Source of the DNA: Taxillus chinensis
Taxonomy: Eukaryota > Streptophyta > Magnoliopsida > Santalales > Loranthaceae
Length of the DNA: 64,000 nucleotides
Assembly: GCA_023512835.1 (NCBI GenBank)
Contig: CM042086.1
Coordinates: 19,909,029-19,973,028 of the forward strand
Direction: 5' to 3'
Positions 1 to 64,000 of the stretch are shown here, piece after piece (positions within the stretch are counted from its first letter, which is position 1; every line of letters starts with the position of its first letter). The translations under genes were made by a program, and so were the position numbers. A model generated the notes under the pieces. That model searched no databases, had not been told where the DNA came from, and saw only the letters and a program-made list of their open reading frames with translations.

Positions 1-124
1 TTTGTTCACAAGAATAGGTGCATGCAATTTATTGTTTTAGTTTCATTTCATTCTTAAATGAAAAGTATTCACGTTTTATTCTTCTATATCCCACCGAGGG
101 AATACTTACATGTTCTGTTTACAG

Positions 125-2707
125 ATAATAAAAGCAAGATTGAAGCAGGCAACCATGAGCTGATTCTGACATTTGGATCTCAGCTGGACCAAAGCTTGAA
201 GTCTTTGCACAAGACTATCCTCAGTTCAGTGTCTCATCAGCAGCAGCATCTAAAATGTATGGAAGAGCATGTTGGCTCATTTCTTGCCAGTAAATGTGAT
301 GTAAGAAATCCTTTTTGTCTCTAATTTCAATTATACATGTTTGCATAATCACGTTTTCAGTGAACATTTATTTACTATTGTTATTTCCAGGCAGCCCAGT
401 CATTGGAATCAAGAATTAAAAAAATGACAGAAACATATACTTCAGGAATAGGGGCCTTAAAGGAGCTTTCCTGCATGCTGCAAATGAAACGTTCCTCTGA
501 TTTAGAACAGATAAAATCCACCATATCGTCTCAAACAAATACTGTCGACAATGTAAGAGTGAAAAGACAATGAAGATGTTCTTTTATATATATTTGATGG
601 TTAATGTGTAGATGAGATATGATAAATTGTCCTACTTTCAGTTTCTTGCTGCTGCGGTTTTGGAGGGCAATGAGTTTGTTTCTGATATTCAGAATTCTAT
701 TGATGAGCAAAAACGAATGTTTGCCGCTTCTGCTCTAAGACAGGAGGAGGTGAGTGGAAGACCTAATTTTTACTTCCATTGCATATGTTTCTTCTGAGTG
801 ACCCTTAAATCTTAATTTTGTTGGTATTCTAGGGATTACAATGTAGCCTAGTATCAGCCAAAGTCATTTCAGAGGCCACAGTGAACTTCTTTAACGATCT
901 TCACGATCGTGCTTCGACACTTATGAAGACTATTGAAGAAAACCAAATTGAGAGGGGTCAACAATTACAAACATTTGAGATGATGTTCAAGGTATGCTGA
1001 CTGAAACTTCCTTACGAATGCTTATGCAATGATGGAGAAAAGGTGAAACTGATAATATATCCTTAAATTATCGCCTTCAAATAGGAGGCTGCTGCTAGGG
1101 AGGAGAAAATAGCCATGGAAAAAATCGCATCAATATTGGCTACAATGACGATGAAGAAGACATCTATGGTAGGTTGCTTATCAAGTATCAACTGAAAGGA
1201 TCATTTGGTGTGGGCCTTTGAATTTGACATCAAATAAATATTGTTTAGTTGTCAGAGGCCTCCAGAAACATTCAGGATTCAAGTATGACGGAAAGTAAGA
1301 GATTGAGACAAGAGGTATCAGACATGCAGCAAATTTCAGGAAATGCCAAGGTGAAGATTTTTAATTATGTAGAGAAGGTGAAAAGTAATTTCCTGGAAGA
1401 CACGTTCTCATCAGCTGAGACAAGGACTGCCTTGGAAGAATGTCTCCAGGAATGGTAAGCTCTAATTTTATATGATGCCTTTAGCTAATCATTTATTATT
1501 TTCGCACTGTTGTTTGATGTCATGGTATTATGGAATCATTTAAGTTTGGTTAGAGATGGTATACCCCGATCAAAGTTTACAACTATGATGGTTATAGGAA
1601 GAGTGAACTAAAAATCAGGTTATTGCAATATAAAATGAGATTACACAACAAATTGTACGAATGAATTTGTTGATTCTCCATACTACCAAATCTTTAAAAC
1701 TAGGTATATTACTCCATATTAATGACATCATTTTTTCCGAAATGCAGCTCAGAAAAACTGAATGACTCACGGCAGCATTGGGAAAATGCCCAGTCATGGT
1801 TAAACCATAATAATATGAGCAATGTGGCAGGAATCGAATCTTCAGTGAAGTGAGCTTTTACTTTTTCTTTGATTTTTTGTGATTTCCCTAGTTCTTATTT
1901 CCCCATAAACGTTTGACTCCCTTTCCTAAAACAGAGCAAACATTTGTTCAAATAACACTGCACACAAAGAATTTGTCTCCGAGTCCAGCTACCTCAAAGA
2001 AGAACTAGATGCAAAAACATCTGAAATATTGGTGGCAGTAAATGGTATGTTACTTTTTTCTTTTACTCCCGACACTTTGAACTTAATTCCTTTCTCTCTC
2101 TTATTCCCGACACTTCGAACTCATGAGTGTGAGTTCTCTTCTATCAAGCATGTGCTCACATTCTTGACTAACTTGCAGATTCACTGATGCTGGACCGTAA
2201 AATTAAGAAGGAATTAGACTCCATGTCCACCTTGGGTTGTGGTCAGCTGAAATCTGTACAACGAAATCATGGTGACAATGTGTCAAAAATCAGAAAAGAA
2301 GCAGAGAAGTCGCTTACAAAAGACTATATGGTAAACTATTTTACGTTCCAAAACGTCTCCAATTTCTGGTTGACCTACTACAATCTATTATTATTAAAAG
2401 TCGATATCTATTCTATATGATTGTTTATGGTAAGCTAGCCTAACTTACAATCTATTATATATGATTGTTTGCTAAATTGCATTACCATGAACAGCTTGAT
2501 GAGGATGCAACCCCAGAGAAACGGGAAATAGATGTGCCCACGTTGGCCTCAATTGAGGAAATGAGAGCAAACGTCTCTGAGATAGGTGATCCTACTATGG
2601 AGAATATATCCAACAGTAGCTATGCTGCCGGGAGCAAGTTACATCAACATACACACACACAACAACGCGCATGCCCCAATAGGACTCCTTTTGCAGATGT
2701 CAATTGA
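125..2707 (+). CDS. Kinesin-5 (BimC/Eg5 class) C-terminal stalk and tail, 5' part outside window
   Basis: Kinesin-5 motors are homotetramers that crosslink and slide antiparallel spindle microtubules. Only the C-terminal part is here; the motor domain must lie upstream of the window. I read exons at 125-300, 391-552, 642-749, 833-991, 1085-1168, 1249-1454, 1748-1849, 1935-2044, 2179-2330 and 2495-2707. All have GT-AG borders and the phases agree, so the frame stays open to a TGA at 2705-2707. The product is hydrophilic and heptad-like, without membrane segments. The segments LEGNEFVSDIQ, NFFNDLHDRA and TLASIEEMR fit plant kinesin-5 tails. The extreme C-terminus (RTPFADVN) resembles the usual ending, but the stretch after ASIEE lacks the TP-containing motif I would expect, so the last exon may have diverged. 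The exons from 642 onward are repeated in copy B. Family assignment is strong; the paralogue is not determined. Confidence 0.85.
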
Positions 2708-2771
2708 TTTATGTGTGATTCTAACTGGCTAGGCCAGCTGATGATGTCGTTGGGGGCGCTATATAAGGCAT

Positions 2772-2842
2772 CGACTCTGACTGCAAAAGTGCGTGCGACT
2801 CTGACTGCAAAAGTGCGTGCGACTCTGACTGCAAAAGTGCGT
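2772..2842 (+). repeat. 24-bp minisatellite in the kinesin 3' region, 3 copies
   Basis: Three head-to-tail copies of a 24-bp unit with the core GACTCTGACTGCAAAAGTGC lie about 65 bp past the kinesin stop codon, probably in the 3' UTR. Copy B has two units at the same place, so the array varies in copy number. Confidence 0.85.
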
Positions 2843-3128
2843 TCATTTACTGATGAGCTCGAGTAACTTGAGATGCTGCAGTTTGCGTGAGAAAGCTGGT
2901 GGCTGGTGCCCCTTTTCAGAAGTTGGAGGATTATTTGTTGTAGTAGGTGCTACTATTATTCCTTTACTTAATTGATGTACTATTTTTTTTATTTGTTGTG
3001 TAAAGAAAGTAGCTGTGGTATTTTTGTGTTGTCATCACAAACTAGAGAATGAAGAAGAGGCTGTCTGTTTTATAAGGGAACAGCCAATGGTTTTCTTCTA
3101 TATTATATTAATAAGGTAAAAACTTTTC

Positions 3129-3134
3129 AATAAA
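3129..3134 (+). promoter_or_regulatory. Candidate polyadenylation signal AATAAA
   Basis: An AATAAA lies about 420 bp after the kinesin stop in AT-rich DNA, with GT/T-rich sequence before it. It is plausible as the mRNA 3'-end signal, but plant signals are loose and no transcript evidence is available. It is conserved in copy B at 45674-45679. Confidence 0.35.
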
Positions 3135-3299
3135 CCTATGGAGCCCCAAGGCAAAGTATCAAATACAAAACTCAATTGCCTTTAAAAAACAAAAAGCATT
3201 ACCCAGAAAACAACAAAAGTATGACTCAAGGCTATCGCCAGCAGTCCTGTAAAATTTTCTGTGTATCTTTCAATTCGAACTCTATTCTCTTTTATACAT

Positions 3300-3600
3300 A
3301 AACTCTACTATGTATTTTACTATCATCAGCATCCTGCAGCTCTCCTCCTCCTGCGTGTACCTCAACGTCATAAATCTCCAGGGCTCTCCTCCAAGTGAAC
3401 AAGGATCTGTACGGGTACCTTCCGACGGGGAAGGGGCTGTGTCGGACTTGGCAGTGGGTTCGCTGGCTTTTGGTTTTTTTACCAATGTCCGCCGCACCAG
3501 GTGGCGGCCCCGGACCCGGAGTGGGGAGCAGCTGCACAGCCGCCGGGATGAGCGGGCTCAATTCTCTCCTAGGACTCCTAGGGTTTAAGTGGTGACCTGT
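3300..3600. other. GC-rich block of unknown nature (copy A)
   Basis: A GC-rich island of about 300 bp sits between the kinesin 3' end and a copia remnant. Open frames exist on both strands, but no known domain is recognisable and the frames are not conserved in copy B (45850-46130). There the block differs by many single-base and short indels while its flanks are nearly identical. It could be a captured gene fragment, a repeat or a poorly resolved sequence. I assign no function. Confidence 0.4.
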
Positions 3601-4187
3601 AGCTTTTTAGAAACTTTGTAAAAAAAAAAAGTATGGGATAGAATTCTCCTAGGACGCACATGGATCTATCTCATGAAATAAATCTGATGTTAGGACTCTT
3701 CTAGTTAACAACATCAATGCGATTGCCACTCGGTTTGATTCCAAAATTAAGGTTATCATCGACAATGGCCCTAATTTAAGCTTGGGAGCTTTTATGTTGA
3801 TAAAGGTATACGGCGTCAAACTAGTTGTATCAATATAATCCAATAATAAAATGAGATTATTGAAAGTAAGGATAAAAATGACATCCAAAACTCATCTAAG
3901 AAAATTTCATTTCAAATTCGTTTCTATATATGTTAATTTGAAATTCATTCTAATAGGAATGAAATAGATACACAAAATGACCCGTGCTATTGTTTCTATA
4001 TACACAACGAGATTGGTTTAGAGTGAATCACCCTTGCCTCGAACCCATCCTAAATTTGTGATGGGTTAAACAAATTAGTTCCAAATCTATCATGAATTTG
4101 ATTATGTCAATTCCAAACCCATTTTAATAGGATTGGGATGAATCGGGTATCCGGTATGACCCATTCCATTGCTATCCCTACTTGAAA

Positions 4188-5400
4188 GAAAACCTTTGCT
4201 CGCATTACCAAAATGGTGATAGTCTATGTTCTCTTTAGTGTCGCATCTTTGCATGGCTGTCATATCCATATTTACAGCATCTTTTTGAATGGCAACCTTG
4301 AAAAAGAGGTGTCATGTCCTAGCCTCCTAGTTTTGGATTAAAGGGAGAGACTCAAGTCCGTCAATTGCACAAGTCGTTGTATGGTTTAAATCAAGCATCT
4401 AGGCATTGGTTTATCAAACTCTCTACAACCCTCAAAGCCGCGAGATTTCAGCCCTTTCAATCCGACTATTCTCTATTTGCCTGACGTCATCAAGGCAGCT
4501 TCCTAGTGTTGCTTGTGTATGTTGATGATGTTATACTAGTAGGAAATAATTTGGAGGATATAGAGAACACTAAATCCTTCTTGGCCAATCAATTCATACT
4601 CAAGGATTTGGGGTAGTTTAAGTACTTTCTTAGCATCAAAGTTGCCAGATCACGACATGTAATCAGTTTGTCGCAACGCAAGTATGCCTTATAAATTTTG
4701 AATGATATTGGACTTTTAGGTATTAAACCTTCTCGGTTTCCTGTACAACAGAATTTGCTACTCACACTATTTAATGGAAAATTATTAGATGATGCTTTGG
4801 CATATAGAAATGGTTGGGAGGTTGATATATTTGATCATAACCAGACCAAACCTGACTCATGTTATACGTGTACTAAGCCAGTTCATGGATAAGGCACGAT
4901 AACCACAATTGGAAGCAATCTAGTGCTTAAGTACAAAGTCACTCCAATTGTGGGCATTCTGTGATGTCAATTGGGCATGTTGTAAAGACACAAGGAGAAC
5001 ATATCAGAGATTGAGTATCATATTGTAAGTACTAGTATCACGTTCAAGTACATAGGCTGAGTATCATATCATGGCTACCACCTGCTGCGAAGTCACATAA
5101 TTGAAGAACATTTTAAAGGATTTTGGAGTGGATCACAAGCAACCAGTAAAACTGTTTTGTGACAATCAAGTAGCTATATACATGCTATCAAATCTGGTGT
5201 TTCATAATAGAACCAAACACATAAAAATAGATTGTCATCTCATTCGAAAAAAAAATTAACAAGAAATGATTTAAACAACTCATATTTGAACTACAAATCA
5301 TCTGGCCAATCTACTCACTAAACTATTGAACTAAATACAGTTTGAAATGTTACTTGGATGTTATAAACATACACTTCAACTCGAAGAAGAGCCTAGAATG
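4188..5400 (+). pseudogene. Decayed Ty1/copia pol (reverse transcriptase and RNase H), copy A
   Basis: Frame-by-frame reading shows the end of copia pol. An ETFA-type RT start lies near 4190, followed by an FLNGNLEKEV segment, then the catalytic-site region with YVDDV near 4520, and an RNase H part with CDNQVAIYM and RTKHI near 5160-5230. Stops and frameshifts break every domain (for example TAG at about 4615), so it is dead. No LTRs, gag or integrase are visible on either side. Copy B has the same lesions at 46719-47929, so decay preceded the duplication. The copia superfamily is clear; the lineage is not. Confidence 0.8.
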
Positions 5401-6086
5401 AAATAATTTATTTCTTTATTTATGAATGATTTAGCTTAATCATATAGAAACCATTTTTGTAACTTAAGTACGGGATTCTGTCTTTAAATGTTGAAATCAA
5501 TTTGCATATTATTCACTTTTATTCCCAATGTCCTTTCTAGCTGCAGCCCATGAGCTTCAGCGTATTTGTGTATATATATAGAACCAATGATGGCAAGAAA
5601 TTGGCTTGATGGAAAGCCCAAGCATTAAGGTAGGACAGTTTGTTTTGCAAATAGGATTAGTTCTCTTTTGCTAACTGGCAGTTTTATTGCACTGCTGATT
5701 CGAGGTGTTTAGGGTTCATAATTTTTGGGTTGCCTGAACGGTTAATTGACTTTATTTATTCTTAAAATAAAGAAAAAAGAAGAGGTGTGTTGGTGGCAAT
5801 CTTTTCATTTCCTCTTCTTCTTTAGTATTATTATTATTATTATTATCACTACTACCCCAACTACTTTGTGATAATGTTATCATTATCAAAAAGCAATTAA
5901 TCAGCATCCCTCCTGAGGACGACATCCTAATGTGGATTAATTTGTCTGAATTTTTATGCTCAGTATGGGTCCAGTACAGGTTAGATAGATTTTAGTTCGA
6001 ACTCATATGAGAAAATTGTTTTGAATTTCCTGTGACCGTTCATGCATGAACAAGTTGAAGAATTCATGAATTTGCCAACTGATGGT
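5401..6086. repeat. Intergenic DNA with an ATT microsatellite
   Basis: No gene is supported between the copia remnant and the transporter gene. The stretch is AT-rich with an (ATT)n microsatellite near 5826-5846. The part near the downstream end lies past the transporter stop codon (that gene runs on the minus strand) and should include its 3' UTR. Confidence 0.5.
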
Positions 6087-7951
6087 TTAGGATGCTGCAA
6101 TCCTCTGATCATCACCATTTACAGTTTGTTGATCGCCTTTTGGGGCTGGATTTTCTCTGTCATCCTTATCATTTTCCCAAGTCATTTGCTTTGTTTTTTT
6201 CATTTCTCCATCTTCAATTGATGGCAATGAGGGCTTTCTGTCCTTGCTCTTTCCCCACACCACCATATAGAGCCCCACAGCTATGACCATGGCCCCTATT
6301 GCCCTGATTCAACACATTTGGAATCACTAGATAGATGAAGGCCATATTAACAGTACACAACTGAAGATGATTGTGATTTTTATGTTACCTTCCTAGGTAC
6401 AGTTGCTCGCCCAAGAAGAAGCAGCTGATAGCAGCAACGATAACCATGCAGAGAGGATTAAAGGCTGTCACAAAGACAGGACCCCTCTCTTTCATGATCA
6501 CTCCCTGAACGTAATAAGCCATCCCTGAACAAACTATCCCCTGCAATACTTACCTTTTTGAGGGCTAGATTTGGAAATGGGTGATCGAGTTCAATGCAAA
6601 ATCATAGGTTTAGAAATATGCGTACACTGTATGCAGCTGCTAGGAGTCTGGAGTCCCAACCTATAGACCAGACAAAAGCCCTTCCCCTCTCCATTACCAG
6701 CGCAACTATAGTGCCTTGAGCCGTGCCCAACAGACATATCCAAGCAGTTAGAGATAGCTCAGCTGGGTAGGTTCTAAGTGTGATTGCCTTGAAAACATTG
6801 CACATCAAAAAAAAAAAAAAAACCACAAAAAAGAGGAGGTTAAGGGATCAATAATTTTGGGTACCGTAGTAGAGAAATGTAATTTTTGTTATGAGACACG
6901 ACATACTTGCAGAATGATAAAAGAAGCCCAGCTAAAACATCCGGTTGTGATCATCAGAGAACCCTTTATCGAATCATGCAGAGATATGCCACCAATTCTA
7001 TCCAATCCGCCATGTTCAAGAGGGCTATTGCTTGCTCCGTTTGTCCAAAACAACTCAATCACTGGTCCTCTCATCAGCGTCATGAGCATAGCTCCTGCCA
7101 CCGTGGTCAGTGTCCCACCCACCTTGGATTGACTGTAGATGCTCCTAAAGCTCATCTCCTCTAGCCTGCCATGGATTCTTTATGGTTACACTCAAAAGCA
7201 GTTGTTCTTTCTGGGTTAATGTTGATGCTAAAATTCAGCTGAAGACATAATAAGTGCTGCACGTAAAATTTTACCTGAGTATCCAGGCCATTAAAAACGT
7301 TATGGCTGGAAGAACATTGCACATGGTGGCTGCAAATGTTGCCGATGTCTGCTTCATACCCATGTAGTACAAATTTTGGTCGATGACGGGCCTATTATTT
7401 GATTTCAATATAGTTTAGATAGGGGGAAAGGGAAAAAAACCATAAAGTTCTTGCAGAGAGGTTACTGAATGAAAGGAAATTAATTATGTACACAGCAGAA
7501 ATTCAGAAATTTACTCGAGGAAGCTCAGCAGCATTAATTTAGTGAAGATTGCTGCGGTCATCTTTGGCCTCACCTTCCTACATAAACAGAATCAAAATTA
7601 CCCTGATATTGAATATTCTTCTAGCCGTTCATTATATATCATCATTCCAAATTTGTTTATTAGAGAAATAAGTGTCTCAGAGATGGACTTGTCCAGGAAG
7701 AAGGCGAAGGGGGCAATGACGACGGTGGCAATGGCGTGTCGGTAGACGACGAGTACGTAATTGCTCATCCCTTGCTTGAGTGCTACCATGGATAAGATAT
7801 CCATCCCTGCAAAACCAATCTGCAAGAGCACCACCGCAACGAAGGGCTTTGCCACAGACATAAGTCCACCATTATGGGTAATTTCATTGCTTGGCTTCTG
7901 GTCTCCCATGTCTCTCTGCATGCGTTCCACCTCAGTACCACTACTACTCAA
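6087..7951 (-). CDS. WAT1-related (nodulin MtN21/EamA-type) transporter, copy A, intact
   Basis: This is a multi-pass membrane transporter of the plant drug/metabolite family. Members export auxin or amino acids from the vacuole or plasma membrane, but the substrate cannot be read from sequence. Exons on the minus strand are 7689-7951, 7515-7577, 7275-7391, 6907-7165, 6626-6787, 6389-6540 and 6087-6303. They total 1233 bp, or 410 aa, which fits the family, as does the seven-exon layout. Family landmarks in order are KPFVAVVLLQIGFAGMDI near the N-terminus, YRHAIAT, VRPKMTA, PVIDQNLYYMGM, TSATFA, RTYPAELSLTAW, GVIMKERGPVFVTAFNPL and GAMVIAVGLYMVVWGK. A charged hydrophilic tail follows the last membrane segment. 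The donor of exon 1 was chosen so the phase joins to KVRPKM. All splice sites are GT-AG and no lesion is seen. Confidence 0.9.
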
Positions 7952-8001
7952 TGGTTTCTACAAAGTTGATGTCCACTGGTTTAATTCCATCATAATTCCC
8001 T

Positions 8002-8010
8002 CTTTATATA
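8002..8010 (-). promoter_or_regulatory. Candidate TATA box of the WAT1-like gene (copy A)
   Basis: TATATAAAG on the minus strand lies about 50-60 bp upstream of the transporter start codon. Position and sequence fit a plant TATA element with a short 5' UTR. Copy B has the same motif near 50531-50539. Confidence 0.5.
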
Positions 8011-8079
8011 GGCAAGTATTTTTTGTAAAGCATCAAATTATTAGCCATCCCACTTTCAAAAGGTAAGGCGCACAAATTG

Positions 8080-10190
8080 TTGCTCCTGTATCAAACCTCA
8101 ATTATTCTTACCCAAAACTATTATTTGCTACCCCATGGTGCCCGATTAGTATAGGCGTATGTCATTAACAATCATCGAGTTAAAGAGATTAACAAAGAAC
8201 ACTGAATGGGTGACGACCGGAAATTTGGAGAGCGCCTGGGAGGTCATGGGGGTGGAGACCGGGGAGATGGGGTGACAAAAAAAAACATATTTGTTTTACA
8301 CACAACTAAAGAATAAAAAGTTAATTTATTTCAAAGTATACAGGATAAATTTGATATTTATTTTTAAAACTATGAGTTCAAATAATTTTTTATTAATTAT
8401 AAATATTTTTAAATTTATTATTTTTAAAAATAATTTTATTTTTAAAAATTAATTTTGTAAAAAGTAGATTTTATATTTATTTCTAACAATTATTTCTAAC
8501 TAATTTTTATTTTTAAATATAAATTTAATTCAAATTTATTCAAATAATTTCTAACAATGAGATTCAAATATTTTTTCTATTTTCTATTTTGTTATTTGGG
8601 TTTACTAAGTTTTTTTTTAAATTAAACTTAATTTTAAAAAATACAAATATTTTTAAAACACATTTTTTCTTACCAAACAGAAATTATTCTCAAATTACAA
8701 TTCAAAATAAACACCGATAGAATTCAGAAAATAAAATATAAAAATCAAAACTTATACCAAATAGACCTTCATATTTTAATAGAACATCAAAAAAATATGA
8801 AATTTGAGTATTTATAGGGTCTTTAATTTATTATGTTAAATTCTATATAATCAAACTTGAATTGTAGATTATTTTTATTTGACCATATAAATTAAAAAAA
8901 TTCAAGATCATAAAATAATGTAGACATACAAATCTTTGCCTGATATTTCAAAAATTGCCTTTAAGTTATTTAATTTAGTGCTAATTAGCTTGTTGATATC
9001 CTTTCCACGTTTGGTGTGTGTATATGTATTGTAGCGAAGTTGTATTTTGTATTTTGTACTTATGAAAAACTAGTTTCAAAGTTGCACTTGTCAAGACAAA
9101 TGCATGGTTTTAAGTATTATTTATTTGTATAGTTAATTTTTATTAAAGTTTAAATTGTTATATTTTAAAATTTATTATTTAGTATATGAATTTTTTATTT
9201 TAGTGGTTTGTTAAAATTTTATTTTTTGTTAATGTTTGAATTAGCTTTATAATATTTTTATTTTAATTAATTTATAAAGTTATTTACATTAAATTAACTT
9301 TATTTAATTGATATATTTTTAAAGTTAAAATTATTATATATACTATTTAATATAGATTATTAATCTTATTTTTGTTCTGATAAATATTATTTTAAATTAA
9401 AATTATTTATTTATTTACATTAAAATGACATTTATACATAGCATTTTTATCTTTATTTTATATGATTCTCTATCCTATTATAAGGAATAAAATACATATT
9501 ATATGTGCTCCAACCTTCTCTTTGCTCAACTCTTCAAAATAACTTTATATGGCTCCTTACCATATATATGTTGATGCTTTTAATAGTTATTTTTGTAATG
9601 GTCAAATTTTAAAAAATAATAAAATATTCTATAGTTATCAAAATTGAGATGATGAATAAGGAACATAGTTGAAGATGTTTCTTTTTAAGAAGAAAATTTT
9701 ATTAAAAGAGAAAGAAAAATTACAGTAACAACAACATGTCTTGTTGATAAAAAGAATATCTAGCTAAAGTAAAGACAAATCTCCTAAGGCACAGAGGAAA
9801 TTAAAATAACAAGGATCCTTTTAGAGCACTTACAATTGCCTCAACAAAGCTTGATTGTAATTTAGTCAAATAATTAGTTTTTATAAATTATAACTAATCT
9901 AATTTTACACTATAAAATAATGAATTCAACAAAATGTTAGCATTTTAATTAAAATATTAACTAAAATTTTGCAACACTCTCTCTCCCTACACCACCCCAT
10001 CACCCACCCTTCTAATCCTAACCCCCCCCCCCCTCTCGACGTCGATAATGTATCCAAATATTTAATTAAAGTTAGAGCCCCCAAGACCGACCCATCTCAT
10101 TCATTTGACCTAGGCAACCAATACACTTCGAACTTCTAAAGCAGCACGCCGGATGCCCTAAAGTAATAACCCATCTCCTGGCAGTAACTC
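8080..10190. other. Long AT-rich intergenic stretch, no gene
   Basis: Very AT-rich sequence upstream of the transporter with no supportable coding frame. A short G-rich segment at 8220-8275 stands out. At 8991-8995 the copy carries a 42-bp deletion relative to copy B, at a TGTTG microhomology. A C-rich run with poly(C) lies near 9960-10040 and may be the edge of a larger repeat. Confidence 0.5.
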
Positions 10191-10193
10191 TAA

Positions 10194-10535
10194 GAGCATC
10201 CATAGCAGATTTGGCATAATCAAACTTTTCCTATAATTTAGAAAAAAAAATAGAAATTTATCAAAAATTCATTCACATCAGGTTCCCTATAGGGATTTAC
10301 TATTCATCCCTAAATATTTTTCATATAATTTTTTAATATATATTATTATACTTGTAATATTTTTATTGGTGATAATAAATAAAAAGATAAGAGAAAAAAT
10401 AATATAAAATAAATTAAGTAATAAATGTAGATAGAAATAGGGAATGAGATATTTGATGTTTTTGAAAAATAATCAAATTAGATACTATTCATCACTAAAA
10501 TAGAAATAAAAATACCAAAATTAATGTGGATGCTC
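10194..10535. mobile_element. MITE 1 (Tourist/Harbinger-like, TAA-flanked), copy A
   Basis: A 342-bp AT-rich non-coding element starts GAGCATCCATA and ends TGTGGATGCTC, giving imperfect terminal inverted repeats of about 11 bp. It is flanked by TAA on both sides (10191-10193, 10536-10538). Small size, TIRs and TAA duplication point to a PIF/Harbinger-derived MITE. The superfamily assignment rests on the TAA flank alone. Confidence 0.55.
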
Positions 10536-10538
10536 TAA

Positions 10539-10901
10539 GAGCATTTGGTATAATTAAGTTTTCCTTATAATTTAGGGAAAAAAAATACAGAATTATCAAA
10601 AATTCATTCACATCAGATTCCCTAAAATAGGGTATAAGGATAGGTAATGAATAGTAAATCCCTATATTTAGGAATTTACTATTCATCCCTAAATATTTGT
10701 AATATATATTATTATATTTGTAATATTTTTATTGATGATAATAAATGAAAAAATGAAGGAGAAAATAATATAAAATAAATTAAATAATAAATGTAAATAG
10801 AAATAGTGAATGAGATGTTTAATGTTTTTGAAAAATAAGCAAATTATATACTATTTATCCCTGAAATAGGAATAAAAATACTAAAATTGATGTGGATACT
10901 C
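10539..10901. mobile_element. MITE 2, second copy abutting MITE 1 (copy A)
   Basis: A 363-bp relative of MITE 1 follows directly, sharing the central TAA. It has the same internal blocks (a TTCCTATAATTTAG-like stretch, a TTCATTCACATCAG stretch and an ATTTACTATTCATCCC stretch) and ends GTGGATACTC followed by TAA (10902-10904). The pair looks like a MITE that inserted at the end of its sibling, or a tandem duplicate. Confidence 0.55.
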
Positions 10902-10904
10902 TAA

Positions 10905-13900
10905 TGCATCTCTACCCTCTTTGTTCTGCCCTCTGGACCCTCCCGCTGGCCACTTGCAGTGTTGCCCCACCACACTCCTCCCTCTCAGGCGGTTGATTGT
11001 TTACATATACCCACAAAATTGATGTAAAATATTTTGGATATAAATCGTCATTAGAATTTAGAACTGTTATTTCTATGATTTCTCGATGACTTATCCACCA
11101 TAAAATCTATTATGAATTTCTTATTAGAACTATTATTTCGTTGCTTTGAATTAAACCATAAAAACGTGTAGTGTTTCTTTTGATGATTTCTTTAGGGATC
11201 CATGTAAAAAAGTAACATTTATATAATGTAAATACTAAAATATATAACTGCTATGCTGTGTTGTATTTATTAGGGCTTGCTGCATATATAAATACGTATT
11301 TATTATATTTAAATTATTTTACTTTTTTATGAAGACAATAATTTCTAGCGGATATGTTTTGTTATCTAGTCTATTTTTATTATTGTGTTTTTTTAATTTA
11401 TAATTTCAATAATGATTATGATATACGTTTTAAAATTTTATGTTGTTCCTATAATTATAGTAAAATAATAGTATTAATAAAAATCGATAGTTTAACATGT
11501 AAATACAAATATTATTATTATCTTAAAATGTATAAGAGATAGGGCCCCCAATTTAATAATCGCCTTGGGTACCCTAAATCTCGGGGCGGGCCCTACAGGG
11601 TGATGGGGTTGTGGAGGAGGGGAGGAGGGGCAATGGGAGTGACATGGGGGAAGGAGGGGACTCAAGGGATGAGGGGCAACATGGGGAGGGGGGCGACACA
11701 GGCTGGATAGAAGTAGAATTGAAATTATTTGATGATGTGACATTTTCAATTAAAGCAAAAACAAAGTAAAATTTTGCTTCTTTTTATTGCTTTAACGTCT
11801 ATGACTTTAACTAATACATTAGAAAGAGTTTTTGGCCAAATATAACTTTAGTTGTGACTTTAACTAATGCATTGGAGATGTTCTATGTCATTCATTTTTT
11901 TTATTTTTTGGAGATGATTGGTGTTTAAAAAAATTATTAGTTTGATGAATTGATAATTTTAAAAATAAAATAATTATATATTATAAGAAATACTCATCTC
12001 TTTTCTTTTTTAAATTATAAATTTAATTAAATATTATATAAGCAAAAATATTTTGAAGCTAGTTAGAATTGAACCCAAGCTCATACACAACATAAACAAA
12101 TGTCTAACCATCAAGCAATAATTATAATAATAAGTAAAACATATTCCTTAATACATATATCATATATCATGACAGAAATAATAAAAAATAATTAAACAAA
12201 ATTATACTTAGAAAAAGCAAAATCTGAATCCCACACAAAATATAAAAGCATAACCATCAAGCTAAAATTATAATTATAAATTAAATGTATTTATTAATAC
12301 ATATAGGACTAATAATATTGGTAAAATGGTGTAGTAATAATATTGTAATATAAAATATAAGTATATGTCTCACTAAAATAAACTTTAACTACTTAAATTA
12401 TGTAAAAATAATTAATTTAAATAATTTATATATATACTACAAATATTAGTCGATCATTTAAATTATAAATATTCTTTATAGTAAAAATTTAAAATAATTT
12501 TATGTAAAACAAAGTTATATATAATCATTTTAGTTACATTAAAGGAAATAGGTTATTGAAACAAAACTATTATATTATTTATAACATAAGTAATTTGATA
12601 ATTATTTGATCAAATAATATTTGATTGGATCATTTACCCCTTGCTTGGTTATTATATATTTGTGCATGGGGTATGGAAAGTGGGTTGATTTTTTTTCTTT
12701 TGCTTGGTAGAGATAGAAATGCCATAGAAAGTATATCCGGTGATGCAAAACATGCATTGGAATATGTGTAGTATTTTTCATAGCAAAATGATATGAAAAG
12801 CTATAGAAAAGCAACCGTAGAGGTATATTTCCATAATTGCCCCTATATTTTTTAACAATCAACAAACTCATTATTTGGTATAATTGGTATTTCATATTAT
12901 ATTATTTTTTTATAATTCTATTTACATTATAAAAAAATATATTTTCTACCTCTTTTTCACCTCAACTAAACAACTATTCTTTCTACCTATTTTCTTTCTA
13001 TCCCTTTTCCACCTAAAATTCTTTCATAACTTTTCCACCCTTTACCAAGCAAAGGGTTAGTCTTCAATCAACTTATTAATAAATTCAAAATTAAATTTGA
13101 ATCTAATTAATATGTTTATTTATAAATTATTTTATTATATAAGTTATGCATGATGAAAGTGAGTTTTGACTTTTAATAGTAAATATTTCATATTTGAGTT
13201 AAGAATATAATAAATCATATTTAAATATTAATGCATTTTAAATTAAATAATATTTTATTGTATCACGTAATTCTAAATCAACTTATTATTAAATTTTAAA
13301 CTAAATGTAAATCTAATTAATCTATATTAAAATATTATTAGTGCATTTTATTTTTATTATAATATAAATATATATATATTTTATAATTACTATTATTAAT
13401 ATTATTTATATGTTAGGTTTTACATATATATATATATATTATATAAGCATATTAAATAATAATAATAATAATATAGCCGGGGGTTTCAAAGTGTACGGTA
13501 GTTTTTCACAACTAAAATAATTTAGAAATAAAAATTCTTATAAATGAGTTGTGTTGTTTATTTTTTCTCTATAAATAAAAGTAATTAAAGAGTTGCTGGA
13601 GAGCTCATTTAAAATTAAATAAAGTTTTTTCTTGTACTGGTTTTTAATTTAATAAGAAAAATATTTTGAGAACACTTTTGATTTGCTGCCATTTAAAAGA
13701 TATAAATATACAGGAAAAGTACGGTTCACTTATACTTTTATCTTAAATAAGTTATAGCATACATGTGATTTTGCAATGGTAAAACTCATCACTAAATAAT
13801 GCATAAAGGTTACTACGAAGAAGGAAGGAAGGAAGGAGGACAAGTTAATGTAATATGAAGGGATTGTAATGAAGGGATACAATCAGGAAGATAATATGAA

Positions 13901-14170
13901 GGGATTGTAAGTTAATGCATATTTTTATCAGGTTACTCATCTTTGTATTTTTGTAATATTGTTATATTTTTCAAATGTTTTGAAGGGATTGTAATATGTT
14001 TACTCATCTCTGTATTTTTGTAATATTGTTATATTTTTCAAATGTTTTTGTATTTTTTTATTTTTAGGCGAGATAATAACGTTAAACTCAGTTTTGTCTC
14101 CGGACGGAAATGAACTCAAGCGACCATGGAGTTGGCGCACCCAATAACCACTAGGGTATGATTTAGGAGG
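10905..14170. other. AT-rich intergenic stretch with G-rich island and short repeats, no gene
   Basis: No coding region is supported. A G-rich purine island at about 11575-11705 roughly mirrors the C-rich run near 9960-10040, so the MITE pair may sit inside an older inverted-repeat element of about 2 kb; this is speculative. AT dinucleotide and AAT runs lie at about 13370-13475, a GGAA run near 13818-13838, and a direct repeat of about 48 bp occurs at 13933 and again at 14000. Confidence 0.4.
13933..14050 (+). repeat. Two-copy direct repeat, 67-bp period (copy A)
   Basis: The stretch beginning TTACTCATCT and running through a TTGTTATATTTTTC block occurs twice 67 bp apart with almost no change, joined by an AAGGGATTGTAAT segment that is itself repeated upstream. 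It is non-coding and present in copy B as well. Confidence 0.65.
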
Positions 14171-14814
14171 TGCTGACTAAGTCATATTAATGTTGTTCAA
14201 ACTTTGTTTTAAGCACGTAAAGAATGCCCCTACGACCAAATATCTCACGAAAGATTGAAGCATTATTCTTGCTCTCACCCCTTTTCGCTTTCTTTTTCTC
14301 TTTTTCTTTAATAATTCCCATATCAGACCAAAACTTTGGTCAGGCTCAGGCCTATGCTTGCTGATCAGCACCCCACTCAAATCCCATTGGCATTCCTAAC
14401 CAAGTGAGCAACAGACAACACCAAAAGTTATAAAAGTGAATGTCCAGACGGACACCACACCCTGCAATGGAACCTTAATGGGTAGAGCACAACCTTCACG
14501 AGATCCTACCAGGTCTAGTTTTACGTTACGCGCTAATCACCCAAATGCACACCACTCCACAAAGATCACATACGTCAACACGGCTAGTGGGGAGGGGCAT
14601 GAAATAAGACGTTGCAGCAAATCACTACTTTTTCCCTGCTGTGCATAACGAAATAGATGACAAAGCCACATGTATGTAGATGCCACTAGTCTACAAGCTG
14701 TTTTGATGGGTTTTTTCTATTTTCTTTTTTAAAAAACAAAAATGCCAATTGGGGATTCATATCCCTCACAATACTCGAAAAACAATTATTGTATATTACA
14801 ATAATTTCAATCTA
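14171..14814. other. Intergenic DNA, no gene recognised
   Basis: Less AT-rich than its surroundings, with short unrelated open frames on both strands and no recognisable protein. It is shared with copy B (about 56753-57393) at high identity. Nothing functional can be assigned. Confidence 0.4.
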
Positions 14815-14952
14815 GACCGTCGAATTTGTATTTAACGGTTCAAATTATATTTTTTATTTAACTATAATTCCTCCAATACAATAAAATACTTTAAAGGAGA
14901 TTATAATTAATAAAAATTTAATTTAAATTGTTGAATACAAATTCAATGGTCC
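14815..14952. repeat. Foldback (inverted) repeat, MITE-like, copy A
   Basis: Arms at 14815-14848 and 14919-14952 are imperfect inverted repeats (a GAATTTGTATT core in both when read on opposite strands) around a short AT-rich loop. The loop itself contains a smaller inverted pair (ATAATTCCTC against GGAGATTATAAT). The structure suits a foldback MITE; exact ends are not resolved. Confidence 0.5.
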
Positions 14953-15389
14953 AAATTAAAAGTATGAGTAATACTATATGCAACTAAGATTGCATAACCA
15001 GTAGGTAACCATAATGATGTGACATCATACCAGATCATCGGAGGGGGAAGAGAAAAAAAAATCACTGCCGTCCAATCAAGCAATGATTTTACCGCGATGC
15101 CGTGCGAGCCAATTGCATAAAATATTTTGTAAAAATATTTAAGTATTGAGTGAGATATTTATGACAAATTTGAGTTCAAATTTGAAAATTTTTAAGCTTT
15201 ATAATGATTTATTTTGACAACTATGATTTGGGTTTAGATAAAGTCGATTTGAAGCGTTCAATCAAACAATTGTAATTGTACTTGTCCTTACATTTTACAA
15301 TTTAATGTATCTTTTCCCTTTTTCCTTTTTTGGGCATATGGAAAATGAATAATTCTTTAAAATATGCATTGTTCACTTAGGACTTAGGT

Positions 15390-15505
15390 TTCTACAAGCT
15401 CAAAGCGAATAATATTATGATATGTAGATGAACTTACACCTTAGCACGATTCTAGCAAGTGGTATCAAAGCTTGGTTGTCCCCAGAAAAAGACCCTTGTC
15501 ACTCC
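15390..15505 (+). mobile_element. TRIM fragment: LTR end, primer binding site and internal start (copy A)
   Basis: The sequence ends an LTR-like segment at TTCTAGCA, then has the spacer AG and TGGTATCAAAGC (15460-15471), which matches the initiator-methionine tRNA primer site with one change. The LTR end and the GACCCTTG internal segment closely match, on the opposite strand, the TRIM at 34422-35008. It is therefore a truncated plus-strand member of that family, fused to the copia fragment that follows. Confidence 0.55.
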
Positions 15506-15612
15506 TTGCAGGGAATTAGGTTAAATGCCTCAGAATAGATAACGACAAAGAATACAACTATGGGTAATTTTTGAAGTTTTGTGAAGAACATGGGATACAA
15601 TAACACTGGACT

Positions 15613-17360
15613 GTGAAGAAGACACCTCAACAAAACGGGATAGTAGAATGCATGAATAGAACTATAGCAGAAAGAGCACAATGTATCAGATTGAATGCAA
15701 GGGTTCCAAAAAGTTTCTGGGTAGAAGCTGTGAATATGAAAGTGTTTATCATTAACAAGTCGCCAAATACAGCTATAGAAAATAATGTCGCAGAAGAAGT
15801 TTGGACAGGGAAAGAAGTATATTACTTAGGTATAAGAGTTTTTGGGTGTTCTGCTTATATACACGTTCCAGGTGATGAAAGGTCCAAGCTATATGCAAAG
15901 TCCAAACATTATATTTTTCTTGGGTATGAAAAGGGCGTGAAAAGATACAAACTTTGGGATCCAAAATTAAGGAAAGTGGTTATTATTAGGAATGTGATAT
16001 TTGATGAAGCATCGATAATCAAATCACATTAAGGGACTCAGAAAATTGACACAGAGGAGAACAGGTAACAGGAGGACATACATATTGAGTTAGAAAATCG
16101 TGATAACCTAATATTGCCATTGGTGGAACAGAATAAAGATTTGCAGCAAGAAAACATAGTTACAAGGAGATTTAAATGTACCATTAAACTTCCAGAAAGG
16201 TATGGATTTGAAGATATGGTTGCATATGCTCTCACGATTACTATTGGGGATCCTTTTATTTTTTAAGAGGCTATTGTTAATCCTGAAAAAGATGAATGGA
16301 TGAAGGCCATGATAAAAAAAATCATACTTGGGAGTTGGTAAAAATTGCCTAAAAGTTATAAAGTAGTAGAGTCGTAAATGGATCTAGAGGAAGAAGGAAC
16401 CAGTTTCAGAAAAATAAAAAGGAAGATTTAAGGCACGGTTAGTAAGAAAAGGGTATTCACAGAGGAAGGGTATAGATTATGATGAAGTATTTTCTTCAGT
16501 TGTGAGACATACCTCAATCAGAATTATTTTGGTATTGATGGCTAACTATGATCTCGAATTGGAGCAATTGGATGTTAAAATAACCTTCCTTCATGGTGAT
16601 TTGGAGGAAGTCATATACATGGAGTAGCTTGAAGGGTTCAAGTAGCCAGAGACTGAAAATCTGGTTTGAAAATTGAAGAAATCAATATATGAGTTAAAAT
16701 AGTCTCCAAGACAATGGTATAAGAAATTTGATTCGTTTATGATTCGAATTGGTTATATTCCCTGTGAGTATGATTGTTGTATTTATGTTAAAACTCTTGA
16801 TGATGGTTCCCATATCTTTCTATTACTTTATGTGGATGATATGCTTGTTACTACTAAAGAATTATTTGAAGTGAACAGGTTAAAGACATTGCTAAAGAAG
16901 GAATTTGACATGAAAGATTTAGGTGTTGCAATAAGATATTTGGAATGGAGATACATAGAGATAGGTTGGCTAGAAAATTCTGGCTATCTCAAAAGGACTA
17001 CATTGGTAAAGTGGTGGAGAGGTTTAGCATGCATAATGCTAAACAAGTCAACACACACTTGGGAAGTCATTTCAAGTTATCACAATTGCAATGTCGGAAT
17101 TCAAGTGAAGAAATTCAAGAGATGTCAGAAGTGCCTTATGCAAGTGCAGTTGGTTGTCTGATGTATGCAATGGTATGTTCAAGACCTAATCTAGCACATG
17201 CTATCAACACAGTGAGCTCATATATGGCAAATCCAGGTAATGAGCATTAGAGAGCAGTTAAATGGATTCTTAGGTATTTGAGACGGACTACAAACTATGG
17301 ATTTATATTCTCTAATCAATCAGATCAAATTTTAGTTAAAGGGTATGTGGATGTAGATTA
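15613..17360 (+). pseudogene. Decayed Ty1/copia pol: integrase C-part and reverse transcriptase (copy A)
   Basis: At 15613-16032 an open frame encodes the C-terminal half of a copia integrase (the TPQQNG motif, MNRTI, FWVEAV, the GCSAYIHVP segment and LGYEKGVKRYKLWD). Reverse transcriptase follows from about 16190 with many stops. The best preserved piece is 16739-16950, with the catalytic YVDDM and KDLG. A later frame (16945-17250) holds the end of RT with YASAVGCLMYAM and SRPNLAHA. The pol is interrupted at 17361 by a TRIM and resumes at 33431. No gag, protease or N-terminal integrase is seen. The same organisation, with other point changes, is in copy B. Confidence 0.85.
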
Positions 17361-17722
17361 TGTTGGGTCTCTAACCTCTTGCGGGGAGTCCCAAAGTACA
17401 ATCCCACATTGATCAGGGTGAACATTGAGTTCGTTCTAATGAGGAGGTTCATGTGCACCTTCTCACAACGCGTTTTAATGGGTCGCAACCCATTAGAAAT
17501 AAATCCGTGCAGGCTACGACTCATGCGTGGGTGGGTGAGTGCCAAAGTGGATAATATTGTGATAGTGAGTGCCCTAGTCGAGGTCCAACAAGTGGTATAA
17601 GAGCCAGGTCCTCTAGACCGGTGGTGGGATTGGGGGGAGATTGTTGGGTCTCTAACCTCATGTAGGGAGTCCCAAAGAACAATCTCACATTGGTCAGGGC
17701 GAATATTGAGGACATCCTAATG

Positions 17723-17727
17723 AGGAG
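17723..17727. repeat. Target-site duplication AGGAG, left copy
   Basis: AGGAG directly precedes the TG of the 15.55-kb element and recurs right after its terminal CA at 33282-33286. Copy B has a single AGGAG at the matching position (about 60300-60304), proving the duplication arose on insertion. Confidence 0.95.
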
Positions 17728-20700
17728 TGTTGGACCTCCTTTTGTCCGGGTTGGACATACACATTCATTTTTTCCTTTAGACTTCTTTTTTGTTTGTTAA
17801 CCATTTTGTACAATTAAAGAGACGTGACCGTTGATTCAAAAGGCGCAATTTCAACAACTTCTTTAAAAAGGTTTTTAAATGCCAAAAATCTAGTTCCAAG
17901 TGATAGAGAATCAAATTTGAAGATCAACACCTTTGATCGCGCTCAATTCCGAGGTCAAACGAGAAAGTTATGGTCAGAACAGCATTTAGACCGCTAACGG
18001 CGGGCAAATAACGCTCGACCTTTAAAACGACACTCCATATCAGGTCATGAACCTCATTTTATTAATCCTCTCATCATTCTGAGAATTTCAACGTATATAT
18101 TGTATATATTCACTCACAGAGCTTATTTTTGAAAAAAAATAAAAAAATACTTTTTCAGTAATAAATCAATTTCGGGACGCGCAGTACAATTTTGGAACAA
18201 AAATAAACTCATTTTCAAGAAGAAAGGATACGGGGTTGCTCGTAGCGACGCCCCGAATCCAAAAATTATTTTTTCACATTTTATTGGAAATCAAATTATT
18301 TTACCGATCCCAAAAACTCAAAATATCATATTACAAAATGAAGCAACAACAATTCATCTTTCCCGTTTCTTTTTTTTCCCGCCTAACCTAGCCCACATGT
18401 CACCTATTCATTAGTTTTAAAAAAACAAAAAAAGAAAAAAAGAAAAGAAAATTAAAAGGCGATCAACTCTCTCTCTCTCCTCGATCCCGTCTCGTCTTTT
18501 TCGCGCAGGCTACAACGCAGAACGCAGAAGCCTTCTTCCCCAGACGCAGTGCAGAGACGCAGTGATGCAGGCGCATAAATCCTCTAGTGGTATGGATTCC
18601 TTCCCCTTTTTCCTTCCCCTCTTTCCCCAACCTTGCCGAAACCGGCTTTCCCTTCTGCCGCTGCAGCCACGCCCATACGACCCTCACATGCCAAACCCAT
18701 CTCCAAATTGTGTCCTTGCGGCCCCAATTCAAACCAAACCCTTTTCCTTCCTCTCTTATAAAAATCCAATCGAAACCCTAGGCACGGAGAGGCTCTCACA
18801 ATCTGCAAAAAAAAATAATAATCCAAACTACAATCCATCTTCTCCCATCTGAGAGTCTCCCTGGCCGGGAATCGCCTCTCCGGCCGTCTCCATTACACCC
18901 TCCGTCCTACACTGCCCCCTTTCACCATGATAGCTTGTTAGCCCTTGGCTAAAAATCATGTCGCCATAAAAAAAAAGAGACCCATAGTTGCCGCCTCGTC
19001 AACCAGTCGACATCGGCTACCCTGCTGTGGCACGCGTCGATCCTCGACGACGATTAACGGGCTCCCCTCTCTCCCAAAATTCCAAAACCTGAAAAACATC
19101 AAATTCCCCTTCTTTGCCTTCTTCTTCCAGAGCCCCCGCTCCCCCTGGCTGGAAATCATCTCGCCGGCCAGTGTGGAATCCCCCTTGTCGGTTCCCCCAA
19201 TGTATCACTAGCCCGTCCGTCACTCTCCACGAAAGCTACCCTCTATCTTGCACACTCCTCCTTTTCCCACCACGTAGAGTACTGAGCATCCACCAACAGG
19301 TGCCGATGGCCCATAATCACTGCACGCCTTGGCCCTAACGGCACCACGGCCACCAGATAAGACAGCGTAGCAGTCGCCGCACCAAGCCCATACGGCCGGG
19401 ACGCCGTGACATCGTGCCTTTGCCGAACCATCCACCCACACGATTTGTCACCTCGTTGCTACAGAATCCAAAGCGTTCAACCACCGAAGGATTTCGAAGG
19501 GACGCGTCCGACTGGGGATTGAAGACGAAGCTCAGCCGGCTCCACTTTCTTTTGTTGGATTTGAGGTTTTATTGCTTATTTACTTGTTTGAATTTCTTTT
19601 GGATTTGTTCATGTCAGTGTTGTTGTGCTTTTGGACAGGCATTTTGGCTGAACGTTTTGGCCTAGTTCGTGCTTTATTCTGACTGTATTAGAACGCACGA
19701 CCTGGTTTTCAAACCAAAAAAACAAACATTAAAATGCGTGACCTGGTTTTATCAGAACATGAGATTTGCTTTGGTTTGTTCTTTTCTAGTTGGATTCATG
19801 AGAACGTTTTTTTGGTTTTATTTGGTTTTCAAACATAAACTCCTCTTGGTTTTGGGTTTAATTCATCCTCTCCTTCTATATGAGTTCACTGGTGTGCTTA
19901 CAAAGTGATTTTAGTGCTGTTCTCATGCCCTTTGGACTGGTTGGCTGTTGGTTTATGCACGTGTTTAATCAAACATACTGTTTCTTGGTTGTTTATTGGT
20001 GTCTTTGATTTACTAGCACGGCTTGCTGGGTTATTTCATTTGCAGTTTCTGTTTGATGCTTTTCGCTGTGTTTGTTTGTGTTTGGATTGTGTATGGCTGC
20101 ACCGGTTTTGGGATATGGTTGAACGAGCTCGTGTTGGGGTCTAACATCATTCAGGCCGTGTTATTATTTACCCATGTGAATTGCATACCAAATAGAGGCG
20201 GAGATGCTGCTTGGCGCTGATTTATCATGTTTGTATGCGTGCCCAGTTGCTTGCGGCTGCTATTTTGTTTCTTTTTATTTTATTTTATTTTTTTTATGTT
20301 GGTTTTTTTTGGTATTGTTTTGTTTTGTTTTTTTTTTTTATTTTATTTTATTATTACCTTTTGGCCTTAGGAATGTGTGTTAGATGGCCTGTGGATGTAG
20401 ATTACGTAAGGCCATGTGTAATTTGTAATTTGTAAACCAAGTATTAAATGAGAGAGAGAAAAAAAAGAGGAAAAAAAGAGAAGAGAAAAAAAAAGGTGAG
20501 CTTATTTTCTTTGATTTGTGAATGCCACAATCACACACACCACTTGTGTTAATTTTTAATTATTTATGCATTTTGTTTAATATTTAAAAACAAAAAACAA
20601 AAAAACACATTTTACTTAAACATTTTCCAAAACAAAAACTTTTCATAATAATAATTCTTTTAAACACTTGAAATTTTAAACACTTGGGATTTTTAAACAT

Positions 20701-20783
20701 TTGGGATTTTTAAACATTTAAAAAAAAATCGAACAAACAAACATAAAAAAACATTTTCTAAAAAGGAAAAAAGTGTTTTCTCA

Positions 20784-20820
<37 letters not shown>

Positions 20821-21414
20821 AAATTCAAACATTTATGCTTTTAAACTTGATCTTTTAAACATGAATTTAAGTCTTGGGTTTTTTAGTATACCTTTACATT
20901 AGCGTGCAACTTAAAAATTAATCGTTTTCTTAGGCTTCTTTAAATAACTTAGATGCTAATTAAACCATAGGATTAATTAGATATTCTATTCAATTTCAAA
21001 TAAGTAGTTTAGAAACAGAAATAGAAAAAATTAAATTGCTAGGACAAATTGGATTTAATTCTAACTTTAACAAATGACTTAGAAAAATAAAAATAGACTT
21101 TTAGGACGAATGTAAATTTTACCTCACCTTTAAATCAGTCACATTTTAAGCAAATAGTTAAAACAAGTTAGAAATCTCCGAACTCCTAAGATAGGTACCG
21201 AAAGGGCGTCGTGGGGGTGCTAGCCCATTCCCCATGCGTAACCAACTCCCGAGCCCATCCCTAGCAGCTTGGATCAAATTCCTAGTAGGTGACCAACCGC
21301 ACCCCAAAAACGGTTGGTGGCGACTCTGTATTTTTTTCATCACCATTCGGGTGAAGGGTGGGAGAATCGCACCCCAAAAGCGGGTTTCCCCCCGGACGAA
21401 ATCCGGTGATGACA
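17728..21414 (+). repeat. 5' LTR, 3,687 bp
   Basis: It starts TGTTGGACC and ends GATGACA. A GC- and pyrimidine-rich middle part (about 18470-19520) contains overlapping short frames that I regard as chance. An AAAT microsatellite lies at 20787-20822. Compared with the 3' LTR it differs by about 2% in the stretches I compared, plus indels, the largest being about 60 bp of CTTGGGATTTTTAAAC-type repeats near 20665-20730 that the 3' LTR lacks. Confidence 0.92.
18755..18764 (+). promoter_or_regulatory. Candidate TATA box of the 5' LTR
   Basis: CTTATAAAAA follows a C-rich tract and precedes a GC-richer leader with AAACCCTAG, as expected near a U3/R border. It is preserved in the 3' LTR at about 30668. 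Function is inferred from sequence only. Confidence 0.3.
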
Positions 21415-21416
21415 GC

Positions 21417-21432
21417 TGGGGACTGTTAGAGA
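21417..21432 (+). promoter_or_regulatory. Candidate primer binding site
   Basis: Two bases after the 5' LTR, TGGGGACTGTTAGAGA begins with the TGG needed to pair with a tRNA CCA end. I cannot name the tRNA. It is not the usual initiator-Met site, which both TRIM families in this window do carry. Confidence 0.4.
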
Positions 21433-22518
21433 GTTAGGCCTAGGATTAGGATTAGGAGGTTTATACTTTGTTTTAAATTGTTTTTATTCTTTCTTTTTAT
21501 TTATTCTTTATTTAATCGATTTATTTACTACTCTTAATTGCCATCGCATGATGTTCTGATTTACCTGCTTTAATGCAATAATAGTTGTGTTTTACCGCTT
21601 TCCCTAATTGTTGCATTCATACATAAACCCTATACCCGGGTTTTTATCACAGTTTAGGTTAGCGAGGTTTATTAGGGTGCCCTGCGCGTTGATCATTATC
21701 CGCAACGGGACCCCGGACTCCTCACTCAAGTTAGAGGTCCTTTTAAGGTTCATCCTTCTAAGGCCCCCCTCCCAGGAAATCCCATGGTGTACGGAGCCCT
21801 CTATTGAGGTAACTTGGAGACCAACGAATAAGATAGGTTCAACAATAGAAGTCCATTAGGGACATTGACTTACATGTTGTTTGCTCATTTTAGCCTTCCT
21901 TTTGAAGGATAGGTGCATTCATATTAGACTATATTGTTACTACTATCTTGTTGTATACTGTCTTGTAAATATTCTTGTTGTTATTGTTCATATACTGGCT
22001 CTTTTTTTTTATATATTTCTTACTTTGTTTTTATTTATGTAATTGTTCATATGAATATTATTGTTTTACTAACCTTATTTTATGTATATTATTATTCTTT
22101 TTACTAACCTTATTTTATGTATATTATTATTCTTTTTAGTAACCTTGTCTTCATTATATAAATATTAATGTTTTTTTAACCTTATCTTGTATATTGTTAT
22201 TATTTTAATCTGACATTCATTCATATGATTGTTCATATAGGCTTAGGATATAAATACCGAACATAAATTTAGGTATACATTCAAACATTCATTACTTAGT
22301 TTAAGGATAGTTAAAACTAGTCTTCGTTAATCCACGTGTGTTCATAACAAAAAAAAAAGACTAAAAAAATGACAAAAAAGGGAGATCGTTGTAAATAATA
22401 CAAACTCTTCATTAATCTATATGTGTTCATACTTCACGCATCACTCTAAGAAGATAGGTATTTAAATCTCTCATACACATTCTTACATTCATGCATGCCT
22501 TTAGCATAAAATAAAAAA
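21433..22518 (+). other. Untranslated leader of the long-LTR element
   Basis: AT-rich leader of about 1.1 kb between primer site and gag, with short TTATTATT and TTATGTATATTATTATTC-type direct repeats near 22060-22140. No coding sequence is supported. Confidence 0.5.
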
Positions 22519-24147
22519 ATGAAAGGGAGCTTACCGCATTTCACTCTTTCAGAAGTCAACATTGCGCACCAATACAACTTAAGATCCCGACATCAACAAC
22601 CAATCACCTCAATGGCAGAACAAACTGAAAATAGATTTGCTAGTTTAGAGCAAGGCCAACAAGAACTTCAGAATCAGATGAAGACCATGATGGAAATGTT
22701 GAGCAAGATGGCGACCGAAAAGGACAGGGGTTCTACTGAGGCAACTACTAACCAGTCTCCAAGGCAAGCACAAGAAGCATCACCACGTCCTAATTTCATA
22801 CTAGTACCCCCACAAGGATTCGGTCCAGCCGACATAAATCCCGAACCTTCTAATCAAGCCCAATTTACTTTACCTAGTCCAGTAAATATGGCTGAAGTAA
22901 TGGAGCCTCCTTTACCTCAAGAGGAAGATCAGGCATTGTCAATGAAGAAACTGGAAGAAAGATTGAAGGCAGTGGAAGGAACAGAAGTTTATGGGTTGAT
23001 TAGTCCTCAAGATTTGTGCCTGGTTCCTGGAATTGTTCTGCCACCAAAATTCAAGGTACCTGACTTTGAAAAGTTTAATGGATCCCAATGCCCCAAAACA
23101 CACATCACCATGTACTGTAGGAAGATGGCCGCTCACGCCAATGATGATAAACTCTTAATCCACTGTTTCCAAGAAAGTCTGACTGGCGCACCACTCCGAT
23201 GATATATTCAGTTGGATGGAAGTCATATCGAGGCCTGGAGAGACCTCGCAACAACATTCCTAACCCAAGTACAAGCATGTCACGGCGTTAGAACCGGACA
23301 GGTTAAGACTGTTGGCTTTTGAAAAAGGGGTTAATGAGAGCTTTAAAATTTATGCTAGAAGGTGGAGGGAAGCAGCTATGGAAGTTCAACCCCCATTGAC
23401 TGAAAAGGAGCTGACTACAATGTTTATCAAAACTTTGAAAGGGGTATACTATGAGAAGTTAATTGGTAATGTATCTAGTAACTTCGCAGACCTGGTGACT
23501 TCCGGGGAATGCATAGAAGATGTATTAAGGAAGGAAAGCTTCATGGAGATACACCTGATCCACCAAAGAAGTCTCCACTGGGAGGAAAGAAAAAGGAAGC
23601 TGATACTCAATTAGTTTGGCAGAATCCTCCCATACCTCAAGGAAGCTTTGGAGCATATCCAGGTTTTTTTCCTACACCTGGATTTTGTGCGGGGTCACCT
23701 CCATTCATAGCCTATACAGCCCCAGTACCCCAATTCCCAACATATCAACCACCAAGAGGGGGCCCTAGCCCTTTTCCCCCAGTCACTCCTCCAACAATGC
23801 AACCAGGGCCCCAACAGACGTCCGTTAGGCCGAATCAAGCTTCCAACATGACTAAGCTAGAATTTGATCCAATTCCCATTACCTACACCGAGTTATATCC
23901 CCAGCTTTTGAAAGCCGGCATGGTGAGCCCTATACCTATGGGAGAAGTGAAGCAACCTTACCCAGCATGGTACAAAGCAGATGCCCGCTGCGCCTATCAC
24001 AATAATGGAGTTGGTCACAATATTGAGGGTTGCATTTCCTTTAAGAAGAAGGTCCAACATCTGATCAATTCCAAATGGCTGCATTTCTCAAAGCAGGCTA
24101 GTGCACCGAATGTCGATTTTAACCCGCTGCCAGAGCATTCCAACTAG
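22519..24147 (+). pseudogene. Gag polyprotein of the long-LTR element, broken
   Basis: The first frame starts at ATG 22519 and runs 227 codons: a Gln/Pro-rich leader, a coiled-coil-like segment (LEQGQQELQNQMK) and then a gypsy gag core with FEKFNGSQCP. It stops at a TGA that looks like a mutated Trp codon of the usual RWY motif. The gag core continues in another frame from 23312 (YARRWREAA, TMFIKTL), and a further frame shift near 23540 leads to 23509-24147, with a Pro-rich stretch and a CAYHNNGVGHNIEGC array resembling a zinc-binding motif. There is at least one stop and two frameshifts, so this copy makes no full gag. Nothing restored is given here. Confidence 0.8.
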
Positions 24148-24350
24148 TGAACGTGGATGTCACTGAAATAATAAGGAGGAGTAAATTTTGTGATAACCTA
24201 GGAAACTCTTTGGGAGTTTAAAACTTCTTCTTTTTGTGTTTGGTTTTTATGAAACTTGTTTTACATTTTGCCTGCTCTTTGGAGTTCTAGAACTTTGTTC
24301 CTTTGTTTGGAATTTGCGAAAAATAATCAAGTCTGTCTTTTTAAACTAAA

Positions 24351-24638
24351 TTGATTTACTCACATTTTGCATGCAATGTCCATTATTACTTGTTTACTCT
24401 CTTGACATGGGTAATAAGCCCAACAGGGGCATATCAAACAAAGAATCTGGGCTATCTAGGTTTCGCTGAAGCCAAAAGGATGATCAAGGAGCAATTACCA
24501 TTGAAATCAAAGGACAAGACTCAAGAGAAGCAGCATTCACTTCAAACAGGGGCATTTGACACCGAGGGGTTCCTTATGCCACCGAAAGATAAGTTCATTT
24601 CTGCTTTGAGCATTTTGAGACAAATTTTGATTGTTTAA
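24351..24638 (+). pseudogene. Short residual coding segment after gag, unidentified
   Basis: A 95-codon frame, convincing only from about 24420 on (YQTKNLGYLGFAEAKRM). It has no recognised domain and no protease or RT motif. It may be the remnant of the gag-pol spacer left after pol was lost. Confidence 0.35.
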
Positions 24639-24719
24639 AATGAAGAGAGACAATCTTTACTTTCCTCGTAATACTATCATCGCTACCCCTTTTGAGCTTA
24701 AGTATATTTCTTTCAAATA

Positions 24720-25060
24720 ACCCGATCCGTAGTTCACCCCACATTGGGGCAATAAGTGTCAAGGCCCCATGCTAAGGCAACTCTGTAAAATAATTCTTAT
24801 ACTGGGGGCAGTTTTTTAAAACCCCTCATAGATACAAACCCCACAGTGGGGGCAGTTTTTGTTTTAAAAAAAAAAAGCAAAAGAAAAGAAACAGAAAAAG
24901 CATAACCCTCGTGTTGGGGCAGTTTTTAAGACCCCTCATAAAGGTTCCCCACAATTGGGGCAAAAAGAAAAAATTTTGTAGCAGGATCCCACATTGGGAC
25001 AGTTTTGTAAAGTACTCCCGTATTAGGGGCATTTTTGTAAAGTTAGTCTGAACTATGGAT
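24720..25060 (+). repeat. Degenerate GGGGGCAGTTTT-type repeats
   Basis: At least six irregularly spaced copies of a CCCACATTGGGGCAGTTTT-like motif, each followed by an ACCCCTCATA-like segment. This is non-coding internal sequence of the long-LTR element. Confidence 0.6.
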
Positions 25061-26631
25061 CAAATCTAGCCTAGAATAGGTTTGAGCCACTTTATACCCT
25101 TTCTTGTTAAACCCAGTAGCCCAAGCCTACATTACGGTCCTAATAAAGTCCTCTCCGATTAAGCAATCAAATTTTTCTCAAATGTCAAAAAAGAAACAAG
25201 GTCATGAATATTCAAGGCGGACTTGATGAAAACCTGCAAGGGCATCAAGGGTAAAATACAAAGCCAGCTACAAGGCAGAAGGAACAACAAACAGAAAATA
25301 AGGCGGGCTTAGTGAAAACCCAAAAGGGCACTAAGAGCGAAATTCAAAACCAATGAAGGAAGATCAAACACTTAAAACCTAAGCTCAGTTAACATCTTCT
25401 CCATGGAATTTCTGAGCATCAAGACTTTGGCAATCAGGCATTTTCTCAAATCATGTCTCTGCACAAGAATCCCAACATTTGCAAACATCTTCTTACAACT
25501 GAACCTTTGAACATCAATTGAGGTCCAAAATCATCCCAACTTTTTCTCCATTCGAGTTTCAAAGCATTAAGCCATCACTGCCAAGTTAGCAACCAGAATC
25601 CCAATCAAGTCCCTAAGCCTCAAGATTCAAGCAACCAGACATTCTCTCCAACTTTGTCTCTGAATACATAGATCCAAGCTATCAGATAGAATTGTCCATT
25701 GATATTTCCAAACCCTCAAATCCATGCAAGGCCAAGCTGAAGGCTGCACCTAGTTAGTTCAAAAACTTCGGTAAGCTTCCCCTCACAAGCTTTTGCCTCT
25801 CTCAAGCAAGAAAACAAGTGTGATTGTACATTGCATATTTATGTTTTTTTTTTAAAAAATCATTTTCAATAAAACTTTATTTTCAAAATTCAACAACCTT
25901 GTGTGCGTTGCTTTCAATAAAATGCTTATGCCCCAACTGAGTTTCCCAGGGTGTCATTTAGCAAGAATGCCCTGACCAAGCAAGAAAGGGGTCCCGAATG
26001 AATGAACCTGCTCCCCAACCAAGGCCAAAAGCAACGTCTAGAAATACAATGACCTCCTAGCAAGGTTTAATTGAGTCAGAAAAAGTTTTATTTAGCATTC
26101 TGAGATTCTGGAGAGAGCAAGCAAGCCTCCCTAGCAGCCGGAGCACCCTCAACTCAAGAGTTTTTCAGATGAGATCTGAATTCTATTCCCCAGCAAGTCC
26201 AATTAAATTCCAACAGTGTCAATCCCCTAGCGGTTTAAGCTCCCTTTTAACATAAAATCCATTATGCATCCTAGACATGCATTTCATTGCATTCCATGCA
26301 TCACTTGCATACATTTATCATTTTCTTTAATTTCAGGAATGTTATCACCTCTGAAGATCCCAAGAGAATATCCTCAACAAGCTTCCCAAAATAACCAAGC
26401 TCTAAAGGCTTCTGTTGTTCAACCATATAAGTTAATCGTTACAATTTCCCAAGCCATAGAAGCATCCATGACAATCAAATACACATCTTATTCTTTTCAG
26501 GTAACCTCGTAGAGCGATCTCATTGAGTGAACTCGTAGAGGGAGCCCACATTGAGTCATTAGAAAATTTCTTCAGCAATCATTAACTTCTTTTTAGGCCC
26601 TAGATGTCATTTCAGTCCCTCTCAACCTTAG
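25061..26631 (+). other. Non-coding internal region of the long-LTR element
   Basis: About 1.6 kb with no pol homology. A pair of related GGCGGGCTTAGTGAAAACC-type segments occurs at about 25218 and 25302. The rest is A/C-rich with scattered stops in all frames. Confidence 0.5.
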
Positions 26632-27084
26632 AGGAAGTCCACCGACAGTTCCCTGGTAACTACCCTCAGTTTTAAAATTTACTTCTGGTAAGTCCGCAGG
26701 CAGTTCCCCTGTACCTATCCCACCTTTCTTTTTCATTCTTTTAGGAAGTCCACCGACAGGTCCCTAGTAATTATCCTCAGTTTTTAAATTTATTTTTGGG
26801 AAGTCCGCAGGCAGTTCCCCTACACCTATCCAACCTTTTCTGTTTTATCCTTTCAGGAAGTCCACTGGCAGGTCCCTGGTAACTATCCTCAGTTTTTAAA
26901 TTTACTTCTGGTAAGTCCGCAGGCAGTTCCCCTGCACTTATCCACTTTTTCTGTTTCATCTTTTCAGGAAGTCCATCGGTAGTTCTCCGGTACCTATCCA
27001 CACTTGTTAAATTTAATTACGGGAAGTCCGCAGGTGGTTCCCCTGCACCTATCCCACATTTTCTTTTTAATTTTAAGTAAGTCC
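26632..27084 (+). repeat. 111-bp tandem array, first part
   Basis: Units begin AGGAAGTCCA at 26632, 26743, 26855 and 26966, a period of 111-112 bp. Each contains an AAGTCCGCAGGCAGTTCCCC half and a related CCGACAGGTCCCT half, so each unit is itself an old two-fold repeat. The array is cut by a solo LTR and resumes at 29268. Confidence 0.85.
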
Positions 27085-28385
27085 TGTCACGCCCCCGAAT
27101 TCCAGGGAACCCGGAACCGGGTACATGACTTCCCCTTGCCCGCACCCGAAAGGTCAAGGGGTTGGTGACTAGCACCAATAGAGACTACACCGCGGGTGCT
27201 CGTCTCAAATATGCAAACCCCGTACGGTCATACATCATGGGTAATCCTGTACTTTCCCATATATCATCATGCATACAAAGAGTCAAACATCATACAGACA
27301 TCACATCATACAAGATGCAAATACAATCTGTCCACGGACCCATGTCCGGGATATCACATAAAACAATACAGAATATAATCGTATCATACATCAGAGTAGT
27401 GGGCGTCCTCCTGGAAGAAAGTCCTCCACTAGTCTCGGGTCACACCTGAAAAGGGTAAGCAACAAGTAGGGGTGAACGACAAGCTCAGTAGGTGACCCTA
27501 ACACTCCACATCATGCAACACATATAAGTCTATACTATATGCTCGGTGTACTCGTGCACCGTGTAGTGTGCACAATCATCGGGACTCGGCCTGCAACAAA
27601 CATCAGGACAACTTGTCCACGATCCTCCATGGGATCCCGGCTCGAGCACTCAGCCCTAGCTCCACGAGCTCAACGGCTCAACTCAGGCCTTAGCCTGTCC
27701 ACGCCGCAATATGCCCGGCCCACGGTCGCCACACGGGCTGCCATCGGTTCATATGCCTGCCACGTCAACCACATAGCACCATCGGTGCATCACGGTGAAA
27801 ACCCAAACAAGTCACGGAGTCCATGCCCCAATACCTCACATCAACATACTAACATTAGTATGGCATGTCATTCTCAACCTTTCCTTTAGAATTGTAGCCG
27901 GTCTTCACAAGTAAATCCTCAACTCTTGATTTATGAAGGAAGTACTCATAAGCCTATTTTCTTGAAATTAAAAGTCCCAGGCATTGGGTTCCCTTATCAT
28001 AAATAAGATAATCTGATTTTTGGGGATTTTTCCGAGATGTCTAACCCCACTTTCCAAAAATTCACCACTACGAACTTTTGGGTTTTTCCGAGATTTTACA
28101 CTAAAACCCAATTTTCACATTTTGAAATAGTGGGAATTAATTTTTCTAGTATTTTTCTTTGAATCCAAATGGGGGGTATTTCGTTATTTACATTGTAACT
28201 TAAGTATAAATACTTAGGCATAATGGTTTACAATGTAAATGTCCAGGTGCGGTGCGGTTGCAGACCGCAATGAATTCTTGTTTCACTCCTACGGATTTGA
28301 TGATGCGGGCTGATTACTCCGGACTACGATCCGGACTAACTCCTCCTGGACTAACGATCCGGACTAACTCCTCCGGATACTCGAT

Positions 28386-28644
28386 CCGGAAAACACTTGT
28401 TCACTTAGCCCGGAAAAACACTATTCACTTAGTCCCGGAAAAACACTATTCACTTAGTCCCGGAAAAACACTGTTCACTTAGCCCGGAAAAACACTGTTC
28501 ACTTAGTCCCGGAAACACTATTCACTTAGTCCCGGGAAAACACTGTTCACTTAGTCCCGGAAATACTATTCACTTAGCCCGGAAAAACACTGTTCACTTA
28601 GTCCCGGAAACACTATTCACTTAGCCCGGAAAAACACTGTTCAT
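28386..28644 (+). repeat. Minisatellite of 22-25-bp units, 11 copies
   Basis: Eleven contiguous units follow the pattern CCCGGAAAAACACT(A/G)TTCACTTAG with small length changes. They are preceded by shorter GGACTAACTCCTCC(T/G)G repeats from about 28315. There are no unique spacers. Confidence 0.9.
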
Positions 28645-28990
28645 CGTCGTTTTTGCCAATTTTCTCAGCTAGAACGGCAACCCAACCAACCCCAAACACT
28701 CATAAACACATTTATTTTGATATACACCCCATTATACGTCTTAAATAACTCTAAATTTCATGTAATCAACAGAAATACCTCTTTTATGCATTGAAATCAC
28801 AAGATTCAACCAAAAATTGGGTTTCCCCCAAATCTTAAGGTTCACCCCCAAATTCCATGATTTCACCCAAATTAAGCATGCTAAGCCTACTATGAATCAT
28901 ATAAGGAGTTAGAATCACCTACCTGGAAGATTCTTTGCGATCCACGAGCTCCAATCGCCCCAAAATCGCCAAGAAAGCTCTACGCTCTTC

Positions 28991-28993
<3 letters not shown>

Positions 28994-29032
<39 letters not shown>
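28994..29032 (+). repeat. (CT)n microsatellite
   Basis: An uninterrupted TC dinucleotide run of about 38 bp inside the nested solo LTR. Confidence 0.95.
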
Positions 29033-29035
<3 letters not shown>

Positions 29036-29267
29036 CTCAAACATGCACGTACCAATAATTGGCAATTAAAGATATAAGGCAGTTCTTAATTATATATATA
29101 CCGTTGCCAATAATTGGCCTCCCAGCAATAATTAACCCGAACGCAATAATTGACCTCCCGAGGTCACGAACTCCAAATTGAGTCAAATTACTGTCAAAAC
29201 GCTCGAAATAACGAGCACAACACTGTTCAGATATTATCACAAAACTATCCAAATACGAGTCTTTACA

Positions 29268-29634
29268 AGTCCGCAGGTGGTTCCCCTGCACTTATCCTTT
29301 TCATTTTCTCCGTTTGGGAAGTCCGCAAACAGTTCTCCTGCATCTATCCCACCTTGCCTTTTCAATTCCTCTTAGGCCCTAGATGCCTTCTCAATTTTTC
29401 TGTTAGGCCTTAGCTGCCTTTTTCATCCTTGTTTGGCCCTAGATGCCTTTAACTTGATCAACCCTAAAATGCCTTTTCAGCCATATTCAATTTTCACTAT
29501 CCTTACGACCTTCTTTCCATTTCTTCGGGACAGACCCACCTTCCTTTGGCAACAGGTGAGCCAGGTAAGTAGTCCAACCCGTCCAAAACATGTCCGTTTT
29601 ATCTTTGTGCACCATTTGTACACAAACAATATAC
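29268..29634 (+). repeat. 111-bp tandem array, continuation, and 3' untranslated region
   Basis: Starting with the duplicated AGTCC, the sequence continues the AAGTCCGCAGG...TTCCCCTGC half-unit, followed by one diverged unit and then short GGCCCTAGATGCC-type repeats. It ends at the polypurine tract. Confidence 0.7.
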
Positions 29635-29647
29635 AAAGAGGGGCAGC
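29635..29647 (+). promoter_or_regulatory. Polypurine tract
   Basis: AAAGAGGGGCAGC lies immediately before the 3' LTR, the expected place for second-strand priming. Confidence 0.65.
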
Positions 29648-32600
29648 TGTTGGACCTCCTTTTGTCCGGGTTGGACATACACATTCATTTTTCGCTTTAG
29701 ACTTCTTTTTTGTTTGTTAACCATTTTGTACAATTAAAGAGACGTGACCGTTGATTCAAAAGGCGCAATTTCAACAACTTCTTTAAAAAGGTTTTTAAAT
29801 GCCAAAAATCTAGTTCCAAGTGATAGAGAATCAAATTTGAAGATCAATACCTTTGACCGCGCTCAATTCCGAGGTCAAACGAGAAAGTTATGGTCGGAAA
29901 CAACATTTAGACCGCTAACGGCGGGCAAATAACGCTCGACCTTTAAAACGACACTCCATATCAGGTCATGAACCTCATTTTATTAATCCTCTCATCATTC
30001 TGAGAATTTCAACGTATATATTGTATATATTCACTCACAGAGCTTATTTTTGAAAAAAATAAAAAAAATACTTTTTCAGTAATAAATCAATTTCGGGACG
30101 CGCAGTACAATTTTGGAACAAAAATAAACTCATTTTCAAGAAGAAAGGATACGGGGTTGCTCGTAGCGACGCCCCGAATCCAAAAATTATTTTTTCACAT
30201 TTTATTGGAAATCAAATTATTTTACCGATCCCAAAAACTCAAAATATCATATTACAAAATAAAGCAACAATAATTCATCTTTCCCGTTTCTTTTTTTTCC
30301 CGCCTAACCTAGCCCACATGTCACCTATTCATTAGTTTTAAAAAAACAAAAAAAGAAAAGAAAATTAAAAGGCGGTCAACTCTCTCTCTCTCCTCGATCC
30401 CGTCTCGTCTCTTTCGCGCAGGCTACAACGCAGAACGCAGAAGCCTTCTTCCCCAGACGCAGTGCAGAGACGCAGTGATGCAGGCGCACAGATCCTCTAG
30501 TGGTATGGATTCCTTCTCCTTTTTCCTTCCCCTCTTTCCCCAACTTTGCCGAAATCGGCTTTCCCTTCTGCCGCTGCAGCCACGCCCATACGACCCTCAC
30601 ACGCCAAACCCATCTCCAAATTGTGTCCTTGCTGCCCCAATTCAAACCAAACCCTTTTCCTTCCTCTCTTATAAAAAGCCAATCGAAACCCTAGGCACGG
30701 AGAGGCTCTCACAATCTGCAAAAAAAATAATAATCCAAACTACAATCCATCTTCTCCCATCTGAGAGTCTCCCTGGCCGGGAATCGCCTCTCCGACCGTC
30801 TCCATTACACCCTCCGTCCTACACTGCCCCCTTTCACCATGATAGCTTGTTAGCCCTTGGCTAAAAATCATATCGCCATAAAAAAAAAAAAGAGACCCAC
30901 AGTTGCCGCCGCGTCAACCAGTCGACATCGGCTACCCTGCTGTGGCACGCGTCGATCCTCAACGACGATTAACGGGCTCCCCTCTCTCCCAAAATTCCAA
31001 AACCTGAAAAACATCAAATTCCCCTTCTTTGCCTTCTTCTTCCAGAGCCCCCGCTCCCCCTAGCTGGAAATCATCTCGCCGGCCAGTGTGGAATCCCCCT
31101 TGTCGGTTCCCCCAATGTATCACTAGCCCGTCCGTCACTCTCCACGAAAGCTACCCTCTATCTTGCACACTCCTCCTTTTCCCACCACGTGAGTACCGAG
31201 CATCCACCAACGGTGCCGATGGCCCATAATCACCGCACGCCTTGGCCCTAACGGCACCACGGCCACCAGGATAAGACAGCGTAGCAGTCGCCGCACCAAG
31301 CCCATACGGCCGGGACGCCGTGACATCGTGCCTTTGCCGAACCATCCACCCACACGATTTGTCACCTCGTTGCTACAGAATCCAAAGCGTTCAACCACCG
31401 GAGGATTTCGAAGGGACGCGTCCGACTGGGGATTGAAGACGAAGCTCAACCGGCTCCACTTTCTTTTGTTGGATTTGAGGTTTTATTGCTTATTTACTTG
31501 TTTGAATTTCTTTTGGATTTGTTCATGTCAGTGTTGTTGTGCTTTTGGATAGGCATTTTGGCTGAACGTTTTGGCCTGGTTCGTGCTTTATTCTGATTGT
31601 ATTAGAACGCACGACCTGGTTTTCAAACCAAAAAAACAAACATTAAAATGCGTGACCTAGTTTTATCAGAACATGAGATTTGCTTTGGTCTGTTCTTTTC
31701 TAGTTGGATTCATGAGAACGTTTTTTTGGTTTTATTTGGTTTTCAAACATAAACTCCTCTTGGTTTTGGGTTTAATTCATCCTCTCCTTCTATATGAGTT
31801 CACTGGTGTGCTTACAAAGTGATTTTAGTGCTGTTCTCATGCCCTTTGGACTGGTTGGCTGTTGGTTTATGCACGTGTTTAATCAAACATACTGTTTCTT
31901 GGTTGTTTATTGGTGTCTTTGATTTACTAGCACGGCTTCTTTGGGTTATTTCATTTGCGTTTCGTTTGATGCTTTTACCTGTGTTTGTTTGTGTTTGGAT
32001 TGTGTATGGCCGCACCTGGTTTTGGGATCGGTTGAACGAGCTCGTGTTGGGGTCTAACATCATTCAGGCCGTGTTATTATTTACCCATGTGAATTGCATA
32101 CCAAATAGAGGCGGAGATCTTGCTTGGCGCCGATTTATCATGTTTGTATGCGTGCCCAATTGCTTAATGTCTTTGTTTTGTTTCTTTTTATTTTATTTTA
32201 TTTTTTTTATGTTGTTTTTTTTTTGGTATTGTTTTGTTTTGTTTTTTTTTTTTTTTACTTTATTTTATTATTACCTTTTGGCCTTAGGAATGTGTGTTAG
32301 ATGGCCTGTGGATGTAAATTACGTAAGGCCATGTGTAATTTGTAATTTGTAAACCAAGTATTAAAAGAGAGAGAGAAAAAAAAAGAGGAAAAAAAGAGAA
32401 GAGAAAAAAAAGGTGATCTTATTTTCTTTGATTTGTGAATGCCACAATCACACACACCACTTGTGTTAATTTTTAATTATTTATGCATTTTTTTTAATAT
32501 TTAAAAAGAAAAAACAAAAAAACAAAAAAACAAAAAACACATTTTACTTAAACATTTTCCAAAACAAAAACTTTTCATAATAATAATTCTTTTAAACACT

Positions 32601-33281
32601 TGAACAAACAAACATAAAAAAAACATTTTCTAAAAAGGAAAAAAGTGTTTTCTCATATAAATAAGTAAATAAATAAATAAATAAATAAAAATTCAAACAT
32701 TTATGCTTTTAAACTTGATCTTTTAAACATGAATTTAAGTCTTGGGTTTTTTAGTATACCTTTACATTAGCGTGCAACTTAAAAATTAATCGTTTTCTTA
32801 GGCTTCTTTAAATAACTTAGATGCTAATTAAACCATAGGATTAATTAGATATTCTATTCAATTTCAAATAAGTAGTTTAGAAACAGAAATAGAAAAAATT
32901 AAATTGCTAGGACAAATTGGATTTAATTCTAACTTTAACAAATGACTTAGAAAAATAAAAATAGACTTTTAGGACGAATGTAAATTTTACCTCACCTTTA
33001 AATCAGTCACATTTTAAGCAAATAGTTAAAACAAGTTAGAAATCTCTGAACTCCTAAGATAGGTACCGAAAGGGCGTCGTGGGGGTGCTAGCCCTTCCCC
33101 ATGCGTAACCAACTCCCGAGCCCATCCCTAGCAGCTTAGGTCAAATTCCTAGTAGGTGACCAACCGCACCCCAAAAACGGTTGGTGGCGACTCTGTATTT
33201 TTTTCATCACCATTCGGGTGAAGGGTGGGAGAATCGCACCCCAAAAGCGGGTTTCCCCCCGGACGAAATCCGGTGATGACA
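29648..33281 (+). repeat. 3' LTR, 3,634 bp
   Basis: Same ends as the 5' LTR (TGTTGGACC, GATGACA). Differences are scattered substitutions, homopolymer changes and the missing block near 32605. The right-hand AGGAG duplication follows at 33282-33286. Confidence 0.92.
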
Positions 33282-33435
33282 AGGAGGCTCATGTGTACCT
33301 TGACACAACGTGTTTTAACAGGTCATGGCCCATTAGAAACAAATCCGTATGTGCTATGGATCATGCGTGGATGCACAAGTGCCAAAGTGGATAATATTGT
33401 GATAGTGATTGCCCTGACCGAGGTCCAATAGATTA

Positions 33436-33795
33436 TGCTGGAAGGTTATATGATAGAACGTCAACAATAGGGTACATGTTTACATTAGCTGGTGGATCTA
33501 TTTGTTGGAGATCTATGACATAATCCATAATGGCATTATCCACTACTGAATCTGAATATATGGTTATGAATAAGGCTGGAAAGGAAGTAGTGTGGTTAAA
33601 AGGTTTTTTGAATGAATTAGGTATGAATCAAGGTGGAGTTCAACTACTTTGTGACAATCAGAGTGTCATTTATTATCATGCAAGGACTAAGCACATTAAC
33701 GTGAGATTTCACAAGGTTAGAGAGTTAATTGCTATAGGTGATTTGATAATAGAAAAGGTGCACACCTCTAAAAATGCAGTTGATAATGGATAAAT
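33436..33795 (+). pseudogene. Copia RNase H segment, continuation of interrupted pol (copy A)
   Basis: After the TRIM, copia pol resumes with a GRST-type segment whose frame is not continuous, then an RNase H end: LSTTESEYM, AGKEVVWLKGFL, LLCDNQSVIYY, RTKHINVRFH. The last 88 codons (33530-33793) are open. The codon pair cut by the TRIM target duplication is seen on both sides, which ties this piece to 15613-17360. Confidence 0.85.
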
Positions 33796-33912
33796 TCAAG
33801 CACTGATTGGACTAATTGAATATTTCTAAATGTTAGAAAGGAGAGGGAACCCCCAAACAAGTTGATGATCGTTTGAATGGGCAAGGTAATTTTCCAAGGT
33901 GGAGATTATTAG

Positions 33913-34405
33913 TGAGGGTGGCAGATTGGAGCTTCTCGTGACGTGAAGGGTTTCCCGTATTTGTGTGATACGGGCTAGAAGGGAAGGCTTCCCGTGATGT
34001 GTTTCTATTGTGCCCGTATTGGTATCACTTGTGATACGGGCAAGTGCTCTTGCCCGTGGCGTGTTCTAGTTGTGCCCGTATTATGGCCGCGACAATGGTC
34101 GTCACGGGCACGTGATGCATGCATTTGGTTTCATGCGCATGATGTTTGGGGGGTTGCGGAGGGCGGAGCCTTTCGCAGTACACATCAGTTATTTTGTGTA
34201 TGGTTATATTTTAAAACAGTTGAGATAGTAGTTATGTATTTTGTTTTTTAAATAATTGTCTATTGTAAGAATTAGGGTAACGAACAATTCAAAGGACTCT
34301 CACGTGAACGTACCCAGGTTTTTGGGGAACCACATAAAATGTTGTGTTGATTTTTTTATATTTATAGTGTGAATTATGTGCATGTGCTATTGTTATTTTC
34401 AAAAA
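33913..34405 (+). repeat. Copia 3' LTR remnant (copy A)
   Basis: A purine tract (GGTGGAGATTATTAG) is followed by TGAGGG and about 490 bp rich in CCCGTAT/ATACGGG inverted motifs, ending before TTGGTATCAAAT. That order (pol, PPT, LTR) suits a copia 3' LTR. The trailing TTGGTATC resembles a primer site, as if the LTR once began another element. No matching 5' LTR is visible before 15613. Confidence 0.5.
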
Positions 34406-34421
34406 TTGGTATCAAATTAGT

Positions 34422-35008
34422 AGCTCCCCCTCAATCTACATCTTGATTGAGATCACACCAGTTCGATCACTTGGCAACAAGGGTCTTTTTTTGAGGACAA
34501 CCAAGCTCTGATACCACTTGGTAGAATTATGCCAAAGTATAGGCTCGTCTGCATGTCATAATATTGTCTATTTTGGGCTCGCTATATTGGTTTGCATGGC
34601 TTTAAAACGTGTTGTAACATTTTTGGGTCTGTTATACCTTATTAATCCCCTTAGCTTTCCCTGCTTTCTTCCATATGAGACATAATTTCTCAATATTCTC
34701 CCCTTTATTACACATCGAACCATATTATAGGACATATCTATAAAATTGAGCTGCCACCATATGGGTTGCATGGAATTTTCCTTGCAGCGCCCCCTCAATT
34801 TACATCTTGATCGAGATCACACCAGTTCGATCACTTGGCGACAAAGGTCTTTTTTCGGGGACAATCAGGCTCTGGTACCACTTGTTAGGATCGGGCTAAG
34901 GTGCAGGCCCGCCCACATGTCATAATATTGTCCACTTTGGGCTCGCTACATCGGCCTGCACAGTTTTAAAATGTGTTGTAACATTTTCGGGCTTGCTCTA
35001 CCTTATTA
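34422..35008 (-). mobile_element. TRIM family 2, partial tandem unit (copy A)
   Basis: Read on the minus strand: a partial LTR (35008-34883), an internal segment with primer site TGGTACCAGAGC (34880-34869) and a GGGGG purine tract, a complete LTR 34786-34519 (268 bp, starts TGCAAGG), then primer site TGGTATCAGAGC (34516-34505) and a second internal segment to 34422. The period is 364 bp. The LTR-internal-LTR-internal order is a tandem TRIM, truncated at both ends. The open frame in the LTR (34568-34798) is not a gene. Confidence 0.65.
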
Positions 35009-37400
35009 CTACATATTTCCTCCGAGGATTTGAATGTTCATATATCCTCTAAATGGCGCCCCTTTGCATCTGGCATGAAGGCATATCCTTTTATGCATTT
35101 TTTTTATGTTACTCCATTTAGACACTTTTTTAAAAAAATTACAAATAAAAAGTTATGACAAAATATAGCTTATATATGGGTATCTCTGAATTTAGTAATA
35201 AAAACAAGATCAGTCAATGTGTTGACTGAGTTGCTAATAGCATTTGCCATTGTTAATAGTGTCTGTCCTATCGGGGGCGTGGTCAACTTAATTATTATTG
35301 TCTTCCTTTTCTTGTTTAGGTGGAAGGTCAAGTTTTAAAGCTATGCCCCGCTCTATGTGTATGTGGGGCAGAATACCCCATTTTCTCGTGGGACTAATGA
35401 ATGAAGATACATCCACTCGTACCTTAATATCACTCTTTATTGGATCTGTCCATATAAATAATTTTGACTTAAATCAATTTTTTATACTATTTTTGACCCA
35501 AAAAATATCAAAATGATTTAATTTCACAATAATAAATATCATTCAAAAATATCAAAATTTATATAAAAAAATAATTACAAAATAATTAAATATTAACATT
35601 TAAAGTATTATAAAAATATAAATGTAAACAATTAAAATTAGGCAAAGTGAAGCAGGAGCAAGTCAAGATAGCCTGCTATTTACTATTATTTTTCGCCCCT
35701 GATTAGGTTGGATAACTTGCCCCATATAGTGGGGACGAAACAAAAAACAGACAGAATAGTGGATGTGGGTATCCATTGCCCACCCCTACTCAAAGCTTTG
35801 ACTAATTAAGTATAATCCACCGAGAAAATGATTCACTATCTAATTTGATAGTTTAGGACCATCCCAAAGTGTGAAAAAGGTTTGTGTACTATCCTACTGC
35901 CATTTACTACTAATTACAATCATATATACATGGGGTGCAAATAGAATTTACAAGGTAAATGTAGGTGCATTTAGGCTCGAATTAGTTGATTATTGTTTTC
36001 TTTTGGTCATTTGGTGTATTTCACAACTTTGTTTGGTTAATGGTGATAATTTTGGTAGTTTGTGAGGCATAGTGAACTGAGAGAGAAGAAAAGTTAATTT
36101 TAAATTGTGAGGAGAAATTTAGGCACAACTATTTTGCAATTTCTTCAAATGTTGCATAAAAGGGTTGTCTTCCATTTAGAAGGCATGAGGAATGTGAGCC
36201 AAGTGTAAACGGAGCATGGCTAGCTTGAGTAGCCACAATTATGTGTTATAACAATTATGCGTTTGTTACTAGCTGGTGAGACTATGATGCATTATATTGC
36301 AGTTATTTTGTGATAACAATGATTGATTTTGGTATTATGTGTTAAATGTGTAGACAATTATGAAATAACAAAGTTATTTTTTTACCTTTTCAATTCATTA
36401 TTCTATCTCATGAAGCTAGCTTAACGAGTATAAAACAGAATCTGCTAAAGTTGAAGATATAGTAGGTGAAATTCAAAAATAATTCGAATGATATGTAATA
36501 TTAATAATAAATAATAAAAAGTATTATTCTTTTTTTCGTGCCATGAATCCATGCTTAATTTTCTCTTAGCAGGTAGCACAACCACTTTGATCACTCCTAT
36601 CATATAAGATGCATATAGACTTGCACAAATTGACATGCGAGCATTGTATTTTACCACACATACACCCTATTGTTAATTTGTTACCCCCCCCCCCCCCCCA
36701 AAAAAAATCAAGAATCAAGCGTGGAGCCAAAAGTTAAGTGGGGCCAATAGAGTAAAGAAAGAATAATGAAGCCAGTAAGAGTAACTCTAAAACCACTCTA
36801 TATTTTATATTTATGGGAAGAAAATTTTACATGTAAAAAGTTATTTTTTTAGTTTAACTCCAACAACCTTTACTATTTTATATGTATTTATGTTAAAATA
36901 ATATTTTTTCTCACTCCACGGATCGCCAAATCTCTCTGATGGCGGCAATGCGACGAGCAAGTCTTGCGATGGGGGGCACCTAGGATGGGGCGGCGACAAA
37001 GAGAGGCATAGAGAATGGGAGATTGGAGCAAATAGGAGAGAGAGAGAAAAATATAGAAAAATAATATGTAGCAAATGAATAGTAACTTTTTATTTGTGAA
37101 GAGTTATTGTGGCAATTTTCAAATGTGAAGAGCCTGTTGGAGAGTAAGTTTTTTACATATGAAGAGCAAATTCAAAATTAAATTTATATTTTAAAATAAA
37201 AATAATTAGAAATATTTTTAAAAAACTGCTTCAAGATCTATGTCTTTTGGAAATAAAATTATGAATTTAATTATATTAAATTGATGTGAGACCTACGCTT
37301 TTAGAATGTGAAAACAGAAAACTAATTTGAAAACTTTATATCAAACAGAGTTGTATATATTCTTATTATGTATTGTTCACATAAGGTATGCCCTCTTAAG
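35009..37400. other. AT-rich intergenic stretch, no gene (copy A)
   Basis: Nothing coding is supported. A GGGGC/GCCCC-containing pair at about 35330-35400 and 35690-35745 may be the ends of an old MITE. A poly(C) run lies near 36685-36700. The match to copy B continues to 36978, where the window cuts copy B. Confidence 0.45.
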
Positions 37401-37404
37401 GTGT

Positions 37405-37580
37405 GGAGTTATCTTAGGGGGAAGATTAGTTGGCAAAATAGGTGTTACAACTCAAAAGAGGTATCTAGTTCGAGTTCCTTAGAAGACGCTAGAATTGCGA
37501 ATGCTCTGTACATCCTATAATATGGTGGCATTCCTTGCCTAGGCAGTGCTAAAAATTTGTGTTATTATGAGTCTTACATC
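37405..37580 (+). mobile_element. Possible tRNA-derived SINE
   Basis: A B-box-like GTTCGAGTTCC (37468-37478) lies about 40 bp after an A-box-like TTAGTTGGCAAAATAGG (37427-37443). That spacing suits a tRNA-type pol III promoter. No cloverleaf, target duplication or A-tail could be fixed, so this is weak. Confidence 0.25.
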
Positions 37581-38172
37581 CCTTAGTCTGGTGGGACTTG
37601 GATTGAATTAGAGGACATGAGTCTGGAAGAAAGTTTTCCTCACATATGCTATGGCGTTACCAATAGACTTTTCCCTAAGAAAGTTTTCCTAAATATGAGT
37701 GTTTGGCTCTTTAACCCCCGTGATTTCATATAGGCACTTGTTGATATCTCCTATATGGCTATATCCAGTGGTATAAGATTACAAGAGTATTTCTCTCTTA
37801 CATTGTCACACTAGTTTTCCATTTAAATGAATAGCAAAGATAATCTTGTATTTATGATGGTTTTGACATTTTCTTTGGTCAATTATAGTAAAAAAAACTA
37901 ACGAAAACTGAGCCTATAAACTTGTAATATGTACAACTGTTGTTACATCATAGTAAAACTGGGATTGAGTTGGTTGTTGCTAGATTTTTTTTTAAATTAG
38001 TGTATTATATAATTAGGAGGTTGTGATTTTACAAACCAAGACTTTGGAGTTGGGACCATAGATAGAATTGGTAGAATGATTTCAAAACAATGATTTTATT
38101 TTTAAAAATATAATTTAACCAATAAAATGTGCTTCATATACATGTATTCTTAATAAAATTATAGTTTATTGA

Positions 38173-38224
<52 letters not shown>

Positions 38225-38399
38225 ATTTTCCTTCTCTTTTGGTCCATTTATAATGTAAAATGTATTATTATTATTATTATTACTATTATTTTTATTTTGT
38301 GTTTTGGAGTGTTGTGTATGATCCTATAGGTTGTTTAAAGCATTTTGGACCTAATTGGAGCCAAACAAAGGTAAAAGAAACAAATCATAGAAATACGGG
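37581..38399. other. Intergenic DNA with (AT)n microsatellite
   Basis: No gene recognised. A pure AT/TA run of about 42 bp lies at 38175-38216 and an (ATT)n run near 38265-38290. Confidence 0.6.
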
Positions 38400-38940
38400 C
38401 AGCATTAAAAAAATAAAAATGAAGTAACCGTGGCCGAAAGAGATGCGGCCGCTGGCCTTTGCAATAGCGTAGTTATTCCTAGTCGTGGCCGAAAGAGATG
38501 CGGTTGCCAGGAAACCATTAATACATTTCCTAGATGCGACTGTGTAGATGTGCGGTCGCTAACCCTTCCTACATAACAAGTTTTCGTTGCCATGGCCGCA
38601 TTGTATTGAGGCTTCAACTTTACGACTGACAGAGCAGCAGCCACGACCAAAGCAGCAGTTATCGTTACATTTTGTGCTATTTTTATCCTTTTCTTACCTA
38701 TTTAAGGGCGTTGTTGCCCGACGAAGAGGGGGACAAGAGTGAGACGTGAGAGTAAGGGCAAGAACTTTGCATTATTAAGTTATTTTTCTGATTGAAAAAG
38801 GCTATTGCATTAGCTTCGTGGGAAACTTTGAAAGAAAGGGAAACCATAGGAATTCTTATTGTGAAATAATAAGCTCTCCTCTCCCCTACGCCCGATTTAG
38901 CTGCAAGCCATTATTAATGTGATTTTATTTAAGAATTGAG
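38400..38940. repeat. Repeat-like segment, possible LTR debris
   Basis: CGTGGCCGAAAGAGATGCGG occurs twice (about 38430 and 38484), with further degenerate GGCCGC/GCGGTCGC motifs, followed by a leader-like ACCTATTTAAGGGCG stretch. This resembles the U3-R part of a gypsy LTR, but no ends or partner LTR are identified. Confidence 0.35.
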
Positions 38941-39123
38941 GATAGCTCGATCTACTTTTTTTATCATCAATGTGAATTGTTTATTTTTAGATTATTATTA
39001 TTATTATTGTTGCATGTGCTTCTTAATCTTATCTTTACAATTTTCCTATTGCATTCCATTAAATCAACTCCAAATAACTTTTACTAAAAAGTGATTCTAG
39101 ATTGCGTAATCTCTAGGGAGAGG

Positions 39124-39163
39124 CTTAAGCTTATGAGGCACGAAAGTAGCTCATAAGCTTAAG
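39124..39163. repeat. Perfect 14-bp inverted repeat
   Basis: CTTAAGCTTATGAG at 39124-39137 and its exact reverse complement at 39150-39163, separated by 12 bp. No terminator or MITE context is evident. Confidence 0.9.
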
Positions 39164-39629
39164 AGATTTAATTTACTTCTTGACCATTAATTTTTTCTAT
39201 AAAAAAATCAGATAATTTTTCATTCGTGCGAAAGCAGGTGAGATTTTGTTTATAAAAAAAAATTTACACGAGATGATTTCCCTTTAAATTAAAATTGTGA
39301 ATGTTAGCTTACTTTGTTTTCTTAATTAAATGCATTTCAGCTTTAAAATTAAAATCAATTCATCTATTAGTTTAGACATTATGCTCATGAAGGGAATAAG
39401 GATCTTTATTATAACTGCCACAGATGTGGAGCTCAATATGTTGGAAGTATAAGCGTATTGAATTTCTTCGCATGATTTCAATTACATTAATAGTTTTGTC
39501 CACGCCTCCGAGTGATCCACGTGTAAGATAATAAATGTTCAACAGATCTTTCTTACATCGGGACACAACGAGCTGATGAATTTGAATGCGAAGTTGATTA
39601 GTAGGAGCAGTGTCGTCTTAATCTGTTGT

Positions 39630-40055
39630 AAAGTTCCTTACTCCGTATTAATGAAGCTCAGATCCTTACCCCGTGTCAGTGGTTGCTTACTCCGTGTCAA
39701 TTTGATACTTGAATCCTTATTCTGTGTCAGCACTTTCTTACTCCGTGCGAGTAAAGGTGGATGGCTTACTCTGTATCAGCGTTTCCTTACTCTGTGCGAG
39801 TAAAGGTTCGGATGGCTTATTCCGTGTTAGCACATCCTTACTCTGCTTGAGTAAAGGTTCGAATTCCTTACTCTGCTTTTCTTTTCATTACTCCGCATAA
39901 GTAGAAGACTTAGCTCTTTATTCTGCATCTCTTTCTTACTCCGCGCGAGTTGTAGACTAAAATTCTTAGTTCGTTTGAGTGTAAGACCCGGAACCCTTAG
40001 TCTATATATTTAAGTGTTTAGTCCGCGCTAATAATCCTTACTCTGTATCTTGTAA
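39630..40055 (+). repeat. Degenerate tandem array of CTTACTCYG-type units
   Basis: Roughly a dozen copies of a CTTACTCYGYRYRAGT core recur every 20-40 bp, with variable linkers including AAAGGTTCG. The irregular period suggests an old, eroded minisatellite. Frames crossing it are by-products of the repetition. Confidence 0.65.
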
Positions 40056-40639
40056 TGACTTGGTTATTTACGAAGTTGACTGACGACACTCACGTTGGTC
40101 CGGATTAGGATTACGTATCATGTCCTTAACTTTATACTTATGAGTGAAGATCCAGATTTAAACTTGTCCTCTGCAACATGTTAGAAATTACATTGAAAGA
40201 TCTCAAACTAAATTACATAGGGTTTTATTAGCATCATCTATATTCTGGGTTCGATCCAACATGGACAAAGCATAAATAAGGGAAACAGAAAACTTTACTC
40301 GAAATTGCATGGAATCCAAGCTACTAAGTCCACATATGTCCTTTTTGATGCTCTCTAGCTCCCTTTTTCTTTAACTCTTTCTTTTTAAAAAGACAACTTA
40401 GCTTAATTATAGGGTTAAAGACTCCTTTTTATATGCCAACTCCTTTATTTAATTAAAATAAACTTAAGCGAAGTCTTAAAAATGCTTCTTGGGGTCATGA
40501 ATTCCAATTTAGTCCAAATATAGACATAATTATCCATTTGATACATACATCACCATATAAATATCCATTTCTCATAATAAAGTTTCCATAACAGGGCTAA
40601 CTCCAATAATTTAAATACAAGCCTTTACATATCTTTCCA

Positions 40640-41140
40640 ACATCATGCTCCACCCTCGGTCTCTTGTGATTGGACCTTATAACTCCATTTGATTTCTAGG
40701 ACTTGATTTGATCCAACTCAAGTTCAACTATGATGACCTTATTGGTTGCATCCCGATAGGTAATCAACTTCATTATATTCCACCCACATCAAATAGCTAG
40801 ACTTAGTTTATTTATGAAATCTTGGGTCTTATACGCCTTAACCTTCCACGTATATGACACAAATCTACCCACATTCGTGAAGGCCCTAATATGCCCAATC
40901 ATTATATTACTTCCTTGCTCAAAATTGTATTACTTCATCTACCTCACCTTTTGCACCAAGTGGGAAAAGTACTTTTCATGTAAGAGTTCTACAAACTCAT
41001 TCCAAGTTAATTGATTCCCGTGAACTACTTTCATGGAGTCCTACCATCTCCAACCTCCATAAACCATAAAGTGAGTAGCCAAATGGACTCTAGCATCATC
41101 TAGCACATGTATTAGCTTTAAGATGTCCTTAGTTATGCAA
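40640..41140 (-). pseudogene. Ty3/gypsy gag fragment, decayed
   Basis: On the minus strand near 41110-40950, a short stretch reads as a gypsy gag core: a DDAR-like segment, an ATHFM-like segment and then NEFVELLHEKYFP, the conserved region of retrotransposon gag. Stops and frameshifts interrupt it throughout. There are no LTRs nearby that I can pair with it. The spacing of the motifs makes chance unlikely. Confidence 0.6.
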
Positions 41141-41866
41141 AAACCTGTGTTTTTAGATAACATTTTAAGATAACCTTTGTTTAAGAATGAAAATATCTAG
41201 ATTGTGATGTAATTGTCGATACGAGCATTTTGACTGTAATTGAGCCTGATTTGAACTTCGAAGCCTTAAGAGGCTATTTTGTGAATTTATTAGATTATTG
41301 GAGTTAAAATATTAATAAAAATGATAAAATAAGGCTGTGTGTGACTATGAGAGAGAAAAAAGAATTTCATCATTCATTTGACAACCACGTAAAATAATCA
41401 ATTATACATCAAAGTATCCCAACAATTAGGGTTTTCAACCAAAAAACGGCCAAATCTAATTCTTCTAAATTACAATGTATGAAACTTAATTATTTGGCAT
41501 AGAACCCTCACATACAAGTTGAAATCATTGTTTTAAACATCAAACTAACCCTAATTTAACAAATTAAACTCAAATTCCCAAATTCATAATTTATATGATT
41601 CATGTCAAATTTCCAATTTCTACATAATGTAGGTACAATTAAATCCTTTGAATGGCAGAGAGGGCTAGAACCATCTACCTAAAATCATTTTGGATGATTG
41701 AATTCCTCATATGATTTCTAAAACCTATTCTCTTTCATATTAAATATAAATTATTTTTAAAAGATAATTTAATATAAATTTCAATAGAATTCAAAACAAA
41801 AAAATCAATAGTGTTTTTTAATGAGCACCACCCTTACATACAAATGCTTTGGGCAAGCATGACATG
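41141..41866. other. AT-rich intergenic DNA, no gene
   Basis: No coding or repeat structure is recognised before the 413-bp element. Confidence 0.5.
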
Positions 41867-42279
41867 TGTCACGACCCGAGCAGCGTGGTGCTGGCGGGAT
41901 GTTTCTCAGTGGCACGATTCAGGAATGTATTCGTGCTACGTAAAGGAGAGGGGTTGGTTGAAGCGTAGATGGTGCGCAGCAGAAGGTTCCAGGCAGTTCG
42001 TGGAGGAAAACGGATGGAACCCCTTCGGAGTTCAGACGTGCCGACCCGGTTGAATGCGGGGAGCACGCCGCTAGTCGAAGACTTGACGTTGAAGAAGAGA
42101 TTTGGCCATCCTTACACAAACTGGTCGGAAACTGGAGCCATTCTCTTGATGAGCCCAGTGGCAGGGCGAAACCAGTCTACGTGCGCTTCAACCCTTAAAG
42201 GCTAAACTTAGCGGACCGTGGATAGAGAAGTTAAGTGTCACATTGGGTTGAGAGGCGCAAGATACCTGACCCCGTGACA
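41867..42279. mobile_element. 413-bp TIR/solo-LTR-like insertion flanked by CATG
   Basis: It starts TGTCACGACCC and ends CCCCGTGACA, so the first and last 7 bp are perfect inverted repeats (TGTCACG/CGTGACA) with TG...CA ends. CATG stands on both sides (41863-41866, 42280-42283). The element is clearly GC-richer than its AT-rich surroundings. Most likely a small gypsy solo LTR with a 4-bp duplication. A nonautonomous DNA element is possible; since CATG is palindromic, the duplication is weaker evidence than it looks. Confidence 0.55.
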
Positions 42280-42283
42280 CATG

Positions 42284-42740
42284 ACACCCCACAATGCTTT
42301 TATGAGGTACAATCACATTACCATGCTATGCGGCTGTTTGGTAACAACCGCTTTTATTATTGTTTTTAAAAAATATAAGCTCATTCAAATTTAATAATAA
42401 TATATATTTAAAAGTTATTTTTAAAAATAACATGTTCCATATCTATTTTCAAAAATTATTAATAACTGTATTATGTTTTTAAATATTTTTTTTATTTTTC
42501 TTTTGTTTTATTGCTTCAAATATTTTTTTTTTAAAATTTTTTTATATTTAATTTTAAAAAATACATATTCTTTTTATAACATATTTTTTTCCTTGCCAAA
42601 CACAAATTATTTTTAAAGTATAATTAAATATAAAAAAATAAAATAGAAAAATCAAAACTTATATCTAATAACCCTAAATCCCTAATTTTTCTACTTTCTC
42701 AATGTATAAAAATAAATAAATATTGATGAAAATCCCTTAA
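42284..42740. other. AT-rich intergenic DNA upstream of the WDR3-type gene
   Basis: T-rich, A-rich sequence without coding content, leading into the promoter region of the next gene. Confidence 0.5.
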
Positions 42741-42745
42741 CCCCT

Positions 42746-42754
42746 AAACCCTAA
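42746..42754 (+). promoter_or_regulatory. Telo-box AAACCCTAA in the WDR3/UTP12-type promoter
   Basis: AAACCCTAA lies about 150 bp upstream of the start codon, with related TAACCCTAAATCCCTAA sequence at 42668-42685. Telo-boxes are common in plant promoters of ribosomal-protein and ribosome-biogenesis genes, which suits a WDR3/UTP12 gene. Confidence 0.6.
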
Positions 42755-42905
42755 CTTCCATCGCCCCGCTGTCTTCTCCATGTACAGACCAGTCGCCTCC
42801 GCCCCTCCGTTCCGCGCAAACGCACTGCCACTGCGCTGCTCGCTACTCTCTCTAAACCCGTTTGCTTTGCAAAATTAGGGTTCGGAGGTAGCATCGGCGA
42901 CAGCG

Positions 42906-43136
42906 ATGGTGAAGGCGTACCTGCGGTACGAGCCACAGGATGCGTTCGGAGTTATCGCTTTCGGAAACTCAAACATCGCCTATGACAGCTCCGGCAAGCG
43001 CCTCCTCGCTCCGGCCCTCGAGTCTGTCGGCGTGTGGAACGTCCGACAAGGCGATTGCATCAAAACCCTAACTCCTTCGCCGTCTTTCCCTGGCCCCCCT
43101 CTCGCCGTCACCGCCATCGCTGTGTCTCCTTCACTG
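42906..43136 (+). CDS. WDR3/UTP12-type WD40 protein, exon 1 only
   Basis: WDR3 (yeast Utp12/Dip2) is a WD40 subunit of the UTP-B complex of the small-subunit processome, needed for 18S rRNA maturation in the nucleolus. This exon gives 77 residues starting MVKAYLRYEP, then FGVIAF, APALESVGVWNVRQGDC and KTLTPSPSF. These are the conserved N-terminus and first blade of the family. The start codon sits in GCGACAGCGATGG after a GC-rich leader. The exon ends at CACTG before GTACGC, phase 0. No further WDR3 exon follows: 41 bp later the sequence becomes copy B of the kinesin intron. Most of the gene (around 900 codons in the family) is missing here and may lie beyond the window if the duplication is a true tandem. 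Confidence 0.85.
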
Positions 43137-43209
43137 GTACGCGCTCAGCTTTCGTTTTAGTACCGACAATTCGTTTTAGATGAGATATGATAAATTGTCC
43201 TACTTTCAG

Positions 43210-45274
43210 TTTCTTGCTGCTGCGGTTTTGGAGGGCAATGAGTTTGTTTCTGATATTCAGAATTCTATTGATGAGCAAAAACGAATGTTTGCCGCTTCTG
43301 CTCTAAGACAGGAGGAGGTGAGTGGAAGACCTAATTTTTACTTCCATTGCATATGTTTCTTCTGAGTGACCCTTAAATCTTAATTTTGTTGGTATTCTAG
43401 GGATTACAATGTAGCCTAGTATCAGCCAAAGTCATTTCAGAGGCCACAGTGAACTTCTTTAACGATCTTCACGATCGTGCTTCGACACTTATGAAGACTA
43501 TTGAAGAAAACCAAATTGAGAGGGGTCAACAATTACAAACATTTGAGATGATGTTCAAGGTATGCTGACTGAAACTTCCTTACGAATGCTTATGCAATGA
43601 TGGAGAAAAGGTGAAACTGATAATATATCCTTAAATTATCGCCTTCAAATAGGAGGCTGCTGCTAGGGAGGAGAAAATAGCCATGGAAAAAATCGCATCA
43701 ATATTGGCTACAATGACGATGAAGAAGACATCTATGGTAGGTTGCTTATCAAGTATCAACTGAAAGGATCATTTGGTGTGGGCCTTTGAATTTGACATCA
43801 AATAAATATTGTTTAGTTGTCAGAGGCCTCCAGAAACATTCAGGATTCAAGTATGAAGGAAAGTAAGAGATTGAGACAAGAGGTATCAGACATGCAGCAA
43901 ATTTCAGGAAATGCCAAGGTGAAGATTTTTAATTATGTAGAGAAGGTGAAAAGTAATTTCCTGGAAGACACGTTCTCATCAGCTGAGACAAGGACTGCCT
44001 TGGAAGAATGTCTCCAGGAATGGTAAGCTCTAATTTTATATGATGCCTTTAGCTAATCATTTATTATTTTCGCACTGTTGTTTGATGTCATGGTATTATG
44101 GAATCATTTAAGTTTGGTTAGAGATGGTATACCCCGATCAAAGTTTACAACTATGATGGTTATAGGAAGAGTGAACTAAAAATCAGGTTATTGCAATATA
44201 AAATGAGATTACACAACAAATTGTACGTATGAATTTGTTGATTCTCCATACTACCAAATCTTTAAAACTAGGTATATTACTCCATATTAATGACATCATT
44301 TTTTCCGAAATGCAGCTCAGAAAAACTGAATGACTCACGGCAGCATTGGGAAAATGCCCAGTCATGGTTAAACCATAATAATATGAGCAATGTGGCAGGA
44401 ATCGAATCTTCAGTGAAGTGAGCTTTTACTTTTTCTTTGATTTTTTGTGATTTCCCTAGTTCTTATTTCCCCATAAACGTTTGACTCCCTTTCCTAAAAC
44501 AGAGCAAACATTTGTTCAAATAACACTGCACACAAAGAATTTGTCTCCGAGTCCAGCTACCTCAAACAAGAACTCGATGCAAAAACATCTGAAATATTGG
44601 TGGCAGTAAATGGTATGTTACTTTTTTCTTTTACTCCCGACACTTTGAACTTAATTCCTTTCTCTCTCTTATTCCCGACACTTGAACTCATGAGTGTGAG
44701 TTCTCTTCTATCAAGCATGTGCTCACATTCTTGACTAACTTGCAGATTCACTGATGCTGGACCGTAAAATTAAGAAGGAATTAGACTCCATGTCCACCTT
44801 GGGTTGTGGTCAGCTGAAATCTGTACAACGAAATCATGGTGACAATGTGTCAAAAATCAGAAAAGAAGCAGAGAAGTCGCTTACAAAAGACTATATGGTA
44901 AACTATTTTACGTTCCAAAACGTCTCCAATTTCTGGTTGACCTACTACAATCTATTATTATTAAAAGTCGATATCTATTCTATATGATTGTTTATGGTAA
45001 GCTAGCCTAACTTACAATCTATTATATATGATTGTTTGCTAAATTGCATTACCATGAACAGCTTGATGAGGATGCAACCCCAGAGAAACGGGAAATAGAT
45101 GTGCCCACGTTGGCCTCAATTGAGGAAATGAGAGCAAACGTCTCTGAGATAGGTGATCCTACTATGGAGAATATATCCAACAGTAGCTATGCTGCCGGGA
45201 GCAAGTTACATCAACATACACACACACAACAACGCGCATGCCCCAATAGGACTCCTTTTGCAGATGTCAATTGA
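43210..45274 (+). CDS. Kinesin-5 tail exons, copy B, joined to WDR3 exon 1 as a possible chimeric gene
   Basis: Exons are 43210-43317, 43401-43559, 43653-43736, 43817-44022, 44316-44417, 44503-44612, 44746-44897 and 45062-45274. They match the last eight exons of copy A with intact splice sites and frame, giving 377 codons of tail. The motor domain, neck and most of the stalk are absent, so it cannot be a working motor. Instead WDR3 exon 1 lies upstream, with a 73-bp interval (43137-43209) bounded by GT and AG and phase 0 on both sides. Splicing would give a 454-aa fusion. Only a few coding changes separate the copies (a Thr-to-Lys near 43855 and a Glu-to-Gln near 44567). Alternatively it is an unexpressed fragment or an assembly join. 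Confidence 0.65.
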
Positions 45275-45340
45275 TTTATGTGTGATTCTAACTGGCTAGG
45301 CCAGCTGATGATGTCGTTGGGGGCGCTATATAAGTGCATG

Positions 45341-45387
45341 CGACTCTGACTGCAAAAGTGCGTGCGACTCTGACTGCAAAAGTGCGT
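45341..45387 (+). repeat. 24-bp minisatellite, 2 copies (copy B)
   Basis: Same unit as at 2772-2842, with two instead of three copies and a slightly changed left border. Confidence 0.85.
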
Positions 45388-45673
45388 TCATTTACTGATG
45401 AGCTCGAGTAACTTGAGACGCTGCAGTTTGCGTGAGAAAGCTGGTGGCTGGTGCCCCTTTTCAGAAGTTGGAGGATTATTTGTTGTAGTAGGTGCTACTA
45501 TTATTCCTTTACTTAATTGATGTACTATTTTTTTTATTTGTTGTGTAAAGAAAGTAGCTGTGGTATTTTTGTGTTGTCATCACAAACTAGAGAATGAAGA
45601 AGAGGCTGTCTGTTTTATAAGGGAACAGCCAATGGTTTTCTTCTATATTATATTAATAAGGTAAAAACTTTTC

Positions 45674-45679
45674 AATAAA
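45674..45679 (+). promoter_or_regulatory. Candidate polyadenylation signal AATAAA (copy B)
   Basis: Same position relative to the tail exons as in copy A, so the chimeric gene would keep a natural 3' end. Confidence 0.35.
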
Positions 45680-45782
45680 CCTATGGAGCCCCAAGGCAAA
45701 GTATCAAATACAAAACTCAATTGCCTTTAAAAAACAAAAAGCATTACCCAGAAAACAACAAAAGTATGACTCAAGGCTATCG

Positions 45783-45815
45783 CAGCATCCTGCAGCTCTC
45801 CTCCTCCTGCGTGTA
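45783..45815 (+). repeat. 33-bp templated duplication, left copy
   Basis: The segment CAGCATCCTGCAGCTCTCCT and its continuation through GCGTGTA is identical to 45877-45909. Copy A has different sequence at the left site and only the right-hand version, so one copy was changed locally after divergence. Confidence 0.85.
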
Positions 45816-45849
45816 TCTTTCAATTCGAACTCTATTCTCTTTTATACAT

Positions 45850-46130
45850 AAACTCTACTATGTATTTTACTATCATCAGCATCCTGCAGCTCTCCTCCTC
45901 CTGCGTGTACCTCAACGTCATAAATCTCCAGGGCTCTCCTCCAGTGAACAAGGATCGACGGGTCCTTCGACGGGAAGGGGCGGTGTCGGACTTGGCAGTG
46001 GGTTCACCGCCCGCTTTTGTTTTTTCCAATTCCGCCGCACCGGTGGCCCCCGACCGGGTGGGCTGCAGCCGCCGGATGATGCGGGCTCAATTCTCTCCTA
46101 GGACTCCTAGGGTTTAAGTGGTGACATGTA
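45850..46130. other. GC-rich block of unknown nature (copy B)
   Basis: Counterpart of 3300-3600. About 150 bp in the middle differ from copy A by many small indels, so no frame is shared. No function is recognised. Confidence 0.4.
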
Positions 46131-46718
46131 GCTTTTTAGAAACTTTGTAAAAAAAAAAAGTATGGGATAGAATTCTCCTAGGACGCACATGGATCTATCT
46201 CATGAAATAAATCTGATGTTAGGACTCTTCTAGTTAACAACATCAATGCGATTGCCACTCGGTTTGATTCCAAAATTAAGGTTATCATCGACAATGGCCC
46301 TAATTTAAGCTTGGGAGCTTTTATGTTGATAAAGGTATACGGCGTCAAACTAGTTGTATCAATATAATCCAATAATAAAATGAGATTATTGAAAGTAAGG
46401 ATAAAAATGACATCCAAAACTCATCTAAGAAAATTTCATTTCAAATTCGTTTCTATATATGTCAATTTGAAATTCATTCTAATAGGAATGAAATAGATAC
46501 ACAAAATGACCCGTGCTATTGTTTCTATATACACAACGAGATTGGTTTAGAGTGAATCACCCTTGCCTCGAACCCATCCTAAATTTGTGATGGGTTAAAC
46601 AAATTAGTTCCAAATCTATCATGAATTTGATTATGTCAATTCCAAACCCATTTTAATAGGATTGGGATGAATCGGGTATCCGGTATGACCCATTCCATTG
46701 CTATCCCTACTTGAAAGA

Positions 46719-47929
46719 AAACCTTTGCTCGCATTACCAAAATGGTGATAGTCTATGTTCTCTTTAGTGTCGCATCTTTGCATGGCTGTCATATCCATAT
46801 TTACAGCATCTTTTTGAATGGCAACCTTGAAAAAGAGGTGTCATGTCCTAGCCTCCTAATTTTGGATTAAAGGGAGAGACTCAAGTCCGTCAATTGCACA
46901 AGTCGTTGTATGGTTTAAATCAAGCATCTAGGCAGTGGTTTATCAAACTCTCTACAACCCTCAAAGCCGCGAGATTTCAGCCCTTTCAATCCGACTATTC
47001 TCTATTTGCCTGACGTCATCAAGGCAGCTTCCTAGTGTTGCTTGTGTATATTGATGATGTTATACTAGTAGGAAATAATTTGGAGGATATAGAGAATACT
47101 AAATCCTTCTTGGCCAATCAATTCATACTCAAGGATTTGGGGTAGTTAAAGTACTTTCTTAGCATCAAAGTTGCCAGATCACGACATATAATCAGTTTGT
47201 CGCAACGCAAGTATGCCTTATAAATTTTGAATGATATTGGACTTTTAGGTGTTAAACCTTCTCGGTTTCCTGTACAACAGAATTTGCTACTCACACTATT
47301 TAATGGAAAATTATTAGATGATGCTTTGGTATATAGAAATGGTTGGGAGGTTGATATATTTGATCATAACCAGACCAAACCTGACTCATGTTATACGTGT
47401 ACTAAGCCAGTTCATGGATAAGGCACGATAACCACAATTGGAAGCAATCTAGTGCTTAAGTACAAAGTCACTCCAATTGTGGGCATTCTGTGATGTCAAT
47501 TGGGCATGTTGTAAAGACACAAGGAGAACATATCAGAGATTGAGTATCATATTGTAAGTACTAGTATCACGTTCAAGTACATAGGCTGAGTATCATATCA
47601 TGGCTACCACCTGCTGAAGTCACATAATTGAAGAACATTTTAAAGGATTTTGGAGTGGATCACAAGCAACCAGTAAAACTGTTTTGTGACAATCAAGTAG
47701 CTATATACATGCTATCAAATCTGGTGTTTCATAATAGAACCAAATACATAAAAATAGATTGTCATCTCATTCAAAAAAAAATTAACAAGAAATGATTTAA
47801 ACAACTCATATTTGAACTACAAATCATCTGGCCAATCTACTCACTAAACTATTGAACTAAATACAGTTTGAAATGTTACTTGGATGTTATAAACATACAC
47901 TTCAACTCGAAGAAGAGCCTAGAATGAAA
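46719..47929 (+). pseudogene. Decayed Ty1/copia pol (RT and RNase H), copy B
   Basis: Same remnant and same main lesions as 4188-5400. The active-site codon run reads YIDDV here instead of YVDDV. Differences from copy A are few. Confidence 0.8.
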
Positions 47930-48694
47930 TAATTTATTTCTTTATTTATGAATGATTTAGCTTAATCATATAGAAACCATTTTTGTAACTTAAGTACGGG
48001 ATTCTGTCTTTAAATGTTGAAATCAATTTGCATATTATTCACTTTTATTCCCAATGTCCTTTCTAGCTGCAGCCCATGAGCTTCAGCGTATTTGTGTATA
48101 TATATAGAACCAATGATGGCAAGAAATTGGCTTGATGGAAAGCCCAAGCATTAAGGTAGGACAGTTTGTTTTGCAAATAGGATTAGTTCTCTTTTGCTAA
48201 CTGGCAGTTTTATTGCACTGCTGATTCGAGGTGTTTAGGGTTCATAATTTTTGGGTTGCCTGAACGGTTAATTGACTTTATTTATTCTTAAAATAAAGAA
48301 AAAAGAGGAGGTGTGTTGGTGGCAATCTTTTCATTTCCTCTTCTTCTTTAGTATTATTATTATTATTATTATCACTACTACCCCAACTACTTTGTGATAA
48401 TGTTATCATTATCAAAAAGCAATTAATCAGCATCCCTCCTGAGGACGACATTTTAATGTGGATTAATTTGTCTGAATTTTTATGCTCAGTATGGGTCCAG
48501 TACAGGTTAGATAGATTTTAGTTCGAACTCATATGAGAAAATTGTTTTGAATTTCCTGTGACCGTTCATGCATGAACAAGTTGAAGAATTCATGAATTTG
48601 CCAACTGATGGTTTAGGACGCTGCAATCCTCTGATCATCACCATTTACAGTTTGTTGATCGCCTTTTGGGGCTGGATTTTCTCTGTCATCCTTA
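47930..48694. other. Intergenic DNA with ATT microsatellite (copy B)
   Basis: Matches 5401-6170. No gene is supported; the last part corresponds to the old C-terminal coding tail and 3' region of the transporter, now beyond its premature stop. Confidence 0.5.
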
Positions 48695-50479
48695 TCATTT
48701 TCCCAAGTCATTTGCTTTGTTTTTTTTCATTTCTCCATCTTCAATTGATGGCAATGAGGGCTTTCTGTCCTTGCTCTTTCCCCACACCACCATATAGAGC
48801 CCCACAGCTATGACCATGGCCCCTATTGCCCTGATTCAACACATTTGGAATCACTAGATAGATGAAGGCCATATTAACAGTACACAACTGAAGATGATTG
48901 TGATTTTTATGTTACCTTCCTAGGTACAGTTGCTCGCCCAAGAAGAAGCAGCTGATAGCAGCAACGATAACCATGCAGAGAGGATTAAAGGCTGTCACAA
49001 AGACAGGACCCCTCTCTTTCATGATCACTCCCTGAACGTAATAAGCCATCCCTGAACAAACTATCCCCTGCAATACTTACCTTTTTGAGGGCTAGATTTG
49101 GAAATGGGTGATCGAGTTCAATGCAAAATCATAGGTTTAGAAATATGCGTACACTGTATGCAGCTGCTAGGAGTCTGGAGTCCCAACCTATAGACCAGAC
49201 AAAAGCCCTTCCCCTCTCCATTACCAGCGCAACTATAGTGCCTTGAGCCGTGCCCAACAGACATATCCAAGCAGTTAGAGATAGCTCAGCTGGGTAGGTT
49301 CTAAGTGTGATTGCCTTGAAAACATTGCACATCAAAAAAAAAAAAAACCACAAAAAAGAGGAGGTTAAGGGATCAATAATTTTGGGTACCGTAGTAGAGA
49401 AATGTAATTTTTGTTATGAGACACGACATACTTGCAGAATGATAAAAGAAGCCCAGCTAAAACATCCGGTTGTGATCATCAGAGAACCCTTTATCGAATC
49501 ATGCAGAGATATGCCACCAATTCTATCCAATCCGCCATGTTCAAGAGGGCTATTGCTTGCTCCGTTTGTCCAAAACAACTCAATCACTGGTCCTCTCATC
49601 AGCGTCATGAGCATAGCTCCTGCCACCGTGGTCAGTGTCCCACCCACCTTGGATTGACTGTAGATGCTCCTAAAGCTCATCTCCTCTAGCCTGCCATGGA
49701 TTCTTTATGGTTACACTCAAAAGCAGTTGTTCTTTCTGGGTTAATGTTGATGCTAAAATTCAGCTGAAGACATAATAAGTGCTGCACGTAAAATTTTACC
49801 TGAGTATCCAGGCCATTAAAAACGTTATGGCTGGAAGAACATTGCACATGGTGGCTGCAAATGTTGCCGATGTCTGCTTCATACCCATGTAGTACAAATT
49901 TTGGTCGATGACGGGCCTATTATTTGATTTCAATATAGTTTAGATAGGGGGGAAAGGGAAAAAAACCATAAAGTTCTTGCAGAGAGGTTACTGAATGAAA
50001 GGAAATTAATTATGTACACAGCAGAAATTCAGAAATTTACTCGAGGAAGCTCAGCAGCATTAATTTAGTGAAGATTGCTGCGGTCATCTTTGGCCTCACC
50101 TTCCTACATAAACAGAATCAAAATTACCCTGATATTGAATATTCTTCTAGCCGTTCATTATATATCATCATTCCAAATTTGTTTATTAGAGAAATAAGTG
50201 TGTCTCAGAGATGGACTTGTCCAGGAAGAAGGCGAAGGGGGCAATGACGACGGTGGCAATGGCGTGTCGGTAGACGACGAGTACGTAATTGCTCATCCCT
50301 TGCTTGAGTGCTACCATGGATAAGATATCCATCCCTGCAAAACCAATCTGCAAGAGCACCACCGCAACGAAGGGCTTTGCCACAGACATAAGTCCACCAT
50401 TATGGGTAATTTCATTGCTTGGCTTCTGGTCTCCCATGTCTCTCTGCATGCGTTCCACCTCAGTACCACTACTACTCAA
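48695..50479 (-). CDS. WAT1-related (EamA-type) transporter, copy B, C-terminal frameshift
   Basis: Exons on the minus strand are 50217-50479, 50041-50103, 49800-49916, 49432-49690, 49153-49314, 48916-49067 and 48695-48830. All splice sites match copy A. In the last exon a poly(T) run on the plus strand (48720-48727) has eight T where copy A has seven. The reading frame shifts after GEMKK and stops at 48695-48697. The product would be 383 aa instead of 410 and loses only the charged cytosolic tail; the membrane core is intact, so transport may survive. The lesion lies in a homopolymer and a sequencing error must be excluded. Confidence 0.8.
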
Positions 50480-50530
50480 TGGTTTCTACAAAGTTGATGT
50501 CCACTGGTTTAATTCCATCATAATTCCCTC

Positions 50531-50539
50531 TTTATATAG
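50531..50539 (-). promoter_or_regulatory. Candidate TATA box of the WAT1-like gene (copy B)
   Basis: TATATAAAG at the same distance from the start codon as in copy A. Confidence 0.45.
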
Positions 50540-50599
50540 GCAAGTATTTTTTGTAAAGCATCAAATTATTAGCCATCCCACTTTCAAAAGGTAAGGCGC

Positions 50600-52776
50600 A
50601 CAAATTGTTGCTCCTGTATCAAACCTCAATTATTCTTACCCAAAACTATTATTTGCTACCCCATGGTGCCCGATTAGTATAGGCGTATGTCATTAACAAT
50701 CATCGAGTTAAAGAGATTAACAAAGAACACTGAATGGGTGACGACCGGAAATTTGGAGAGCGCCTGGGAGGTCATGGGGGTGGAGACCGGGGAGATGGGG
50801 TGACAAAAAAAACATATTTGTTTTACACACAACTAAAGAATAAAAAGTTAATTTATTTCAAAGTATACACCGGATAAATTTGATATTTATTTTTAAAAAC
50901 TATGAGTTCAAATAATTTTTTATTAATTATAAATATTTTTAAATTTATTATTTTTAAAAATAATTTTATTTTTAAAAATTAATTTTGTAAAAAGTAGATT
51001 TTATATTTATTTCTAACAATTATTTCTAACTAATTTTTATTTTTAAATATAAATTTAATTCAAATTTATTCAAATAATTTCTAACAATGAGATTCAAATA
51101 TTTTTTCTATTTTCTATTTTGTTATTTGGGTCTACTAAGTTTTTTTTTTTAAATTAAACTTAATTTTAAAAAATACAAATATTTTTAAAACATATTTTTT
51201 CTTACCAAACAGAAATTATTCTCAAATTACAATTCAAAATGAACACCGATAGAATTCAGAAAATAAAATATAAAAATCAAAACTTATACCAAATAGACCT
51301 TCATATTTTAATAGAATATCAAAAAAATATGAAATTTGAGTATTTATAGGGTCTTTAATTTATTATGTTAAATTCTATATAACCAAACTTGAATTGTAGG
51401 TTATTTTTATTTGACCATATAAATTAAAAAAATTCAAGATCATAAAATAATGTAGACATACAAATCTTTGCCTGATATTTCAAAAATTGCCTTTAAGTTA
51501 TTTAATTTAGTGCTAATTAGCTTGTTGTTGGCTAATAATTACGTTATTATTGAAAACATATATATGTTGATATCCTTTCCACGTTTGGTGTGTGTATATG
51601 TATTGTAGCGAAGTTGTATTTTGTATTTTGTACTTATGAAAAACTAGTTTCAAAGTTGCACTTGTCAAGACAAATGCATGGTTTTAAGTATTATTTATTT
51701 GTATAGTTAATTTTTATTAAATTGTGTTTAATTGTTATATTTTAAAATTTATTATTTAGTATATGTATTTTTTATTTTAGTGGTTTGTTAAAATTTTTAT
51801 TTTTTGTTAATGTTTGAATTAGCTTTATAATATTTTTATTTTAATTAATTTATAAAGTTATTTACATTAAATTAACTTTATTTAATTGATATATTTTTAA
51901 AGTTAAAATTATTATATATACTATTTAATATAGATTATTAATCTTATTTTTGTTCTGATAAATATTATTTTAAATTAAAATTATTTATTTATTTACATTA
52001 AAATGACATTTATACATAGCATTTTTATCTTTATTTTATATGATTCTCTATCCTATTATAAGGAATAAAATACATATTATATGTGCTCCAACCTTCTCTC
52101 TGCTCAACTCTTCAAAATAACTTTATATGGCTCCTTACCATATATATGTTGATGCTTTTAATAGCTATTTTTGTAATGGTCATATTTTAAAAAATAATAA
52201 AATATTCTATAGTTATCAAAATTGAGATGATGAATAAGGAACATAGTTGAAGATGTTTCTTTTTAAGAAGAAAATTTTATTAAAAGAGAAAAAAAATTAC
52301 AGTAACAACAACATGTCTTGTTGATAAAAAGAATATCTAGCTAAAGTAAAGACAAATCTCCTAAGGCACAGAGGAAATTAAAATAACAAGGATCCTTTTA
52401 GAGCACTTACAATTGCCTCAACAAAGCTTGATTGTAATTTAGTCAAATAATTAGTTTTTATAAATTATAACTAATCTAATTTTACACTATAAAATAATGA
52501 ATTCAACAAAATGTTAGCATTTTAATTAAAATATTAACTAAAATTTTGTAACACTCTCTCTCCCTACACCACCCCATCACCCACCCTTCTAATCCTTACC
52601 CCCCCCCCCCTTTCCTATCGACGTCGATAATGTATCCAAATATTTAATTAAAGTTAGAGCCCCCAACACCAACCCATCTCATTCATTTGACCTAAGCAAC
52701 CAATACACTTCGAACTTCTAAAGCAGCACGCCGGCATGCCCTAAAGTAATAACCCATCTCCTGGTAGTAACTCTAA
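50600..52776. other. AT-rich intergenic stretch, no gene (copy B)
   Basis: Matches 8080-10190. It keeps 42 bp at 51528-51569 that copy A has lost between two TGTTG repeats. No coding content. Confidence 0.5.
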
Positions 52777-53116
52777 GAGCATCCATAACAGATTTGGCAT
52801 AATCAAACTTTTCCTATAATTTAGAAAAAAATAGAAATTTATCAAAAATTCATTCACATCAGGTTTCCTATAGGGATTTATTATTCATCCCTAAATATTT
52901 TTCATATAATTTTTTAATATATATTATTATACTTGTAATATTTTTATTAGTGATAATAAATAAAAAGATAAGAGAGAAAATAATATAAAATGAATTAAGT
53001 AATAAATGTAGATAGAAATAGGGAATGAGATATTTGATGTTTTTGAAAAATAATCAAATTAGATACTATTCATCCCTAAAATAGAAATAAAAATACCAAA
53101 ATTAATGTGGATGCTC
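52777..53116. mobile_element. MITE 1 (copy B)
   Basis: Counterpart of 10194-10535 with the same GAGCATCCATA/TGGATGCTC ends and TAA flanks, so it was in place before the duplication. Confidence 0.55.
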
Positions 53117-53119
53117 TAA

Positions 53120-53481
53120 GAGCATTTGGTATAATTAAGTTTTCCTTATAATTTAGGGAAAAAAATACAGAATTATCAAAAATTCATTCACATCAGATTC
53201 CCTAAAATAGGGTATAGGGATAGGTAATGAATAGTAAATACCTATATTTAGGGATTTACTATTCATCCCTAAATATTTTTAATATATATTATTATATTTG
53301 TAATATTTTTATTGATGATAATAAATGAAAAAATGAAGGAGAAAATCATATAAAATAAATTAAGTAATAAATGTAAATAGAAATAGTGAATGAGATGTTT
53401 AATGTTTTTGAAAAATAAGCAAATTATATACTATTTATCCCTGAAATAGGAATAAAAATACTAAAATTGATGTGGATGCTC
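53120..53481. mobile_element. MITE 2 (copy B)
   Basis: Counterpart of 10539-10901. Its right end reads GGATGCTC, closer to the MITE 1 terminus than the GGATACTC of copy A. Confidence 0.55.
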
Positions 53482-53484
53482 TAA

Positions 53485-56400
53485 TGCATCTCTACCCTCT
53501 TTGTTCTGCCCTCCGGACCCTCCCGCTGGCCACTTGCAGTGTTGCCCCACCACACTCCTCCCTCTCAGGCGGTTGATTGTTTACATATACCCACAAAATT
53601 GATGTAAAATATTTTGGATATAAATCGTCATTAGAATTTAGAACTGTTATTTCTATGATTTCTCGATGACTTATCCACCATAAAATCTATTATGAATTTC
53701 TCATTAGAACTATTATTTCGTTGCTTTGAATTGAACCATAAAAACGTGTAGTGTTTCTTTTGATGATTTCTTTAGGGATCCATGTAAAAAAGTAACATTT
53801 ATATAATGTAAATACTAAAATATATAACTGCTATGATGTGTTGTATTTATCAGGGCTTGCTGCATATATAAATACGTATTTATTATATTTAAATTATTTT
53901 ACTTTTTTATGAAGACAATAATTTCTAGCGGATATGTTTTGTTATCTAGTCTATTTTTATTATTGTGTTTTTTTAATTTATAATTTCAATAATGATATAC
54001 GTTTTAAAATTTTATGTTGTTCCTATAATTATAGTAAAATAATAGTAATAATAAAAATCGATAGTTTAATATGTAAATACAAATATTATTATTATCTTAA
54101 AATGTATAAGAGATAGGGCCCCCAATTTAATAATCGCCTTGGTACCCTAAATCTCGGGGCAGGCCCTACGAGGGCGATGGGGTTATGGAGGAGGGGAGGA
54201 GGGGCAATGGGAGTGACATGGGGGAAGGAGGGGACTCAAGGGATGAGGGGCAACATGGGGAGGGGGCGACACAGGCTGGATAGAAGTAGAATTGAAATTA
54301 TTTGATGATGTGACATTTTCAATTAAAGCACAAACAAAGTAAAATTTTGCTTCTTTTTATTGCTTTAGTGTCTATGACTTTAACTAATACATTAGAAAGA
54401 GTTTTTGGCCAAATATAACTTTAGTTGTGACTTTAACTAATGCATTAGAGATGTTCTATGTCATTCATTTTTTTTATTTTTCGAAGATGATTGGTGTTTA
54501 AAAAAATTATTAGTTTGATGAATTGATAATTTTAAAAATAAAATAATTATATATTATAAGCAATACTCATCTCTTTTCTTTTTTAAATTATAAATTTAAT
54601 TAAATATTATATAAGCAAAAATATTTTGAAGCTAGTTAGAATTGAACCCAAGCTCGTACACAACATAAACAAATGTCTAACCATCAAACAATAATTATAA
54701 TAATAAGTAAAACATATTCCTTAATACATATATCATATATCATGACAGAAAATAATAAAATAATTAAACAAAATTATACTTAGAAAAAGCAAAATCTGAA
54801 TCCCACACAAAATATAAAAGCATAACCATCAAGCTAAAATTATAATTGTAAATTAAATGTATTTATTAATACATATAGGACTGATAATATTGGTAAAATG
54901 GTGTAGTAATAATATTGTAATATAAAATATAAGTATATGTCTCATTAAAATAAACTTTAACTACTTAAATTATGTAAAAACAATTAATTTAAATAATTTA
55001 TATATATACTACAAATATTAGTCGATCATTTAAATTATAAATATTCTTTTAAAATAATAAAAATTTAAAGTAATTTTATGTAAAACAAAGTTATATATAA
55101 TCATTTTAGTTACATTAAAGGAAATAGGTTATTGAAACAAAACTATTATATTATTTATAACATAAGTAATTTGATAATTATTTGATCAAATAATATTTGA
55201 TTGGATCATTTACCCCTTGCTTGGTTATTATATATTTGTGCATGGGGTATGGAAAGTGGGTTGATTTTTTTTCTTTTGCTTGGTAGAGATAGAAATGCCA
55301 TAGAAAGTATATCCGGTGATGCAAAACATGCATTGGAATATGTGTAGTATTTTTCATAGCAAAATGATATGAAAAGCTATAGAAAAGCAACCGTAGAGGT
55401 ATATTTCCATAATTGCCCCTATATTTTTTAACAATCAACAAACTCATTATTTGGTATAATTGGTATTTCATATTATATTATTTTTTTATAATTCTATTTA
55501 CATTATAAAAAAAATATTTTCTACCTCTTTTTTACCTCAACTAAACAACTATTCTTTCTACCTATTTTCTTTCTATCCCTTTTCCACCTAAAATTCTTTC
55601 ATAACTTTTCCACCCTTTACCAAGCAAAGGGTTAGTCTTCAATCAACTTATTAATAAATTCAAAATTAAATTTGAATCTAATTAATATGTTTATTTATAA
55701 ATTATTTTATTATATAAGTTATGCATGATGAAAGTGAGTTTTGACTTTTAATAGTAAATATTTCATATTTGAGTTAAGAATATAATAAATCATATTTAAA
55801 TATTAATACATTTTAAATTAAATAATATTTTATTGTATCACGTAATTCTAAATCAACTTATTATTAAATTTTAAACTAAATGTAAATCTAATTAATCTAT
55901 ATTAAAATATTATTAGTGCATTTATTTTTATTATAATATAAATATATATATATATATTTTATAATTACTATTATTAATATTATTTATATGTTAGGTTTTA
56001 CATATATATATATATATATATTATATAAGCATATTAAATAATAATAATAATAATATAGCCAGGGGTTTCAAAGTGTACGGTAGTTTTTCACAACTAAAAT
56101 AATTTAGAAATAAAAATTCTTATAAATGAGTTGTGTTGTTTATTTTTTCTCTATAAATAAAAGTAATTAAAGAGTTGCTGGAGAGCTCATTTAAAATTAA
56201 ATAAAGTTTTTTCTTGTACTGGTTTTTAATTTAATAAGAAAAATATTTTGAGAACACTTTTGATTTGCTGCCATTTAAAAGATATAAATATACAGGAAAA
56301 GTACGGTTCACTTATACTTTTATCTTAAATAAGTTATCGCATACATGTGATTTTGCAATGGTAAAACTCATCACTAAATAATGCATAAAGGTTACTACAA

Positions 56401-57394
56401 AGAAGGAAGGAAGGAAGGAGGACAAGTTAATATAATATGAAGGGATTGTAATGAAGGGATACAATCAGGAAGATAATATGAAGGGATTGTAAGTTAATGC
56501 ATATTTTTATCAGGTTACTCATCTTTGTATTTTTATAATATTGTTATATTTTTCAAATGTTTTTAAGGGATTGTAATATGTTTACTCATCTCTGTATTTT
56601 TGTAATATTGTTATATTTTTCAAATGTTTTTGTATTTTTTTATTTTTAGGCGAGATAATAACGTTAAACTCAGTTTTGTCTCCGGACGGAAATGAACTCA
56701 AGCGACCATGGAGTTGGCGCACCCAATAACCACTAGGGTATGATTCAGGAGGTGCTGACTAAGTCATATTAATGTTGTTCAAACTTTGTTTTAAGCACGT
56801 AAAGAATGCCCCTACGACCAAATATCTCGCGAAAGATTGAAGCATTATTCTTGCTCTCACCCCTTTTCGCTTTCTTTTTCTCTTTTTCTTTAATAATTCC
56901 CATATCAGACCAAAACTTTGGTCAGGCTCAGGCCTATGCTTGCTGATCAGCACCCCACTCAAATCCCATTGGCATTCCTAACCAAGTGAGCAACAGAGAA
57001 CACCAAAAGTTATAAAAGTGAATGTCCAGACGGACACCACACCCTGCAATAGAACCTTAATGGGTAGAGCACAACCTTCACGAGATCCTACCAGGTCTAG
57101 TTTTACGTTACGCGCTAATCACCCAAATGCACACCACTCCACAAAGATCACATACGTCAACACGGCTAGTAGGGAGAGGCATGAAATAAGACGTTGCAGC
57201 AAATCACTACTTTTTCCCTGCTGTGCATAACGAAATAGATGACAAAGCCACATGTATGTAGATGCCACTAGTCTACAAGCTGTTTTGATGGGTTTTTTCT
57301 ATTTTCTTTTTTAAAAAATAAAAACGCCAATTGGGGATTCATATCCCTCACAATACTCAAAAAAGAATTATTGTATATTACAATAATTTCAATC
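53485..57394. other. AT-rich intergenic stretch with microsatellites, no gene (copy B)
   Basis: Matches 10905-14814. It has the G-rich island (about 54165-54280), AT and AAT runs near 55940-56060 with different lengths from copy A, and the 67-bp direct repeat near 56515-56635. No coding sequence is supported. Confidence 0.4.
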
Positions 57395-57533
57395 TAGACC
57401 ATCGAATTTGTATTTAACGGTTCAAATTATATTTTTTATTTAACTATAATTCCTCCAATACAATAAAATACTTTAAAGGAGATTATAATTAATAAAAATT
57501 TAATTTAAATTGTTGAATACAAATTCAATGGTC
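57395..57533. repeat. Foldback repeat (copy B)
   Basis: Counterpart of 14815-14952, arms at about 57395-57427 and 57500-57533. Confidence 0.5.
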
Positions 57534-57969
57534 CAAATTAAAAGTATGAGTAATACTATATGCAACTAAGGTTGCATAACCAATAGGTAACCATAATGAT
57601 GTGACATCATACCAGATCATCGGAGGGGGAAGAAAAAAAAATCACTGTCGTCCAATCAGCAATGATTTTACCGCGATGTCGTGCGAGCCAATTGCATAAA
57701 ATATTTTGTAAAAATATTTAAGTATTGAGTGAGATATTTATGACAAGTTTGAGTTCAAATTTGAAAATTTTTAAGCTTTATAATGATTTATTTTGACAAC
57801 TACGATTTGGGTTTAGATAAAGTCAATTTGAAGCGTTCAATCAAACAATTGTAATTGTACTTGTCCTTACATTTTACAATTTAATGTATCTTTTCCCTTT
57901 TTCCTTTTTTGGGCATATGGAAAATGAATAATTCTTTAAAATATGCATTGTTCACTTAGGACTTAGGTT

Positions 57970-58085
57970 TCTACAAGCTCAAAGCGAATAATATTATGAT
58001 ATGTAGATGAACTTACACCTTAGCACGATTCTAGCAAGTGGTATCAAAGCTTGGTTATCCCCAGAAAAAGACCCTTGTCACTCCT
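57970..58085 (+). mobile_element. TRIM family 2 fragment (copy B)
   Basis: Counterpart of 15390-15505, with primer-site motif TGGTATCAAAGC at 58040-58051. Confidence 0.5.
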
Positions 58086-58191
58086 TGCAGGGAATCAGGT
58101 TAAATGCCTCAGAATAGATAACGACAAAGAATACAACTAAGGGTAATTTTTGAAGTTTCGTGAATAACATGGGATACAATAACACTGGACT

Positions 58192-59938
58192 GTGAAGAAG
58201 ACACCTCAACAAAACGGGATAGCAAAATGCATGAATAGAACTATAGCAGAAAGAGCACAATGTATTAGATTGAGTGCAAGGGTTCCAAAAAGTTTCTGGG
58301 TAGAAGCTGTGAATATGAAAGTGTTTATCATTAATAAGTCGCCAAATACATCTATAGAAAATAATGTCGCAGAAGAAGTTTGGACAGGGAAAGAAGTATA
58401 TTACTTAGGTATAAGAGTTTTTGGGTGTTCTACTTATATACACATTCCAGGTGATGAAAGGTCCAAGTTATATGCAAAGTCCAAACATTATATTTTTCTT
58501 GGGTATGAAAAGGGCGTGAAAAGATACAAACTTTGGGATCCAAAATTAAGGAAAGTGGTTATTATTAGGAATGTGATATTTGATGAAGCATCGATAATCA
58601 AATCACATTAAGGGACTCAGAAAATTGACACAGAGGAGAACAGGTAACAGGAGGACATACATATTGAGTTAGAAAATCGTGATAACCTAATATTGCCATT
58701 GGTGGAACAGAATGAAGATTTGTAGCAAGAAAACATAGTTACAAGGAGATTTAAATGTACCATTAAACTTCCAGAAAGGTATGGATTTGAAGATATGGTT
58801 GCATATGCTCTCACGATTACTATTGGGGATCCTTTTATTTTTTAAGAGGCTATTGTTAATCCTGAAAAAGATAAATGGATGAAGGCCATGATAAAAAAAA
58901 TCATACTTGGGAGTTGGTAAAAATTGCCTAAAAGGTATAAAGTAGTAGGCTGTAAATGGATCTAGAGGAAGAAGGAACCAGTTTCAGAAAAATAAAAAGG
59001 AAGATTTAAGGCACGGTTAGTAAGAAAAGGGTATTCACAAAGGAAGGGTATAGATTATGATGAAGTATTTTCTTCAGTTGTGAGACATACCTCAATCAGA
59101 ATTATTTTGGTATTGATGACTAACTATGACCTCGAATTGGAGCAATTGGATGTTAAAATAACCTTCCTTCATGGTGATTTGGAGGAAGTCATATACATGG
59201 AGTAGCTTGAAGGGTTCAAGTAGCCAGAGACTGAAAATCTGGTTTGTAAATTGAAGAAATCAATATATGAGTTAAAATAGTCTCCAAGACAATGGTATAA
59301 GAAATTTGATTCGTTTATGATTCGAATTGGTTATATTCCCTGTGAGTATGATTGTTGTATTTATGTTAAAACTCTTGATGATGGTTCCCATATCTTTCTA
59401 TTACTTTATGTGGATGATATGCTTATTACTACTAAAGAATTATTTGAAGTGAATAGGTTAAAGACATTGCTAAAGAAGGAATTTGACATGAAAGATTTAG
59501 GTGTTACAATAAGATATTTGGAATGGAGATACATGGAGATAGGTTGGCTAGAAAATTCTGGCTATCTCAAAAGGACTACATTGGTAAAGTGGTGGAGAGG
59601 TTTAACATGCATAATGCTAAACAAGTCAACACACACTTGGGAAGTCATTTCAAGTTATCACAATTGCAATGTCTGAATTCAAGTGAAGAAATTCAAGAGA
59701 TGTCAGAAGTGCCTTATGCAAGTGCAGTTGGTTGTTTGATGTATGCAATGGTATGTTCAAGACCTAATCTAGCACATGCTATCAACACAGTGAGCTCATA
59801 TATGGCAAATCCAGGTAATGAGCATTAGAGAGCAGTTAAATGGATTCTTAGGTATTTGAGACGGACTACAAACTATGGATTTATATTCTCTAATCAATCA
59901 GATCAGATTTTAGTTAAAGGGTATGTGGATGTAGATTA
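58192..59938 (+). pseudogene. Decayed copia integrase/RT (copy B)
   Basis: Integrase part 58192-58611 is open for 139 codons but differs from copy A at about nine bases, including changes in the first conserved motif. RT with YVDDM lies in 59317-59676. Shared stops show it was already dead when copies separated. Confidence 0.85.
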
Positions 59939-60448
59939 TGTTGGGTCTCTAACCTCTTGCGGGAGTCCCAAAGTACAATCCCACATTGATCAGGGTGAAC
60001 ATTGAGTTCGTTCTAATGAGGAGGTTCATGTGCACCTTCTCACAACGCGTTTTAATGGGTCGCGGCCCATTAGAAATAAATCCATGCAGGCTACGACTCA
60101 TGCGTGGGTGGGTGAGTGCCAAAGTGGATAATATTGTGATAGTGAGTGCCCTAGTCGTGGTCCAACAAGTGGTATAAGAGCCAGGTCCTCTAGACCGGTG
60201 GTGGGATTGGGGGGAGATTGTTGGGTCTCTAACCTCATGTAGGGAGTTCCAAAGAACAATCTCACATTGGTCAGGGCGAATATTGAGGACATCCTAATGA
60301 GGAGGCTCATGTGTACCTTGACACAACGTGTTTTAACAGGTCATGGCCCATTAAAAACAAATCCATATGTGCTATGGATCATGCGTGGATGCACAAGTGC
60401 CAAAGTGGATAATATTGTGATAGTGATTGCCCTGACCGAGGTCCAACA
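59939..60448 (+). mobile_element. Complete TRIM, 510 bp (copy B)
   Basis: LTR1 59939-60167 and LTR2 60219-60448 both start TGTTGGGTCTC and end CCAACA. Between them lie spacer AG, primer site TGGTATAAGAGC (60170-60181) and a purine tract with GGGATTGGGGGGAGA before LTR2; the internal region is only 51 bp. GATTA flanks both sides (59934-59938, 60449-60453). There is no coding capacity, so it must be mobilised by other elements. It sits inside copia RNase H. The single AGGAG at about 60300-60304 in LTR2 is the empty target of the copy A element. Confidence 0.9.
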
Positions 60449-60453
60449 GATTA

Positions 60454-60812
60454 TGCTGGAAGGTTATATGATAGAAGGTCAACAATAGGGTACATGTTTA
60501 CATTAGCTGGTGGATCTATTTGTTGGAGATCTATGACATAATCCATAATGGCATTATCCACTACTGAATCTGAATATATGGTTATGAATAAGGCTGGAAA
60601 GGAAGTAGTGTGGTTAAAAGGTTTTTTGAATGAATTGGGTATGAATCAAGGTGGAGTTTAACTACTTTATGACAATCAGAGTGTCATTTATTATCATACA
60701 AGGACTAAGCACATTAACGTGAGATTTCACAAGGTTAGAGAGTTAATTGCTATAGGTGATTTGATAATAGAAAAGGTGCACACCTCTAAAAATGCAGTTG
60801 ATAATGGATAAA
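60454..60812 (+). pseudogene. Copia RNase H segment (copy B)
   Basis: Continuation of the pol after the TRIM. It carries an extra stop compared with copy A (TAA near 60659 in the segment before the CDNQ-type motif, where the Cys codon is also changed). Confidence 0.8.
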
Positions 60813-60930
60813 TTCAAGCACTGATTGGACTAATTGAATATTTCTAAATGTTAGAAAGGAGAGGGAACCCCCAAACAAGTTGATGATCATTTGAATGGGC
60901 AAGGTAATTTGCCAAGGTGGAGATTATTAG

Positions 60931-61424
60931 TGAGGGTGGCAGATTGGAGCTTCTCGTGACGTGAAGGGTTTCCCGTATTTGTGTGATACGGGCTAGAAGG
61001 GAAGGATTCCCGTGATGTGTTTCTATTGTGCCCGTATTGGTATCACTTGTGATACGGGCAAGTAACTGCTGCCCGTGGCGTGTTCTAGTTGTGCCCGTAT
61101 TATGGCCGCGACAATGGTCGTCACGGGCACGTGATACATGCATTTGGTTTCATGCGCATGATGTTTGGGGGGTTGCGGAGGGCGGAGCCTTTCGCAATAC
61201 ACATCAGTTATTTTGTGTATGGTTATATTTTAAAACAGTTGAGATAGTAGTTATGTATTTTTTTTTTAAATAATTGTCTATTATAAGAATTAGGGTAACG
61301 AATAATTCAAAGGACTCTCACGTGAACGTACCCAGGTTTTTGGGGAACCACATAAAATGTTGTGTTGATTTTTTTTATATTTATAGTGTGAATTATGTGC
61401 ATGTGCTATTGTTATTTTCAAAAA
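60931..61424 (+). repeat. Copia 3' LTR remnant (copy B)
   Basis: Counterpart of 33913-34405, same purine tract and TGAGGG start, with CCCGTAT/ATACGGG motifs. Confidence 0.5.
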
Positions 61425-61440
61425 TTGGTATCAAATTAGT

Positions 61441-62027
61441 AGCTCCCCCTCAATCTACATCCTGATTGAGATCACACCAGTTCGATCACTTGGCAACAAG
61501 GGTCTTTTTCTGAGGACAACCAAGCTCTAATACCACTTGGTAGAATTATGCCAAAGTATAGGCTCGTCTGCATGTCATAATATTGTCTATTTTGGGCTCG
61601 CTATATCGGTTTGCATGGCTTTAAAACATGTTGTAACATTTTTGGGTCTGTTATACCTTATTAATCCCCTTAGCTTTCCCTGCTTTCTTCCATATGAGAC
61701 ATAATTTCTCAATATTCTCCCCTTTGTTACACATCGAACCATATTATAGGACATATCTATAAAATTGAGCTGCCACCATATGGGTTGCATGGAATTTTCC
61801 TTGCAGTGCCCCCTCAATTTACATCTTGATCAAGATCACACCAGTTCGATCACTTGGCGACAAAGGTCTTTTTTCGGGGACAATCAGGCTCTGGTACCAC
61901 TTGTTAGGATCGGGCTAAGGTGCAGGCCCGCCCACATGTCATAATATTGTCCACTTTGGGCTCGCTACATCGGCCTGCACAATTTTAAAATGTGTTGTAA
62001 CATTTTCGGGCTTGCTCTACCTTATTA
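61441..62027 (-). mobile_element. TRIM family 2, partial tandem unit (copy B)
   Basis: Counterpart of 34422-35008. Complete LTR at 61538-61805. One primer site is mutated (TGGTATTAGAGC). Confidence 0.65.
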
Positions 62028-64000
62028 CTACATATTTCCTTCGAGGATTTGAATGTTCATGTATCCTCTAAATGGCGCCCCTTTGCATCTGGCATGAAGG
62101 CATATCCTTTTATGCATTTTTTTATGTTACTCCATTTAGACACTTTTTTTAAAAAAAATTACAAATAAAAAGTTATGACAAAATATAGCTTATATATGGG
62201 TATCTCTGAATTTAGTAATAAAAACAAGATCAGTCAATGTGTTGACTGAGTTGCTAATAACATTTGCCATTGTTAATAGTGCCCGTCCTATTGGGGGCGT
62301 GGTCAACTTAATTATTATTGTCTTCCTTTTCTTGTTTAGGTGGAAGGTCAAGTTTTAAAGCTATGCCCCGCTCTATGTGTATGTGGGGCAGAATACCCCA
62401 TTTTCTCGTGGGACTAATGAATGAAGATACATCCACTCGTACCTTAATATCACTCTTTATTGAATCTGTCCATATAAATAATTTTGACTTAAATTAATTT
62501 TTTATACTATTTTTGACCCAAAAAATATCAAAATGATTTAATTTCATAATAATAAATATCATTCAAAAATATCAAAATTTATAAAAAATAATTACAAAAT
62601 AATTAAATATTAACATTTAAAGTATTATAAAAATATATATGTAAACAATTAAAATTAGGCAGAGTGAAGCAGGAGCAAGACAAGATAGCCTGCTATTTAC
62701 TATTATTTTCCGCCCCTGATTAGGTTGGATAACTTGCCCCATATAGTGGGGACGAAACAAAAAACAGACAAAATAGTGGATGTGGGTATCCATTGCCCAC
62801 CCCTACTCAAAGCTTTGACTAATTAAGTATAATCCACCGAGAAAATGATTCACTATCTAATTTGATAGTTTAGGACCATCCCAAAGTGTGAAAAAGGTTT
62901 GTGTACTATCCTACTGCCATTTACCACTAATTACAATCATATATACCTGGGGTGCAAATAGAATTTACAAGGTAAATGTAGGCGCATTTAGGCTCGAATT
63001 AGTTGATTATTGTTTTCTTTTGGTCATTTGGTGTATTTCACAACTTTGTTTGGTCAATGGTGATGATTTTGGTAGTTTGTGAGGCATAGTGAACTGAGAG
63101 AGAAGAAAAGTTAATTTTAAATTGTGAGGAGAAATTTAGGCACAACTATTTTGCAATTTCTTCAAATGTTGCATAAAAGGGTTGTCTTCCATTTAGAAGG
63201 CATGGGGAATGTGAGCCAAGTGTAAACGGAGCATGGCTAGCCTGAGTAGCCACAATTATGTGTTATAACAATTATGCGTTTGTTACTAGCTGGTGAGACT
63301 GTGATGCATTATATTGCAGTTATTTTGTGATAACAATGATTGATTTTGGTATTATGTGTTAAATGTGTAGACAATTATGAAATAACAAAGTTATTTTTTT
63401 ATCTTTTCAATTCATTATTCTATCTCATGAAGCTAGCTTAATGAGTATAAAATAGAATATGCTAAAGTTGAAGATATAGTAGGTGAAATTCAAAAATAAT
63501 TCGAATGATATGTAATATTAATAATAAATAATAAAAAGTATTATTCTTTTTTTCGTGCCATGAATCCTTGCTTAATTTTCTCTTAGCAGTTAGCACAACC
63601 ACTTTGATCACTCCTATCATATAAGATGCATATAGACTTGCACAAATTGACATGCGAGCATTGTATTTTACCACATATACACCCTATTGTTAATTTGTTA
63701 CCCCCCCCCCCCCCAAGAAAAAAAATCAAGAATCAAGCGTAAAGCCAAAAGTTAAGTGGGGCAAATAGAGTAAAGAAAGAATAATGAAGCCAGTAAGAGT
63801 AACTCTAAGACCACTCTATATTTTATATTTATGGGAAGAAAATTTTACATGTAAAAAGTTATTTTTTTTTAGTTTAACTCCAACAACTTTTACTATTTTA
63901 TATGTATTTATGTTAAAATAATATTTTTTTTTCTCACTCCACGGATCGCCAAATCTCTCTGATGGCGGCAATGCGAGGAGCAAGTCTTGCGATGGGGGGC
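62028..64000. other. AT-rich intergenic stretch to window end, no gene
   Basis: Matches 35009-36978 with scattered substitutions and homopolymer changes. No coding region is supported. Confidence 0.5.

Follow-up and report, generated by a model that had tools for sequence, protein, structure and literature searches.

Tandem duplication is an established source of chimeric genes in Drosophila, where the duplications are reported to ignore gene boundaries and to fuse the 5' end of one gene with the 3' end of a second, keeping both parents and heading the chimera with the promoter of the 5' gene (PMC5460883, PMC4503668). Fusion genes are also reported to be frequent in Oryza, with parents from the same region in 2 of 35 expressed type I fusions of japonica, and members of this class are described as having fused when splice sites were changed or skipped following a segmental duplication (PMC9199173). 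Look-alikes have been documented too, namely false chimeric gene gains from duplication errors, in which duplicated exons are joined to another gene and the copies show allele-like divergence (PMC9516828). Judging by titles and the opening parts of abstracts, none of the five papers listed in a literature search deals with a kinesin/WD40/UTP12 fusion.

The locus described here, in which the start of a WDR3/UTP12 gene meets the tail exons of a kinesin-5 (KIN-5B) gene, resembles the Drosophila chimeras in its disregard for gene boundaries, its promoter and its seemingly retained parents. Unlike them, it comes from a plant and a single assembly, shows a repair filler at the seam, carries a retrotransposon in just one of the copies, and is known from DNA sequence alone. 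With the same-region type I fusions of Oryza it shares its position beside retained parents; however, its breakpoints lie in introns, and no splice change is needed. It also looks similar to the false chimeric gains, but has no assembly gap and carries at its seam a filler that repeats nearby sequence.

The window, meaning the whole stretch of 64,000 nucleotides of plant DNA that we analyzed (C3:19909029-19973028), is part of a 47.6-Mb contig in an assembly of 520,938,286 bases and 264 contigs. Self-comparison revealed that a block running from a KIN-5B intron to intron 1 of WDR3/UTP12 is present twice, head to tail, with the first base of copy 2 (43177) corresponding to the first base of copy 1 (609). 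The ends of this direct repeat sit inside the two genes, which lie on the same strand, and the native WDR3 intron 1 is found 27 kb downstream of the seam, beyond the window. Native KIN-5B was matched by tblastn from about 3.8 kb before the window onward, over residues 5-1053 of a Liquidambar homologue, with short unmatched pieces. Native WDR3 was matched from window-equivalent 69928 to 80009 over residues 1-925 of the 941 of a Cucumis homologue, again with short unmatched pieces (e.g. 524-532 and 703-714). Since matches outside the seam cover both genes almost in full, neither parent seems to have been broken by the duplication, as judged from tblastn matches in the flanks rather than from assembled full reading frames.

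Table 1. Positions in the window of the duplicated block, the candidate chimeric gene and associated features.
Feature	Position	Strand	Remarks
3' part of parent KIN-5B gene	1..2707	+	5' part in upstream flank
Copy 1 of block, kinesin intron to WDR3 intron 1, with LTR retrotransposon	609..43171	+	self-comparison, native intron alignment
LTR retrotransposon, 15,554 bp, copy 1 only	17728..33281	+	LTRs 17728-21414 and 29648-33281, TG...CA, target repeat AGGAG (5 bp)
Upstream/promoter region carried by chimera	42300..42905	+	telo-box AAACCCTAA at 42746-42754
WDR3/UTP12 exon 1, 77 codons (231 nt), phase 0	42906..43136	+	
Chimeric intron, 73 nt	43137..43209	+	35 nt WDR3 intron 1 + 5 nt filler + 33 nt kinesin intron
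Filler CGTTT	43172..43176	+	5 nt; neither parent has CGTTT there
Copy 2 of block	43177..64000	+	continues beyond window to window-equivalent 70193 (C3:19979221)
Eight kinesin-5 (KIN-5B) tail exons	43210..45274	+	377 codons + stop, open frame
Kinesin exons 1-4 of chimera	43210-43317, 43401-43559, 43653-43736, 43817-44022	+	
Kinesin exons 5-8 of chimera	44316-44417, 44503-44612, 44746-44897, 45062-45274	+	

Elsewhere in the duplicated block, short local tandem repeats about 80-83% alike, with a spacing of 334-364 bp, occur at 10209-10904, at 34422-35008 and in their copies. Judging by eye from the ORF at 7601-7957, a WAT1/UMAMIT-type transporter gene is likely to lie at about 4100-7960 on the minus strand, with its copy near 46600-50500; this ORF gave no Pfam match at E 0.01. 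Searches with Rfam (gathering threshold) and a tRNA scan returned no match.

At the seam, the chimera tracks native WDR3 to 43171 with one difference (43165), continues with the filler and enters the kinesin intron at 43177. The original prediction had placed the junction inside a kinesin-5 intron, where it indeed lies, and 41 bp after WDR3 exon 1, a distance that is corrected here to the 35 nt of WDR3 intron present. Together with its flanks, the filler reads TTCGTTTTAG and repeats a 10-mer 19 nt upstream; counting both strands, this sequence occurs in the window only at 43151 and 43170. The filler was possibly copied from 43151-43160, with TAG overlapping the kinesin end. When random 5-nt fillers were drawn, 57 of 4000 (~1 in 70) gave a direct or inverted repeat of at least 10 nt containing the filler within 60 nt, and under a null framed differently, for any 10-mer across the joint, the count was 8 of 3000 Markov sequences. 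The repeat is modest evidence that the filler probably arose by templated end joining, in which we infer a polymerase-theta-like enzyme.

The splice-competent structure proposed for the seam was borne out. The WDR3 donor (GTACGC) and the kinesin acceptor are intact, GT...AG borders are found in all eight introns, and the 73-nt first intron joins WDR3 exon 1 to the kinesin part in phase 0. The frame is kept through all eight kinesin exons, giving a nine-exon gene with a predicted product of 454 aa, 77 from WDR3 and 377 from the kinesin. The minimum intron length in dicots is ~70 nt according to older literature, a figure not counted as evidence here. WDR3 exon 1 is identical in the chimera and the native gene (0 of 231 sites differ). 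By homology, native WDR3 is predicted to use the same donor in phase 0 and to continue with VASGYANG, and its exon 2 reads VASGYANGSIRVWD in phase 0; a search for a native WDR3 transcript showing the exon 1/exon 2 join found none. We considered whether the in-frame join was remarkable and rejected the idea: both breaks fall in introns, exon lengths put 7 of the 10 visible kinesin introns in phase 0, and WDR3 intron 1 is in phase 0 as well. An in-frame outcome is therefore likely once the breaks fall in introns.

Among the matches listed, the nearest kinesin was P0012 (99% identity), followed by that of Liquidambar formosana (62%). P0012 is an 829-aa ORF on a 3603-bp contig whose source tag, lgn, we take to mean Logan, and it was regarded as a transcript because the ORF runs without the introns. 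It joins residues 452|453 exactly at 552/642 of the parent kinesin copy, indicating that the parent splices at this kinesin acceptor. P0012 reads like the parent across the junction and matches it at T131 and E242, and it differs from both copies at two further residues (H to Y, E to Q). Given these two differences, it comes from another allele, plant or species, which may lack the duplication, and so it counts at most weakly against the existence of a chimeric transcript. None of the 212 listed proteins matched both halves of the fusion; 124 matched the kinesin part and 88 the WDR3 part. The protein searches behind this count gave 11 matches (about 250-795 aa), 216 matches with 120 listed (503-1600 aa) and 87 matches (440-1390 aa), and for the sets of 11 and 216 the candidates scored were the 7995 and 7994 sharing the most words.

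We consider it probable, at roughly 0.7, that the locus is a real tandem duplication closed by non-homologous repair, with both parents kept and an in-frame gene left at the seam as a by-product. One break would have hit an intron of KIN-5B, the other intron 1 of WDR3, the genes being on one strand, and non-homologous repair would have joined the ends, leaving the 5-nt filler, probably templated. As the sequence shows, the by-product gene consists of the WDR3 promoter and exon 1 followed by eight in-frame kinesin tail exons. The chimera is probably a real structure of an ordinary kind, and its function is only putative.

How long the copies have been separate bears on this reading. We counted differences strictly, excluding sites within 12 bases of a gap. 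On the gene side, the copies differed at 5 of 2421 sites (609-3100), 1 of 288 (3101-3609) and 14 of 4767 (3610-8609), and in the remainder at 110 of 8548 (8610-17727) and 59 of 3452 (33282-36977). With the gap rule off, 177 of 9855 sites differed across 33287-43171. Counts from MAFFT (180/17045 for the copies, 85/3608 for the LTRs) were dropped, as they were inflated by the repeat-rich 3109-3609 and by gapped parts of the LTRs; blastn mismatches numbered 146 and 61. Between 609-8609 and 43177-51137 the copies differ by 0.2-0.3%, and in the rest of the block by 1.3-2%. The ~8 kb of genic sequence beside the seam is thus four- to eightfold less diverged than the remaining block, and 2,509 bp of it (6093-8602) are without substitutions between the copies, with small indels present. 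This low divergence fits gene conversion or a shared haplotype or mosaic rather than constraint on the chimera.

For the LTR retrotransposon, copy 2 has a clean empty site near 60300-60304, and the two LTRs, 3.6-3.7 kb each, differ at 43 of 3116 sites, so the insertion looks about as old as the separation of the copies. The element is nested in a Copia-like element. When 20 chosen ORFs were searched against Pfam, two gave retroelement matches on the left side (15604-16029 and 16703-17158), one gave a sub-threshold DUF3667 and 17 had no match; the piece to the right is, by eye, presumably a Copia RNase H. None of the six ORFs in the retrotransposon itself, from one of which the DUF3667 match came, passed the Pfam cut-off, and the 15,554-bp element may be non-autonomous. 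Together, the 1.3-2% divergence and the insertion in one copy indicate that the copies have been separate for some time.

These ages would also fit a real duplication made by illegitimate joining of two different homologues, a possible though clearly less likely history that overlaps with the one preferred here. Most of the divergence, and the retrotransposon, would then predate the duplication; the LTR divergence matches that of the copies outside the genic tract, and in the genic tract, with its 0.2-0.3%, the two homologues would have shared a haplotype. Because the two divergences are similar, dating does not separate an ordinary duplication from the joining of two haplotypes, and gene conversion after an ordinary duplication gives the same pattern. 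Methylated LTRs may mutate faster, which we counted against the joining of different homologues.

A point against a real duplication is that 1.3-2% divergence and a retrotransposon in one copy are also expected of two haplotypes. The assembler might therefore have set two haplotypes of one heterozygous region in tandem, with no chimera in the plant; the mosaic divergence of 0.2-2% fits allelic variation, and the false gains noted above are a precedent. We regard this as improbable. The 92 kb examined (window and flanks, seam included) belong to a single contig of 47.6 Mb and contain no N, whereas gaps are reported at several examples of false gains (PMC9516828). A 595-bp query across the seam matched three places in the assembly, namely the chimera and both parents (all 3 candidates were scored), and found no spare haplotype contig of the seam exons among the best-scoring DNA candidates; common words were skipped in this search, and the best candidates alone were scored. 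The filler, with its repeat of nearby sequence, has the look of an end-joining scar and so speaks against mis-assembly; simply abutting two contigs would not produce it, although a few stray bases could also come from a chimeric read or from gap filling.

Returning to the tandem duplication and its by-product gene, in the 606 bp upstream of the chimera 10 of 601 aligned sites are substituted relative to native WDR3, with three indels. Immediately upstream of the WDR3 promoter, at 42001-42299, divergence between the copies reaches a local maximum (13 of 299 sites). A telo-box promoter had been proposed; one copy of AAACCCTAA does stand upstream of the WDR3 start codon, at 42746, but as a signal it is weak, with three copies in the window against 1.32 expected and at least three in 15 of 100 shuffles. 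The WDR3 promoter probably drives some transcription of the chimera.

The idea that the product couples a nucleolar propeller to a spindle-motor tail was not supported, although the chimeric gene itself is supported as an in-frame, splice-competent structure made by the duplication seam, a claim that the native flanks reinforce. Only 44 residues match the first-propeller model of WDR3 (184 positions), scoring 20.3 bits against a cut-off of 154, and a whole propeller therefore cannot form from the N-terminal part. By domain profile, the two beta-propellers and the Utp12 C-terminal domain of WDR3/UTP12 are absent from the 454-aa product. If translated, the gene would yield a partial propeller blade attached to the motorless C-terminal half of a kinesin-5.

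As the original prediction stated, the motor is missing: the product has no motor match, and the parent motor exons lie upstream of copy 1. Compared to KIN-5B, the chimera shares the C-terminal 377 aa, including the terminal NRTPFADVN, but lacks the motor, the neck and the coiled coil between motor and junction. Its kinesin part begins at Liquidambar residue 674, and the motor ends near profile position 405. The kinesin-5 BASS, reported to form tetramers, starts ~280 residues after the motor end (PMC3978770). By this spacing rule it would run from about 685, ~11 residues past the junction, and the product should keep BASS and tail. PDB searches with the kinesin tail at E up to 1 and up to 10 gave no match, and the best 60 of 157 and of 160 rows in profile searches were motor-domain matches alone, with no BASS. 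An AlphaFold model of P0012 (30 sequences) was poor (mean pLDDT 58.7, pTM 0.28), and in it a helix at 395-551 spans the junction at 452/453.

Chimera and parent differ at 3 of 1134 exonic and 1 of 964 intronic sites in the kinesin part. The exonic sites (43857, 44567, 44575) change three codons, giving T131K, E242Q and a silent L244, and both replacements fall at columns variable among 30 sequences (Q 23, E 4, R 2, T 1; and A 20, E 5, S 2, others 3). The intact frame was tried as a sign of selection and rejected as uninformative, exon and intron divergence both being low and the block elsewhere reaching 1.3-2%.

A functional new gene, expressed from the WDR3 promoter and modulating KIN-5B through motorless mixed tetramers or spare tails, is on this evidence quite doubtful, slightly more so than the assembly artefact. 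The upstream region, splice sites and frame are intact, and the junction lies shortly before the expected BASS start; besides BASS tetramers, binding of the tail to the motor is reported in Eg5 and KLP61F (PMC7015671), and AtKRP125b is reported to slide microtubules and treated as a bipolar tetramer (PMC8583919). Raised expression was reported for 24 of 76 chimeras of D. yakuba, but chimera-forming duplications were at lower frequency and read as mostly detrimental (PMC5460883). The lack of any listed protein across the fusion also argues against function, as do the three codon differences, two of which replace residues at variable sites and none of which points to purifying selection. Very unlikely is the further picture of a young chimera, still bearing its repair scar, in which a ribosome-biogenesis promoter drives a motorless half able to join parent tetramers. 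In fast-growing cells this half would damp the sliding of spindle or interphase microtubules, and gene conversion with the parent next to it would preserve the tail. With BASS and tail kept by the spacing rule, the only activity at hand for the by-product would be to interfere mildly with the parent motor, and the chimera is most likely neutral and short-lived rather than a selected new gene.

The case is a further example of the known tandem-duplication chimera, well resolved at its seam. It would gain much more importance only if the chimera proved to yield a spliced transcript and to affect the parent motor. If confirmed by reads, it would provide a clean plant example, with seam, filler, both parents and in-frame product in one stretch, and the path from DNA break to chimeric gene would be readable.
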